Shown: one piece after another, positions 1 to 64,000 of the stretch
Position numbering within the stretch: position 1 is the first letter of the stretch
Layout of the letters: every line of letters starts with the position of its first letter
DNA from: an uncultured Colwellia sp.
Lineage (GTDB): Bacteria > Pseudomonadota > Gammaproteobacteria > Enterobacterales > Alteromonadaceae
NCBI GenBank assembly: GCA_913062815.1
Contig: CAJXWZ010000012.1
Coordinates: 62,001 to 126,000 of the forward strand
Length of the DNA: 64,000 nucleotides
Direction: 5' to 3'
The notes under the pieces: generated by a model
Told to the model about the DNA's origin: nothing
Databases searched by the model: none
What the model saw: the letters and a program-made list of their open reading frames with translations, nothing else
Program-made: the position numbers and the translations under genes

Positions 1-41
1 TTAAATTTTCCCTTTTAAACAAGAGTTATTTGAGCTGTAAA

Positions 42-791
42 ATGAATGATACAAAATTTCATAATAAATTGAGCGCTGGTAGTCCGGCTTATTTACCTCT
101 ATACAAGCAAGTTGAAGAGTATGTTAAACAATTAATTGTTGAGCAGCGCTGGAAGGTTGGTGAAATTCTACCAAATGAGTTTCAACTAGCAGAAGAGTTT
201 AATGTTAGCCAAGGTACCGTTAGAAAAGCCCTTAGCGCATTAACTGACGCCAAAATTTTATATCGAAGGCAAGGTGTAGGCACTTTTGTTTCTGAGCATA
301 CCGGCCAGCAAGCGCTTTATCGTTTTTTTCCATTAGTTGCTGATGGTAAAAAGCCAGAATTGCCGATGTCTGAGACTATTTCGCGAAAAATTGAACTTGC
401 TCAAGGTGATGTTTTAGAAAACTTGCAACTGAAGCAAGGTGAAAAGGTCATTGTTTTATCACGCCGTCGGAAAATCGATAGTGAACTGTGTATCCTAGAA
501 GATATTTATTTGCCGGAAAAATATTTTGAAGGCATGATGGAAGAGCCTGAAATCCCTCATACGCTATACCATTTCTATCAAACTAATTACCGTCATACGG
601 TGCAAGATATATCTGATTGCATAAAGGCCATATTACCCACGAAAGCCGATGCTAAATCTCTGGGAATTAAGCCAACAGAGCCGTTATTACAGTTTACTCG
701 TTTGTCTAAGTCGTTAACGGGTCAATTAATTGAATTTCGTCAAACTCGTTGCCGCTCAGATAATTATCATTATTTAGTTAAATTCGATTAA
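42..791 (+). CDS. GntR family transcriptional regulator (HutC-like, UTRA domain)
   Basis: ORF 30..791 with N-terminal wHTH (PLYKQVEEYVKQLI...FQLAEEFNVSQGTVRKALSAL) and a C-terminal UTRA-like region; ATG at 42 preferred over TTG at 30. Confidence 0.9.
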   Translation: MNDTKFHNKLSAGSPAYLPLYKQVEEYVKQLIVEQRWKVGEILPNEFQLAEEFNVSQGTVRKALSALTDAKILYRRQGVGTFVSEHTGQQALYRFFPLVADGKKPELPMSETISRKIELAQGDVLENLQLKQGEKVIVLSRRRKIDSELCILEDIYLPEKYFEGMMEEPEIPHTLYHFYQTNYRHTVQDISDCIKAILPTKADAKSLGIKPTEPLLQFTRLSKSLTGQLIEFRQTRCRSDNYHYLVKFD

Positions 792-896
792 ATTTCTATA
801 AAGTCAGAGTTTCCATTCGGTTGGAAACTCTCATTCACCTCTTTGAAGCCATTAAACATCTATTCTCCAGTCTTTGTTGCTGTCTGCTATTATTTC

Positions 897-910
897 AAAT
901 AGTACTATTT
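897..910. promoter_or_regulatory. Perfect 14-bp palindrome AAATAGTACTATTT, candidate GntR operator
   Basis: Read directly between the GntR gene and the aldo/keto reductase gene. Confidence 0.4.
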
Positions 911-1029
911 CGAGATCTACAATTAATACAGTAAATTAAATAAATTTGTTATTCTCGCATTGACAAAACTTGTGTCTTATATAAGATATAAAATAAATAT
1001 TCGTAATAGATTAAGCTTTGAGGTTTATG

Positions 1030-1989
1030 ATGGCTGAAAATAAAATTCCCCCAGTAGGTTTAGGTTTATGGAAAATATCTAAAGATCAATGTGCTGATGT
1101 TGTATACCAAGCTATAAAAGTGGGATATCGCCACTTAGATAGTGCTTGTGATTATGGCAATGAAGTAGAAGTAGGTCAGGGGATTGCGCAAGCTATTAAA
1201 GAAGGTATCTGTAAAAGAGAAGAGCTATGGGTAACGTCTAAGCTGTGGAATACTTATCATAAAAAGGAACATGTTAAATTAGCATTAGAAAAAACCTTAG
1301 CTGATCTGAATTTAGACTATCTTGACTCATACCTAATACATTTTCCAATAGCACAACCTTTTGTGCCATTTGAACAAAGGTACCCGCCAGAATGGTTATT
1401 TGAGCCTGAAAGTGAAAATGCCAGCATGTTAACTGCGCCAGTACCATTATATGAAACATGGCAAGCAATGGAGGCATTGGTTGAAGACGGTTTAGTGAAA
1501 GAAATTGGTGTTTGTAATTATAATGCAGGTTTACTCAATGATTTAATGTCGTACGCGAAGATTAAGCCGTCGGCATTGCAAATAGAGTCACACCCTTACT
1601 TAACACAAGAAAAACTCATCCGTTTGGCTAAAGGTTATGGTATTTCGGTAACCACATTTTCACCGTTAGGTGCTTTGTCATATTTAGAGTTACAAATGGC
1701 AGATGCGCTTGAGTCTGTTTTGACACAGAATGTGGTCATTGCTGCGGCAAAAAGGGTGGATAGAACACCGGCTCAGGTTGTTTTACGTTGGGGAGTGCAA
1801 CGTGGTTGTGCAATTATCCCTAAGAGTACTAAATTGGCAAGGCTAAAAGAAAATATTGCCCTGTTTGATTTCGAGCTTTCAGAGCACGAAATGGAGGCTA
1901 TATCTTCACTGAATCAGAATCGACGCTTTAACGATCCTGGCGAATTTTGCGAAGCGGCATTTAACACCTTCTACCCAATTTATGATTAG
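1030..1989 (+). CDS. Aldo/keto reductase
   Basis: AKR motifs GYRHLDSACDYGNE, LDYLDSYLIHFP, IPKSTKLARLKEN; start likely ATG 1027/1030 rather than TTG 1018. Confidence 0.92.
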   Translation: MAENKIPPVGLGLWKISKDQCADVVYQAIKVGYRHLDSACDYGNEVEVGQGIAQAIKEGICKREELWVTSKLWNTYHKKEHVKLALEKTLADLNLDYLDSYLIHFPIAQPFVPFEQRYPPEWLFEPESENASMLTAPVPLYETWQAMEALVEDGLVKEIGVCNYNAGLLNDLMSYAKIKPSALQIESHPYLTQEKLIRLAKGYGISVTTFSPLGALSYLELQMADALESVLTQNVVIAAAKRVDRTPAQVVLRWGVQRGCAIIPKSTKLARLKENIALFDFELSEHEMEAISSLNQNRRFNDPGEFCEAAFNTFYPIYD

Positions 1990-2000
1990 GAGATAGAGTT

Positions 2001-2987
2001 ATGGCATATATAAGTAACATGGTTGCTGACTTAAAATTTGAAAAAAGTGAGTTTCCTAGCATTATTGTCAATGACGGTTCAGTTTCTACAATCGAACAAG
2101 CCAAGGCGTTTGTAAAAGAGCACCTTGAATTATTAGAGCAAGAGCTGTTTTGTACTGGTGCATTATTGTTTAGAGGGTTTCCCATTACCAGTGCTCAAAC
2201 TTACGACGAGTTCTTTTCAGCCTTTAATTATCCAAACTTTACCTACAAGGAGTCGCTTTCAAATGCGGTTCGGATAAATCATACCGAATATGTATTTACC
2301 GCTAACGAAGCTCCAAAGCATGTAGAAATATATTTGCACAATGAAATGGCTCAAACCCCAGTATACCCGGCGAAAATATCACTCTTTTGTGAGCAAGCTG
2401 CAGATAAAGGAGGAGAAACGGCTATTTGTCGTTCAGACTTTATTTATCAAAACTTAATAAACGTTGAACCTGAGTTAACTGAAAAACTTGAAAGAGTGGG
2501 GGTGAAATATACCACCTTAATGCCTGCAGAAGATAAACCTGAGTCAGGCCAAGGGCGTAGTTGGAAGAGTACATTAACGGTTGAAAATGCTGAGCAAGCT
2601 GAAGAAAAACTGAAAAATTTAGGTTACTCATGGCAATGGCTAGCAGATGGCTCGTTAAAAGCACAAACCTCGGCACTACCGGCAATAAGAATACTGTCTG
2701 ATGGTAGAAAAGTATTTTTTAATCAAATCATTGCTGCCTACATGGGCTGGAGTGGTGTAAGAGACAATCCCGATGTAGCACTTTGTTTTGGTGATGATAG
2801 CTCAATTAATAAAGCTTTTTTAGAGACAATTGTTAAGCAAGCTGAGTTGTTGACCTATGACATTGCTTGGCAAGATGGTGATGTGGCAATTGTTGATAAT
2901 AATATCGCTAAACATGGTCGTCGTCCTTTTGAAGGTGAGCGGAAGCGTAAAGTTTTAGTCGTTCTTGGCGCATCAGGTAAAAAATAA
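2001..2987 (+). CDS. TauD/TfdA-family Fe(II)/2-oxoglutarate dioxygenase (SyrP-like)
   Basis: LFRGFPI, HNEMAQTPVYPAKISLFCEQAADKGGETAICRS, DNNIAKHGRRPFEGERKRKVLVVL; 11 bp after the AKR gene. Confidence 0.88.
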   Translation: MAYISNMVADLKFEKSEFPSIIVNDGSVSTIEQAKAFVKEHLELLEQELFCTGALLFRGFPITSAQTYDEFFSAFNYPNFTYKESLSNAVRINHTEYVFTANEAPKHVEIYLHNEMAQTPVYPAKISLFCEQAADKGGETAICRSDFIYQNLINVEPELTEKLERVGVKYTTLMPAEDKPESGQGRSWKSTLTVENAEQAEEKLKNLGYSWQWLADGSLKAQTSALPAIRILSDGRKVFFNQIIAAYMGWSGVRDNPDVALCFGDDSSINKAFLETIVKQAELLTYDIAWQDGDVAIVDNNIAKHGRRPFEGERKRKVLVVLGASGKK

Positions 2988-3003
2988 ACACGAGTAATTT
3001 AAT

Positions 3004-3984
3004 ATGACGTATAAGCAGTTTTTACCTGGTGCCAGTATTGCCGTGATAACAGGCTTGGCTGCACTCTTTTTGAGTGAGCATTACGGAGCGCCGGCAATGC
3101 TTTTTGCCTTGCTATTAGGTATCGCTTTATCATTCTTATATGAAGAAACCTCATGCAAAGCAGGCATAGAATTCACCGCTTGTCATATTTTAAGAATTGG
3201 CGTCGCCTTACTGGGTCTACGCATAGCGCTAGATGATTTGTTCACCTTAGGTTGGCAAACTATTGCTTTATTAGCCGCGGCTATTTTCTCTACTATTGCG
3301 CTAGGTTTATTGTTAGCAAAACTCACCGGCCTGCGAAAAAGCTTTGGCGCACTTACCGGTGGCTCTGTCGCTATCTGTGGCGCCTCGGCGGCAATGGCAA
3401 TTACTGCGGTATTGCCCGAATATAAAGATAAAGAGCGTGATACATTACTTACCGTAATCGGTGTAACGTCATTATCAACAATTGCTATGGTTGTTTATCC
3501 TATTGCAGTAACTTATTTCGGTCTTGACAGTATGGACGCGGGGTTATTCTTAGGTGGCACTATACACGACGTTGCTCAAGTGGTTGGTGCAGGCTTTTCT
3601 ATTTCTGAAGAAACTGGCAATACAGCAACTTTAGTGAAACTTGTGCGCGTTAGTATGTTAATGCCTGTTGTATTGATCATGTTACTGGTAATAAAGCGAT
3701 TTCATCAAGGAGATACTTCAACAGGCAAAGCTGCAAAAGTGCCTGGGTTTTTAGTCGCCTTCATTGTTTTGATGATAATAAATTCGTGTTTTGAATTGCC
3801 TGCTTTGGTAACAGAATCGGCAACTGAAGTTTCCCGTTTTGCTTTGATTATTGCAATAACTGCGATTGGTATGAAATCAAACCTAGCTAAGCTGGCTTCA
3901 GTAGGCATGTTGCCGATATTTTTAATGGTGATGGAAACTTTATGGATCGCCGCGTTTATTTTGGCCGCTATTTTCATTTTATAA
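3004..3984 (+). CDS. YeiH/UPF0324 family putative sulfate exporter (integral membrane)
   Basis: Multi-TM protein with LRIGVALLGLRIALDDL, GGSVAICGASAAMAI, GTIHDVAQVVGAG motifs. Confidence 0.9.
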   Translation: MTYKQFLPGASIAVITGLAALFLSEHYGAPAMLFALLLGIALSFLYEETSCKAGIEFTACHILRIGVALLGLRIALDDLFTLGWQTIALLAAAIFSTIALGLLLAKLTGLRKSFGALTGGSVAICGASAAMAITAVLPEYKDKERDTLLTVIGVTSLSTIAMVVYPIAVTYFGLDSMDAGLFLGGTIHDVAQVVGAGFSISEETGNTATLVKLVRVSMLMPVVLIMLLVIKRFHQGDTSTGKAAKVPGFLVAFIVLMIINSCFELPALVTESATEVSRFALIIAITAIGMKSNLAKLASVGMLPIFLMVMETLWIAAFILAAIFIL

Positions 3985-4353
3985 AAATCTAAGCTCAATA
4001 AGTTTACGCGTTTTTATGAGTGGCTAATCTGAATTATCTATACTCACTTGCGATTAAATCATCGTAAGTGTCTTTGGGGTGAAACCATACCCTGCCTGTG
4101 TTTATCCCACACTAAATCAACCATCACTACTCAATTAGCTATTATCCATTTTAATTACAAAAGTAATTAGAAAAATTATTCTTTCTACATAAGTCTAGAG
4201 AAGTTGATGTTTTATCATGTGATTTTCAAAACTAAACTATACTTAGCAATTGGTGGAGTAGGTACATTAGCGATTATATTTATCGCTACAAATTTTCATC
4301 GTGAAATCATTGCTACTTATAGTTACTAACAGCAGCAGTTTAAGACATGAACG

Positions 4354-5196
4354 TTGAGTGGAAGGCAAACGACATTGAAGTGTACTATATATTTTTTTCA
4401 GATAATGATATTGATATTATGCTGTACAAACACTTACTCTAAAGAAGTGCGTTTGGAAATATCTAAGGTAACTGATTCAGCCGGTCACCATCTTTTTTAT
4501 CATGAGCTACTCACGACGGCGCTCAAAGAAATAGGGCATACGCCTATTTTAACCGTGAGTAACACGCCGCATTTAAGAAGCAAACAATATTTAGATTCAG
4601 GAATTACTTCCATATTTTGGATGTTGGAAACTAAAGAAAGAAACCAACGCTATATACCTATTGAAGTTGGGCTTACCGATGGCTTGATTGGTAAGCGTAT
4701 TTTGTTAATTAAAAAAGGTGAACAATCTCACTATGATAAGGTGAAAAATCTAGATGACTTTAGAGGACTAAATTTAACTGCGGCGATGGGATTGAAATGG
4801 TTTGATGCTAAAGTTTGGCGTGCTAATCATTTAAAATACAAGGAATTTATTGGTAACTGGGCATCGCTTTTTAAAATGTTAGAAAAAGATAGAGGCTTTG
4901 ATTATTTTGCGCGCGGCGTAAACGAAATTATTTCAGAAGCCAAGTTGCATTCAGGCTTAGCAATCGAACAAAAGTTACTGCTTATTTATGAGCGTGACTT
5001 TCGTTTTTATTTAAGTAAAACAGGCCCAAATGCAGGGGCGCAATATAAAGACATTATTGCTAGCGCCATGATTAAAGCAAAAGAAAGTGGTCTAATTACA
5101 CGACTGGTGAACAAATATTGGGGCAATGATATTAAGTCTTTACATTATGATGAGAGGATAAAAATTTACTTAGATTCACCTTCCTCAGACGATTAA
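4354..5196 (+). CDS. Periplasmic substrate-binding (SBP_bac_3-like) protein, orphan
   Basis: N-terminal hydrophobic segment; LEISKVTDSAGHHLFYHELLTTALKEIGHTP...; no ABC permease or ATPase nearby. Confidence 0.6.
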   Translation: MSGRQTTLKCTIYFFQIMILILCCTNTYSKEVRLEISKVTDSAGHHLFYHELLTTALKEIGHTPILTVSNTPHLRSKQYLDSGITSIFWMLETKERNQRYIPIEVGLTDGLIGKRILLIKKGEQSHYDKVKNLDDFRGLNLTAAMGLKWFDAKVWRANHLKYKEFIGNWASLFKMLEKDRGFDYFARGVNEIISEAKLHSGLAIEQKLLLIYERDFRFYLSKTGPNAGAQYKDIIASAMIKAKESGLITRLVNKYWGNDIKSLHYDERIKIYLDSPSSDD

Positions 5197-5371
5197 TTCG
5201 CCGCTTTTTACCTACTAAAAATCTTTGTCTAACGATGACCGAATGTAACCTTATATTTCAAATATTCATTTCGTCGCAAAATAAATGCCACTTAACTCAA
5301 CCTTTTTAGTTTTTGACACGTCTTTACTTATAATGCTTCGAATAAAAAAATATTATAACTAGGATGGGATA

Positions 5372-8300
5372 ATGAACCTTACCCGTGCCGCCTTAAAAAA
5401 CCCTGCTGCCATTATTGTTATCGTCGCTTTAGTCATGGTATTTGGTTTAATGAGTGTTTTTAAACTACCCATACAATTAACCCCTGATATTGAACAACCA
5501 CAAATTAATATATCTACTGGCTGGCGCAGCGCGGCTCCAGCGGAAATGGAATCGGTTATCATAGAGCCGATTGAAAACGTGGTTAAAAATACTCAAGGTG
5601 TAACGAAAGTTACTACTAATATTCAACGTGGTTTTGGCAATATTACCCTAACGTTTGATGTGGGTGCTGATATGCAAAAAGCCATGCTTGATGTAATCAA
5701 TAACCTCAATCAAGCGCCACCTATTCCGTTAGATGCGTTCGACCCAGTAGTCTCTGCTGGAGGAGGCAGAGGCGGCCCTAATACCGCATCTTTGATGATT
5801 AAAACCCTACCTGATAATCCGACGCAAGATTTAGGTAAATACCAAAAGCTGATTGAAGATGTGGTACGGCCGAGATTTTCTCGAATTCAAGGTATGGGGC
5901 AAGTCAATTTGCAAAGCCACCGTCCAAGAGAATTAAGGATCACCTTTGATCCGCTACGTACCGCTTCGCTTGGCTTGTCGCTATCGGATATTAGTTCAAC
6001 TATTTCACGCGCTAGTGATGTATCTGCTGGTGTAGCTAATGTCGGTAGACGCCAATACACGGTGCGTTTTTCTGGGCAATATGATGTCAGTAATTTAACT
6101 GAGATGATTGTAGGCTATAGCGGAGAACGTCCTATTTATTTAAAAGACATTGCCACCGTTGAAAATACCTTAGTGGACCGCTTTGGCTTTAACATGCGTA
6201 GTGGCCAACCTTCATACTACTTTACTTTGAAGCGTCAAAACGACGCAAACACCGTGGCGCTTTTAGATGAAATAAATGTTGCAGTTAAAGAGTTGAATGA
6301 TGGGCCAATGAAAGCAGCAGGGCTAGTGATTGAGCTAAGTTTTGACTCTTCAGTACATATTCGTAATGCATTGAAACTAGTGCAAAACAATCTAGGATTA
6401 GGCATTGCCTTAGCCTTAATTATTCTTTGGTTGTTTTTACGGGGCTGGCGAAATATCTTAATTATCGCCGTTACTATTCCTATCTCTTTAATGGTGGCTT
6501 TTGTTGCCTTAAGTATTTTCGATAGAAGCCTTAATGTGATTTCGCTTGCTGGTTTGGCTTTCTCTGTGGGTTTAGTACTTGATGCTGCGATTATTGTTCA
6601 AGAGAATATAGTGCGACTACGTGGTTTAGGGATGGACGGTAAAAAGGCAGTGCTGCGAGGCGCTTTGCAAGTAACAGGCGCATTGTTTGCGTCTACCGCG
6701 ACCAGCGTCGCAATATTTTTACCTATTTTGTTCATGGCTGGTATTGAGGGGCAGTTATTTTCTGACTTAGCACTGACGCTTTCTATTGCAGTTATCGCTT
6801 CACTGGTAACGGCAATTACCATATTGCCTATAGCGAGTCATTATTGGCTTAAATCTCAAAATGACCGTGACCCTTTTGCTCATTACTGGGAAAAACTCAC
6901 CAGCTTAGTGATGCGCTTAACCAATACTCAAACAAAACGGTTAAGCTGGATTTCGTTTTTGTTGGGCGGCTCTATTTTAGTTATCGTTTTATTGATGCCG
7001 AAAACTGATTTTATGCCGCGTGCTCCTATTGATGGGTTTTTCTTTAGTCTCAATTTACCCCCAGGTGGTAATGTTGATTTTATTGAAAAAGAAGTGGCAT
7101 CGCTGGTTAAAGAGAGGTTATCTCCGTATCTTTCGGGTGACAAGTTGCCAAAAATTAAAAGTTATAACTTTTACTCTTTTGGTGCCGGTGCTACCGGTGG
7201 TTTTATTTATGCCGATGACCCAACCCGAGTCGAAGAGTTAATGCAGGTCATTCGCACTGAAGTATTAGGTGGCTTGCCAGATACGCAAGTCTTTTTATTT
7301 AGGGGCTCAATGATAAATGTCTCAGGTGGCGGCAATGGTCGCACTGTAGAGATTAACGTACAGGGACCAGACATAGAAAGTTTAATGTCAGTGGCACAGG
7401 TTGGGATAGATGCCATTAATGAAAGCATGCCAGGTACGACAGCATTTCCAAATCCTGGATTAACGTTGTCAGAGCCTGAATTGAAACTCACTCCCAAAGA
7501 TCAACGGATAACCCAAGCGGGTTTAACACGTCGTGATGTGGCAAATGCCATTCGCGCTTATACCAGTGGCTTATTCATAGGTGAATATTTTGATGGTAAC
7601 GATAGAGTCAATGTTATCTTGCGTGGTGAACAATGGCAGACGCCTGACGAACTGGCTGCTTTGCCTATACATTCGCCTTTAGCAGGAGTACAAACCATAG
7701 GTGAACTAACGTCTCTGTCAAGAACGGCAGGTCCTACAAGTTTAAGACGTGTTGATGGCAAAAGAACCATTAGTATTCAAATATCTCCGCCGGCAACCAT
7801 GTCACTAGAAGAGGCATTAGTAACACTGAATGAAAATGTTATACCGATAATGAAAGCTCAGCTTCCTGTTGAAGCGTCTATTCAGCTCAGTGGTAATGCC
7901 AATAAAATGGCGGCGGCTATTAGCGATATGATCAAAAACTTCGCTTTGGCACTCGTGATATTATTTTTACTTATGACGGCATTATTTAAATCGCCTAAAG
8001 ACAGTTTATTAGTTTTGCTCGTAATGCCATTAGCGGTTGCCGGTGGTGTTGCAGGGCTCAATCTATTGAACTTAGTGACTTACCAATCACTCGATTTATT
8101 AACCATGATAGGTTTTATTATTTTGCTTGGTTTAGTGGTAAATAATGCCATATTGATTGTTGACCAAACGAGGCAAGCTGAAAAAGACGGCCTTTCTAGA
8201 AGGCGCGCTGTTGCTCAAGCAATTCGTATTCGTGCAAGACCTGTATATATGAGTACATTAACAAGCTTGTTTGGCATGTTACCTTTAATGGTTATGCCGG

Positions 8301-8500
8301 GCGTAGGTAGTGAAATATACCGCGGCTTAGCAACTGTGATTGTTGGCGGTATGTTCACTAGTGCTATTTTCACCTTAGTACTTTTCCCTAGCTTATTAAG
8401 GTTTGGTGAAAAGTCATCAAATGAGCAAAGTAATTTAGGAAATAATATCGAAGATTTGCAATTGGACACTAAATCTTCATTACAAGCTCGAGTCAGCTAG
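5372..8500 (+). CDS. RND efflux/transport permease (AcrB/MexB family)
   Basis: 1042 aa; FKLPIQLTPDIEQPQINISTGWRSAAPAEMES, GLAFSVGLVLDAAIIVQENIVRLR, IGFIILLGLVVNNAILIVDQTRQAE. Confidence 0.95.
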   Translation: MNLTRAALKNPAAIIVIVALVMVFGLMSVFKLPIQLTPDIEQPQINISTGWRSAAPAEMESVIIEPIENVVKNTQGVTKVTTNIQRGFGNITLTFDVGADMQKAMLDVINNLNQAPPIPLDAFDPVVSAGGGRGGPNTASLMIKTLPDNPTQDLGKYQKLIEDVVRPRFSRIQGMGQVNLQSHRPRELRITFDPLRTASLGLSLSDISSTISRASDVSAGVANVGRRQYTVRFSGQYDVSNLTEMIVGYSGERPIYLKDIATVENTLVDRFGFNMRSGQPSYYFTLKRQNDANTVALLDEINVAVKELNDGPMKAAGLVIELSFDSSVHIRNALKLVQNNLGLGIALALIILWLFLRGWRNILIIAVTIPISLMVAFVALSIFDRSLNVISLAGLAFSVGLVLDAAIIVQENIVRLRGLGMDGKKAVLRGALQVTGALFASTATSVAIFLPILFMAGIEGQLFSDLALTLSIAVIASLVTAITILPIASHYWLKSQNDRDPFAHYWEKLTSLVMRLTNTQTKRLSWISFLLGGSILVIVLLMPKTDFMPRAPIDGFFFSLNLPPGGNVDFIEKEVASLVKERLSPYLSGDKLPKIKSYNFYSFGAGATGGFIYADDPTRVEELMQVIRTEVLGGLPDTQVFLFRGSMINVSGGGNGRTVEINVQGPDIESLMSVAQVGIDAINESMPGTTAFPNPGLTLSEPELKLTPKDQRITQAGLTRRDVANAIRAYTSGLFIGEYFDGNDRVNVILRGEQWQTPDELAALPIHSPLAGVQTIGELTSLSRTAGPTSLRRVDGKRTISIQISPPATMSLEEALVTLNENVIPIMKAQLPVEASIQLSGNANKMAAAISDMIKNFALALVILFLLMTALFKSPKDSLLVLLVMPLAVAGGVAGLNLLNLVTYQSLDLLTMIGFIILLGLVVNNAILIVDQTRQAEKDGLSRRRAVAQAIRIRARPVYMSTLTSLFGMLPLMVMPGVGSEIYRGLATVIVGGMFTSAIFTLVLFPSLLRFGEKSSNEQSNLGNNIEDLQLDTKSSLQARVS

Positions 8501-8533
8501 AGCAAAATAGCTGGTACTCAGCGAGGATAAATT

Positions 8534-9625
8534 ATGTTAAAAAAATTATGGTTAAAAAAAGTGATGCCATCAAAGTCAATATTGAGACGGGTTTTGTTTG
8601 GCTCGGCTTCTTGCTTGTTGGTTGTTAGTCAATTTGCTACTTCGGCGCAAGCGCCAAAAAGACCTGTAAAGGTTGATACGGTGACTGAAGTTTCATTAGC
8701 AGCAACTGCTAACCTTATGGGCACGCTGCATAGTCGCTCTTTTGTTAATATTACCGCCGGCGTTAGCGGTCGTTTAGACTGGTTACAAGAACCGGGAACT
8801 ATGGTTCAGGCAGGTGAAGTGCTAGCTAAAATGGATTTACTGCCCCTGCAATTGAAACAAGCGGAGCAACAAGCACAAATTAAGCGAGCTAATATTAATT
8901 CTCGTTATTTTAAAAATGAGTTACAACGACTAGAAAAATTGAGAAAAAGTAATTCTGCCTCTCAGTTTCAACTTGATCAAACGAAATCTCAATATGAGTT
9001 AGCTCAAACTGATTTAGAAATAGCAAGGTTAAAATTAAAGCAGTTAGAAGATGAGCTTTCCCGCGCGACAGTTAAAGCTCCATTTAATGGCGTTGTAACG
9101 GCGCGTGTTGTTCGTGCAGGAACCGATATAAATCGAAGTGACATTTTATTGAAGTTACTTGATACCGAGCATTTAGAAGTTCGCTTATTTGTACCGGTTA
9201 AATATTTAGCTTATGTGCGCAAAGGATTAGCGTTAAACCTAAAAGCAATAGGGCAAGAGATTTCGACAGAAGTTACTGCTGTTATTCCCAGTACAGATCC
9301 TCGCTCACAAACGTTCGAAGTGAGAATTCAGCTCCCTGAGCATTTAAATGAGTTTTGGACTGCAGGGCAATTAGTATCTGTAGCAGTGCCAATTCAAGGA
9401 GCTAGTCCTAGTTTAACTATTCATAGAGATGCATTAATTTTACGTAAAGATGGTACGTTTGTCGTCAAGGTTGATGAGCAAAATAAAGCGCACAGATTAC
9501 TGGTAAAAGTAGGTAAGGGTACCTTCGACAGAGTGGCAATTCAGGGAGACTTACAAAGCGGAGACAGGATAGCTATTCGTGGCGCAGAAAGGCTCAAAGA
9601 AGGACAAAGTGTCGTTGTGCAATAG
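8534..9625 (+). CDS. RND efflux periplasmic adaptor (membrane fusion protein)
   Basis: Signal region, biotinyl-lipoyl-like barrel and alpha-hairpin (VNITAGVSGRLDWLQEPGTMVQAGEVLAKMD; ATVKAPFNGVVTARVVRAGTDI). Confidence 0.92.
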   Translation: MLKKLWLKKVMPSKSILRRVLFGSASCLLVVSQFATSAQAPKRPVKVDTVTEVSLAATANLMGTLHSRSFVNITAGVSGRLDWLQEPGTMVQAGEVLAKMDLLPLQLKQAEQQAQIKRANINSRYFKNELQRLEKLRKSNSASQFQLDQTKSQYELAQTDLEIARLKLKQLEDELSRATVKAPFNGVVTARVVRAGTDINRSDILLKLLDTEHLEVRLFVPVKYLAYVRKGLALNLKAIGQEISTEVTAVIPSTDPRSQTFEVRIQLPEHLNEFWTAGQLVSVAVPIQGASPSLTIHRDALILRKDGTFVVKVDEQNKAHRLLVKVGKGTFDRVAIQGDLQSGDRIAIRGAERLKEGQSVVVQ

Positions 9626-9648
9626 ATTGCGACCGCTTTTATATAAGC

Positions 9649-9682
9649 AAAGTGACAACTTAACTTGTTAAATTGTCACTTT
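9649..9682. terminator. Stem-loop between convergent genes
   Basis: AAAGTGACAA ... TTGTCACTTT inverted repeat. Confidence 0.6.
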
Positions 9683-9699
9683 CATTGAGCTTATCTTCT

Positions 9700-10692
9700 T
9701 TAGTTAGCTTTATTAATTAAACTATTAAGCTCTTTTTTAGCTAGAAAGCTATCCATAGTTGAACGCAGTAATTTATACAACAAAATTGAGCCATCAATTT
9801 CTTCTTTACGGTTTGTTAAACTCTCTATGTTTAATCCTAAAGGAAGATTATATGGGATCACAGCATCTAAAATTTGTTGTAAACTATTTGCGCAAATTCG
9901 TATGGATTCATGTAATGGGCTGGCAGAATTGAGTATACGTAAGCTGGTTGCTTCAGGCACACTTACACCTAACCATTCGATAAATTCTAGCGTTTTTTCA
10001 CTACCACAAGGTGAAAATGTCAAAATTAACCGCTGCGGTTTAAGGCCTTGTTTTTCACACTCAAGCGCATACCGAGTGAGCATGTCTATGGTTGCTTGCG
10101 GATTATAGATGGCTTGCGAGATAAAGAAATTACAGCCTTGAAGGTGTTTCTCAATTAAACGTTGATGCTCATTGCCTTTAACAGCATGACGCTCTGCAAT
10201 AGTGACGCCACCGATAAAAAAATCATGTTCATTTTCTACTAAGGTCTTATATGCATCGGACAAGGGTAGTGAAATTTCATTGTCTTTAGAAGGGCTGCCA
10301 ACCAGTACCACATCTTTAACGCCATATTTCTCCCATGCTTCATTTGCCCATTGATTAAAATCATCGCTACTCGATTGCACAACACTTTTATAAGTAATAA
10401 CAGGGTGGTTAGATTTGTCATTAAGTAATGATGAATAAAGTCTAGTGTCATGTGTTGACTTGAAAGGGAATGGCCTTGATTTTTTGGTACGAGAATTTTC
10501 ATCTTGAATGTCATAAACAATTAAACCATCAAAATCAATATCACTAACTCGCTCAAGTAACTTTTCAGCAATAATTTCAACAGCTTCAAGTGAGGTGTTA
10601 CTTTTTGGCGGTGTTGTGCCAATAAAATAGACACCTCTATTTATATCGTTATATCTTGCTTGAAGTTCTGATTGCTTGCTTACATTACTCAT
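9700..10692 (-). CDS. Methylenetetrahydrofolate reductase-family-like protein (divergent)
   Basis: 330 aa; FDGLIVYDIQDE, DVVLVGSPSK, FFIGGVTIAERH, CNFFISQAIYNP, LGLNIESL; MetF-like barrel organisation. Confidence 0.6.
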   Translation of the reverse strand: MSNVSKQSELQARYNDINRGVYFIGTTPPKSNTSLEAVEIIAEKLLERVSDIDFDGLIVYDIQDENSRTKKSRPFPFKSTHDTRLYSSLLNDKSNHPVITYKSVVQSSSDDFNQWANEAWEKYGVKDVVLVGSPSKDNEISLPLSDAYKTLVENEHDFFIGGVTIAERHAVKGNEHQRLIEKHLQGCNFFISQAIYNPQATIDMLTRYALECEKQGLKPQRLILTFSPCGSEKTLEFIEWLGVSVPEATSLRILNSASPLHESIRICANSLQQILDAVIPYNLPLGLNIESLTNRKEEIDGSILLYKLLRSTMDSFLAKKELNSLINKAN

Positions 10693-10848
10693 TTGGATTG
10701 TTGTTCATGGACGTTTAGATGTCTATATGGTCATTTATATCGACTGCATTGTCAACCACTGATTTACGAAAATAACGAAGAGTGTGGCTGCTTTTAGGGA
10801 TTTTTATAAAATAGGCGAGTGAAAAGCACAACAATGCTTAGTGAGTGC

Positions 10849-11862
10849 TTATTCTAAATCGCTTGTAGCTCGCTCCACCATTTGTTTCATTAAGCTATAA
10901 GAGAAGTGATTAAAAGGGGGAACAAATAAACCGGTGGAGAAAAGCCCTGGATTATCTTCTAATAACCCTCTATTGGAAATGTTGGCTGCTGGGATCATGG
11001 ATAAGTCATCAGCAATGCGTTGCTGTACCTTTTTACTGATAAAATAATTTGCAATTATTTCGGCTGCTTCAAGCTTTCTGCCAGATAAATGATGAACAAA
11101 ATTAATGGTGTCTAACCAAGCTAAGTAACCTTCTTGAAAATCAATAAGCTGCCAGTTTTCACCTTTTTTATTTTGTTGGCTGATCTCAGGGCCCCAACTG
11201 CTGACAATATCAAGGTTAGATGAGAAAAGAGGAGACTCAGCCCAAAGGTTACCTGCTTGTTGATAAATAGCGCGCAATTTCCGTTCTAATAGTCCATTTT
11301 CAGCCATTAGTGCTTTTAAAGCTTGACGGTCGCCTTGTTCTGTTAATGTTTGAATTTCAAAAGGGTGATGACCAATTGCTTGCCATAAGTCACTAACGGA
11401 TGTTGGAATTTTAGTTGTTCCAAGCTTTTGGGTATTAATATAAAAACCATATATACCGCCACCCCAGGGGATATACAAAGGATTACCAGCTTCCATTCCC
11501 ATAGAGATATTGATCAAATTGTTATTTAGAAATTGATAATTGGTAAGCCGTGGAGAATGTCGATTGATGGGTTGTAATAGTTTCGAAATTCTTTCGTCAT
11601 TCATTTTGATAAAAAATAAAGTAAGAAACGCGATGTCACATTGATTATTTCTTATTATTGAAAACATTTGTTCTTCGTCTTGCGCTAGCGTATCTATAAC
11701 TTGCGCGGTATATTGGTAACCCTGATCTGCGAGTTGCTTGTTAACTATGCTAAGGTCTGCTTGGGTGATATAACCCTCCCAAGTTAAAATCCGGATAGGC
11801 TGTGCGCTTAAGTTTGTACAGAAGAGTGCTAAAAGTATAAGAACCCAGCAAGGGTGCGACAT
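10849..11862 (-). CDS. Extracellular solute-binding protein (spermidine/putrescine PotD-like)
   Basis: Signal peptide; IRILTWEGYITQADL, YIPWGGGIYGFYINTQKLG, WAESPLFSSNLDIVSSWGPEI. Confidence 0.75.
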   Translation of the reverse strand: MSHPCWVLILLALFCTNLSAQPIRILTWEGYITQADLSIVNKQLADQGYQYTAQVIDTLAQDEEQMFSIIRNNQCDIAFLTLFFIKMNDERISKLLQPINRHSPRLTNYQFLNNNLINISMGMEAGNPLYIPWGGGIYGFYINTQKLGTTKIPTSVSDLWQAIGHHPFEIQTLTEQGDRQALKALMAENGLLERKLRAIYQQAGNLWAESPLFSSNLDIVSSWGPEISQQNKKGENWQLIDFQEGYLAWLDTINFVHHLSGRKLEAAEIIANYFISKKVQQRIADDLSMIPAANISNRGLLEDNPGLFSTGLFVPPFNHFSYSLMKQMVERATSDLE

Positions 11863-11977
11863 AAAAGAAATTTATATAAGTAAATGGGATTATTTAAGCA
11901 TAGACTTAAACTGGCAATTGAACAAATGTATACTCCCCTTAGCTAAAAGCCAGTTCTTAATTTAAGTAGATTGAAAG

Positions 11978-12400
11978 ATGAATGAAATATTACCCATTTC
12001 CATTAAAGTTAATGAAGAGTTAGTGCAACGGCTAACAAAAGTTGTTGCTGTAACTAATAAACTGGAAGCACAATTTAACTTTCAAACATTAGCGGCAAAT
12101 TGGTATGGCGATGAAGATAATATTCATTCAATTCTTTTACGATTGGAGTCAGCGGCAAGTTTTGAAAGTAATTGGCAGGTATTTGAAGAAAATTCATCAA
12201 TGAAACAATATAGTGACGATGTATTTTCAATTACTAACAGTGAGAGTAAGTTGTTTCAAACTGTTTGTTATATTGCCATCACTACCGTTGAATTAATGCT
12301 TGTTACTGAGCAAACAAAGCTACTTCCCGCTTTACTGCAAGTGAAATTACAAAAAGTACTTAATCTTATTGCAAAAAAACATGCGCTAACGTGTATATAA
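11978..12400 (+). CDS. Hypothetical protein
   Basis: 140 aa ORF with ATG start, in line with the downstream gene. Confidence 0.55.
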   Translation: MNEILPISIKVNEELVQRLTKVVAVTNKLEAQFNFQTLAANWYGDEDNIHSILLRLESAASFESNWQVFEENSSMKQYSDDVFSITNSESKLFQTVCYIAITTVELMLVTEQTKLLPALLQVKLQKVLNLIAKKHALTCI

Positions 12401-12421
12401 CTTCTATTGTAAAGGAATAAA

Positions 12422-13120
12422 GTGTCAATTAATCGCAGTAGGCTTGATCGTATTATTGCCGAAAAATGCCAAATAAACCGCAAAAAAGTGCGATTAATGT
12501 TGGCACAAAAGCGTATTAGGGTTGATGGTGTTATCGCTAATAATGTGGCCCAAGCAGTTGATAAATTTTCTGTTATCTTAGTGGATGAGGAAGCGATTCA
12601 ACAGCATCATCCGTTGTATATTATGCTTCATAAACCCATTGGCGTGGTATGTGCTACCAAGGACGATAAACATACAACAGTGATTGATTTACTCGAGACA
12701 CTTTTAACTGCCGAGGAACGAGCAAGTTTGCACATTGTCGGTCGTTTGGACTTGAATACTTCAGGTTTAGTGTTATTAACCAATGACAGTCGTTGGTCTG
12801 AACAATTAACTTCTCCTGAAAATAAAGTCCCTAAACATTATTTAGTGACTTTAGAAAGGCTTTTGACCAATGAATATATTACCGCTTTTGCAGAGGGGAT
12901 GTTTTTTGCCTTCGAAGGTATCACTACCAAACCAGCAACACTCAATATAGTTTCTCAATATCAAGCACATGTTGTATTAACAGAAGGGCGTTATCATCAA
13001 ATTAAAAGAATGTTTGGTCGATTTAGAAATCCAGTAGTTGCCCTACATCGCATAGCGGTAGGTGATTACCGTTTACCTGAGGATTTGAAGGTTGGAGAAA
13101 GTCGAATTATAGTGGTATAA
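12422..13120 (+). CDS. RsuA/RluE-family pseudouridine synthase
   Basis: S4 domain plus GRLDLNTSGLVLLTND catalytic motif and EGRYHQIKRMFGRF; GTG start. Confidence 0.92.
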   Translation: MSINRSRLDRIIAEKCQINRKKVRLMLAQKRIRVDGVIANNVAQAVDKFSVILVDEEAIQQHHPLYIMLHKPIGVVCATKDDKHTTVIDLLETLLTAEERASLHIVGRLDLNTSGLVLLTNDSRWSEQLTSPENKVPKHYLVTLERLLTNEYITAFAEGMFFAFEGITTKPATLNIVSQYQAHVVLTEGRYHQIKRMFGRFRNPVVALHRIAVGDYRLPEDLKVGESRIIVV

Positions 13121-13202
13121 CAAGGTGAAGTAGCAACCAGCAATAAGAGTATCAACAAGATATTATTAAGTATTCACCTACAATACCTGCACTGCTTTTT
13201 TA

Positions 13203-13232
13203 TAAGCCAGTTACAGAATTATAACTGGCTTA
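13203..13232. terminator. Intergenic stem-loop between convergent genes
   Basis: TAAGCCAGTTA-8nt-TAACTGGCTTA, 11-bp stem; poor U-tract. Confidence 0.45.
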
Positions 13233-13240
13233 CCGTACTT

Positions 13241-14080
13241 TTATTTAACGCCAAGTTCACGCAAACGTTCAAGCAAATAAGATGCTTGGGTATGTTTATC
13301 CGATAATTTAACTTCGCTGCGAGGATGTAAAAATAATGGTAGTGAAATGCGAGATTTAGTACTTGCTTTGCCACTTGGATTGATAACTCGGTGAGAAGTG
13401 GATGGGAAATAACCGCCTGAGGCTTCTTGCAGCATATCACCAATATTGATGATTAAGTTGCCAAAATTACTGGGCACATCCAACCAACTACCATCTTGAC
13501 TTTGAACTTGTAAACCTGGCTCATTGGCAGCAGGTAAAATAGTTAGCAAGTTAATATCTTCGTGAGCGGCAGCTCTGATAGCTCCGGGCTCTTCGTCACC
13601 TGTAATTGGTGGATAATGCAAAATACGTAGTAATGTATTGGGGGTGTTATCAATCATGCTGGATAGCTGTTGAGAATAGTTTTTTGAAACAGATGCTGGA
13701 CTATATTCTTCCACCCAATCTAATAGCTCATGGGCTAAGTTAGAGGCTAGTTCATAGTAATTGAGTATCTCATCTTTTAATGAGTCAGGAATACGACCCC
13801 AAGGGTAAATATGGAAGTATTCCTTAATGTCTTTATGTTGATGTCCTTTGGCTGTTTCTGAAATTTCAGGGGCAAAATAACCGTCTTGTTTCTCTACATC
13901 GAAAGCATAACTTTCTTTATTACCATTGGTAAAAAAATCTTGCCAATTATTATAAATAGACTCAACTAAAGATTGTTGGATAGGATGGTTAACTAAAACG
14001 CCAAAACCCGTTTCACGTAAGCTTTTAACAAATTTTTCCGCTGCGTCTTCTGCGGTGTAATCTACAACAGGTAGAATCAT
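13241..14080 (-). CDS. Isopenicillin N synthase-family 2OG-Fe(II) oxygenase
   Basis: AAHEDINLLTIL, LIINIGDMLQEASGGYFPSTSHRVINP, RISLPLFLHPR. Confidence 0.88.
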   Translation of the reverse strand: MILPVVDYTAEDAAEKFVKSLRETGFGVLVNHPIQQSLVESIYNNWQDFFTNGNKESYAFDVEKQDGYFAPEISETAKGHQHKDIKEYFHIYPWGRIPDSLKDEILNYYELASNLAHELLDWVEEYSPASVSKNYSQQLSSMIDNTPNTLLRILHYPPITGDEEPGAIRAAAHEDINLLTILPAANEPGLQVQSQDGSWLDVPSNFGNLIINIGDMLQEASGGYFPSTSHRVINPSGKASTKSRISLPLFLHPRSEVKLSDKHTQASYLLERLRELGVK

Positions 14081-14591
14081 GGTTTTCTCAAAGAAATAGA
14101 ATTATACGTAGATTGTAAACTGATTTTAGTTATCTTCAAGCTTGTCGGGTGCTGTTGATGTTTTCTGATTGTTTTTACGGCAATTTATTTTCCGATAATA
14201 CAAGACATAGCTTTTATTTCGTAGTCACACAAGACTATTGCAGTTGCGTTGTCTAATAAGCTACCGCCATGTAGCGTGCTCAAATAAGTGATAAAGCGAT
14301 AGGAAATGGCTATAAACGCTGTCCTTCGAATGCGTTTTAATGGGTCTTGCTCTTTGTTGCCAACACGGAATTAGGTATATAGGTTATGTAGTAGCATATT
14401 ACCTGTGCGAGGTACTTACATAGAGCTACTATGTTTCATTTCTAGTGCCGCGATCAAAAAGCATTTAATTAGAATAAAATCGAAACATGAAAGTTCAAAA
14501 GACCCTAAGAAAAAATAGAGAGACTTCTGATATTTGTATAGACTTAAGTATATACTAGATAAAAATTTACAATAATTAAGTGATAAATTAG

Positions 14592-14897
14592 ATGAAACTT
14601 TCTCTTTTCAGTGTTGGTTGTTTTCTTGTCGGTCTTACTGGGTGCTCAAGTAATGATGCAGTGTGTGAAGATATCACCTTAGCATCAGAACAGATACAAC
14701 AATGCCAAGCGCTACATCGTCAAATAGTTAATGCAAAGGGCAAACCTTTAATACGAACAGAACTTGAACGTAGATATCAACAAGACTGTATAGATATTCG
14801 TTATTACCGTGATGAAAAACAAGTTGCCATCTGCGGAAATAAGCATAAAAGCAAGGAAATCATTGAGAATATGGGTAGAGAAGCCAGTACTAACTAA
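14592..14897 (+). CDS. Putative small lipoprotein, hypothetical
   Basis: Signal peptide with lipobox-like LVGLTGCSS. Confidence 0.6.
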   Translation: MKLSLFSVGCFLVGLTGCSSNDAVCEDITLASEQIQQCQALHRQIVNAKGKPLIRTELERRYQQDCIDIRYYRDEKQVAICGNKHKSKEIIENMGREASTN

Positions 14898-15051
14898 CTT
14901 TTTATGTATTAATTTTCCTAAAAATCCATGTTAGCTTGACAGCTAAGGTGGATTTTTTTTGAATAAAAGTTCATTATGTTTATCTTAAAAATTTTCATTG
15001 TTCAGCTTATTGATAACTAGTGGTTCAATTGATACGGGTAAATTTTTACTA

Positions 15052-17685
15052 ATGGCTAATGCGCGCACCAAAAAAAATATAACTAACATCGCTGACAATA
15101 AAGACGAAAACGTCTCTAGTCAAACTGCGCCCGCTACCAATGAACTGCTTCCTCCCGCAAATGAATTGCACACGCTTCAGCAGCAATACCAAGATTTACA
15201 AATACGCTATAGTGCTTTGTTCAGTCTTAATCATTTATCCCAAGAGTGTGATGATCTACACAGCTTTTATCCCCAAGTACATCGAACTATCGCATCACTG
15301 ATGACGGCGAAAAATTTTTATATCGTTACTTACGATCAAACGTTTTCCACTTTAGAGTTTGTCTATTATGTAGATGAAAAAGATAAGAAACCAGAGGGGG
15401 TTATAGATTACAAAGACTTTACCGGATCATTTACTCATTTAGTTATTGAGTCAATGCAACCTTTGTTAGTTACTCCATCTCTTGAACAGCAACTACAAGA
15501 AAATGAAAAAATCAAACTTTACGGCTCTACAGGTATGGATTGGCTAGGCATCCCATTATTGCATAATGATTTAGTGATAGGGGTGATGGTTGTACAAAGC
15601 TATAGTGAGAAAACGCGTTATAACGAGCAAGATCTCAGTATGCTTACTTTTGCTGGTCAACATGTTGTTGGTGCCATGATTCGATTGCAAGATAAAGAAA
15701 GGTTAACGAGTGCTGTTAATGCTAGAACTCGGGAGTTAATGGCGCAAATCCGGGAACGGGAAAAATCTGAGTTATTACAAGAGTCTTTATATCGAATTTC
15801 TGAATTAGCCAATGATGCTAGTTTTGATATCAACATATTTTATTCAAAAGTGCATAATATCGTTGGTCAACTAATTAATGCCACTAACTTTTTCATCGCT
15901 AAATATGATCAAGACAGCGATACCATCGAATATGTTTATGTGGTCGACGAAGAATCAGACAACCCGAAAGATTTTTTTCAAACAAGAAAACTCTCTAATC
16001 ATTACTCTGAGCTGGTAATTCGTCAGCAAAAAACGGTGCTATTAACTAAGCAAAATATGACCGAGTTGTTTAACAAAGGTGAAACCAGAAAACCAACCTC
16101 GGGTGAACATTCATGGCTAGGTGTACCGCTCATTTATTCAGGGAAGTTGCTCGGCGTAATGGTTATTCAAAGTTACTCTAACCAAACTACCTATTCGCAG
16201 CAAGATGCAGAATTATTGAATTTTGTCTCTAATCACGTATCAGCAGCGATTAAACGACGCGAAACCTCTGATGTAGAAAGACAAAGTCATGAGTTATTAG
16301 AGCAACAGGTTAAACTAAGAACCCTAGCTTTAGAAGAAGAAATTGTTCAGCGTAAACAAGTGGAAAAAAAACTAAAGCATACAGCTTCACATGATAGTTT
16401 AACGGGTTTACCAAACAGAGCCGTATTCCTTGATTTATTAAATCATGCTATTGCCTGCAAAAAGCGCAAGCCTGATTTATCTTTTGCCGTGTTATTCTTA
16501 GATTTAGATCGTTTTAAAATGGTTAATGATAGCTTAGGCCATCATGCGGGTGACACTTTATTGAAACTCATTGCTCGCGAGTTATCGGCAATTGTCCGCG
16601 GTAAAGATACCGTAGCCAGATTAGGTGGAGATGAATTTGTTATATTAATTGAAGATTTGGATTCTGATAACGAAGCCTTTGAAATAGCACAACGAATTAC
16701 CGCGTTTTTAAAAGAGCCATTTACTATTAATAACCAGTTAGTTTTTACCGGTACTAGTATAGGTATTTTATTTAGTGATGAGCGGTATGATAGTGCTGAT
16801 ACTATGCTAAGGGATGCTGATACTGCTATGTATCATGCAAAGGACAATGGTAAGGGGCGTTATGAAGTATTCGATGCAAGTATGCATCAGAGAGTGCAAA
16901 ATGCACTTTCTCTTGAGGCTGACATTAGAGAAGCGATAGAATGGCAAGAATTTATTCCTTTTTATCAGCCCATACTTAAACTAGAAAATGAAGAGTTAAG
17001 AGGTTTTGAAGCGCTGGCTCGCTGGCAAAGTAAAAAACGTGGCTTTGTTTATCCTAATGATTTCATTCCATTAGCAGAAGAAACTAATCTTGTACAAGCT
17101 ATTGATTTACAAATATTAAAACAATCATGTCTTCAGCTTAAAATATGGCAAGAAACTTTATCCAGAGAAGATTTATATGTCAGTTGTAATTTATTCTGCA
17201 GTCAATTTTTTAGTCCTTCACTACCTGATGATATTGAAAATATTCTGAACGAAACTGGCTTAAAAGCAGAGCACTTAAGAGTAGAGTTAACTGAACGAGC
17301 ATTATTAGAAAATACTGATGTTGTTCTTTCTAATATGAAAGCGCTCAAACGCCTTGGTGTAAAAATACTGCTTGATGACTTTGGCACAGGTTATTCAAGT
17401 TTGAGTTATTTGCACCGCTTCCCTATTGATGTATTAAAAATTGATCGTTCTTTTATCAATAATGTTCACGAACACAAAAATAACCGGGCAATTATTAAAA
17501 CAATTGTCGATTTAGCCACCAATCTTCGTATGGCGACCGTCGGTGAAGGTATAGAAAATATAGAAGATGCCCAATTACTTCAAAAAATGGATTGCTTATA
17601 TGGACAAGGTTTTTACTTCGCGAAACCTATGCCTGCAAAAGAGATGGAACAATATATCAAGGCGAATTCACTTGAAAGTAAATAA
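15052..17685 (+). CDS. GAF-GAF-GGDEF-EAL cyclic-di-GMP signalling protein
   Basis: Two related GAF-like regions, ARLGGDEFVILIEDL, GFEALARW, LLDDFGTGYSSLSYL; ATG 15052 preferred over TTG 14998. Confidence 0.92.
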   Translation: MANARTKKNITNIADNKDENVSSQTAPATNELLPPANELHTLQQQYQDLQIRYSALFSLNHLSQECDDLHSFYPQVHRTIASLMTAKNFYIVTYDQTFSTLEFVYYVDEKDKKPEGVIDYKDFTGSFTHLVIESMQPLLVTPSLEQQLQENEKIKLYGSTGMDWLGIPLLHNDLVIGVMVVQSYSEKTRYNEQDLSMLTFAGQHVVGAMIRLQDKERLTSAVNARTRELMAQIREREKSELLQESLYRISELANDASFDINIFYSKVHNIVGQLINATNFFIAKYDQDSDTIEYVYVVDEESDNPKDFFQTRKLSNHYSELVIRQQKTVLLTKQNMTELFNKGETRKPTSGEHSWLGVPLIYSGKLLGVMVIQSYSNQTTYSQQDAELLNFVSNHVSAAIKRRETSDVERQSHELLEQQVKLRTLALEEEIVQRKQVEKKLKHTASHDSLTGLPNRAVFLDLLNHAIACKKRKPDLSFAVLFLDLDRFKMVNDSLGHHAGDTLLKLIARELSAIVRGKDTVARLGGDEFVILIEDLDSDNEAFEIAQRITAFLKEPFTINNQLVFTGTSIGILFSDERYDSADTMLRDADTAMYHAKDNGKGRYEVFDASMHQRVQNALSLEADIREAIEWQEFIPFYQPILKLENEELRGFEALARWQSKKRGFVYPNDFIPLAEETNLVQAIDLQILKQSCLQLKIWQETLSREDLYVSCNLFCSQFFSPSLPDDIENILNETGLKAEHLRVELTERALLENTDVVLSNMKALKRLGVKILLDDFGTGYSSLSYLHRFPIDVLKIDRSFINNVHEHKNNRAIIKTIVDLATNLRMATVGEGIENIEDAQLLQKMDCLYGQGFYFAKPMPAKEMEQYIKANSLESK

Positions 17686-17703
17686 TGTATTTATTTAAAG
17701 CGG

Positions 17704-18765
17704 TTATCCGTTAGTAAATTCAGCAATGGTGACTTCAACTTCTATATTTTTCCCTTGGCGATGTAACTTAAAGAGTAATGTAGTTTTTGGTCTCGTTTCA
17801 GCAACGATGTCTAAAGCTTGCACGATACTATGAATAGGTTGGTCGCCGATTTGATACACAACGTCACCCGCTTGAATACCAGCAGCAAAAGCGGGACTTA
17901 CAGGGCTGACTGCATCAACCACAAATCCTTTGGCATCGATTATATACTGGGTTGCAGAAATTCCTAACCAACCACGCACAACGCGGCCATTTTCAATAAT
18001 TTGCTGCATTATCTTGGCGGCAAGTTGATAAGGAATTGCGAAGAATATTCCTTGAATATTTAGTTGTGGGTTTGATTCTGTATATTGGCGCGAGTTAATG
18101 CCCACCAAGACACCGTTACTGTTTATGAGTGCACCACCTGAGTTACCCTCGTTGATCGCCGCATCCATTTGTAAAAAATTAAGATAATTGGTGTTACTCA
18201 AGCCACTACGACCTGTTGCGCTGATAATTCCTTGAGTGACGGTTTGCCCTAAGTTGAGTGGGTTACCAATCGCTAAAACAACATCTCCGGGTAACGATTG
18301 TTGTTGGCTTTCTTGTGGGATAGTAGGGAGATTGCTGGCGTTAACTTTAAGCACGGCTAAGTCCGTTATTTGATCAAAGCCTATTAACTCAGCAGGAAAA
18401 GGCTGCCCACTTTGCAAAACCACATAAATTAAATCGGCATTTTGAATAACGTGCAGGTTTGTCAATATATAACCATTACTATCCATAATGACACCAGAGC
18501 CTAATGTCGTGCTTTTTCTAGCTTTTCGGCCATAACCTTGTCGAGGTACAATATCTTCTGAGTAGATATTAACTACGGCTGGGCTAGCTATGCTAACCGC
18601 TTTTGCATAAGAAAGGGGTCTCGAGTTTTGCTTTTTAGTCCCTAATAGCTGCTCTGCAAGAGGAACATCACTTAAGTCCGGTATTAATAAAAGCAAAGCA
18701 ACAGCAAGTAATACACCGTAACTAATTGAATTTACAATGTACTTTAATGTGGATTCTAATTTCAA
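17704..18765 (-). CDS. degS: Periplasmic serine endoprotease DegS
   Basis: N-terminal TM anchor, trypsin-like GNSGGALIN, single PDZ; next to degQ. Confidence 0.93.
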   Translation of the reverse strand: MKLESTLKYIVNSISYGVLLAVALLLLIPDLSDVPLAEQLLGTKKQNSRPLSYAKAVSIASPAVVNIYSEDIVPRQGYGRKARKSTTLGSGVIMDSNGYILTNLHVIQNADLIYVVLQSGQPFPAELIGFDQITDLAVLKVNASNLPTIPQESQQQSLPGDVVLAIGNPLNLGQTVTQGIISATGRSGLSNTNYLNFLQMDAAINEGNSGGALINSNGVLVGINSRQYTESNPQLNIQGIFFAIPYQLAAKIMQQIIENGRVVRGWLGISATQYIIDAKGFVVDAVSPVSPAFAAGIQAGDVVYQIGDQPIHSIVQALDIVAETRPKTTLLFKLHRQGKNIEVEVTIAEFTNG

Positions 18766-18852
18766 AGGTGAGACTCAATGCGATAGTGATTTTTTTTATA
18801 CTTTTGAGTTTAACACAAAATATTTATCTTTAAGTGTAATCACCCAATAAAA

Positions 18853-18874
18853 AAGGCTAGTTATCACTAGCCTT
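18853..18874 (-). terminator. Rho-independent terminator downstream of degQ
   Basis: AAGGCTAG-TTATCA-CTAGCCTT with T-run on the minus strand. Confidence 0.75.
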
Positions 18875-18893
18875 GTTGCATAACCTTATTAAA

Positions 18894-20264
18894 CTATCGA
18901 ATCATCAAATACTGAGAATAATTATCACGAACGATATTTAAGGCAAAGACACCTTTCTTATCTTTTAAATAACTACGTAATTCAGCAACGTTTTTGATAC
19001 GAGTACGATTTATTGCGGTAATTAAATCCCCTGATTGTAAGCCCACTAGCTCAGCTGCTGAATCTTCTTCAATCTCTTTAACAATAACCCCGGAATTACT
19101 GGTGTTATTTTCCAATTCTGCACCTTCAAACATGCGATGAATAGTCGCTGCAGCTACATTGCTTGCTTGAGATTGTTTGAGCTTAACAGTAAATCTCTTT
19201 TCATCGCCATTGCGAACTATGGTTAATTTTACGTCTTTACCTGCACCAATAGAGCCTATTTTCCCTCTTAATTCATTAAAGGTTTTTATCGACTTGCCAT
19301 TTACCTTAACAATAACATCACCTGGTTTTATCCCTGCTTCATCTGCAGCTGAATCAGGTGTTACCTGTTCGATAAATCCACCTTGGTTCGTTTCTAATTC
19401 CATTGCTTTTACTAATTCACTGTTGACACTTCGGCCTGCAACGCCTAATACGCCTCGGTGTACTTCGCCAAATTCAATGATTTGCTTAGCTAGATTGTTC
19501 ATCATATTGCTTGGAATAGCGAAACCAATACCAATGTTGCCCCCATTAGGACCTAAAATAGCGGTATTAATACCAATTAATTCACCACGTAAATTGACCA
19601 GTGCACCACCCGAATTACCGCTATTTATGGCTGCATCGGTTTGAATGAAATCTTCATAATCTTCAATATTCAAACCACTACGGCCTAGAGCACTTACTAT
19701 GCCAGAGGTTACCGTTTGCCCTAAACCAAACGGACTGCCTATTGCGATGGCAAAATCACCAACCCGCAATTTGTCAGAGTCAGCAATTTTAATTTCAGTT
19801 AGGTTATCAGCATCAATCTGTAATAAGGCAATATCGCTATCAGCATCTGAGCCTATTTTGTTTGCTTTAACTTGGCGGCCATCACTTAATGTTACTAGTA
19901 TTTCATCCGCTCTTTCAATCACGTGGTTGTTAGTGACAATATAACCTTCTTTGGCATCTATGATTACACCTGAGCCTAAACCTCGAAAAGGTCGTTGCTG
20001 ATTTTGATTTTGGTTTTGATTGGGGTTGCCAAAAAAGCGAAAAATATTAGGAACACTCTGCTTAACATCATGAGTACCTTTTACCGCGATACTGACGACA
20101 GCGGGCGTTGACTTCTCAAGCATTGGTGCGAGGCTTGGCATTGTTTGACCATCAACAGAATTAGGCCAAATAGAATAAGCATGTGCTGTAGTTGGAAGTA
20201 TAGAGCTGGAAAGTAAAGCTGCACCAAGAATAGCAGATAATGGGATTATCGATATTTTTTTCAT
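18894..20264 (-). CDS. degQ: DegP/DegQ family periplasmic serine protease
   Basis: GSGVIIDAKEGYIVTNNHVI, GNSGGALVNLRGELIGINTA, two PDZ domains. Confidence 0.95.
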   Translation of the reverse strand: MKKISIIPLSAILGAALLSSSILPTTAHAYSIWPNSVDGQTMPSLAPMLEKSTPAVVSIAVKGTHDVKQSVPNIFRFFGNPNQNQNQNQQRPFRGLGSGVIIDAKEGYIVTNNHVIERADEILVTLSDGRQVKANKIGSDADSDIALLQIDADNLTEIKIADSDKLRVGDFAIAIGSPFGLGQTVTSGIVSALGRSGLNIEDYEDFIQTDAAINSGNSGGALVNLRGELIGINTAILGPNGGNIGIGFAIPSNMMNNLAKQIIEFGEVHRGVLGVAGRSVNSELVKAMELETNQGGFIEQVTPDSAADEAGIKPGDVIVKVNGKSIKTFNELRGKIGSIGAGKDVKLTIVRNGDEKRFTVKLKQSQASNVAAATIHRMFEGAELENNTSNSGVIVKEIEEDSAAELVGLQSGDLITAINRTRIKNVAELRSYLKDKKGVFALNIVRDNYSQYLMIR

Positions 20265-20385
20265 ATGGAAGAATTCTCCTAAAACTTAATATAAACGAAC
20301 ATACCCCAAAATAGACTTAGCCAAGTTAGTTTAGTTCACAAATGCCCTTTGGGCATTTGTAACACTTTATTTCTAATGTTAAAGC

Positions 20386-20841
20386 TTAACTAGCTTTTGA
20401 AGTATCTTGGGCACTTTTATCAATAAACAAACCACTGGCTTCACCTGAATAGTCTAATGGCGCTTCAGTCGCTACTGCTCTTTTTTCTGTGCGCTTTGCA
20501 TGTCTCAACCCTGCTGTTTGCGCTAGTTGCTCTTGCGTTTCTTGTGAGAAAAATGGCATGCTTTCACTATCATTAGTGGTTGCTCGCTGCAGTAATTGCG
20601 TACTCTCTTCCATTTGCTTCATCGCTGTTTGGCAAGTGTTGTTCATTTGGTCTAACAAGGTTGCCGAGCTTTCAAGGTGATCAGCAACGTCTAATTTGTA
20701 TTGAGATAAAGCCGCGTCACTCTTCGATGCTTGCTCTGCTAGTTTTCGTTGCTCTTGGTTTGATGATGATAAAAAATGGTTGGTAAAAAAACCAACAATG
20801 GCGCCAACAACGAAAACAATTAATGCGGTTACTACTGTCAT
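20386..20841 (-). CDS. zapG: ZapG/YhcB (DUF1043) inner-membrane cell division protein
   Basis: N-terminal TM plus coiled coil (VVGAIVGFFTNHFLS); conserved neighbourhood with degQ/degS and zapE. Confidence 0.85.
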   Translation of the reverse strand: MTVVTALIVFVVGAIVGFFTNHFLSSSNQEQRKLAEQASKSDAALSQYKLDVADHLESSATLLDQMNNTCQTAMKQMEESTQLLQRATTNDSESMPFFSQETQEQLAQTAGLRHAKRTEKRAVATEAPLDYSGEASGLFIDKSAQDTSKAS

Positions 20842-21026
20842 AGGATTACCTTAAAATATAATAAGAATGAATAATGGTTAGTTCAATGTTAAACATAACG
20901 CTTTTATGGTTTACAATAATATATTGCCAGCATAGATTTTTGTAGCGATAACTTGTTTATAAGTAAAATATATTGGCATTATTTTCATTTTCAAGTAACT
21001 AATTTCAAACCCAACATGGCTCATGC

Positions 21027-22142
21027 ATGATAAAACTTTCCCCTATTGATAAGTATAAGCAAGATTTAACAAAAGATGATTTTCTTTTTGATGCGGCTCA
21101 AGAAAATGCAGTGAAGCATTTACAGCGATTATATGATGACTTACAAACTAAACCTTTAGCGGTTTCTAGTTTTAAAAAGGTGCTGAACCGTTGGAAAAAA
21201 GTTTATAAAAAACAAGAGCAAAAACCCATTAAAGGATTGTATTTTTGGGGAGGAGTAGGTCGAGGTAAAACGTACTTAGTTGATACTTTCTATGACTGCC
21301 TGCCTTTTAAAAACAAAATGCGAGTGCATTTTCATCGTTTTATGCACCGTGTTCATCAAGAGTTGAAGGCATTAACGGGGCAATCTGATCCTTTAAAAAT
21401 TATTGCTAAAAAGTTTGCCGATGAAACTCGTATTATTTGTTTTGATGAATTTTTTGTTTCAGATATTACCGATGCCATGATTTTAGGCGCCTTATTTGAA
21501 GAACTATTTGCTCATAATGTCACTTTGGTCGCGACGTCCAATATTATTCCTAATGAGCTATACCGAAATGGTTTACAGCGAGAGCGCTTTTTACCGGCTA
21601 TTAAATTGATTAACGAACATACTGAAATAGTTAATGTCGATAGTGGTGTGGATTACAGATTACGAACTTTAGAGCAAGCTGAGATTTATCATTATCCCTT
21701 AGACAAACAGGCAAATGATAATTTGCATCATTATTTCAAACAACTTTCTTGCGAAGCTGGTCAAGAGAATATAGAGATTGAAATTAATAATCGTCAGCTG
21801 CCGACCGTTTGTGTGTCTGATGGAGTGGTTTACTTTGAGTTTTCAGTATTGTGTGAAAGTGCCCGTAGTCAAAGTGATTACATGGAAATTAGCCAATTAT
21901 ATAACACAGTATTAATGGCGAATGTTAAACAAATGGGACGTGAAAGCGATGATAGTACTAGGCGATTTATTGCCTTAGTTGATGAATTCTACGAGCGTAA
22001 TGTAAAACTGATCATGTCTGCAGAAGCCCCTTTAGAAGAGCTTTACACCGGGGGTAATTTAGCGTTTGAATTTAAACGTTGCCTAAGCCGTTTACAAGAA
22101 ATGCAATCTCACGATTATTTGGCGAGCGAGCATTTGCCCTAA
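21027..22142 (+). CDS. zapE: Cell division protein ZapE (AFG1-like ATPase)
   Basis: GLYFWGGVGRGKTYLVDTFYDCLP, ICFDEFFVSDITDAMIL. Confidence 0.95.
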   Translation: MIKLSPIDKYKQDLTKDDFLFDAAQENAVKHLQRLYDDLQTKPLAVSSFKKVLNRWKKVYKKQEQKPIKGLYFWGGVGRGKTYLVDTFYDCLPFKNKMRVHFHRFMHRVHQELKALTGQSDPLKIIAKKFADETRIICFDEFFVSDITDAMILGALFEELFAHNVTLVATSNIIPNELYRNGLQRERFLPAIKLINEHTEIVNVDSGVDYRLRTLEQAEIYHYPLDKQANDNLHHYFKQLSCEAGQENIEIEINNRQLPTVCVSDGVVYFEFSVLCESARSQSDYMEISQLYNTVLMANVKQMGRESDDSTRRFIALVDEFYERNVKLIMSAEAPLEELYTGGNLAFEFKRCLSRLQEMQSHDYLASEHLP

Positions 22143-22156
22143 TAGGATGACTTGAG

Positions 22157-22201
22157 TGACGAGTTATCAAGTGACGCACGTTAACTTTGCATAACTCGTC
22201 A
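22157..22201. terminator. Stem-loop between zapE and ybbN-like gene
   Basis: TGACGAGTTAT ... ATAACTCGTCA, 11-bp stem. Confidence 0.45.
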
Positions 22202-22215
22202 TTTAAGTATTATTG

Positions 22216-23046
22216 TTAATATAAAAGCGTATACAGCTTACGGCGATACTTTGTCGCTAAGGCATCTCCGTCAGGTAATGACTTCAGAATATCGAGCAAT
22301 AATTCTTTACTCTTAGTCTCGCCACTTTGTACCAAACGAAATAAAATAACCAGTGCCTCTTCATGCCGGTTAACTTGGCTATATTGTGCGGCTAATTGGT
22401 GCTTAATTTCAATATCATCTGGCTTGTTTGCTAGTTCAGCTTCAAGGGCTTGTATTTCTGGAGAGTTAGCTGCTTGGCTAGCAAGTTCTAATTTTGCTAA
22501 TAAGGCTTGATAATAACTGTCTTGATCTACCATCAAAATACTATCAAGTAAGGTCTTAGCGTCTTCCGTTTTACCCAGTTGAATACTAACATCAGCAAGT
22601 ACCAGCTTAATATCAGCTCTTTCATTGTTCAGCTGATAAGCTTGGTTTATGACAATTAATGCCTCATTGATTTGGTTTTCTATTAACAGGCTTTGCGCTT
22701 GATTAAGTAGTAAGTCTTCTTGTTTAGGTAAATGTTTCTCTAAGAAGGTATTGATAGTCTCTTCTGTTTGTGGTCCCGAAACACCGTCAATGGGCTGGCC
22801 ATCTTTTATCAGTATTGCCGTTGGGAGTCCTTGTATGCCAAATTGTTGAGCTATTTGCTGTTGCGTCTGGCAGTCAACGGTTGCCATCACTATTTGTTCG
22901 GTAAAAGGCAACACTTTGCTAGTCAATTTATCTTTTAATTCGACACTTTCTGGTATTTGCTCTGCCCAAAAAGCGACTAATACCAGCTTGCTTTTTGAGT
23001 CTTCCAATACGACTTGTTGGAAGTTTTCTAAGGTAATCGCGATCAT
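22216..23046 (-). CDS. ybbN: Thioredoxin-like/TPR co-chaperone YbbN (CnoX)
   Basis: Thioredoxin fold (VLVAFWAEQIPES; GIQGLPTAILIKDGQPID) plus TPR C-terminus. Confidence 0.85.
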   Translation of the reverse strand: MIAITLENFQQVVLEDSKSKLVLVAFWAEQIPESVELKDKLTSKVLPFTEQIVMATVDCQTQQQIAQQFGIQGLPTAILIKDGQPIDGVSGPQTEETINTFLEKHLPKQEDLLLNQAQSLLIENQINEALIVINQAYQLNNERADIKLVLADVSIQLGKTEDAKTLLDSILMVDQDSYYQALLAKLELASQAANSPEIQALEAELANKPDDIEIKHQLAAQYSQVNRHEEALVILFRLVQSGETKSKELLLDILKSLPDGDALATKYRRKLYTLLY

Positions 23047-23120
23047 AGTTTAATTCACATCATGTTTTGTTAATTTAATTGTCTATATTCAGTAAAGCAC
23101 TTCATTATTGTTTTGTTTTT

Positions 23121-23954
23121 TTAAGTAAGGATAAACCACAATAAACCAGTGCCTAATATCAGTCTATATATAACAAAAGGCATCATACCTAGTTTATTTA
23201 ATAGAATAAGAAAGTAATGAATACAAGCATAAGCACTAATAAAAGCCAATAAACTACCAAGTCCCATTGCTTGCCAATCAACCGTTTCTGCTGACAGCAC
23301 TAGCTTTAGCGTTAAATAACTACCCGCCATAGCGATAGCGGGAATTGAAAGTAAAAACGAGAAACGGGCGGCATTATCACGTGATAAACCTAGCAAAAGT
23401 CCAATGGTCATGGTGATGCCAGAACGAGAGGTACCAGGAATTAAGGCAACTGCTTGTGCTATACCAATGAGCATAGCGCCTTTTAGGCCTAGTTTTTCCA
23501 TTGGCTTATGGTGTTCTCTATGGCCCGCTTTTACATCAGCAAATCCTAATAAAAAGCCAAATAGTAAGGTTGTTAAGGCAATAACTAAGGCGGAACGTAA
23601 GTGCTCTTCAATAAGATCTTTACCTAATAAGCCGAATAATCCTGCGGGGATAGTTGCGAAAATAATCCACCAAGCCAGTTTCCCTTCAAAATTTACTTGG
23701 CTATCGGTAGTGTTTTTGGCTGGGCCTATGTTAATTGTGCCTAACCAAGCAACAGACATAGCACCTAATTCTTTGCGAAAATATAACATTACTGCCAGTA
23801 AGGTACCAACGTGAACGGCGACATCAAAACCTAGTCCTTGATCTTGCCAACCTAAGATTTGAGAGGGCAAAATTAAATGAGCAGAGCTGGAAATAGGCAA
23901 AAATTCAGTTAAGCCTTGCAGTAATGCCAAAATAATAATTTCTAAAGTGCTCAT
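23121..23954 (-). CDS. uppP: Undecaprenyl-diphosphatase UppP (BacA)
   Basis: [19 protein letters not shown] and [21 protein letters not shown]. Confidence 0.96.
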
Positions 23955-23982
23955 AGGGTCTTACATTTCCTTTCTTTTGTTG

Positions 23983-24480
23983 TTACCAGCATTTAGCGAC
24001 AATTTTTAGTTGCTGACTTGTCTGATCATAATTTCGCCACAGTGTCTGATAATCTTGCTGCAAAGTCGGGTGAATAAGCTTTGGCGCCACTTCACTTAGC
24101 GGCCAAAGCACAAAAGCATTCTTGCTTATTTCATCACGAGGTAACTGTGCTGGTGAATCAATGACTAAGTCATCGTAGAGTAATAAGTCGAGATCTAACG
24201 TTCTAGGGCTAAACTTTTTTGCTTTAGCACTACGGCCATAATTTATTTCGATACGGCGTAGCTTATCGGCAACTTGTTGAACATTGCACTGGGTATTGAT
24301 ACCAATAACCATATTATAAAAGGCATTGCCACTAAAGCCGACTGCTTCACTTTCGAATAATGACGACAGAGTGAGCGCATTAAAAGGTAGGTTAAATGTA
24401 TTGGCTAAGGCTTTTAAGCCGCATTTTACATGGCGAGTGCGCTCTACATTACTGCCCAATGAAATGTATATAAGTGCCAT
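23983..24480 (-). CDS. folK: HPPK, 2-amino-4-hydroxy-6-hydroxymethyldihydropteridine diphosphokinase
   Basis: IYISLGSNVERTRH, RTLDLDLLLYDD. Confidence 0.94.
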   Translation of the reverse strand: MALIYISLGSNVERTRHVKCGLKALANTFNLPFNALTLSSLFESEAVGFSGNAFYNMVIGINTQCNVQQVADKLRRIEINYGRSAKAKKFSPRTLDLDLLLYDDLVIDSPAQLPRDEISKNAFVLWPLSEVAPKLIHPTLQQDYQTLWRNYDQTSQQLKIVAKCW

Positions 24481-24851
24481 TAGTCAACTTGTCTTTTAGC
24501 TAGTTGGCCACGTTCAATTTCAACGCCAACGGTGTCAGCATTGTGCACCGCACCGGGTTTGCCTATTTTTAGTTGTAGCCATGGAATTTGATATTTTTCT
24601 AGTAAAAAAGCAGCCATTCGTTCAGCCAGTGTTTCTAATAAATCTACCGGGTTTCTATTAGCAAACGCCGCTACTTCAGTAGATATATCGGCATAATCTA
24701 GGGTTTTCGATAGTTCATCGTTTTTCGCAGCCACGGCGGTATCCCATGCCATGACAAGATCGATTACCAGCGTTTGTTTAATTTCTTTTTCCCATTGAAA
24801 AAAGCCAATAGTGGTTTGAATATGTAACCCTTTGATGAAAACCTTATCCAT
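24480..24851 (-). CDS. folB: Dihydroneopterin aldolase
   Basis: DKVFIKGLHIQTTIGFFQWEKEIKQTLVIDL; overlaps folK start. Confidence 0.94.
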   Translation of the reverse strand: MDKVFIKGLHIQTTIGFFQWEKEIKQTLVIDLVMAWDTAVAAKNDELSKTLDYADISTEVAAFANRNPVDLLETLAERMAAFLLEKYQIPWLQLKIGKPGAVHNADTVGVEIERGQLAKRQVD

Positions 24852-24976
24852 TTTCTACCTGTTTTTACAATTATTACAAATTAAAAAGCGAGTTTACCTG
24901 TGCGGGTGTAGAAAAACTAGCAGATAACAAGATAGAATAAGGAATATTGTTATTTTTCAGACAAATTCTTATTGTT

Positions 24977-25579
24977 ATGCTGCTATTAACTTTTGCCATG
25001 ATTGTTGCTGCTTATTTAATAGGCTCAATTTCTAGTGCTATTTTAATCTGCAAAATGCTGGGCTTACCTGATCCGCGCACCACGGGTTCACATAATCCTG
25101 GAGCAACTAATGTCTTGAGAATTAGCAATAAATTTACTGCAGGGACCGTACTTTTTTTAGATATATTAAAAGGCACAGTTCCCGTATGGAGTGCTTATTT
25201 TTTACAAATTGAGCCGCTTTTTCTTGGTATTATTGGTGTATCGGCTTGTTTAGGCCATATGTATCCAGTATTTTTTAACTTTCGAGGGGGTAAAGCCGTA
25301 GCAACGGCTCTTGGTGCCTTGTTACCTATTGGTTTAGGGCTTGGGGCGTTAATGATAATGACTTGGGTTGGTGTTGCCAAGCTCACTAAATATTCAAGTT
25401 TAGCGGCAATTGTGACAGTGTCAATGGCGCCGCTTTACGTATTTTTATTAAAGCCACTCTATGTTTACCCAACATTAATGTTAAGTACATTAATCATATT
25501 TCGTCATAAAGATAATATTGTTCGATTGCTCAAAGGTACAGAGCACAAAATATCGACTAAAATACATTTTAATAAATAA
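24977..25579 (+). CDS. plsY: Glycerol-3-phosphate acyltransferase PlsY
   Basis: [54 protein letters not shown]; start uncertain (ORF from 24947). Confidence 0.94.
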
Positions 25580-25599
25580 ATTATTTATTTAGGAATTTC

Positions 25600-26727
25600 A
25601 TGAACACAATCACTAGAGTTTTTCTGTTAGTAGTTTTGAGCTGCTATATTGCTCCCGTTGTTTTTGCACAACAATTTCCGCCTGCCAATGTCAATGTTGT
25701 TAGTGCAAAAATGACTTTGTTAGCACCTGTTATTTGGGTGTCTGGCACTATAGTGAGTCAAAATGATTCAAATATTGCTGCAGAAATTTCTGGTCGATTG
25801 ATTAGTTTGTCTGCCATTGGCACCAGAGTCAGTAAAGGCGATGTTATTGCTCAAATTGATGATAAACAGCTGAAAATTAAATTTAAAGAAGAGCAAGCGA
25901 ATGTCTTAAACAGTCAAGCTCATTTGCGCTATTTGGCGTCAGAGGTGAAACGTAAAACACAATTAGTTAAACAAAATTTATCACCAGCTACCGAGTTAGA
26001 TAAAACAATTTCTGAGCGAGATATTGCCAAGGGTGATGTTATTGCGGCTCAAGCAAGATTAGCTAAAATAGCACAAGATCAGGCCTATACCTTATTAAAG
26101 GCACCCTTTTCAGGTATTGTTGCTGAGCGAATCGCAAGTCTTGGAGAGTACGTTGATAATGGTAGCGCTATTGTACGTTTGGTTGAAACGGCAAATAGTG
26201 AAGCGAAGATATTTGCGCCAATCGTCGCCTATCAATTTCTAAAGCAAACCAAAGAACTCGCAATAGAGTCTCCCTTAGGTACAGGAAGAGCGACCATTAA
26301 AACCTTAGTGCCAGTGGCTGACTCTCGCTCTCATTTAATGGAAGTGCGTTTAGATATGTCAACATTTGACTGGCCTATTGGCTTAAACATAAAAGCCAGG
26401 GTAGCGAATGGCCCTAGCACCATGGCATTAGCTGTACCAAGAGATGCATTAGTTTTGCGTCGAGATGGCGCCAGTGTTTTTCGTATCAATAAAACGGATA
26501 AAGCAGCAAAAGCGGAACAAATACCTGTTGAAGTTGGTGTCGGTATGGCTGAGCTGATTGCTATTTCCAGTGCCGTATTGACCAATGATATTAATGAGGG
26601 AGATTTGATTGTCATACGTGGGGCAGAACGTTTACAGAATGGTCAAAGTGTTGTTATCAAAGATAATAATCATACCCTTATCTCAGGTAATAAAGACGAT
26701 GAGCATTCCAAGCCTGGTGACAAATAA
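25600..26727 (+). CDS. RND efflux periplasmic adaptor
   Basis: Signal peptide, AEISGRLISLSAIGTRVSKGDVIAQIDDKQL, LKAPFSGIVAERIASLGEYVDNG. Confidence 0.92.
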   Translation: MNTITRVFLLVVLSCYIAPVVFAQQFPPANVNVVSAKMTLLAPVIWVSGTIVSQNDSNIAAEISGRLISLSAIGTRVSKGDVIAQIDDKQLKIKFKEEQANVLNSQAHLRYLASEVKRKTQLVKQNLSPATELDKTISERDIAKGDVIAAQARLAKIAQDQAYTLLKAPFSGIVAERIASLGEYVDNGSAIVRLVETANSEAKIFAPIVAYQFLKQTKELAIESPLGTGRATIKTLVPVADSRSHLMEVRLDMSTFDWPIGLNIKARVANGPSTMALAVPRDALVLRRDGASVFRINKTDKAAKAEQIPVEVGVGMAELIAISSAVLTNDINEGDLIVIRGAERLQNGQSVVIKDNNHTLISGNKDDEHSKPGDK

Positions 26728-29700
26728 TGAATTTAACGGCGCCTGCTCTTAAAAATCCTACTGCGGTCATTGTTGCCGTTTTATTAGTCGCGTTATTCGG
26801 TATTATTAGTTTGGTTAAGCTACCCGTGCAGCTAACTCCAAACATAAGTAAGCCGGAAATTAGCATTTCTACTGGTTGGCGCTCTGCTGCACCCCAAGAA
26901 ATCGAAGCCGAAATCATTGAACGGCAAGAAGATGTGCTCAAAGGCCTGCAAGGTTTAGATTTACTCACCTCAAGTTCTAATCAGGGCAGTGGTAATATCA
27001 CCTTGCGTTATAAATCAGGGGTGAATTTAGAGCGCGCGCTCATTGATGTAATGAGCGCACTTAATCAAGTACCTAATTATCCTGCAGATTCGACCGAGCC
27101 GGTTATTTCTGTCGGTGGTGATAGCACCTTCGACGCCATTGCTTGGTTTGCCTTAAAGCCTTTAGCAGAGAACAGGCGCGATATTGTTAGTTATCAAGAC
27201 TATGTTGAAGAGGTTATTCAAACCCGAATCGAACGTGTTGCCGGAATATCTAAGAGTAACGCGTTTGGCGGCTTGTCCTCAGAATTAAGAATAACATTCG
27301 ATCCCTATAAAGCCGCAGCGCTAGGTTTAAATCTTCCAGAACTTGTCTCTACGTTCGCTAATAATAGTGATACCTCTGGTGGTTTTAATGAAGTAGGGCG
27401 AAGAAAGTATACCTTAAGGTTTTCTGGCAAGTATGGGGCAGAACAGTTAGCAGAAATGGTACTTGAGTGGCGTGATGGCAAACCTATTCTATTACGTGAT
27501 GTCGCTATTGTTGAACAAACTTTGCAAGACAGAGATGGCATATTAACCCTTGATGGAGAGCCGGCCATAGCGATGAATGCTCAAGCTGAGCAAGGAGTGA
27601 ATGTGATTGAAGTGATGGCAGGATTAAAAGCTGCCATGGCGGAGTTAAATAGTGGACCATTGAAGCGTGTTGGCTTACAAATGATCCAGATGTCTGATGA
27701 GACTATTTATATCAATCGCTCAATGGATTTGGTCCGTAATAACTTGCTAATGGGAATAGGTCTGGCAATCATTGTACTTTGGTGGTTTCTACGAAAGTTC
27801 AGAGCCACGTTAATTGTTGCGTTAGCCATTCCCATTTCTCTTATTGTGACTTTAGTGGTGATGTATATCACAAACCGAACCTTGAATATTATTTCAATGG
27901 CTGGTTTAGCTTTTGCCGTTGGTATGGTTTTAGATGCGGCAATCGTGGTGTTAGAAAATATAGTTCGGTTAAGGGAGAAAGGAGAAGCACCTGAGCAGGC
28001 ATCACTTAAAGGGGCCACCCAAGTTTGGGGCGCATTAATCGCTTCTACGGTTACCACGGTGGCGATATTTCTACCTATTGCTTTTTTAGAAGCGGTTTCA
28101 GGGCAATTATTTGCTGATTTAGCGATAACCATTGCCGTTGCGATTGTTGCTTCCTTAATTATTGCCGTAACAGTTTTACCTACAGCTGCTAGAAACTTGT
28201 TGGCACAAGTGAAAGATGAAGATCCTCACGCACATTGGTGGCGAAATATCACCAAAGGCATTATGCGTATAACGAGCACCCCGACTAAACGTTATGCATG
28301 GATTTTTGGGTTGATGTTGACATCTTTCGTCGGTAGTTGGTTACTATTTCCTAAGATAGATTACTTACCCAAGGGTAATCAAAATCAATTCCAAGCCTTT
28401 ATTTTACCTCCGCCAGGGCTAAGTTATCCGGCGGCACGTGTTGAAATGAGTGATGAGATTAACCGGCGGATAAAGCCCTATTTAACCGGCGAAAAAGAAC
28501 CGAAAATAGCACATACTTGGATGGGCTTTTTTGGTAGTTTTGGTTTTATGGGGGGACATGCCGAAGACGCTAACGATATAGGTAAAATCATTCAGGTTAT
28601 TAATTCTGAGTTTTTACAAGGGTTTCCTGACACTATGGCTTTTGCTTCGCAATCGCAGATATTTCAAAGCCTTGGTGGGGGGAGACGTATTGATGTGGAT
28701 ATTCAAGGTAATGATGTCGATACGTTATTAAAAGCTGCTCAGACGGGATATGGCGCTATTAGCCAAGCTTTGACAGGGGCTCAAATTCAACCATCACCGG
28801 GTTTGACCTTAGCTGAGCCAGAGCTACGTATGATCCCTAATGAAAGGCGTATTGCTGAAGCTGGCTGGAACCGTTCAGAAGTTGCTGCTATTTCGCGCTC
28901 ACTGGGCACAGGGTTATATGTTGGCGACTTTTTTAATGGTCAAAAACGTCTCGATGTTTTTCTTCGCTCAACTGATTGGCAATCACCTGAAGAGTTGGCC
29001 GCGATACCATTATTCACACCCAATGCTGGTGTACAGCAGGTAGGTGACTTAGCTGAAATAGTCAGAACAGCTGGACCAAGCTCGATTCGAAGAGTTAACA
29101 GACAGCGCACTATTACTTTGCAAGTCACGCCGCCCGATGATTTGAGTTTAGAAGAAGCGATTGAGCAAATAAAACTTAAAGCAGAGCCGGCAATTATGGC
29201 GGTATTATCGAGTGATGCGACCGGCGAAGGTATAGCGAGTGTTAACTATCGTGGTAGTGCTGAAGCATTAACTGAAGCATTAGCCAGTATGAGTCAGAGT
29301 TTCATTTTGGCTTTGCTTATCCTTTATTTACTAATGGCTGCCTTGTTTCAATCCTTTAAGGACAGTTTATTAGTGGTATTGACTATTCCGCTGGCGACCA
29401 TTGGTGGCATCGGTTTTTTACAACTTACTAATTTGATTATATTTCAACCGCTTGATTTACTGACTATGATAGGTTTTATCATTTTACTAGGTCTTGTGGT
29501 TAACAATGCTATCTTGCTAGTTTATCAAACACGCATGGGAGAACGAGAAGGCTTATCTCGCCATGATGCGGTTGAACAAGCTGTTAGACTGAGGTTAAGG
29601 CCTATTTTGATGAGCACCCTCACCAGTATTTGCGGCATGTTACCTTTATTGCTAGTGCCTGGTGCTGGAGCAGAGTTATATCGCGGCATTGCTGCGGTTA

Positions 29701-29807
29701 TCGTTGGCGGCATGAGTGTGAGTACCATCTTTACGCTGATTTATTTACCAAGTTTATTACAGCTAGGACGGAGTTCGCAAAAAGTAAATCAGGTTTATAG
29801 TAGCTAA
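26727..29807 (+). CDS. RND efflux/transport permease
   Basis: 1026 aa; GLAFAVGMVLDAAIVVLENIVRLRE; IGFIILLGLVVNNAILLVYQTRMGE; start overlaps adaptor stop. Confidence 0.95.
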   Translation: MNLTAPALKNPTAVIVAVLLVALFGIISLVKLPVQLTPNISKPEISISTGWRSAAPQEIEAEIIERQEDVLKGLQGLDLLTSSSNQGSGNITLRYKSGVNLERALIDVMSALNQVPNYPADSTEPVISVGGDSTFDAIAWFALKPLAENRRDIVSYQDYVEEVIQTRIERVAGISKSNAFGGLSSELRITFDPYKAAALGLNLPELVSTFANNSDTSGGFNEVGRRKYTLRFSGKYGAEQLAEMVLEWRDGKPILLRDVAIVEQTLQDRDGILTLDGEPAIAMNAQAEQGVNVIEVMAGLKAAMAELNSGPLKRVGLQMIQMSDETIYINRSMDLVRNNLLMGIGLAIIVLWWFLRKFRATLIVALAIPISLIVTLVVMYITNRTLNIISMAGLAFAVGMVLDAAIVVLENIVRLREKGEAPEQASLKGATQVWGALIASTVTTVAIFLPIAFLEAVSGQLFADLAITIAVAIVASLIIAVTVLPTAARNLLAQVKDEDPHAHWWRNITKGIMRITSTPTKRYAWIFGLMLTSFVGSWLLFPKIDYLPKGNQNQFQAFILPPPGLSYPAARVEMSDEINRRIKPYLTGEKEPKIAHTWMGFFGSFGFMGGHAEDANDIGKIIQVINSEFLQGFPDTMAFASQSQIFQSLGGGRRIDVDIQGNDVDTLLKAAQTGYGAISQALTGAQIQPSPGLTLAEPELRMIPNERRIAEAGWNRSEVAAISRSLGTGLYVGDFFNGQKRLDVFLRSTDWQSPEELAAIPLFTPNAGVQQVGDLAEIVRTAGPSSIRRVNRQRTITLQVTPPDDLSLEEAIEQIKLKAEPAIMAVLSSDATGEGIASVNYRGSAEALTEALASMSQSFILALLILYLLMAALFQSFKDSLLVVLTIPLATIGGIGFLQLTNLIIFQPLDLLTMIGFIILLGLVVNNAILLVYQTRMGEREGLSRHDAVEQAVRLRLRPILMSTLTSICGMLPLLLVPGAGAELYRGIAAVIVGGMSVSTIFTLIYLPSLLQLGRSSQKVNQVYSS

Positions 29808-29881
29808 CGAGGTAGTGATAATTTGAGAAATGCAGGAACACATGCCCTGCATTTTTTGTCATATTGACAAATTCTAACGGA

Positions 29882-30913
29882 TTATACTGCTGGTAAACTG
29901 TCTAGAGACCAGCGCGGATTAGCTTTAAAAGTTAAATCGGCGTCGGTACCCGCTTTCAAACGCTGTAAACCTGCGTAGGCGATCATAGCACCGTTATCAG
30001 TACAAAATTCAGGTCTAGGATAAAACACACTGCCGCCTAGTTTTTTAGTGGTGGTGGCTAATTTTTCTCTTAACGCTGTATTAGCACTAACACCACCGGC
30101 GATGACCAATCGGTTTAAGTTTTCTTGTTTTAGTGCACGTTTGCACTTTATTGCCAAAGTCTCAACGACAGCTTGTTGAAAGGCAAAAGCAATATCTGCA
30201 TGGGTTTGTTTAAGCTCAGTGCCTACTATGTCTGCACATTCTTTTCTAACCAAAGTACTTGCCGCTGTTTTTAAACCACTAAAACTAAAGTCTAGTCCTG
30301 GTCTATCGGTCATTGGCCTAGGCAACTTAAAGCGATTAGCAACACCAGATACAGCCATCTTAGATAATGCGGGGCCTCCTGGATAATCTAAGCCAAGTAG
30401 TTTAGCTGTTTTATCAAAGGCTTCACCGGCAGCGTCATCAACAGATTCACCTAATAACTTATACTGTCCAATACCGTCAACACGCACCAACATGGTATGA
30501 CCGCCTGAAACTAATAGCGCGACGAAAGGGAACTCTGGTACATCATCTTCTAGCATTGGCGCCAGTAAGTGACCTTCCATATGATGCACTGGCACAGCAG
30601 GTAAGTTCCAACCATAAGCTAAACTACGACCAATTGAACAGCCAACTAATAAAGCACCGATAAGCCCAGGGCCTGCGGTATAAGCAACCCCATCTAAATC
30701 TTGAGGCTCTAAGTTGGCATCCTTTAAAACTTCTTTAATTAGCGGAATAGTTTTACGAACATGATCCCGAGAAGCTAGCTCTGGCACTACCCCGCCATAA
30801 TCAGCATGAACGGCAATTTGACTATATAATCTATGGGACATTATGCCTTGCTCGTCATCATAAATAGCAATACCTGTTTCATCACAAGAGGTTTCGATGC
30901 CTAAAATTCGCAT
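29882..30913 (-). CDS. tsaD: tRNA t6A biosynthesis protein TsaD
   Basis: [49 protein letters not shown]. Confidence 0.97.
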
Positions 30914-31147
30914 AATTTGGTGTCGTTAGTCGATAAGTGCGGCGATTTTACCTGCACAGATGATATTTCGCTAGTATATTTGTCAGTGGAATGAAATTAG
31001 CCTTTACTTCGTTGCGTAGTTAGCAGTAGAATACGTCACCCATTTTTGATAGAGCGGGTGTTGACAAGATTTTATTAGTGGTTAAATGCTACTAACGTTG
31101 AAGTTAAACGCCGATTTATATAGATACATACTAAGGTAAAAAAGTAC

Positions 31148-31363
31148 ATGCCAGTAATTAAAGTAAGAGAAAACGAACCATTTGACGTAGCACTACGTCG
31201 TTTCAAACGTTCATGTGAAAAAGCAGGTATCCTTTCAGAAGTTCGTCGTCGCGAATGTTATGAAAAGCCAACTTGGGAACGTAAACGTAAAAAAGCAGCT
31301 GCTGTTAAACGTGCTGCGAAAAAAGTTTCTCGTGAGAATGCTCGTCGCATTCGCATGTACTAA
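31148..31363 (+). CDS. rpsU: 30S ribosomal protein S21
   Basis: [36 protein letters not shown]. Confidence 0.98.
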
Positions 31364-31409
31364 GCATTATTTTTAAATAATCCCCTTAGTTAGTTTTCGA
31401 GGATATTAG

Positions 31410-31853
31410 ATGTCACTTCTAATTCAACTCAAAGATGAAATGAAAAACGCCATGCGTGCTAAAGACAAATTACGTCTTGGTGTAATTCGTATGGCTTTAT
31501 CTGCAATTAAACAAGCTGAAATCGATCACAACACAGAAGCAACAGATGACAATATTATTGCCGTATTAACCAAAATGGTTAAGCAGCGTAAAGAGTCTAT
31601 TAAAATGTTTAGCGATGGTGGCCGTGATGAATTGGCAGCTAAAGAAGCTGAAGAAGTTACTGCTTTAGAGTTTTTTCTTCCAAAGCCGCTTAATGATGCA
31701 GAAATTAAAGATTTAATTAGCAAAGCGATTAGCGATACTGGTGCAGCCTCAATGGCTGACATGGGTAAAGTAATGGCGGAGTTAAAACCTCTAATGCAGG
31801 GCAAAGCAGACATGGGCGCAGTGAGCGGTCAAGTAAGAGCTGCACTAAATTAG
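31410..31853 (+). CDS. yqeY: GatB/YqeY domain protein
   Basis: LLIQLKDEMKNAMRAKDKLRLGVIRMALSAIKQAEID; between rpsU and dnaG. Confidence 0.94.
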   Translation: MSLLIQLKDEMKNAMRAKDKLRLGVIRMALSAIKQAEIDHNTEATDDNIIAVLTKMVKQRKESIKMFSDGGRDELAAKEAEEVTALEFFLPKPLNDAEIKDLISKAISDTGAASMADMGKVMAELKPLMQGKADMGAVSGQVRAALN

Positions 31854-31874
31854 CAAGGTAAAATTGATTTAATA

Positions 31875-31904
31875 AAACCGTAACAACTTAAGTTGTTACG
31901 GTTT
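31875..31904 (+). terminator. Rho-independent terminator after yqeY
   Basis: AAACCGTAACAACTT/AAGTTGTTACGGTTT followed by TTTT. Confidence 0.85.
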
Positions 31905-32001
31905 TTTTCGCTTTACCACAACTAAAAATATCGCACCTTTTGTATTTCATTTTGTGTACAATAAATGCCTTTCTTTTCCTTAGTAGACGATTATAAACAG
32001 T

Positions 32002-33759
32002 ATGGCCGGACGTATTCCTCGACAATTTATTGATGATTTATTAGCTCGTGCTGATATTGTTGAATTAGTCGATGCGCGCGTGCCATTGAAAAAAGCCGGT
32101 AAAAACTACCAAGCTTGTTGCCCTTTTCATAATGAAAAATCTCCTTCATTCACCGTCAGCCATGATAAACAGTTTTACCATTGCTTTGGTTGTGGCGAGC
32201 ATGGCAATGCCATTTCATTTTTAATGGAATTTGATCGTCTTGATTTTGTTGATGCTGTAGAAGAGCTGGCTTCTCATTGCGGTATAGAGGTCGTGCGAGA
32301 AGAAAATAATGCGAGCCCTGCTGAACAGCGTCGTCAGCAACAAATTTATCAGCAAAAACAAGATGATTATGAGCTAATGAAACAAGTCAGCCGCTTTTTT
32401 CAGCAACAATTGAAATCATCAACAGATAAAGATGTTGCCATCAACTATTTAAAAGGTCGTGGTTTAAGCGGTGAAGTAGTTAAGCGTTTTGGCATAGGGT
32501 ATATAAGTGATGCTTGGGATGGCATGATGAAAACCTTCTCAGCTAATGGCCAAGCAAATCAACAATTGGTTGATTTAGGTATGGCGATACAAGGTGATAA
32601 AAATAGGCCATATGATAGGTTTCGTGGTCGTATTATGTTCCCCATCCATGACAAACGAGGACGGGTTATCGGTTTTGGTGGACGGGTGTTAGGTGACGAA
32701 AAACCAAAATATTTAAACTCACCAGAAACGCGGGTTTACCATAAAGGTCAAGAGTTATATGGCCTTTATGAAGCTAAACAGGCTAATAAAAACCTCGAAC
32801 GATTGGTGGTTGTTGAAGGATACATGGATGTGGTGGCATTAGCGCAGCATGGCGTTAATTATGCTGTGGCCTCATTAGGTACGGCAACGACTTCTGAGCA
32901 ATTACAAACCATGTTTCGTACGGTAAAAGAAGTGATTTGTTGTTTTGATGGTGATAGAGCAGGGCGGGATGCTGCATGGCGAGCAATGGAAAATGCCTTA
33001 CCGCTTATTCGTGATGGTTTTTCATTAAAGTTTGTTTTCGTTCCTGATGGCGAAGACCCTGATTCATTAATTCGTAAGCAAGGCCAAGCCGCTTTTGAAA
33101 AAACATTAAATGAAGCCATGCCGCTATCTCAATTTTTGTTTGATAAGTTCTTAGAAGATAACCCTGTTAATACTACGGAAGAAAAGGTTGCTTTAATTGA
33201 TAAACTCCAACCCTACCTTCATAAACTACCCGATAGTATGTTAAAGAATGCCATTGTTGAAGAAATGGCTACTTATTTTGGACTAAATAGCGAAAAACGG
33301 TTGTTAGAACTACAAAAAATAAATGCCAGTCCAGTACAGAAAGCCGGGAAGAAAAGCACTAAAGTAACACCGGTTAGATTGGCTATTGCATTACTGTTAG
33401 AACATCCCCATATAGTAAAAGAGTTGGGTGATATCTCCGTACTTGAGCCGTTAACTATGCCAGGTATTGAATTGTTGACGCAATTATTGCAATTGTGTCA
33501 ACAAAACCCTGAAATAAAAACAGCACAGTTATTAGAATATTTTCGTGATACTGCTCAAGGAAAACAGTTGGCTAAATTAATGTGTTGGCAACATCATATT
33601 GAAGCCGATGCAGCCGCAGATGTTTTTCTCGATAGTATTGAAAAATTACTGAATGATTTTGTTGAGCAACGAGCTGAATTTTTACTACAAAAAGCACGAC
33701 TGAAAAAAATAACACCACAAGAAAGACAAGAGCTGCAAGCGATACTTAATGCAACTTAG
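32002..33759 (+). CDS. dnaG: DNA primase
   Basis: CHC2 zinc finger CCPFHNEKSPSFTVSHDKQFYHCFGCGEHGNAI; Toprim VVEGYMDVVALAQHG. Confidence 0.97.
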   Translation: MAGRIPRQFIDDLLARADIVELVDARVPLKKAGKNYQACCPFHNEKSPSFTVSHDKQFYHCFGCGEHGNAISFLMEFDRLDFVDAVEELASHCGIEVVREENNASPAEQRRQQQIYQQKQDDYELMKQVSRFFQQQLKSSTDKDVAINYLKGRGLSGEVVKRFGIGYISDAWDGMMKTFSANGQANQQLVDLGMAIQGDKNRPYDRFRGRIMFPIHDKRGRVIGFGGRVLGDEKPKYLNSPETRVYHKGQELYGLYEAKQANKNLERLVVVEGYMDVVALAQHGVNYAVASLGTATTSEQLQTMFRTVKEVICCFDGDRAGRDAAWRAMENALPLIRDGFSLKFVFVPDGEDPDSLIRKQGQAAFEKTLNEAMPLSQFLFDKFLEDNPVNTTEEKVALIDKLQPYLHKLPDSMLKNAIVEEMATYFGLNSEKRLLELQKINASPVQKAGKKSTKVTPVRLAIALLLEHPHIVKELGDISVLEPLTMPGIELLTQLLQLCQQNPEIKTAQLLEYFRDTAQGKQLAKLMCWQHHIEADAAADVFLDSIEKLLNDFVEQRAEFLLQKARLKKITPQERQELQAILNAT

Positions 33760-33906
33760 TTAATTAATACTATACTTGAATTCAAAGGTGGAAATAGCAC
33801 TGGAAACTCGCTATAATTTGCCGCTTTATTTGTGCAGCTTTTGCTATACCATATTTATAGTATTGTTTGAAAAACATACTTACCAGACATAGGTGGACAC
33901 TCGTCA

Positions 33907-35754
33907 ATGGAACAAGCCCCTCAATCTAGATTGAAAGATTTAATAACCAAAGGTAAAGAGCAAGGTTATTTAACGTTTGCGCAAGTTAACGATCATCTAC
34001 CCCAAGATATTATTGACTCAGATCAAGTCGAAGATATTGTTAGTATGATCAATGATATGGGTATTCAAGTTTTTGAAAATGCCCCTGATGCTGACACCTT
34101 GATGATGAGCGAAGCTAATACTGATGAAGATGCTGCCGAAGCTGCAGCACAGGCATTAGCAACAGTAGAAAGCGAAATTGGCCGTACAACGGACCCTGTT
34201 CGAATGTATATGCGCGAAATGGGTACAGTAGAATTACTGACTCGTAAAGGCGAAATTGTTATCGCTAAGCGTATTGAAGAAGGAATTAAAGAAGTACAGC
34301 GTAGTGTTTCTGAGTATCCACCAGCAATCAATTACTTACTTGATATGTGGGATAACTTTGAAGCAGAAGAAGTACGTTTATCTGATATTATTGTCGGTTT
34401 TCTAGACCCAGATGCAGAAGAAGAAGAAGTACCTGCAGCAGCAACTCATGTTGGCTCTGAATTATCTAAAGAAGAGTTAGATGATGAAGATAAAGACGGC
34501 TCTGACTCTGATGATGAAGACGAAGAAGAAGAAGATACCGGGCCATGTCCTGAATTGGCCCGTGAAAAGTTTACTGCTTTACGCGATGCTTATGAAAATG
34601 CCAACAAGGTGATTGATGCTAAAGGCCGTGGCCATAAAGACGCACAAGAAGCTATAGACGGTGTTGCGGAAGTTTTCAAAGAGTTTCGTTTAATCCCTAA
34701 ATTGTTTGATAAGCTTGTAAAGAACATGCGCAGTGTTATGGATAGATTACGCGTTCAAGAACGCTTAATTATGAAACATTGTGTTGTTGGTGCAGGCATG
34801 CCAAAGACCACTTTCATTAAAATTTTTCCTGGCAATGAAACCTCAAAAAATTGGTTTGAAGCTGAAAAAGCTGCTGGCCATAGTTATTCAGCGAAACTTG
34901 CTGATATTGAATTAGATGTTGAACGCTGTATTTATAAATTAAATCAGCTTGAAGAAGAGACGCATTTAAATATTCACGGCATTAAAGATATAAACCGTCG
35001 GATGTCAATTGGTGAAGCTAAAGCACGCCGAGCGAAGAAAGAAATGGTTGAAGCTAACTTACGTTTAGTTATTTCAATTGCGAAAAAATATACCAACCGT
35101 GGTTTACAATTCTTAGATTTAATTCAAGAAGGTAACATCGGGTTGATGAAAGCCGTTGATAAGTTTGAATACCGTCGTGGTTACAAGTTCTCAACTTATG
35201 CAACCTGGTGGATACGCCAAGCAATCACCCGTTCAATTGCTGACCAAGCACGTACCATTCGTATTCCGGTGCACATGATTGAAACTATCAATAAATTGAA
35301 TCGTGTGTCTCGTCAGATGTTACAAGAAATGGGCCGAGAGCCAACACCTGAAGAGTTGGCTGAACGTATGATCATGCCTGAAGATAAAATTCGTAAGGTA
35401 TTGAAAATAGCGAAAGAGCCTATTTCAATGGAAACGCCCATTGGTGATGATGAAGATTCACACTTAGGTGACTTTATTGAAGACGGAAGTGGTGAATTAC
35501 CGGTTGATTCAGCTACCTCGGAAAACCTTAAAGGTGCTACTCATGAAGTACTGGCTGGTTTAACAGCTCGTGAAGCGAAAGTACTAAGAATGCGTTTTGG
35601 TATCGACATGAATACCGACCATACGTTGGAAGAAGTAGGTAAGCAGTTTGATGTTACTCGTGAGCGTATTCGTCAAATTGAGGCGAAAGCTCTACGTAAA
35701 TTACGTCATCCATCGCGTTCAGAGCAACTAAAAAGTTTCTTAGATGGTGAGTAA
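33907..35754 (+). CDS. rpoD: RNA polymerase primary sigma factor RpoD (sigma-70)
   Basis: [59 protein letters not shown]; region 4 HTH. Confidence 0.98.
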
Positions 35755-35784
35755 ATACCTTTAAGCTTTTAAAAAGAAAATATA

Positions 35785-35820
35785 AAAAAGAGTAAGCTAG
35801 TTGACTAGCTTACTCTTTTT
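35785..35820. terminator. Bidirectional terminator between rpoD and the di-haem peroxidase-like gene
   Basis: AAAAAGAGTAAGCTAG-TTGA-CTAGCTTACTCTTTTT. Confidence 0.88.
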
Positions 35821-35843
35821 TTTATTTGTAAATCAGCGATGAA

Positions 35844-36989
35844 CTAAGGCTTTGCGTGCTGTAGATTTGATAAAAAAGCTTCATCAGTTAGTGTTTCTAA
35901 AAATGCGATTAAGTCTTTTTTGTCTTGCTCTGTCATTACAAAACCTTTGATAAATGGACTTTTCAATTTATTTAAACGCCCATCGCCTTGGTACTTTCCT
36001 TTAATAATATTACGCCCACCTGCTGAATAGAAGTCTAACACTTCCGATAAAGTAGCAATGCTACCGTCATGCATATAAGGAGCAGAGACTTCGATGTTTC
36101 TCAGCGTAGGCGCTCTAAATCTACCATTATCTTGGGATAATGTGCTTATTTCATCCAAACCAGTGTCTTGCTCGGGATAACCGAATGTTCCTGTTATCTT
36201 ATTTTCAACTAAATATAATCCGGTATTATGAAAAGGCCTGCGGTCAATTAACTGCTTTTCATGACTCGTAGACTGCGTAAAATTAAAGCCACCATGACAA
36301 TGGTGACATTCTAGTTTTTCTGAAAAAAACAGTGACATACCTCGCAACGCTGATTCAGAAATAGCATCATCTTTATTAGCATAAGCGTATTGATCAAAAG
36401 GAGATTGTAAGGAAATCAGGCTTCTAACAAAACTAGCTAATGCTTTGCTGATCAAGTCGAAGGTGATTATATTGCCTTCATAATCAGGAAATGCCTGTTT
36501 AAATAATTGCTTATATGATGAGGTGGCAAAGCGAGCGAGTACTTTTGATTCATTATTAGTAATGCCTAATTCAATAGGGTCTTCACCAAACATAGGTAAA
36601 AGTATTTGTTGCTCAATAGAGGTTAAACCATCGTGAGCCCAAGTTAGTGTTTTATTGTAAGCAATATTAACTAATGCAGGGGAGTTACGACGGTGAATAT
36701 CACCAGTTGAGCCTTTTGAGGTGACAAGTGTCTCGGCAAAAGCATGTTTTTGTACATGACAACTTGCGCAAGCTTGGCTTTGATTTGCAGATAGGTTTTT
36801 ATCGTAAAATAGCTGTTTACCTAAGTTAACTTTCGCTACTGTCATCGGGTTGTTTGCTGGTACTTGTGGCTTAGGAAAACCTGTAAGTATTGGCCAATTA
36901 TACTCAGTCGGTTTTTTTTCTGCCTCTGAGCAAGAAACGATAAACAAGCAGAAAGCAAATGATAGGTAAAACGCAAACCTGTTATTCAT
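35844..36989 (-). CDS. Di-haem cytochrome c peroxidase-like protein, MbnH-like
   Basis: Two CxxCH motifs (CASCH, CHHCH), lipobox-like SCSEAEKK; overlaps an MbnP-like gene. Confidence 0.88.
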   Translation of the reverse strand: MNNRFAFYLSFAFCLFIVSCSEAEKKPTEYNWPILTGFPKPQVPANNPMTVAKVNLGKQLFYDKNLSANQSQACASCHVQKHAFAETLVTSKGSTGDIHRRNSPALVNIAYNKTLTWAHDGLTSIEQQILLPMFGEDPIELGITNNESKVLARFATSSYKQLFKQAFPDYEGNIITFDLISKALASFVRSLISLQSPFDQYAYANKDDAISESALRGMSLFFSEKLECHHCHGGFNFTQSTSHEKQLIDRRPFHNTGLYLVENKITGTFGYPEQDTGLDEISTLSQDNGRFRAPTLRNIEVSAPYMHDGSIATLSEVLDFYSAGGRNIIKGKYQGDGRLNKLKSPFIKGFVMTEQDKKDLIAFLETLTDEAFLSNLQHAKP

Positions 36990-37818
36990 GAGTGTTCTCT
37001 GTTATTTGGGAATGAAAAACACTGTTTTCATCTTTTAGACTTAGGTTGCTCATTAGCGTCTGGCAGCTAAAGCTATCAGGAGAAGACTGACAACTTGTGT
37101 GTGCTGATAATGTTATATTATTTAATAACGAAGCTAGCTCGAACTTAAGCAGTTTATGTTGTTTATTAAGTGGCAGTTCAAATTCATAACGATTAGGGTA
37201 ACGACATTCTTGTTCAGGTGAGCGCATTGGACTTGAGGCACTACAACCTATTGAACCTAAATGATAAAGCCAAGTATCATCTTTTGTTGCCATTTCTAAT
37301 CGTAAAAACTTATGACCTATTTGCCAACTCCAAAACATTGAAGGGATATTTAACGGGCTTTCTTGAGTTAATGGATTTAGATGATTAATAGCAAAAGGTA
37401 AGCCTAAGGTGAAACGTATATCTGTTGCTTCATTGAGCTTACTGTCGCTATCAAGCTGTAACATCCAATTTGCCTTGTTATTGCTTTTTTGGTCAGTAAA
37501 ACATTGCTCACCAAGTAAAGCGGCTTGCTTTGTTTGATAGGGTGAATGCTCAAGCAAGGCTTGTTGCCATTGGCCAGCGCCATTCTTTAACTCAATATTA
37601 CTGATAAAAAACTGCAGTTGAGTATATGACCAGTGCTTGTTTGAATGCGATATAGTACTACTACAGCTAATGGCTGTGTCATTGAAATATGGTTGAAAAG
37701 TGATATTGCCGGCAGTGCTATTCTTTTGGGAAGTCGCATTATCACAAGCTGATAGTAACAATAAGGTTGCGCTCAAACAGTGTAAAAAAACCAACTTTGT
37801 TGTTCTTGTCGTCATCAT
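36982..37818 (-). CDS. MbnP-family (metallo-mystery pair) lipoprotein
   Basis: Lipobox LLSAC; FISNIELKNGAGQWQ, IRFTLGLPFAINHLNPLTQESPLNIPSMFWSWQIGHKFLRLE; start at 37818 preferred over 37911. Confidence 0.82.
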   Translation of the reverse strand: MMTTRTTKLVFLHCLSATLLLLSACDNATSQKNSTAGNITFQPYFNDTAISCSSTISHSNKHWSYTQLQFFISNIELKNGAGQWQQALLEHSPYQTKQAALLGEQCFTDQKSNNKANWMLQLDSDSKLNEATDIRFTLGLPFAINHLNPLTQESPLNIPSMFWSWQIGHKFLRLEMATKDDTWLYHLGSIGCSASSPMRSPEQECRYPNRYEFELPLNKQHKLLKFELASLLNNITLSAHTSCQSSPDSFSCQTLMSNLSLKDENSVFHSQITENTHE

Positions 37819-37945
37819 AAATAGCCAATTCGTATTTTTTATTGTATATTTTAACAAAATTATAACATTTGCTCGATTGAATATTAATAGAAATATTGTC
37901 TGTCCATTCACTATAATTAATTAACTCAGCTATTAACGGATAATT

Positions 37946-40696
37946 ATGTTTAAGCTTAATTTTACCCTATCACTCAGCCTTATACTTCTTAGTGTTTTTT
38001 CACAACCCGTGTTAGCGCACTCAGAGCATGATAAAGCACGCTTTGTTGCACCTGCCGGAAAAGATGAAGGGAAGTGCGATAATGTATTGCGGCCATGTAA
38101 ATCAATTGCATATGCCGTAGGTCAAGCAAATAAAGGCGACAAAGTCTTAGTTTCTTCAGGTAGCTATTCTATTAATTCAAGTGAAGAATTATTTTATTTA
38201 AAGAGCGAGATAGTGCCAGTACTAGGAGGTTATAATCGCTTCGATCACTTCCAAAGCCAGAGTCCAAACAGTAATTTAACGACATTAATGGGGATACCAA
38301 GTGAGCTTGCAGAGAACTTACGAAAGAAAGGTTTCTCCGTTATTGCTGACGGCAAATCTTTACTAGCAGACAAAGAATTACAGAAAAAATTAGCGGCATA
38401 CAATTTACTAGCACAAAAACAAACTAATCAAGCTTGTGTTAATAATCTGGCAGGTGACTTTGAATGTAATAATATTGACTTACTTGCCCATATGCCGCTG
38501 GGGAATTTCTCTTCATCGCCTCAAGCGGCTAGTGATATTTGGGGGCATGTTGATCTTAATACGGGTGATGAATATGCGATTATTGGTTTAGATAATGGCG
38601 TTGCGGTGATTAATGTGACCGAACCTAGTAAGCCAACTGAAGTGGGTACTATTGAAGGAAAAACAGATATCTGGCGAGATATTAAGGTTTATCAGTATTT
38701 TGATGAAGATCTTAACTTATGGCGGGCATATGCTTACGCGACCATTGATGGCTCAACCGATTATATTACCGTTATCGACTTAAATCATTTACCTAACTCG
38801 ATTAGTTTGCTCCAGAAAAACAAAGCAGTAACTAAGGCTCATAATGTTTATATTACCAATGTTGATCATAGCTTAAATATCGCCTTACCTGGCATGACAC
38901 CGACTTTACAGCTGACGGGCGCCAATACATTTTCTGGTGCATTTCATAGCTACTCTCTAGCAGACCCTGAAAATATTGCATTATTATCAAGCCAGTCAGT
39001 TGGCAGTGGTTACACGCACGATGGTGCCTCATTGCTCATTACTGATGATAGAAAAATAACAGATTGCCAGAATGCTACAGATAGCTGTAGTGTATTTATA
39101 GATTTTAACGAAAAAGAGATGAAACTTTGGAATATTAGTGACCCTAGTAATTCTAAATTTCTTAGCTCTGCGACATATACGGATGTTAGCCAAAATAACA
39201 TGTATGTTCACTCAGGTTGGGGTAGCGAAGATAAGCAGTTCATATTTTTGCATGATGAATTCGACGAATATAAAGGTGGGTTAAATTCAACCGTACGTGT
39301 TTTTTCAATCAGTGATTTAACCAATCCCGAGCAAGTAGGACAATGGACAGGCTCTACAAGAGCAATAGATCACAATGGCTTTGTACGAGGCAATCGCTAT
39401 TATATGTCTAATTATGAGCGTGGTTTGACGATTTTAGATATTAGCGACCCGGCAACACCGGTTGAGGTTGGTTTTTTTGATACGTTTCCCCCTTCTAATA
39501 ATGCAAGTTTTAATGGTGCATGGGGAACTTACCCATTCTTACCCTCGGGTAATATTTTAATCAGCGATATCAATAGCGGACTATATGTTGTTAAAGATAA
39601 TACGCTTGATTCAACTCAAGGAAAACTGTCATTTAAAAACGCTAGTGTAGAGACTATACAAGGACAAAGTATTGAGTTAGTCATAGAGCGTACTGATAAT
39701 GATAATAGTTCAACGTCGGTGACTGTTGCCTATGAAGTATTTGCCGGCAGTGCAACCGAGAGCGAAGACTACAGTGTTGATTCAGGTATTTTATCATGGC
39801 GTAATAATGATAATTCAGACCAAACGATTTCTATAGATATTGCAGATGATGCTACAGGTGAAGAGTTTGAAGAAAGCTTCTATGTGCGGTTATATAATCC
39901 AACGAATGGCGCAACAATTGTTTCTCCAAGTTACATCACCATTAATGTAGAGGGTAAAGTTGATCATGGCTCAGCGAGCTTTATTCAAAGTGAAATAGAA
40001 TTTGCCGAGAACCAAACAGAAATTAGCATAGCAGTATCACGTGATGGCAAAACTTCAGGTGAACTTGCCGTTAGCTATAAGTTACAAAGTGGTAGTGCAA
40101 CGATAGGACAAGATGTAGAAGATATAAGTGGTACTCTAACTTGGTTAGATGGTGAATCAGACAATAAATCGATAGCTATTACCTTGGTAGATGATGAACT
40201 TGATGAATCACTAGAAAACTTTACCTTGTTACTAGAGTCAGCTAACCAAAGCAACTTGGGTGCGAACCAAGCAATAATTATTACTATTTCTGATGATGAC
40301 GCAAACACCGCACCTGAGGTTACTATAACTGAAGACTTTGAAGTAAATACAGGGCAAACGGTAAGCCTGAGTGCTAGTGCAACAGATGCGGAAAATGATG
40401 AACTAAGTTACCTATGGCAACAAGAGTCAGGTGAAGTCGTTACTTTAACCGATGCAGATACTTTAAGTGCTAGTTTTGTTGCTCCTGCTAGTGCTGATAG
40501 CTTAACGTTCAACTTAGCGGTAACGGATACCAAAGGTTTATCAACAAATAGCTCTATAACTGTTACTGTTATTCAGCCAGCAGTACCTACTCCTGTGCAA
40601 CCTGCAGCACAAAGTTCAGGAGGAGGGAGCCAAGGCATATTACTTGTGTTACTTAGCTTTATTTTAATCTTTAGATGGCATACACATAAGCAATAA
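37946..40696 (+). CDS. Choice-of-anchor B family LVIVD-repeat protein with Calx-beta domains and a C-terminal GlyGly-CTERM-like tail
   Basis: Signal peptide; LVIVD-like repeats (VAVINVTEPSKPTEVG, LTILDISDPATPVEVG); two Calx-beta-like repeats; tail SSGGGSQGILLVLLSFILIFRWHTHKQ. Confidence 0.82.
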   Translation: MFKLNFTLSLSLILLSVFSQPVLAHSEHDKARFVAPAGKDEGKCDNVLRPCKSIAYAVGQANKGDKVLVSSGSYSINSSEELFYLKSEIVPVLGGYNRFDHFQSQSPNSNLTTLMGIPSELAENLRKKGFSVIADGKSLLADKELQKKLAAYNLLAQKQTNQACVNNLAGDFECNNIDLLAHMPLGNFSSSPQAASDIWGHVDLNTGDEYAIIGLDNGVAVINVTEPSKPTEVGTIEGKTDIWRDIKVYQYFDEDLNLWRAYAYATIDGSTDYITVIDLNHLPNSISLLQKNKAVTKAHNVYITNVDHSLNIALPGMTPTLQLTGANTFSGAFHSYSLADPENIALLSSQSVGSGYTHDGASLLITDDRKITDCQNATDSCSVFIDFNEKEMKLWNISDPSNSKFLSSATYTDVSQNNMYVHSGWGSEDKQFIFLHDEFDEYKGGLNSTVRVFSISDLTNPEQVGQWTGSTRAIDHNGFVRGNRYYMSNYERGLTILDISDPATPVEVGFFDTFPPSNNASFNGAWGTYPFLPSGNILISDINSGLYVVKDNTLDSTQGKLSFKNASVETIQGQSIELVIERTDNDNSSTSVTVAYEVFAGSATESEDYSVDSGILSWRNNDNSDQTISIDIADDATGEEFEESFYVRLYNPTNGATIVSPSYITINVEGKVDHGSASFIQSEIEFAENQTEISIAVSRDGKTSGELAVSYKLQSGSATIGQDVEDISGTLTWLDGESDNKSIAITLVDDELDESLENFTLLLESANQSNLGANQAIIITISDDDANTAPEVTITEDFEVNTGQTVSLSASATDAENDELSYLWQQESGEVVTLTDADTLSASFVAPASADSLTFNLAVTDTKGLSTNSSITVTVIQPAVPTPVQPAAQSSGGGSQGILLVLLSFILIFRWHTHKQ

Positions 40697-40736
40697 ACCT
40701 TCAAGCAGTTATAAGGCGTTTAATATTGAACACTTA

Positions 40737-40769
40737 AAAAACAGTACTTATCGTTAAGTACTGTTTTTT
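40737..40769 (+). terminator. Rho-independent terminator
   Basis: AAAACAGTACTTA-TCGT-TAAGTACTGTTTTTT. Confidence 0.8.
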
Positions 40770-40903
40770 GCTTATAAATACATCAACTGACTTAGATTTA
40801 GCTTTTTTTCTTCTTCAGGTGGTGACAACAAAATAAAAAATGCTTATACTGCACGCGCTTTGTCGAGCTATCAACTCTTGATAACTTAATAAGCAATGGA
40901 AAT

Positions 40904-40980
40904 GGCCCCTTAGCTCAGTTGGTTAGAGCGCCCGACTCATAATCGGTAGGTCCTGTGTTCAAATCACAGAGGGGCCACCA
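40904..40980 (+). tRNA. tRNA-Ile2 (anticodon CAT, lysidine-type); island attachment site
   Basis: GGCCCCT acceptor pairing with AGGGGCC, CCA end, CTCATAA anticodon loop, T-arm CTGTG-TTCAAAT-CACAG; body resembles tRNA-Ile2 more than elongator tRNA-Met. Confidence 0.93.
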
Positions 40981-40981
40981 T
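40958..40981 (+). repeat. attL (within tRNA 3' end)
   Basis: 24-bp exact match to 59999-60022. Confidence 0.92.
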
Positions 40982-41088
40982 CTCCACTTCCTATAACGTC
41001 CAGTAAAGTGTTTTAATTTACATTATAAACAATGTATTACCTTGTTTTACGTCCGTTTTAATCCATTAGTGCTTTATAAAATCCATAC

Positions 41089-41148
41089 TTTTTAGTAACA
41101 TTTTTAGTAACACCAGTACAGTGTTACTAAATCCAGTGTTACTAAAAA
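41089..41148. promoter_or_regulatory. Left-end repeat cluster (candidate integrase arm sites): four copies of (T)TTTAGTAACA(C), two in each orientation
   Basis: TTTTTAGTAACA 41089-41100, TTTTTAGTAACAC 41101-41113, GTGTTACTAAA 41121-41131, GTGTTACTAAAAA 41136-41148. Confidence 0.65.
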
Positions 41149-41158
41149 GGTACTTCTC

Positions 41159-42403
41159 ATGGCTAGAATGACTAAACCGTTAACTAATACAGAAATCAAA
41201 CAAGCAAAGGCTAAAGAAAAAGAATATAGCCTTAATGATGGTAATGGACTCAGTCTTCGCATAAAGCCCAACGGTTCAAAACTATGGATATTTAATTATT
41301 TTCGACCATATACTAAAAAAAGATCGAATATTAGTTTTGGTAAATATCCAGAATTAACATTAGCTGAAGTTAGAAAGAAAAAAGAAGAAGCTAGAAACTT
41401 ATTGGCTCAGGATATTGACCCAAAAACTCATAAAGCTGAAGAATCTGAGAAGCAAAAAGAAGCTCTAGAGAATACTTTTTTTGTACATACAGCTAAGTGG
41501 TATGAATTAAAAAAGACTCAGGTTCAATTGTCTACCGCGGAGCAAGCCTGGAATAATCTCAATAGACATGTGCTTCCTGAGTTAGGCAATATTCCAGTGC
41601 ACTTAATAAAGCCAAAGCTTGTGATTGATATACTCAAGCCTGTGGTAAATAAAGGTAGCTATGAAACAGTTAAACGCCTTTGTCGAGGCATAAATGAAAT
41701 AATGCGTTTAGCGGTTGCATCAGGTGCAATTGAAGTAAATTACCTAGCTGATATAACTAAACTATTTCCTGCCCCAGTAAAAACTAATATGGCCACAATA
41801 GAGCCTAGTAGATTGCCTGAATTAATGCGCGCTATTGTTAACTCAAATATTTATCGTAACACTCGTTGTTTAATGGAGTGGCAACTCCATACAATGACTC
41901 GCCCGGTTGAAGCTGCCACAGCTCGCTGGGAGGATATAGATTTTGAGAAGAAGGTGTGGGTAATACCAGAAGAGCGAATGAAAATGAAAAAGCCCCACAC
42001 AATACCATTAACTCCGCAAACTTTAGCCCTGCTAGAAGTGATTAGATCAATTAGTGGCCATAGAGAATACTTGTTTCCTAATTTACGAAACCCAAGAGAA
42101 CATGCTAATAGTCAGAGCGTAAATATGGCACTTAAACGCATTGGCTTTGCTGGCCAACTTGTATCACATGGTATGAGAGCTTTGGCAAGCACTACATTAA
42201 ATGAGCAAGGCTTTGACGCTGATATTATAGAGTCAGCACTTGCACATGTAGACAGAAATGAAGTTAGACGGGCGTATAATCGCGCAGAATACCTAGAGCG
42301 CAGAAGAATTTTAATGTGTTGGTGGTCTGAGCATATAGAAAAAGCTGCTAGCGGTAACATGAGTATGGCCGCAGGAATGAAGAACTTGAAGGTCGTTGTT
42401 TAA
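41159..42403 (+). CDS. P4-type tyrosine site-specific integrase (DUF4102 N-terminus)
   Basis: LNDGNGLSLRIKPNGSKLWIFNYFRPYTKKRSNISFGKYPELTLAEVR; catalytic region RPVEAATARWEDID, SHGMRALASTTLNE, RAYNRAEYLERRR. Confidence 0.96.
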   Translation: MARMTKPLTNTEIKQAKAKEKEYSLNDGNGLSLRIKPNGSKLWIFNYFRPYTKKRSNISFGKYPELTLAEVRKKKEEARNLLAQDIDPKTHKAEESEKQKEALENTFFVHTAKWYELKKTQVQLSTAEQAWNNLNRHVLPELGNIPVHLIKPKLVIDILKPVVNKGSYETVKRLCRGINEIMRLAVASGAIEVNYLADITKLFPAPVKTNMATIEPSRLPELMRAIVNSNIYRNTRCLMEWQLHTMTRPVEAATARWEDIDFEKKVWVIPEERMKMKKPHTIPLTPQTLALLEVIRSISGHREYLFPNLRNPREHANSQSVNMALKRIGFAGQLVSHGMRALASTTLNEQGFDADIIESALAHVDRNEVRRAYNRAEYLERRRILMCWWSEHIEKAASGNMSMAAGMKNLKVVV

Positions 42404-42875
42404 CAAATAGCTAACTTAGAATACAAAGAAGTAATACTCTCTGGTAATTTTATTGGTTCAAATCTAATCTGGCAGTGAATATTTTAGTTTAAAAATGCAA
42501 GAAAATATTCGCTTTTGCCATAGCAGTCATGGAGGCTTTATATTAAAGCGACAACTTTTCCGATAAAGCAGCACTACAGAAGATAATAAAGTCGTTCCAA
42601 TTTCTCAACGTGAAGTTTGAAAAATCAATATTTAATCTTGCTTGAAATTACCAAAAGCGGACATTCAATTAACATTATTTTAGGTATTGAAATTTTTATG
42701 AGTCTATGGCGCTTTGGGGCACTTAGTGCCATAGAAACTATGACCACTTCGTGGCAGACGTGACGGTTTGCGCTATCTTGTTATGTAGTTAGCTATAAAA
42801 AGTTCCAAACTAACTTCCCCATTAACGGCTATCTAAGCTAGATATAACGTCTAGTTAATTGAATTTATTGTCATG

Positions 42876-44227
42876 TTATTTTGCTAACAGCACTTTGTGG
42901 TTAGCAAATTTTAAAGTTTGCTTTAACGATTTTGCGATCTTTTCGATCATTTCATCAATTTGTGCTTTAGTAACAATTAAAGGAGGACAAAAAGCGAGAG
43001 AAGAACCCGCAATAGCTCGGCATATTAAACCGTTATTTTGACAAGCCTGCATGGCAAAATTTCCGACCATAGCATTAGGGAAAGCTAAACCCGTTTCTTT
43101 ATTTGCAACCAATTCAATCGCAGCAATCATCCCTTTACCACGCACTTCCCCTACTAAAGGGTGATCACAAAACTCTCGTAAACGTTTTTGCATGTAAGAT
43201 CCTATTTGACCTGCATGTTCAAATAGATTGTCTCGTTGGTATATTTCTAAAGTCTTTAGAGCTACAGCACAAGCTACAGGATGTCCAGAGTAGGTATATC
43301 CATGACCAAAAAACCCAACTTTGCTACTGGGTTCTATCATTGCATCGTACATATCACCACGGATGACAGAAGCACTTATTGGCATATAGGCAGATGATAA
43401 TTGCTTTGCCAATGTCATCATATCTGGCTTGGTGATACCCATAGTTGTACAACCAAAATCATTACCTGTTCTACCAAATGCCGTGATCACTTCATCAGCC
43501 CAGAATAAAATATCGTACTTTTTCAATACTGCTTGCACTTTCTGGTAATAGCCTATTGGAGGTACTATTACACCACTTGCACCCGTAATTGGCTCAACGA
43601 TAAATGCTGCAATTGTATCAGGCCCTTCTTGCAAAATAAGCTGCTCTAAATTGTTAACAATACGGTCAACAAACTGCGCTTCAGTTTCATTATCTAATGC
43701 ATTACGATAATAATGCGGAGCATCAGTTCGTAAAACACCTAGTGCGTCAAATGGCAAATCAAAATGAGTATGGTTAGCAGTCAAGCCGGTTAAAGAAGCT
43801 GAAGCGACAGTAACTCCGTGATATGAGCGTTCGCGAGCAATAATTTTATATTTTTGAGGCTTACCAATAGCATTAAAGTAATATCGCAACATTTTAATAT
43901 GCGTATCATTAGCATCACTGCCAGAGTTACCAAAAAACACCTTGGCATTTTCTACCGGCACCATAGCTGATAGTTTTTCAGCTAAATCAATGCCTACTTG
44001 ATGAGTTTTCCGCCAAACATATGTGAATAAGACAACTTACTCATTTGTTCACTAGTTGTCGCAATTAATTCACGATTGTTATACCCCAACGAAGTGCACC
44101 ATAAGCCAGCTAAGCCTTCGAGGTATTGCTTACCACTATTATCGTAAACATAAGCACCATCACCTCGTTCAATAATTAGCGCCTCTGTTTGTTGAAAGTT
44201 CGTAGTTGGATAAATAATTGGACTCAT
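42876..44227 (-). pseudogene. Class-III (PLP-dependent) aminotransferase, omega-amino acid transaminase-like, disrupted by a single frameshift near 44010
   Basis: Two consecutive ORFs (43994..44239 and 42876..43964) align as one protein: ...LSYSHMFGGK / THQVGIDLAEKLSAMVPVENAKVFFGNSGSDAND...; loss of one A in a poly-A run. Confidence 0.88.
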
Positions 44228-44495
44228 AATTCTTCTCATATAGAACGATTAGCGGGGAGTAACCCGCATAAAAATGTCATGTTAATTTATGTAGACTTAC
44301 GCTTAAGCAAAGCGTAAATCTACAATTTTATTGGTATAGAAAATCCTGACCTGTAAAGTAAACAAGTCCGAAAAATGATGTTTTTAAAGATTACTGGTTA
44401 GGCAAGGTTGATGCTGCTTTGCTAGCACGTTAAAAAGCTCGGAAAACTTATTTACCCCTTCGCCATACAGAATTAAGCAACAATTTTGATTGTCA

Positions 44496-45410
44496 TTACA
44501 AGGTTCCTGATACAGAAGTATATTGCATACGACAAAATGAAATAAATTCTTTTAACAATTTACTTGATGCTTGCTTACTTGACCACATTAACCCCGTGTC
44601 CATAGAGGGGATTTTTTCATGAATCTCTATTGTTTCTATTCGATCGCCATCTATAGACCAAGGCCTGTACACCATGTCAGAAAGTATAGTCACGCCAGTT
44701 CCTGTAGCGACCAAATTTCGAACAGATTCCAGCATAGCCGTTTTAAAAATTACTTGGGGAGTTAAATCATATTTGTGCCAATAACTGTTAGTTGTTGCAG
44801 CAGATTCATCAATATCTAACAATATATAAGGCTCCTGACTAATATCTTGCAAGGTTACAATATCTTTTCTTAACAGCGGGTGATTTGCAGCCACCCATAA
44901 ACGGCGTTGAGAACTCATTAATGGGATGACATTTATATTTTTACGAGAGCGAAGGTTAGAAACTAATAGTATTGCAATATCGAGTTCACCATCGCTTATT
45001 TTTTTTTGAAGAATAGTTCTAGGGTGTTCTTCAAATTCAATTGTTGCTTTTGGAAACATCCGATGAAAACGATGTATAAATGGTGAAAGAAAATAGCCAG
45101 AAACAGTGTTTGTCACACCTAGCTTAATATTACCACTGATTAATTGCTGGTCAGAATTCAAGCATTCTTTTGCAGCACTTATGTCAGTCAAAATCCGCTT
45201 TGCATATGATAAGAAACGGTAACCTTCAGGCGTCAAATCAAGTCCACTTCGGGAACGGGTAAATAACTTTTGCCCTAAAAAATGTTCTAGTTCTTTAATT
45301 GCTTCAGTAACAGATGAAGCAGATATATTGACCGCAATCGCTGCATCTGAAACTTTTCCTGTATCAACTACCGCTAAAAAATAGCGTAATTGCTTAAAAG
45401 TAAATGCCAT
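44496..45410 (-). CDS. LysR family transcriptional regulator
   Basis: FTFKQLRYFLAVVDTGKVSDAAIAVNISASSVTEAIKELEHFLGQKLFTRSRSGLDLTPEG. Confidence 0.95.
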   Translation of the reverse strand: MAFTFKQLRYFLAVVDTGKVSDAAIAVNISASSVTEAIKELEHFLGQKLFTRSRSGLDLTPEGYRFLSYAKRILTDISAAKECLNSDQQLISGNIKLGVTNTVSGYFLSPFIHRFHRMFPKATIEFEEHPRTILQKKISDGELDIAILLVSNLRSRKNINVIPLMSSQRRLWVAANHPLLRKDIVTLQDISQEPYILLDIDESAATTNSYWHKYDLTPQVIFKTAMLESVRNLVATGTGVTILSDMVYRPWSIDGDRIETIEIHEKIPSMDTGLMWSSKQASSKLLKEFISFCRMQYTSVSGTL

Positions 45411-45470
45411 TTTAGACCACCATAAGTAATTTATTTCACCTCCATTAAATACTTTATTTGCAAATTTGTC

Positions 45471-45487
45471 ATTCGGTTTTTCCGAAT
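45471..45487. promoter_or_regulatory. Candidate LysR operator ATTCGG-TTTTT-CCGAAT (T-N11-A)
   Basis: Only obvious interrupted palindrome in the LysR/TonB-receptor divergent intergenic region. Confidence 0.5.
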
Positions 45488-45583
45488 TTTAAATTCTTAA
45501 TTCAGAAATATCAATGCTCTGTTTTCTCTATTACTATCTTCTAAGTTCACAAAAAAACATTATGAAACACGAAGGGGAAAATA

Positions 45584-48073
45584 ATGAATAAGTATATAAA
45601 TAAACACTACAGTGCAAGTAAATCTCTGCTTGCCGTGGCTATTTCTTTAGCCATTAATGTTCCTGTCTATGCTGAAGAGCCGGAAACTTCAACTAGCCAA
45701 GATGAATTAGTTAAAAATAACGTGTCAGAAAAAGAGTCAAAGAAAAAAGAATCGTTATTGATGGAAAAAATTGTTGTTACAGCGCAGAAGCGAGTTGAAT
45801 CAGTACAAAGTGTTGGTATTGCGATTACCGCTTTTAATGGCGATCAGCTTGAACAGTTAGGCGTAGAAAATAGCACTGACATTGCCAAGTTCACCCCAGG
45901 TGTTTCTTTGTCAGGTAGCTTTGCTGGGCAACAACAGCAATTTTCAATTCGAGGTGTGACGCAAAATGACTTCAATGATCATGTTGAGTCGCCAAATGCT
46001 ATTTATATTGATGAAGGTTATGTTGCTATGCAGCAGGGGCAAATATTTGGGACCTTCGATTTAGAAAGGGTTGAAGTACTTAAAGGTCCACAAGGCACAT
46101 TGTTTGGACGAAATGCCACCGGTGGTTTGGTCAGTTTTGTTACAAAAAAACCGACAGAGGATTTAGAAGGTTATATTGATTTAACGTTAGGCTCTTACAA
46201 CCAAAAAAAATTAGAGGGAGCAATTTCAGGCCCGATAACCGATGAACTTAGCTATCGGGTTGCAGGATTTTACAATGAGCAAGATGGTTATTTAAATAAT
46301 CATTTTCCAGAAACAACCTATGTTCCAGCTGAGTTTGAAGGCAATCTAAGCAATGGTCCTGCATTACCTAATTCAGGTGCTGACTTAGGTGGAGATGAAA
46401 GTTGGGCAGTAAGGACGCATCTTCTTTATAAAATTTCAGATGAGTCAGAATTATTAATGTCTGCATTTTTGACCCGTTCAACCCAATCTACTGGCCCCTA
46501 TCAGTCATCACCTGTTATCGCCGAATTAGATGAGCTTGGCCGTACCATAAATACCTACCGAGTCTCTGCTGACGAAACACGTGAATTTATCCACCCAACC
46601 AATCCTAATTACGATAATGGTTTTGATAATGATTTTGATGGCGTTCGCCCTGTTCCTGGCGGTGATTTCTACGGTTATATAGATCCCGATGGTAATGATT
46701 TTAATACCTCTAGTGACTTTGCCTTTGATGATTCAAACACTTATGAAACTTATGGCACAACAATTAACTATTTTTATGATTTTGATGATATTACCTTCAC
46801 GGCGATAACAGATTTTAAACATCATGATAAATTTACCGTATTAGACTTAGAGGCCGCGCCAGAAAGTCAATTTACTTGGTTTGGTGAAGCCGATATTGAT
46901 TCTTTTACGCAGGAGTTACGTCTTGACGGTGGCAATGACGATCAGCATTGGGTTGCCGGATTGTATTTTCTTGATATCGATGCCTTAAGCATTACCGGAT
47001 TAAGTGCTTTAGCCAATGGTACCGTATTACCTGAATATGGATTTACCGATTTTGATGAGCCACGTATCGCACACCTGAAAACACGTTCATATTCTATATT
47101 TGGTCAAATTGAAAATGCATTATCTGAAAATGTAAAATTAATTACCGGTTTAAGAGCTACTGAAGAGCAGAAAGATTACTTTTTTGATGTGCGCTATGCC
47201 GGTAATAACAGCGAACCCTTAGCTTGGGATCAAGATGCACTGAATGCGGGTAGTTCAAGAGCAACAGGTGCTTTTAATGACGATACTAGCCAAACCCTTA
47301 TTACCGGTAAAGTTCAGTTGGACTGGCAGTTAAGTAGAGACGTGCTGGTTTACACGGGTTATAACCGTGGTGTTAAAGCAGGCAGTTTTAATTCAAGTGG
47401 TGCGGGCCTAGCGGATAGTGATGTTCCTTACGACGACGAAGTATTAAGTGCTTATGAAATAGGTTTTAAATCTGTTTTTTGGGACAATACGGTTAAGTTT
47501 AATACCGCTGCTTACTATTATGACTACAAAGATTATCAAGCTTCTCGTTGGGATGGTTTGGGCAATGTTATAACTAATAATGATTCTGTTATCAAAGGCT
47601 TAGAATTTGAATTAGCGGCATCTCCTATCGATGGTTTAGATTTAATGCTTAATGTTGGCTTAATTGATGCGGTAGTTAAAGACCTCGATTTGGTTGGCGA
47701 TGGCTCCGTTTTAAAAGATGTCAGGCCAACATTTTCACCTGAGCAAACCGTTACTGGTTTAGCTCGTTATACCCTTTTTGACTTCGCTGGCGGTGATTTA
47801 ACCTTCCAAGCGAGCGCAAGTTATCAATCTAGTATTTATTCTAATTTATCCAACTTTGATTCAACTGAATTTGATAGCTGGACCGTTGTGGATGGCTTAG
47901 TTAGCTGGATGAGTGTAGATGAAACTTGGTCGGTTGATATTTTTGTTAAAAACATGTTTGACGAACGTTATAACACCATTGGCTTCGATCTAGCGGGCGT
48001 GTGTGGTTGTAATGAAGAAGCACAGGGTAAACCACGCTGGGTAGGCCTTTCTGTTAAATATAACTACTTCTAA
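45584..48073 (+). CDS. TonB-dependent receptor
   Basis: Signal peptide; plug EKIVVTAQKRVESVQSVGIAITAFNGDQL, VEVLKGPQGTLFGRNATGGLVSFVTKKP; C-terminal beta-strand ending YNYF. Confidence 0.95.
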   Translation: MNKYINKHYSASKSLLAVAISLAINVPVYAEEPETSTSQDELVKNNVSEKESKKKESLLMEKIVVTAQKRVESVQSVGIAITAFNGDQLEQLGVENSTDIAKFTPGVSLSGSFAGQQQQFSIRGVTQNDFNDHVESPNAIYIDEGYVAMQQGQIFGTFDLERVEVLKGPQGTLFGRNATGGLVSFVTKKPTEDLEGYIDLTLGSYNQKKLEGAISGPITDELSYRVAGFYNEQDGYLNNHFPETTYVPAEFEGNLSNGPALPNSGADLGGDESWAVRTHLLYKISDESELLMSAFLTRSTQSTGPYQSSPVIAELDELGRTINTYRVSADETREFIHPTNPNYDNGFDNDFDGVRPVPGGDFYGYIDPDGNDFNTSSDFAFDDSNTYETYGTTINYFYDFDDITFTAITDFKHHDKFTVLDLEAAPESQFTWFGEADIDSFTQELRLDGGNDDQHWVAGLYFLDIDALSITGLSALANGTVLPEYGFTDFDEPRIAHLKTRSYSIFGQIENALSENVKLITGLRATEEQKDYFFDVRYAGNNSEPLAWDQDALNAGSSRATGAFNDDTSQTLITGKVQLDWQLSRDVLVYTGYNRGVKAGSFNSSGAGLADSDVPYDDEVLSAYEIGFKSVFWDNTVKFNTAAYYYDYKDYQASRWDGLGNVITNNDSVIKGLEFELAASPIDGLDLMLNVGLIDAVVKDLDLVGDGSVLKDVRPTFSPEQTVTGLARYTLFDFAGGDLTFQASASYQSSIYSNLSNFDSTEFDSWTVVDGLVSWMSVDETWSVDIFVKNMFDERYNTIGFDLAGVCGCNEEAQGKPRWVGLSVKYNYF

Positions 48074-48087
48074 GAGGAGAAATTATC

Positions 48088-49473
48088 ATGGCTGGATTAA
48101 TAAATTCAACTGATAAAACGCACAATAATGATCCTGATTTTTCAACGTCAGTAGTGCCTGAATACGCACGAATGTCAAAAGTTTCACTGACAATGGCCTG
48201 GTGGGCATTATGCAGTGCGATGATCTGGCTATTGGTAAGTGCAACATTAGCCATGAGTTACGGTACAAAAAATGCCATCACAGGTTTGGTATTTTCCGTA
48301 CTCACTTATGGAGTAATTAATAGTGTCATAAGTAAGTATGCAATAAAAACGGGGCTATCCGTTGGACTGTTCTCTCGTAAAGTGTATGGCAATGTGGGTG
48401 AACTATTGGCGACAGGAATATTTGCCACCATTGCTATTTATTACTGTGTTTTTGAGGGCTCAGTAATTGCAGTAGCCATTCAACATTACTTCTCGCAATT
48501 AGAATTATGGCACGCCTACTTAATTGTGGTGCTTTACAGTGTGCCCTTAGTTTTTGGTGGAGTTGGTCAATGGCTAGATAAATTTAATGGCGTATTATTA
48601 CCTTTTTACTATATTGGTTTGTTTGCTGCTGTTGTTCTAACCGTGAGTCAATATGGCTACACTGACCAATGGCTAAATTTAGGTCCAACAGGCGCTACAC
48701 TAGATGGAGGTTGGTGGTCATGCTATAGCTATTTTATGGGGCTATGGGTAATGATGATGTATACCTGGGATTATGCTCGTTTTGGTAAAAAAGAAGATAC
48801 GAAATATCATAGTAAATTTAATTTTGGTATTCCCTTTTATCTTTGTACCTATTTACTCAATGGTGTCATTGGTATTTATTTGGTGGCTACTATTCCATCG
48901 GAAGGAGCATTATCTGAGATATCTATTGTGCTAGCAATCTTAAAGCTTATGGGGTTTATGGGGCTAATCTTTATCTGGATCAGTCAAACGAGAATTAATA
49001 CCGCCAACTTTCAACTCGCAACGGTTAATCTTCAATCGTTTTTATATCGTATTTTGAAGGTCAAACTCAGTAAAATTACAGTGGCAATTTTAGTTGGTGC
49101 GTTAGTGTTCTCTTTAATGCTTACCGATGTCTTTAGCTTTATTTTACAAGCACTTGCTTATCAAAGTATTTTTGTAGTGTCGTGGGTGGTTATCGCTCTA
49201 ACCTATATCTTCATTCATAGAAAAGACGTGCATGATGAAAACAAGGCAAATGCTTCTTTGGAGCAACAGAATGTAAAAATATGTGGTGTAGTTGCTTGGG
49301 CGAGTTCATCACTAGTGGGTGTAGTCATGCTTAATACCAGCGGTGGTCTTTCACAATATGCATCGCTTGCTACTATCATTGTTGCTGTTGTTATTTATTA
49401 TGTTTTACAAGGTGTTACCGTGAAGTCAGGAAAGAAATCAACTATTTATATAAAGGAAGAAAAATCATGTTAA
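48088..49473 (+). CDS. NCS1-type (purine/cytosine/allantoin-like) permease
   Basis: About 12 TM; SKVSLTMAWWALCSAMIWLLVSATLAMSYGTKNAI; FIWISQTRINTANFQLATVNLQSF. Confidence 0.82.
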   Translation: MAGLINSTDKTHNNDPDFSTSVVPEYARMSKVSLTMAWWALCSAMIWLLVSATLAMSYGTKNAITGLVFSVLTYGVINSVISKYAIKTGLSVGLFSRKVYGNVGELLATGIFATIAIYYCVFEGSVIAVAIQHYFSQLELWHAYLIVVLYSVPLVFGGVGQWLDKFNGVLLPFYYIGLFAAVVLTVSQYGYTDQWLNLGPTGATLDGGWWSCYSYFMGLWVMMMYTWDYARFGKKEDTKYHSKFNFGIPFYLCTYLLNGVIGIYLVATIPSEGALSEISIVLAILKLMGFMGLIFIWISQTRINTANFQLATVNLQSFLYRILKVKLSKITVAILVGALVFSLMLTDVFSFILQALAYQSIFVVSWVVIALTYIFIHRKDVHDENKANASLEQQNVKICGVVAWASSSLVGVVMLNTSGGLSQYASLATIIVAVVIYYVLQGVTVKSGKKSTIYIKEEKSC

Positions 49474-50198
49474 ATATTAATTGTGACATGGGGGAGTCTT
49501 TCGGTATTTACAAAATGGGCGACGATGAGCGGATTATGCCTCATATTACCCATGCAAATGTTGCTTGTGGTATGCATGCTTCTGATCCTAATCATATGCA
49601 AAATACCGTAAAGTTAGCCAAGAGACACGGCGTGAAGGTTGGAGCTCACTTTTCTTTACCCGATTTACAAGGTTTTGGCCGCCGTGAAATGACAATGTCA
49701 CGGGAAGAGCTTAGAAATACTATTCTTTATCAAGTAGGAGCATTAAACGCTTTTTTAGAAAGTGAAAATATGCAATTAAGTCACCTTAAACCTCATGGTG
49801 CACTTTATGGTATGGCGGCTAAACAGGAAGCTACAGCCATGGCGGTTATTGATGTTGCTAAAATTTATAACTTACCTATATACGGTATGATTGATACGAC
49901 TCAACACCTTATGACGATAGAGCACAATGTTCCTTTTGTTGCTGAATTTTTTGCTGACCTTGATTATGCCGCTAATGGTCAATTAATCATTAGCAAAAAA
50001 CACCATGCGGTAAATGCAAAAGAGGTTCGAGCTAAAGTAAGAGATGCAGTGTTACATAACAAAGTTAAAACGGTAGAAGGGGATTACATTAGCACTAAGG
50101 TAGAAACAATTTGTGTTCATTCAGATACGCCCAATGCGCATGAACTAGTAACAGGAATTTCAGATGAACTATTAAATTTGGTGAATAATCATGAATAA
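49467..50198 (+). CDS. pxpA: LamB/YcsF family protein (5-oxoprolinase subunit A-like)
   Basis: LNINCDMGESFGIYKMGDDERIMPHITHANVACGMHASDPNHM, VGAHFSLPDLQGFGRREM. Confidence 0.93.
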   Translation: MLNINCDMGESFGIYKMGDDERIMPHITHANVACGMHASDPNHMQNTVKLAKRHGVKVGAHFSLPDLQGFGRREMTMSREELRNTILYQVGALNAFLESENMQLSHLKPHGALYGMAAKQEATAMAVIDVAKIYNLPIYGMIDTTQHLMTIEHNVPFVAEFFADLDYAANGQLIISKKHHAVNAKEVRAKVRDAVLHNKVKTVEGDYISTKVETICVHSDTPNAHELVTGISDELLNLVNNHE

Positions 50199-51564
50199 AG
50201 TACTTATAGCCAATCGTGGCGAAATCGCATGTCGAATCATTAAAAGTTGCCAGAAACTGGGCATCAAAACGGTTGCGGTATATTCCGAAGCGGATGAAAA
50301 CAGTTTACATAAATCATTGGCTGACGAAGCTATTTGCGTAGGTCCAGCTAAATCAACCGAGAGTTACCTTAATGTACCCGCAGTGTTAAAAGCGGCAGTA
50401 GATACAGGTGCAACTGCAATTCATCCTGGTTATGGTTTTTTAGCTGAAAACACAGATTTTGCTGACAGTATTGTTGCTCAAGGCATGAAGTGGATTGGCC
50501 CAGCACCAGAAACAATATTATTGATGGGTGATAAAGATCGCGCTCGAGCAATAGCACAAGAAGCTGGTGTACCGGTTCTAACAGGTAGCCCTCGATTTGA
50601 AATGGGTGCATTAGAAAATATAGAAGACTATGCCAGCAAAGTAGGTTACCCCTTATTAGTCAAAGCATCGGCTGGTGGTGGCGGTATCGGTATGAAGTTG
50701 GTACTTGATGAGCAAGACTTACTTAAAGTCGCTCAATCAACACAACAACTAGCATTGCGTTCTTTTGGTGACGGTACAATTTTCTTAGAAAGGTATGTAA
50801 AACAAGCACGCCATATTGAGATCCAAATTTTTGGTGATGGTAAAGGTAATGCTATTCATTTGTTTGAGCGAGATTGCTCGATTCAACGGCGCTTTCAAAA
50901 AGTTCTTGAAGAATCACCCGCACCGCATTTAACTGAAGAACTTCGAGATGAAATCGCAGAGAGTGCAGTTAATCTTGCAAAATCACAGCGTTATGCTGGT
51001 GCAGGTACTGTCGAATTTATTTTTGATGATGATACAAAAGATTATTATTTTTTAGAGATGAATACCCGTATTCAAGTTGAACACCCTGTCACTGAAATGG
51101 TTACCGATATGGACTTGGTGGCAATGCAACTTCAGCTTGTATTTGATAACAATTTTCAATTAGAGCAATCTGTTGTTAAACACAAGGGTGTAGCAATAGA
51201 ATGCCGTTTGTATGCTGAAAACCCAAGTAAAATGTTTTTACCTTCACCAGGCACACTAACTACATTGAAATTTCCTAGCGAAAGTAAAAATATTCGTATA
51301 GATACCGGTTTCAGGGAAGGCGATAACGTTACTCCTTATTATGATCCTATGATTTCAAAAGTAATTACTTGGGGGAAAAGCCGTGATGAAGCGATAGCGA
51401 CTATGATTAGTACATTGTCAGAGACTAAAGTAGAAGGGTTATTTACAAATTTACCTTTTTTATTAGATATTTTGAAACACGGTGAATTTCAAAAAGGTCT
51501 TGTTAGTACAAGTTTTATTAAGTTACATGCGCAAGAGTTGAACATTGATGGGAGTAAACTCTAA
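50191..51564 (+). CDS. Biotin carboxylase (AccC-like)
   Basis: KVLIANRGEIACRIIKSCQKLGI, KASAGGGGIGMKLV, FLEMNTRIQVEHPVTEMV. Confidence 0.95.
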   Translation: MNKVLIANRGEIACRIIKSCQKLGIKTVAVYSEADENSLHKSLADEAICVGPAKSTESYLNVPAVLKAAVDTGATAIHPGYGFLAENTDFADSIVAQGMKWIGPAPETILLMGDKDRARAIAQEAGVPVLTGSPRFEMGALENIEDYASKVGYPLLVKASAGGGGIGMKLVLDEQDLLKVAQSTQQLALRSFGDGTIFLERYVKQARHIEIQIFGDGKGNAIHLFERDCSIQRRFQKVLEESPAPHLTEELRDEIAESAVNLAKSQRYAGAGTVEFIFDDDTKDYYFLEMNTRIQVEHPVTEMVTDMDLVAMQLQLVFDNNFQLEQSVVKHKGVAIECRLYAENPSKMFLPSPGTLTTLKFPSESKNIRIDTGFREGDNVTPYYDPMISKVITWGKSRDEAIATMISTLSETKVEGLFTNLPFLLDILKHGEFQKGLVSTSFIKLHAQELNIDGSKL

Positions 51565-52436
51565 TGATTTATGATAAACCACGATTTAGTCCGGGTGGCG
51601 ATCGCTACATTTTGATTGAGTTTGGCGATGAAATGAATCTCACACTCAATTTTAAGGCACAAGCACTAGCCAAGTTATTGGAAGATAATAAGCAACTAGG
51701 TATTATAGAATCAGCACCCTGTTTTGCCTCAATGTTGATTCATTATGAGCCTGAAATTATTGGCTATGACAGTGCTGTCACCTATTTAACCGAACTAATT
51801 TCTGAACTTGGACCAAGTGATGATATTGTGCTCGACAGCCGCATATTTTATATTCCGGCAGTATATTTAGATCCCTGGACGAAAGAAGCTATTGATGATT
51901 ACCGCATTAAAATCAATAATGAAAAAATCTATGATCCCGACTATGTTGCGGAGCTAAATGGCTTAGAAAACGCTCAACAGCTCGCACGGGTGCATTCAGG
52001 AACGGAATATTGGATCTCATCGCTTGGTTTTTGGCCTGGGTTACCCTTTATGATGCCACTTGATCCTCGTTGTAAACTAACGGCACCTAAATATAATCCG
52101 CCTAGAACATGGACGCCTAAAGGTGCAATTGGTATGGGAGGAGCTTCAACAGCTATTTATCCAGAAGCCTTACCAGGAGGTTATCAATTATTTGCTCGTA
52201 CTCCGGTACCTATTTGGGATACATCCAAACGTTTTGATGTTTTTGAAAATAGTATTTGTTTGTTTCAACCAGGTGATAGAGTCAAGTTTGTCCCCTGTGA
52301 TGAAGAAGCGTTTGAGTATTATGAGCAACAAGTTAATGATGGCAGTTATGTTTACAACTTGATTGAGTATCAAAAATTTTCGGTGAAAAATCATAATGAC
52401 TGGGTTAATAATTTAGACATTACAAAAAGGTTTTAG
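51564..52436 (+). CDS. PxpB/KipI-like (AHS1, carboxyltransferase subdomain) protein
   Basis: GDRYILIEFGDEMNLTLNFKAQAL, SLGFWPGLPFMMPLDPRCKLTAPKYNPPRTWTPKGAIGMGGASTAIYPEALPGGYQLFARTP. Confidence 0.9.
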   Translation: MIYDKPRFSPGGDRYILIEFGDEMNLTLNFKAQALAKLLEDNKQLGIIESAPCFASMLIHYEPEIIGYDSAVTYLTELISELGPSDDIVLDSRIFYIPAVYLDPWTKEAIDDYRIKINNEKIYDPDYVAELNGLENAQQLARVHSGTEYWISSLGFWPGLPFMMPLDPRCKLTAPKYNPPRTWTPKGAIGMGGASTAIYPEALPGGYQLFARTPVPIWDTSKRFDVFENSICLFQPGDRVKFVPCDEEAFEYYEQQVNDGSYVYNLIEYQKFSVKNHNDWVNNLDITKRF

Positions 52437-52445
52437 GAGATCATC

Positions 52446-53426
52446 ATGTTTACTGTAATTAAAACAGGTTTAGAAACGTCAGTACAAGATTATCCCGGTC
52501 GACTTGGTTTTAGAAATCAAGGCTTCCCGCCATCAGGCCCTATGGATAGTTGGTCATTTCGTTTAGCCAACAGATTAGTGGGTAACGAGGTAGGAACGGC
52601 TGCTTTAGAATGCCAATATATCGGTCCAACATTAGCTTTTGAACAAGATGCTGTGATAGCGATTACCGGCGCAGATATGACGCCCAAAATAGATGGGGAA
52701 GCAGTGCCAATGTGGACAAGTATCCACATCAAAGCGGGTCAAGAGCTGGCTTTGGCTTTTGCAAAAAAAGGGGTTAGAGCCTATATAGCAATCGCAGGCG
52801 GTATTGACTCAGAACCTTGGCTTGGCTCTCAGTCAACTTTTCATAAGGCTGGAGTAGGTGGTATTGAAGGTCACGCTTTACAAAAAGGACAGCAAATTAA
52901 TTGGCGAGCGGTTGATGTGAATGACACATTAGTTAACCGTAAGGTTAAAAGTGAAGCATTACCCGATATAAATAGCAATAATGCGGTTTCTATCAATGTA
53001 GTCTACGGGCCTAATGTCGGCTGGCTAAATGAAGCTGGTAAAACTAAGTTTTTAAGTGAACCATGGAAATTATCAGGTAAAAGTGATCGAACCGGCTTTC
53101 GTTTAGAGGGCCCTAAACTGTCATTTACCGATAAGGCTCATAATAAACCACCAGAACACGGCAATGAACCATCAAACATTATCGATCAGGGCTACCCTGT
53201 TGGAGGAATAAACTTAGCTGGAGAAACCCCGATCATTTTAGTGAATGATGGGCCTAGCATGGGAGGGTTTATTAACCCTTTTACAGTACCGGGCTGTGAA
53301 TTTTGGAAACTAGCACAAGCAAAACCAGGAACTCAACTATACTTCACAGAAATTACAGTACAACAAGCTCAACTACTTAGTAAAGAGCAATCCGATGCTT
53401 GTGCTGATGATAAAATAACCAAGTAA
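52446..53426 (+). CDS. PxpC/KipA-like (AHS2, biotin-dependent carboxyltransferase) protein
   Basis: KTGLETSVQDYPGRLGFRNQGFPPSGPMDSWSFRLANRLVGNE; SDRTGFRLEGP; PILVNDGPSMGGFINPFTV-type motif. Confidence 0.92.
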   Translation: MFTVIKTGLETSVQDYPGRLGFRNQGFPPSGPMDSWSFRLANRLVGNEVGTAALECQYIGPTLAFEQDAVIAITGADMTPKIDGEAVPMWTSIHIKAGQELALAFAKKGVRAYIAIAGGIDSEPWLGSQSTFHKAGVGGIEGHALQKGQQINWRAVDVNDTLVNRKVKSEALPDINSNNAVSINVVYGPNVGWLNEAGKTKFLSEPWKLSGKSDRTGFRLEGPKLSFTDKAHNKPPEHGNEPSNIIDQGYPVGGINLAGETPIILVNDGPSMGGFINPFTVPGCEFWKLAQAKPGTQLYFTEITVQQAQLLSKEQSDACADDKITK

Positions 53427-53450
53427 CAAAATTCACCAGAGGATATATCT

Positions 53451-53669
53451 ATGGAACATATAACACTACAAACATCAGGTAATATTTGGAAAATATTGGT
53501 AAAAGTTGGTGATAAAGTAGAAGCAGGGGATGTACTTTTTATTATGGAGGTCATGAAGATGGAAGTTGAGCATGAAGCAACTTGCTCGGGTGTAATACGA
53601 GAAATCCATATTAATGAAGGGGATGAGGGCTTGGATGCTGATATGATTGCAATAAGCATTGAGCCATAG
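53451..53669 (+). CDS. Stand-alone biotin carboxyl carrier protein (72 aa)
   Basis: LFIMEVMKMEVEHEATCSGVIREIHINEGDEG; VMKM biotinylation motif, predicted K36. Confidence 0.93.
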   Translation: MEHITLQTSGNIWKILVKVGDKVEAGDVLFIMEVMKMEVEHEATCSGVIREIHINEGDEGLDADMIAISIEP

Positions 53670-53821
53670 TGAGAATTAAACAACTATAAAGTTTGGGCAT
53701 TATTTGTCTAAAAGGTAAATCAAAAGCGTCAAAAGTCGCTTTTGATTTCGCTAATTTTTAATATCGTGTAAGTTGTAAGGAGGGTTTATATTTAATTCTA
53801 AAAATAGAAAGCGAGAATAAA

Positions 53822-54856
53822 ATGAAATGGTATTTTATCAATTTTTTTATAATTACAACTTTGCTTTGTACTTTTGCAGAAACTGCTATAGGGGAAAGTT
53901 CATACCTTGTAATTTCAGATGGGAAAAAGATCCATTACTCTCTTTTAAAAAAAACATCAAAAACATGGAAAATTTGTGCATTATTGCCAAATGGCAGGGA
54001 CAAATACTGGTGGGGAGTTTCACATGTATTGAACACTCAAGCTGAAAAATTGAAAGTTAACCTTGCCGTTTATGATGCCGGAAGCTACAACAATATTGAT
54101 TTACAAAAAAAACAACTAAAGCAATGTGAAGATGAAAGTGCCGATGCATTTATAATTGCCGCGGTTGATCCTGAAAAACTAAATTATGAAATAGATAGGT
54201 TAATTGGCCAAGGAAAAATTGTTATTGATTTAATTAATGGTATTGAAAATCCAAATATAACTTCTCATTCAATAGTATCATGGTCAAATGTTGGAAAACT
54301 TGCATTTGATAGTATCATTCAAATTGAAAATGATAGAGAAATCAGCATAGGAGTACTTCCTGGACCTAAAGACTCAAAATGGGTTGAAAGTACTTTTCAA
54401 GCTATTATTAAATCCGCAGAGTTATATCCAAATGTGAAATTGATAAATATAGGTTATGGAGCTACAGAGGCTGGAGAGCAAGCTAGTTTAATAAGGACTT
54501 TTTTTGCAGAAAATAGCGTAGATTATGTTATTTCGAATGCTGTTGCAGCAAATATTATGGTTCATTATAATTCGTTATACGGTGACAACGTTAAGATTAT
54601 TTCTTTTTATTCGAATTTAGAAACGATAGAAAATTTAAAAAATAAATATATAGATGTCACTATCACTGACTTCCCTTTAATTCAGGCAAAGCTAGCCATT
54701 GATTCAGCAATTCGAGCATTAGGAGGAGAAAAAATCCCTTCGGTCATTAGTCCTACAATAAAAGCATTAAAAAATAATAATTTGTCAGAGAGTGATATTC
54801 AAGGAACTTTAAGTACAGGTAAGTGGCTAATCAGAAAAGAATTTACCAAAAACTGA
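53822..54856 (+). CDS. TorT-like periplasmic binding protein, orphan
   Basis: Signal peptide; WKICALLPNGRDKYWWGVSHVLNTQAEKL, VGVLPGPKDSKWVE-type motif. Confidence 0.78.
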   Translation: MKWYFINFFIITTLLCTFAETAIGESSYLVISDGKKIHYSLLKKTSKTWKICALLPNGRDKYWWGVSHVLNTQAEKLKVNLAVYDAGSYNNIDLQKKQLKQCEDESADAFIIAAVDPEKLNYEIDRLIGQGKIVIDLINGIENPNITSHSIVSWSNVGKLAFDSIIQIENDREISIGVLPGPKDSKWVESTFQAIIKSAELYPNVKLINIGYGATEAGEQASLIRTFFAENSVDYVISNAVAANIMVHYNSLYGDNVKIISFYSNLETIENLKNKYIDVTITDFPLIQAKLAIDSAIRALGGEKIPSVISPTIKALKNNNLSESDIQGTLSTGKWLIRKEFTKN

Positions 54857-54960
54857 TATAAATCATTGCTAGATAATCCTGATTTTAAATTATAAAAATT
54901 ACTCTTAGGCGGGGATAATCCACCTTAGAAGAAGGCATTAAATCTTTAAGGAGACCTGTT

Positions 54961-55251
54961 ATAATATCAAACAGACCAAAGGCTAAAGCAACCCTTCAGA
55001 TTGATAATGTGCGTGCCATTATCACCGAGTGGAGGTTTTCTCCTGGGGCTGAGACCGGTTGGCACAAGCATGGTTACGACTATATTGTCGTTCCAAGCAT
55101 GGAAGGAAAACTTCTTATCGAAACTAGCGAAGGTGAAAATGTCGCAGAGCTTGAAGCTGGGCAATCGTATTATAGGTCTGCTGGTGTCGAGCATGATGTC
55201 GTGAATGCTAACGATTATGAATTCTCCTTTGTGGAAATAGAGTTAAAATAG
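54961..55251 (+). CDS. Cupin-domain protein (start codon uncertain)
   Basis: Coding frame continuous from 54961 (ISNRPKAKATLQIDNVRAIITEWRFSPGAETGWHKHGYDYIVVP); SD AAGGAG at 54948-54953; ORF track start is GTG 55009. Confidence 0.75.
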   Translation: MISNRPKAKATLQIDNVRAIITEWRFSPGAETGWHKHGYDYIVVPSMEGKLLIETSEGENVAELEAGQSYYRSAGVEHDVVNANDYEFSFVEIELK

Positions 55252-55694
55252 AAATTTAACAAAGCCAATCTAAAGGACCTTCTCGATATGCTCCGGTGGT
55301 CTCTGTTGACCATGTTATAAATCTCAATAATTATTTTATCTTTCTATCTCGCTCAGGGGGCGAAACCGCCATAGAATTAATACTCTAAATTCGTTTAAAA
55401 CTTGAGTGATTCCAATGTCCGCTTTGGGGATTCGATACCTAACACCATGCAGAAATCTTAAATATAATTTCAGTTGTAAGTGGATGTGAGGTTTTAAGTG
55501 AAAATTGCAGTTTTAGACTTAAACTTAACATCAAATGATGGAAGCTCTTCGGCAGTAATGTAATTAGCTTGAAGCCTTTTGTCATACATAGATTAACCTT
55601 GCTACTTAGAATCATTAGATAAAGTCTAGGCTGCTACAAACTAAATCTTATGTTCCGTCTTCAAAAGACGGATGAATCATAGGTATCCAATTTT

Positions 55695-55728
55695 AATAGC
55701 CCTTAATATATAGTATTGAAGGGCTATT
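55695..55728 (-). terminator. Terminator downstream of the rep/alpA-side minus-strand genes
   Basis: AATAGCCCTT ... AAGGGCTATT. Confidence 0.65.
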
Positions 55729-55743
55729 TATTAAAAGAATATG

Positions 55744-56259
55744 TTAAATCTTTTTCAATCTCGATTGAACAGACGATATTTCAACAATGCAGCGTTTATA
55801 AATGTCACCAATTTTTCCTGCTTTGGAAACTCGAGGACCACTTAAATACACATGGTTATTTCTCTCTAAACTCGCTTCTTTGACCGATAAAGCACAATAC
55901 CAACCATTGTTGTCAGTAAATTCAATAATATCTCCGAAATCGATATTACATACTTTTAAAGCGAATTTGGAAGACGTTAGATTAGATTCTTCTACAAGTA
56001 GATCAGACAGTACATAGAGTTGGTTCACGACCAAATACAGTTGATTTACAATCTTTAGGGCCTCAGGTGATGCTATATCTTTTTCCAACCACTTAAGTGC
56101 TTCTATTCCACTTATAAACTCCTGAATATGTCCGTAATTATTTTCAAAATCGCTTGATTCATTACTTGCATTTTTCATTTCTAACTCAAGTTTTTCTATA
56201 TGCAACATGTCTTCTTTCAGGTTGTCTTTAATAAGGTCTAAATTTTCTAACTTAATCAT
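55744..56259 (-). CDS. Hypothetical protein (overlaps end of rep-like gene)
   Basis: 171 aa; last codons of the rep-like gene overlap its start, suggesting translational coupling. Confidence 0.65.
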   Translation of the reverse strand: MIKLENLDLIKDNLKEDMLHIEKLELEMKNASNESSDFENNYGHIQEFISGIEALKWLEKDIASPEALKIVNQLYLVVNQLYVLSDLLVEESNLTSSKFALKVCNIDFGDIIEFTDNNGWYCALSVKEASLERNNHVYLSGPRVSKAGKIGDIYKRCIVEISSVQSRLKKI

Positions 56260-57244
56260 GACTTTTCCTTTTGCTGTTCATATTATTTTGATCAAAGAAC
56301 TCTACTAATTCTTGTCTTATTTTTTTCAGAGTTATTTCCTCAGGTAATATCACTCCTGATGGATTGCCATCTCTAACCAGCAGGTTTAGTGTTTCAGAAT
56401 CACTTCCTAAAACGTCTCTAATTAGCCTTAATGTTCGTCCTCTTTGCTTACGAGTACACTCTATTTTTTGACTAATGGTCGTGGCAGTTTGAATAGCAGT
56501 AATTCGTTCAATTGAAATTGGAGTCACATTTTTTAATAGTTTTCTATGAGCTTTGGGGTAAGCATCTAAAAAAATACCGTCCGGATTATTTATAGCGGAC
56601 AGAGAAATCCTGATTTTCCCCTGGTTTCTTAAAGTTAACTCATGTCTTACCCATTTTTTGTAATACAGGTGGTAGGACGGAAGTTTTTGTTCTGCAGACT
56701 TATCATAGATTCTAAGTAATTTGTACGAATTGAGGCTACCAATGTACAAAGTTCTTCCTGATGAGAGGTATGTTTTTTTCTGCGGCCTAATTCCTTTAGT
56801 TGAATCATATTGGCCTGCGCTATAGTCTTGTCCGGCTCTTCGTAAGTTATATTTTCCAGTTATGTCGTCAAAACAAATATCAATGCGCCTAATAATTGCC
56901 TGGTGATTTTTACATAGGTCACTAATACATTTAAATCCTTGTGAGTTTAGATTTATTTTCTCACACTGTGCACCATTAAGTTCCAGCTTTATGCATAACC
57001 GCTTAGTACTAAATTTAATACTTCCAGCGGACCTCTTTTTTGAAAGCGAAGAGTGAGAATATAGTAAATAGCCCTTATCAAAAAATGTCATTGAATATGG
57101 CTTTTTACTACTTATTCGAACTCCGTATTGTGTCAATATTTCAATGATCTGCTTTTCCAATAGAATTAAATCCTTTGTTGATTCTTTTCTGAGTTCAATC
57201 GATAGATGATCGATCTTGGTAATATTTCTTATACTATTTGTCAT
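56252..57244 (-). CDS. Rep_trans/RstA-like replication initiation protein
   Basis: IIRRIDICFDDITGKYNLRRAGQDY, KKTYLSSGRTLYIGSLNSYKLLRIYDKSAEQK, YYKKWVRHELTLRNQG. Confidence 0.8.
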   Translation of the reverse strand: MTNSIRNITKIDHLSIELRKESTKDLILLEKQIIEILTQYGVRISSKKPYSMTFFDKGYLLYSHSSLSKKRSAGSIKFSTKRLCIKLELNGAQCEKINLNSQGFKCISDLCKNHQAIIRRIDICFDDITGKYNLRRAGQDYSAGQYDSTKGIRPQKKTYLSSGRTLYIGSLNSYKLLRIYDKSAEQKLPSYHLYYKKWVRHELTLRNQGKIRISLSAINNPDGIFLDAYPKAHRKLLKNVTPISIERITAIQTATTISQKIECTRKQRGRTLRLIRDVLGSDSETLNLLVRDGNPSGVILPEEITLKKIRQELVEFFDQNNMNSKRKSHD

Positions 57245-57331
57245 AATAATCTCATTGAATGAATTACATTAATTTGATGATTTTATTGACATTAAATCTT
57301 GAGTAGAATGGTTTAATGTCAGCCTTATTAT

Positions 57332-57520
57332 CTAGTCATTAGCTGCTGAACTTTTGATGTGGTCTTGCATCCATTGCTCTACAGAGTCGCTATTCCATAC
57401 CACCGCTCGAGCACCTATTTTTATATTTTGAGGAAATCGGCCATCCTTCATCATTGCGTAGATGGAGCTTTTCTTGAAGCCAGTTAGTTCTTCAACATAA
57501 GGCAATTTTATGAATTTCAT
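57332..57520 (-). CDS. AlpA family (helix-turn-helix) regulator/excisionase
   Basis: MKFIKLPYVEELTGFKKSSIYAMMKDGRFPQNIKIGARAVVWNSDSVEQWMQDHI. Confidence 0.9.
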   Translation of the reverse strand: MKFIKLPYVEELTGFKKSSIYAMMKDGRFPQNIKIGARAVVWNSDSVEQWMQDHIKSSAAND

Positions 57521-57612
57521 TATTTTTCTCCAGGGGGCAAAAGCCCCTTTATTCACAATAAATAAATTTTTAAGTTGTAATAGATTTTTGGGTTGTAGTT
57601 AATTCACATTAA

Positions 57613-57981
57613 CTATGGAAAGAGATAGGTGTAAAAGCTGGAGTTGCTACGCTCTGTAATTGTTCTGAACATTGAAATGCTTACTGATATGGCTAAGTAA
57701 TTGCGTAAGCAACCTTCTTCTTCATGTATTGGTTTTAGAGTGACATCTTTTCTCAATTCTATTGAAGTTTGAAGGCAATCGAAGTATTTCTTTTTGTTCG
57801 AACTGTCAGAGCTTGCTACTAGAACATCTGAAATTAGATACCTCAGTAAAATTTGATCAGAAATGAGTCCTAATTTATTTTGCTCAAAATAATAGCTTAG
57901 CTCTTCATAATTAAAACGAATTTGAGGACCTAGAAATCCTTCGGGTAGTAATGTTATTCGATTAAAGCTCATTTTATCCAA
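57613..57981 (-). CDS. Hypothetical protein
   Basis: 122 aa ORF collinear with the other island minus-strand genes. Confidence 0.5.
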   Translation of the reverse strand: MDKMSFNRITLLPEGFLGPQIRFNYEELSYYFEQNKLGLISDQILLRYLISDVLVASSDSSNKKKYFDCLQTSIELRKDVTLKPIHEEEGCLRNYLAISVSISMFRTITERSNSSFYTYLFP

Positions 57982-58116
57982 CTATTGTAACGTTCAAACA
58001 GATCTTATTAAGTCCAAGATGGCCCAACTACGAAAGATGATAAAGAGGGTGCTAAAAAATTGAAAAGATTTTTTTGAGCTGTTTAGTTAAATGTCTATTG
58101 TTCAAGAGATATACTT

Positions 58117-58257
58117 TGATCAATTTTTCTAATAGTTATAATGATCAAATTTTAGTTTTAAGCTAATACATTGTTAATATGAAGGTTATGATGTTTTTGA
58201 TCAGCTCTTTGATTGTTTGGTTAGAAGATGTAATCTCAAAGTCAAAGTATTTGATCA
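58117..58257. repeat. Cluster of four TGATCA palindromes
   Basis: TGATCA at 58117, 58142, 58199 and 58252 in AT-rich sequence between two island genes. Confidence 0.55.
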
Positions 58258-58574
58258 GTTTTTAAGTATCCATTCACGGTTCTTGTAATAAACTTCCTAG
58301 ATAAATTATTTTTTTTAATTCTCTCGTTAAACTCAATTGTCCCTTGGTATCTTTTTTTATGAGCAACATAATCCATAGATATTTCCCCAAAAAGATTCTC
58401 ATCACGAAGTTTAACCTCTTCCAACTGTTCAAAGCATAAAGCTCTATATTCAAAACGGGTTAGTTGGATTTCCAGTGGGATACCAAACAGAACTTTTGCT
58501 CTTCCGCCATGCCTAAGTGCATTAGTGTTTCCTTTAGGTGCGCCAGCACCTGGACGTTTTCCACCTCTTGGCAT
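58242..58574 (-). CDS. Hypothetical protein with phage-type basic Gly-rich N-terminus
   Basis: MPRGGKRPGAGAPKGNTNALRHGG, an N-terminal motif common in phage-associated small terminase-like proteins. Confidence 0.65.
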   Translation of the reverse strand: MPRGGKRPGAGAPKGNTNALRHGGRAKVLFGIPLEIQLTRFEYRALCFEQLEEVKLRDENLFGEISMDYVAHKKRYQGTIEFNERIKKNNLSRKFITRTVNGYLKTDQIL

Positions 58575-58723
58575 TTCTTCCTCACATCAATTAGATTAAA
58601 AAAATAAGGTATCACAGGTTGTTAATTTGTCTGAATTTAACTGAAGAATTATTCTTTAGCTTGTTGATATTTCGAATTTAATACAAGATACTCTCGTGTA
58701 AATTAAAAAATAATTAAAACAGT

Positions 58724-59725
58724 ATGGATACAGTTATGTCTAACCCTTGTGACTATATAAGTGAACAAATTTCTTTAAGTGCTCACGAAACAAAATTACT
58801 AATAAGTTATTCTAGCTTTAACTTTGAGAAGGTATTAACACAAAGTAAAGGAGATATTTTAATTTCCACATATACTCCTCCTAGTGGGGACTCTATTCGC
58901 CGGGTTTTGGTTAGCATGGGAGTGCGGCCAATGAAACCTAAAAGAAAACTAAGTTTATTTTGTGATTATGAAGCAAATTTTAAACTTTCATATTATTTAG
59001 GAGAGCTTAAAAGGTCTCTTGATGAGTATTTTGAAACTTCAATCTATTTGTGCACTCGAAATCATTCAAAATTAGTAGTATCCGACGACTTAGTCTACAT
59101 TGGCTCGGCAAACTTTGGTGAATCTACATCAACTAGAATAGAAGCTGGAGTCACTTTGAGCATTGAAGAATGTAGTAACCTTAGAGAAAAAATATACGAT
59201 ACTTTCAGACCAATATCTATAAACTTAGACTCGTTGAGGGGGGATCGATTATTGACGAAAAATTTTTTAAGTTCATGTTCCGAAGTTATTAGTTGTGTAG
59301 ACTCGTTAGTTTCGGAAATGGAAAATCGCTTGTTAACGCCCGATGAGATAAATAAGATAAGAGACAAATTCACAGACATACTCTTCACCATAAGATTAGT
59401 TGAACCTAGATTTTTAACAAATTTTTTCAACATCGAACATCTAGATTTTTATTTAAAAACCTCTTTTATGCCGGTAAAAAAGGTTCATCGCGAATACCTC
59501 AATTATATTGAAAGTAAGAGTGAAGAGCTTAGGTATGAATTACATAATTTGACGATGGATGATTTGGAGCGCCGTATTCCATTTATATTAGAGGAAACTG
59601 AAAAATATAATGAAAAATTAGAAGTTGATATGGGAGTAGCTGAATATAATTTAACGGAGACGTTCAATATCATTGCATCTACATGCACTTTGTTTAAGAA
59701 ATTGGAGTCTAAAAGGTACAAATAG
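58724..59725 (+). CDS. Phospholipase D-like (HKD motif) protein
   Basis: One clear HKD-like motif HSKLVVSDDLVYIGSANFGE plus alpha-helical C-terminus with no recognisable domain. Confidence 0.75.
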   Translation: MDTVMSNPCDYISEQISLSAHETKLLISYSSFNFEKVLTQSKGDILISTYTPPSGDSIRRVLVSMGVRPMKPKRKLSLFCDYEANFKLSYYLGELKRSLDEYFETSIYLCTRNHSKLVVSDDLVYIGSANFGESTSTRIEAGVTLSIEECSNLREKIYDTFRPISINLDSLRGDRLLTKNFLSSCSEVISCVDSLVSEMENRLLTPDEINKIRDKFTDILFTIRLVEPRFLTNFFNIEHLDFYLKTSFMPVKKVHREYLNYIESKSEELRYELHNLTMDDLERRIPFILEETEKYNEKLEVDMGVAEYNLTETFNIIASTCTLFKKLESKRYK

Positions 59726-59919
59726 GTTAAAAGTGATAACAGAGTATTAAGAAACGTCCGATTGATTTCATTATGCAAATGAACATCGACAGCAAATAGC
59801 TGTAGAAATGAAGAAAAACCAAACAAGCCTATGTATAACATAGCTGTAGGTTTAATAGTTAAAAAGAAGTAGTGAAAAATTCGGATGTTTTATGAATAAA
59901 TCGAAATAAGTGATTTATG

Positions 59920-59943
59920 TTTTTAGTAACACTGTAAGTAACA
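59920..59943. promoter_or_regulatory. Right-end copies of the TTTTTAGTAACAC arm-like repeat
   Basis: TTTTTAGTAACAC at 59920-59932, exact 13-bp match to 41101-41113, followed by AAGTAACAT at 59936. Confidence 0.6.
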
Positions 59944-59998
59944 TTTTGCTTGCATGTTTCTGTTTAATTTTATATTTATCAGTGTGTTATTTTTTATA

Positions 59999-60022
59999 TT
60001 CAAATCACAGAGGGGCCACCAT
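59999..60022 (+). repeat. attR (tRNA-Ile2 3'-end fragment)
   Basis: 24-bp exact match to 40958-40981. Confidence 0.92.
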
Positions 60023-60250
60023 ATTAACTGCTTTTCCTAGTAAGTAACTACAAACATAATTCTGTCGGTGTCATTCAGGTGTCACTTCAAAATATTCTTC
60101 TAACGATTAAACTTGTTAATGTTTAAGCTCTTTATTACTTTAAATATGATTGTTCTATTCTGCAGTAGTTAAAATAATCACAACAGCGTTTTTGTGCTCT
60201 ATTCCTACCTCCTGCTAAACTTCTCATGGCTCATGCCTGCATACCCAGTT

Positions 60251-60529
60251 TTACTCGGCCAAGAATTCCGGTCGCCCGATCACCTTATTTCCGAACACTC
60301 GGCCATGGGTATTCCAATTAACCCGTTCACGCATTTTTTGTTCACTAATGAAGGTTTGTTGATCAAACGGCATAAATTTAGTTAAGAAGTTTAATCTCTG
60401 AACAGGGTCTTTAATTTCTGCGGGTGTTGTTGGTAAATTGACTAACTCATTTTGAATAGCTTGGTTGATTAAATGCCTGATATCCCCACTCATGTATTTA
60501 CTGGTAGGTGTTTTGTTAGCTGCTGTCAT
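60251..60529 (-). CDS. Hypothetical protein
   Basis: 92 aa ORF starting ATG, plausible composition; no recognised family. Confidence 0.45.
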   Translation of the reverse strand: MTAANKTPTSKYMSGDIRHLINQAIQNELVNLPTTPAEIKDPVQRLNFLTKFMPFDQQTFISEQKMRERVNWNTHGRVFGNKVIGRPEFLAE

Positions 60530-60837
60530 ATTAAAATCTATATTGTAATGATAAGTTTACAGTGTGTCATTTTTATCTTGTACGAAAAACAGGCTTAACT
60601 TACTACTTTTATTAGGTGCTTATGGGGTGAATTGCTCTACGCTAGATCTGCCTTGTTAATTCAATGGTATCAATAATGGTTGCTTGCTGTGAGGAATTAG
60701 GCAGGAATGTATTTGTTAAATAAATGTAATAAATAGAGCTGGTTACGGACTAAAGTGTGTCGGACTATTTTACAGTTCCATCATTAATATATTGTTGGAT
60801 TCTACTATCGCACTGAAATATCAAGCTTTATTAAAAG

Positions 60838-60853
60838 CGGTATACTTATTGCT
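60838..60853 (+). promoter_or_regulatory. Candidate sigma-54 promoter (GG-N10-GC) of the PEP-CTERM gene
   Basis: CGGTATACTTATTGCT: GG at 60839-60840, GC at 60851-60852, TTGC at the -12 element; about 64 bp upstream of ATG. Confidence 0.4.
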
Positions 60854-60916
60854 CCATTAGGGTACCTATAAAAAATACCTATCTATTTTCAAGAATGTAT
60901 TATTAAGGAAAAAACA

Positions 60917-61576
60917 ATGAATATAAAAATGTTAAAAGCGACTGTTGCTGGATTGATTCTATCTGTTAGTGGTTTTGCTAATGCTGGGCTGATCACTATC
61001 GATGGAGGTTTGGACAATCAAGGAGGAGATTGTACTTTCGCTTGTGTGGCTTTATATCAACAAGTTTATGATAACTCTTTATTTTCTAACACTTTGGATA
61101 TAACTGGTATCAGTTTTATCTCTTCCGGTGGTAGCTTTTCGGCAAATAACTCATGGGAATTATCCTTATCAATTAGTAATTTCAATGTTAATGCTTTAAC
61201 TAATGATTTCAATAATAACATTGGTTTACAAAGTATGATTTTCTCAACTGAAAGTTTTAATGATTCATATATAGATGGTGACCTAATTACTTTTAACGGT
61301 TTATTTAATTACAATCCAAATGATGGTGACTTATTGTTAAGTATACGTGCTCTTGGTGATTCACCATGGTCTCATACAGTTTACTATAACAGATCCAGTG
61401 ATGCTGAATTCAGCAGAACATATAACTTTTCAAATACACCTCAATCTATGAGTGTTGGTAATAATTACGGTAATGTTACTTTGTTTGATACTCAACCTGT
61501 TCCTGAACCTTCTACCCTTGCCATCTTCGCATTAGGTATTATGGGTTTAGCATCACGTAGATTCAAAAAACAGTAA
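60917..61576 (+). CDS. PEP-CTERM sorting-domain exported protein
   Basis: Signal peptide; C-terminal PVPEPSTLAIFALGIMGLASRRFKKQ. Confidence 0.93.
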   Translation: MNIKMLKATVAGLILSVSGFANAGLITIDGGLDNQGGDCTFACVALYQQVYDNSLFSNTLDITGISFISSGGSFSANNSWELSLSISNFNVNALTNDFNNNIGLQSMIFSTESFNDSYIDGDLITFNGLFNYNPNDGDLLLSIRALGDSPWSHTVYYNRSSDAEFSRTYNFSNTPQSMSVGNNYGNVTLFDTQPVPEPSTLAIFALGIMGLASRRFKKQ

Positions 61577-61622
61577 GTTAATCTGTTTCATACTCTTACA
61601 TTCAAGTAATGAGTAAAACATT

Positions 61623-61662
61623 AAGCACCATTTATCTTTAATAAGTAATTGGTGCTTTTTTA
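61623..61662 (+). terminator. Terminator after PEP-CTERM gene
   Basis: AAGCACCA ... TGGTGCTT followed by TTTTT. Confidence 0.65.
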
Positions 61663-61714
61663 TTGTCTAAAGAAAGTTAATCCTATTTTATACCAAGCTA
61701 ATACATGCGGAAAA

Positions 61715-62092
61715 TCACTTACTTCTTACGTTTTCTAAGTTACTTTCTATTTGCTTTTTTATCTCATCAGGCTGAACTACATAAGGCAATCTTACCCATG
61801 AACCATGAGCATATAATAAAATTGTGCTGTAGTTAAATACCCTACCTAACAAAGTACTTACTATTTCAATATTCTCTACGGTTTTAAGTTGAAGCTTATC
61901 TAGTCGATGGGTAAAAATTCCAGTTCTAGATTGAACCTCATTTTCAGAAATTGTAACCACTACAAAGTATGGTGAAACAATAATATGTGCGCCTTTTAAA
62001 ACGTACTGGACTTCCCAGCTTTCACTAGCCAGTTTACTATCGAATTGCAAAAACAATTTCCTCCTAACACTAGTCTCATTTATTACGCTCAA
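61715..62092 (-). CDS. Hypothetical protein, possibly PH-like fold
   Basis: 125 aa; GAHIIVSPYFVVVTISENEVQSRTGIFTHRLDKLQLKTVENIEI resembles bacterial PH-like strand patterns. Confidence 0.5.
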   Translation of the reverse strand: MSVINETSVRRKLFLQFDSKLASESWEVQYVLKGAHIIVSPYFVVVTISENEVQSRTGIFTHRLDKLQLKTVENIEIVSTLLGRVFNYSTILLYAHGSWVRLPYVVQPDEIKKQIESNLENVRSK

Positions 62093-62316
62093 TTACTTGA
62101 TAGTCAAAATTTTGGTGAGTTTTTCAAAAAAGTAAATTTGCAAAAAAATGCAGCCTTCTTTTAGAAATGGCTTACAAGAGGCTTTTAATGAAAAGGGAAT
62201 CAAATACTTCATTTTAGCTATGTCTTGCTCTAACTAACTCTGCAAATTCATTAAATAACTTAATAGCAACTAAGTTGGTAACGTTAATCAGCATAACATT
62301 AATAGTGGTGTATTAA

Positions 62317-62348
62317 AAAAGGCTGCGATAGTGATATCACAGCCTTTT
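62317..62348 (-). terminator. Terminator downstream of the large minus-strand gene
   Basis: AAAAGGCTGCGATA / TATCACAGCCTTTT stem-loop. Confidence 0.65.
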
Positions 62349-62365
62349 AATCCATATAAATAGTA

Positions 62366-64000
62366 CTACTGAGTTTTTTCAACTAACTCAGTTTCAAGCA
62401 GAGTGTCTTCAGGCGGGTTATCATTTGATCTGAAACTCAATAAAATAGGCATACCTGTTGAACTTTGTGCGGCAAGCTTAATCAGGGTGACAACAAAGTC
62501 ACTTTCACCATCATTAAAGGTGAAGGTAATATCTCCAGTTGAATTCCACTGCCAATTAATAGCAGTAGTGTCAACTTCTGATATCTCTTTCATTTCCCCT
62601 ACGCCTCCGGCTGATAAGGTAAATTCAAGGGTAATATCGTCATCATAGAGCAAATCAAGCGTCATTTGCCAAGTTTTATTAATAATGCTGGTTGAAAAAC
62701 CAAACAGCTCACGTTGAGTAGTAATAGTACCAAGTGAGCCACTAGCGTCGTAATCTTGCAAAGCAACAGCATAACTGCCAATTCGAGCAACATTGAACGC
62801 GCCCTCAGGTTCAGTTAAGACTATATCTCCCCATGGTTCAATTACCAAGCTATCTAAATCACTCGAAGGGTTATCTCTATTGTACAGACCACCATCACCA
62901 TCAGTATCCACCGTGGTGCTTAAAACAGTAAAATCAGTACCGATTAGCGAATATTGACCAAATTCTCCAGATACAGCTTGAACCTCCCCAGAGTAACTTT
63001 CAGGATTAGCATTATGAAAAATTACATATTCACTATCAGATAGGAAGGTCAGTATATTAATATCATTAACATTGCCGCTACCGACAATCCAAGAACCAAT
63101 TAACGCATTACTGTCATTGTTAATTGTTGAAAATAATACAATTGCTGGCTCAGAAGAATCTTCATCATCGATCAGGAATTTCAGTATATTATCTTCGATA
63201 GATGCGATGGCAGTAAGCCCACCTAAACCACCTGATCCATCAGACTCCGAAATAACCATTGAAGTGAACTCCTTGGTTTCAACATCCCAAGTATAACTAC
63301 CAAACTCACCAGAACCTGCAATTTGACAACCTTCTGGATCATCACAATCATCATTAGCATCATTATGTTCATGGAAAATTGCATAATGACTATCGTCAAT
63401 GAAGGTTAAAATATTCCTCATACCGTCACCTTCAGAGAACATCCAACTACCTACAATTTGTGATTTTAAGGTATCGTTAAAGTGAGCATCAGCTTGAGCT
63501 TCATTTACTAATGATAAACCACCATCAATAACGGCAAGTTCGGTAACAACATTGCTATCAAATTCAGCACTGGTTATATCTAAGGTAGTATCCGTAAAAG
63601 CAGCATGAGCTCCATCAACAATAGAGATGCCATTGTCTGGATTACTATCTGCATCTAACGTTTGTAGTATTTGTAAAATATTGGTTTGTGTTATGCTATC
63701 GCCAGCCGCGATATTTTCAGGCGTAACTACACCTGAAGCAACTACTGCGGGAAAATTAAGATCGCCGATAAAGAAAATTACGGTCTCTCCTGGTAAATAA
63801 GGGAATTGCCCCTTATCATCAGTAAGTCCTTCCGAGCTATCCGTTTTATAACCAATATTCGCTACAGGGCTGTCTAATAAAACACCCTGTAAAGGTGTTA
63901 CAACATTAACAACTCTCGTTGCGGTTGCTTCATTACCTGCGGTATCAGTTGCGGTGTACGTTAGAGTATAGCTACCAAGGACTGCCGTATCAACATTACC
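62366..64000 (-). CDS. Large repeat-containing exported/surface protein, 5' end beyond window
   Basis: Open frame continues without stop past the first internal Met (63442) to the window edge; Ig-like GNVDTAVLGSYTLTYTATDTAGNEATATRVVNVV; internal repeats. Confidence 0.8.
   Translation of the reverse strand, partial: GNVDTAVLGSYTLTYTATDTAGNEATATRVVNVVTPLQGVLLDSPVANIGYKTDSSEGLTDDKGQFPYLPGETVIFFIGDLNFPAVVASGVVTPENIAAGDSITQTNILQILQTLDADSNPDNGISIVDGAHAAFTDTTLDITSAEFDSNVVTELAVIDGGLSLVNEAQADAHFNDTLKSQIVGSWMFSEGDGMRNILTFIDDSHYAIFHEHNDANDDCDDPEGCQIAGSGEFGSYTWDVETKEFTSMVISESDGSGGLGGLTAIASIEDNILKFLIDDEDSSEPAIVLFSTINNDSNALIGSWIVGSGNVNDINILTFLSDSEYVIFHNANPESYSGEVQAVSGEFGQYSLIGTDFTVLSTTVDTDGDGGLYNRDNPSSDLDSLVIEPWGDIVLTEPEGAFNVARIGSYAVALQDYDASGSLGTITTQRELFGFSTSIINKTWQMTLDLLYDDDITLEFTLSAGGVGEMKEISEVDTTAINWQWNSTGDITFTFNDGESDFVVTLIKLAAQSSTGMPILLSFRSNDNPPEDTLLETELVEKTQ

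Follow-up and report, generated by a model that had tools for sequence, protein, structure and literature searches.

What reaction might be carried out by an operon that combines a PxpA-family hydrolase with a biotin carboxylase (BC), two carboxyltransferase (CT) subunits and a biotin carboxyl carrier protein (BCCP)? The operon is located in the window, the 64,000-nucleotide stretch of DNA from an uncultured Colwellia sp. that was analyzed here, and a preliminary description had proposed import and biotin-dependent opening of a lactam, hydantoin or related cyclic amide. The core of this proposal is supported by the catalytic motifs, the type of the CT subunits, a BC-CT fusion in SAR11 and the GABA-related neighbors of homologous loci, whereas the aminotransferase gene on which it also drew is frameshifted, and the gene set turned out to be widespread rather than unique, its parts having long been annotated one by one. 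With a probability of roughly 60%, we consider the operon to be a horizontally acquired pathway by which a small lactam would be taken up and opened as a nutrient; the likeliest candidates are 2-pyrrolidinone (gamma-butyrolactam) and close gamma-lactams.

As recognized previously, the operon is island-borne. The island, of about 19 kb, is inserted in a tRNA-Met gene (40904-40980) and bounded by 24-bp att-like direct repeats, the left copy of TTCAAATCACAGAGGGGCCACCAT at the 3' end of the tRNA gene (40958-40981) and the second copy at the island end (59999-60022), and encodes a tyrosine integrase (41159-42403, plus strand; PF00589, E = 1.5e-27) with an arm-binding domain (PF13356). The operon, on the plus strand, begins with genes for a TonB-dependent outer-membrane receptor (45584-48073; a family match, with a 64% identical homolog in the equivalent place in L036, the closest homologous cluster) and an NCS1-fold inner-membrane permease (48088-49473), followed by PxpA/LamB_YcsF (49467-50198; PF03746, E = 5.7e-86), BC (50191-51564; a family match), the CT subunit CT_C_D (AHS1, PxpB-like, of the long urea-carboxylase type; 51564-52436, E = 7e-45), the CT subunit CT_A_B (AHS2, PxpC-like; 52446-53426, E = 6e-85) and a 72-aa BCCP (53451-53669). 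All genes named in the preliminary description are open reading frames at the positions given there, with strong family matches; the two uptake genes precede the set at 49467-53669 as described, and the overlaps (49467/49473, 50191/50198 and 51564) are real. A LysR-type regulator gene (44496-45410, minus strand), divergent from the operon, is kept in L036 (61% identity).

Two downstream genes on the plus strand that had been missed encode a TorT-like periplasmic binding protein (53822-54856; a family match) and a small cupin (54967-55251, with the open reading frame listed from a GTG at 55009; sharing 58.5% identity with a cupin encoded next to the L109 cluster). Both are recurrent partners of the gene set, and in the relatives, the TorT-like protein is the binding protein of the operon's own ABC transporter. 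The class-III aminotransferase gene of the PRK06105 type (42876-44239, minus strand), which had been taken to suit an omega-amino acid released from a lactam, is present but lies outside the range 45584-53669 assigned to the system. Given that it contains one frameshift, near 44006-44009, and is not kept in L036, we downgraded it as proof of an omega-amino acid; it is probably a former partner of the operon, and the frameshift could instead be an assembly error.

The NCS1 label of the permease was not obvious from Pfam, where no match was found even at E = 10, but is supported by a homolog (L118) that matches PF02133 and by fold comparison: the best PDB folds for an AlphaFold model of the permease (pLDDT 77) are CodB (E = 3.5e-10) and Mhp1 (E = 1.1e-8), so that the protein is predicted to have an NCS1 fold.

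In the mechanism that we propose, the lactam would be imported by the TonB receptor and the permease. BC, in which the catalytic motifs are intact (MGDK, VKASAGGGG, RHIEIQ, RRFQKV, EMNTRIQVEHP and ECR), is strongly expected to charge the biotin of the BCCP with a carboxyl group from bicarbonate at the expense of ATP; the lysine site of the BCCP (MEVMKM) is intact, as in biotin-dependent carboxylases generally. The CT pair would pass this group on to the nitrogen of the lactam, in analogy to the carboxylation of urea by urea carboxylase, a step suggested by phylogeny and by the retained Lys and Asn discussed below. The activated N-carboxylactam might then be hydrolyzed by PxpA, in the manner of allophanate hydrolase acting on N-carboxyurea, and the resulting unstable carbamate would lose CO2 to give an omega-amino acid such as GABA. 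A transaminase and a semialdehyde dehydrogenase would complete the route to succinate; because the island transaminase is frameshifted, transamination would have to be left to a chromosomal enzyme.

The substrate is suggested mostly by gene neighborhoods. A gene for GABA transaminase, succinate-semialdehyde dehydrogenase (SSADH) or a related aminotransferase adjoins 9 of 43 non-SAR11 loci with a Lys-type CT pair (see below) and none of 38 other loci (Fisher P 0.003, with related loci pooled and the two locus sets gathered by different routes). These neighbors include gabD and gabT in Arhodomonas, gabT in L047, SSADH and a PRK06105 aminotransferase in Paracoccus, and, in both Ruegeria TM1040 and Agrobacterium T29, SSADH together with GABA transaminase. 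Most loci, among them the nearest, L036, have no GABA genes. Some gene calls in the survey come from simple codon-position statistics and are rough in GC-rich loci. This context narrows the range originally proposed: the likeliest substrate is 2-pyrrolidinone, the ring form of GABA and our best guess from the sequences, or a close gamma-lactam. Counting against this assignment, a molecule of the small size of 2-pyrrolidinone would not usually call for a TonB receptor. In SAR11, the neighbors of the set are an AttM-type lactonase (397 bits, cut-off 390) and an iron alcohol dehydrogenase; this is only a hint of possible gamma-butyrolactone use next door because the enzyme is not a 4-hydroxybutyrate-specific dehydrogenase (235 bits with the specificity model, against the required 500).

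It is possible, although we find it rather doubtful, that the same biotin mechanism acts on another ring, such as delta-valerolactam, a hydantoin, a dihydropyrimidine or a lactam produced by a molybdenum hydroxylase. TonB receptors often take larger ligands, and the hydantoin carrier among the NCS1 permeases, Mhp1, is a top fold match of the window permease; HyuA/HyuB genes adjoin the set in L050, L072, L102, L173 and L175 and also occur beside permease homologs, and molybdenum hydroxylase genes lie beside relatives in Thermomicrobium, Sulfitobacter and Diaphorobacter. Around the cluster within the window, however, no Hyu or molybdenum hydroxylase gene was found, and in the CT_A_B tree, the neighboring clade of the window and L036 is exactly the gabT pair L043 and L047, one member of which also carries gabD, favoring 2-pyrrolidinone or a close gamma-lactam.

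Could the operon simply encode an ordinary ATP-dependent 5-oxoprolinase, PxpABC, beside spare acetyl-CoA carboxylase genes? PxpABC is a prokaryotic 5-oxoprolinase that was reportedly described by Niehaus in 2017, and the window encodes homologs of PxpA, PxpB (AHS1) and PxpC (AHS2). Moreover, PxpA scores above the NCBIfam cut-offs for the 5-oxoprolinase subfamily (263 bits with NF003814, cut-off 226), and BC scores near the AccC subfamily cut-off. We nevertheless consider this reading unlikely. In contrast to PxpABC, including the 5-oxoprolinase encoded by pxpTABC in C. glutamicum (PMC13274462), the window adds BC and BCCP, and its CT subunits miss the PxpB and PxpC equivalog cut-offs by far: AHS1 scores 91.8 bits with TIGR00370 (cut-off 145.55) versus 183 bits with TIGR02712, and AHS2 184.1 bits with NF045499 (cut-off 500) versus 300 bits with TIGR02712. 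BC, CT_A_B, CT_C_D and BCCP each match segments of the latter model (574, 300, 183 and 49 bits, respectively, cut-off 1303.85), which describes a single chain of about 1200 aa, unlike the four separate genes in the window; BC and the two CT subunits have matches to 3VA7 and 5I8I as well. In the CT_A_B tree, the clade that contains the window protein groups with urea and guanidine carboxylases (support 0.996) and is separate from ordinary PxpC. The general-base Lys, K1605 of K. lactis urea amidolyase (PMC5770610), is present in the long CT_C_D of the window, in 73/73 relatives and in 28/28 urea/guanidine carboxylases, whereas all 34 short PxpB checked have Arg. Position 1330, which is Asn in urea enzymes and Asp in guanidine enzymes (PMC12186494), is the urea-type Asn in the window and all 73 relatives. 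By these sequence measures, the CT pair has more in common with urea carboxylase than with PxpBC.

The biotin genes do not appear to be strays either: BC and BCCP accompany the Lys-type CT across proteobacteria, actinobacteria and haloarchaea, and in SAR11-like loci, BC is fused to CT (795-829 aa). Family searches of the whole genome revealed three further BC-domain genes and two ordinary PxpABC loci, both lacking BC/BCCP genes, so that the island operon is a distinct system and 5-oxoproline is probably covered already. Residues invariant in ordinary PxpA (N115/D116, R165 and G219) differ in the window protein; the change of R165 to Leu was rejected as a sign of a substrate without the 5-oxoproline carboxylate because Arg is retained in 73% of the roseobacter/rhizobium clade even though GABA neighbors occur there. 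The cut-offs, CT residues, phylogeny and BC-CT fusion together rule against PxpABC with stray biotin genes, and the cut-offs, K1605, N1330 and the fusion support the prediction that a ring amide is carboxylated at its nitrogen and then hydrolyzed by PxpA. Co-occurrence of BC and PxpA, by contrast, was dropped as proof of biotin dependence, given that BC also lies near Arg-type loci (L209, L211, L214 and L191-L195), nor does Lys mark such dependence strictly, given the biotin genes that adjoin Arg-type PxpBC in L191-L195. The latter loci resemble the window in that genes for PxpA, PxpBC and BC are close together, but their PxpB is short and Arg-type, they form a separate clade, and their BC, where read, is 584-608 aa long.

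There is also a slim chance that PxpA takes the place of allophanate hydrolase here in a urea- or guanidine-type carboxylase system whose substrate is acyclic. BC, CT_A_B, CT_C_D, BCCP and the general-base Lys are common to the window, urea carboxylase/urea amidolyase (K. lactis, 3VA7, 5I8I) and guanidine carboxylase, and the CT phylogeny and Asn1330 would allow a urea type; against this stand the split genes, the membership of PxpA in a ring-amide hydrolase family, the GABA-catabolic genes adjoining relatives, the Asp of guanidine enzymes at position 1330 and the cluster itself, in which neither an allophanate hydrolase partner nor a urea or guanidine gene was found. Decaying island cargo, for which the frameshifted aminotransferase (if not an assembly error) and M36 and F62 of PxpA, unusual at otherwise near-invariant positions, might speak, is the least credible reading, because the LysR-to-BCCP stretch consists of eight intact genes, with several translational overlaps and conserved catalytic motifs, which have 60-75% identical homologs in the same order in another genus.

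The fungal lam genes are among the closest known systems. We take LamA to be a biotin protein that resembles urea carboxylase and comprises BC, CT and BCCP parts, whereas the parts in the window are separate bacterial proteins, encoded on a mobile island together with dedicated uptake across the outer and inner membranes. The LamB family is the PxpA family (Pfam LamB_YcsF), and both systems are tied to GABA transamination: in Aspergillus nidulans, lamA and lamB are co-controlled with the GABA transaminase gene gatA (PMC8016842), and ycsF is related to the lamB of 2-pyrrolidinone use (PMC3412718). No description of the chemistry of the fungal genes was found in the literature searched, nor any characterized biotin-linked PxpA, in a search leaning on freely readable papers, outside which most fungal lam work lies. 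The caprolactamases CapAB/OplAB/HyuAB (PMC8453981) share with the predicted window system an ATP-dependent, bicarbonate-linked lactam opening but are unrelated proteins that act without biotin, and the window cluster encodes no HyuA/HyuB-type subunits.

The neighborhood survey called for in the preliminary description showed that the set recurs in SAR11, other proteobacteria, actinobacteria, Thermomicrobium and haloarchaea, with soil bacteria among its carriers; as far as could be found, it is widespread yet uncharacterized in prokaryotes. We consider the chances evenly balanced that Lys-type PxpA+BC+BCCP+CT systems constitute, across all these groups, an unrecognized prokaryotic enzyme class, a biotin-dependent lactamase that acts by N-carboxylation followed by CO2 release and is annotated as 5-oxoprolinase and acetyl-CoA carboxylase. 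If so, many genes bearing these two names may be misnamed, the bacterial system would be an assayable counterpart of the fungal lam genes, and biotin-linked carboxylation would be a second bacterial route to the opening of stable lactams, beside phosphorylation. SAR11 bacteria, which are among the commonest organisms in the sea, could then use dissolved lactams in the open ocean, which could make the reaction relevant to dissolved organic nitrogen.

The gene set in question runs on the forward strand, with a TonB-dependent receptor (45584-48073) and an NCS1-fold permease (48088-49473) preceding genes for PxpA/LamB_YcsF (49467-50198), biotin carboxylase (BC, 50191-51564), the carboxyltransferase (CT) subunits AHS1/CT_C_D (51564-52436) and AHS2/CT_A_B (52446-53426), and a 72-aa biotin carrier with an MEVMKM site (53451-53669). 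The receptor, PxpA, BC and both CT subunits were assigned by family matches, and the gene overlaps claimed in the preliminary description are real in the window ORFs. A LysR gene (44496-45410) points in the opposite direction. Downstream of the carrier gene lie genes for a TorT-like binding protein (53822-54856, +) and for a small cupin (about 54967-55251, +).

A biotin-dependent mechanism for this set is well supported by sequence comparison. The catalytic motifs of the BC are retained; the biotin site of the carrier reads MEVMKM, where many other surveyed copies have MEVMKT. The CT pair aligns with the Kluyveromyces lactis urea carboxylase over nearly the full length and scores 183 and 300 bits against the urea carboxylase model, compared with 92 and 184 bits, both under the cut-off, against the PxpB and PxpC models. 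Lys1605 of the K. lactis enzyme, its presumed general base (PMC5770610), has a Lys counterpart in the window, in all 73 relatives and in all 28 urea/guanidine carboxylases; each of the 34 aligned PxpB proteins of the short type carries Arg there. Urea and guanidine carboxylases are told apart by one residue, Asn in the former and Asp in the latter (PMC12186494). The corresponding residue is Asn in the window and in all 73 relatives, and Gln in both ordinary PxpC proteins of the window's genome. We take it to be position 1330 of the K. lactis enzyme, consistent with the alignment. In the CT_A_B tree, the sister of the window clade consists of urea/guanidine carboxylases and Thermomicrobium (0.996), with ordinary PxpC elsewhere. 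In the proposed pathway, BC would carboxylate biotin on the carrier, the CT pair would carboxylate the lactam nitrogen, PxpA would hydrolyze the activated ring amide, and CO2 would be lost from the carbamate, in parallel to the route from urea via allophanate to ammonia in urea amidolyase. In ordinary PxpABC, by contrast, the substrate is thought to be activated by ATP-driven phosphorylation. At several fixed positions (Y15/W, GM/ND at 115-116, L165/R, S219/G), the PxpA of the window clade and ordinary PxpA carry different residues.

The neighboring genes bear on the substrate. GABA transaminase, succinate-semialdehyde dehydrogenase (SSADH) or a PRK06105-type aminotransferase adjoins 9 of the 43 Lys-type non-SAR11 loci and none of 38 other PxpA loci in the fetched stretches (Fisher P 0.003, for loci that are partly related and two sets that were gathered differently). 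Among these neighbors, scores exceed curated subfamily or equivalog cut-offs for both GabD and GabT in Arhodomonas, for GabT at locus L047, and for SSADH and the PRK06105 aminotransferase in Paracoccus; the annotated examples are Ruegeria TM1040, Agrobacterium T29 and Rhizobium CIAT894. In the CT tree, the gabT-bearing pair L043/L047 forms the clade adjacent to the window and L036, the closest homologous cluster. In the window itself, the best match of the class-III aminotransferase (42876-44239) is PRK06105, though a single frameshift at a short A-run near 44006-44009, either a true mutation or an assembly error, splits the gene. These neighbors fit lactam opening to GABA, that is, 2-pyrrolidinone, with moderate support.

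The window permease had no Pfam match in the profile search; a 44% identical relative (L118) matches NCS1 family PF02133, and CodB and Mhp1 are the best matches among solved structures to the AlphaFold model of the permease (mean pLDDT 77). In other genomes, homologs of the permease are found next to HyuA/HyuB or CT genes; at L112, L116 and L117 the neighbors are HyuA/HyuB hydantoinase/oxoprolinase genes, hinting at a family of lactam or hydantoin carriers. The receptor-permease-enzyme arrangement recurs in Pseudomaricurvus alkylphenolicus (L036), with proteins 61-75% identical. A TorT-like binding protein is found in 17/43 non-SAR11 loci, usually with ABC transporter genes, which are missing at the window operon although the TorT-like protein and the cupin remain.

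The operon had been described as island-borne, and this holds: an integrase (41159-42403) follows tRNA-Met (40904-40980), and the 24-base direct repeat TTCAAATCACAGAGGGGCCACCAT, at the 3' end of the tRNA gene (40958-40981) and again at 59999-60022, bounds about 19 kb. The G+C content of the island (0.364) is similar to that of the flanks (0.386 and 0.356). The distal half (55744-60022) has no clear link to the operon and, as judged by eye, carries a replication-protein-like ORF (56252-57244), an AlpA-like regulator (57332-57556) and a 333-aa phospholipase-D-like ORF (58724-59725). Elsewhere, the genome encodes three BC-domain genes and two further PxpA genes, the latter each in an ordinary PxpABC operon (L004, L005) that contains no biotin genes. 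The island set is additional to all of these and is not housekeeping. One ordinary operon (L005:7594-12485) lies, by eye, among D-glutamate cyclase-type and D-amino acid transaminase-like genes.

No close copy of the window CT gene was found in 295 other genomes of the order, where full-length matches have 28-35% identity and are mostly urea/guanidine carboxylases of ~1200 aa, with some short PxpB-type proteins and a sole separate BC-CT-CT set (L007). Of 399 genomes drawn from the phylum, just two passed E = 1e-55, namely the window's own and one with 49% identity. A one-genome-per-species scan yielded 75 loci, about 46 of them AT-rich and SAR11-type, the rest mostly from proteobacteria with a few from actinobacteria and others. 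The SAR11-like loci encode BC and CT_C_D fused in a single protein of 795-829 aa. At L060, L054 and most SAR11-type loci, genes for an AttM-type lactonase, an iron alcohol dehydrogenase and a sodium symporter adjoin the operon on the opposite strand, suggesting gamma-butyrolactone use next door. At L165, L166, L168 and L205, xanthine-dehydrogenase-type molybdenum hydroxylase genes lie in or beside the operon and could produce lactams from cyclic imines. A plasmid search added 75 records, with 32-44% identity among the matches listed; among the loci examined are those of Ruegeria, Rhizobium, Agrobacterium, Methylobacterium, Thermomicrobium and haloarchaea, which carry genes for PxpA, the biotin carrier and CT and, except in Thermomicrobium, also for BC, under the labels '5-oxoprolinase subunit PxpA' and 'acetyl-CoA carboxylase'. 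Given that in a separate group (L191-L195 and others) biotin carboxylase genes adjoin Arg-type PxpBC, biotin linkage may extend past the Lys type. L191-L195 combine PxpA, mostly fused Arg-type PxpB/PxpC and a nearby biotin carboxylase of 584-608 aa where read, a length that would accommodate a fused carrier.

Our literature search found no paper characterizing a prokaryotic biotin-linked PxpA. The nearest functional precedent is the fungal lamA/lamB pair, LamA being presumably a urea-carboxylase-like biotin protein. The pair is controlled, together with the GABA transaminase gene gatA, by AmdR (PMC8016842), and ycsF was related early on to lamB of 2-pyrrolidinone use (PMC3412718). For the window set, sequence thus gives good support to the mechanism and moderate support to 2-pyrrolidinone as the substrate of a predicted activity. 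Because HyuA/HyuB or molybdenum hydroxylases adjoin other loci of the family, the gene family may serve several ring amides.
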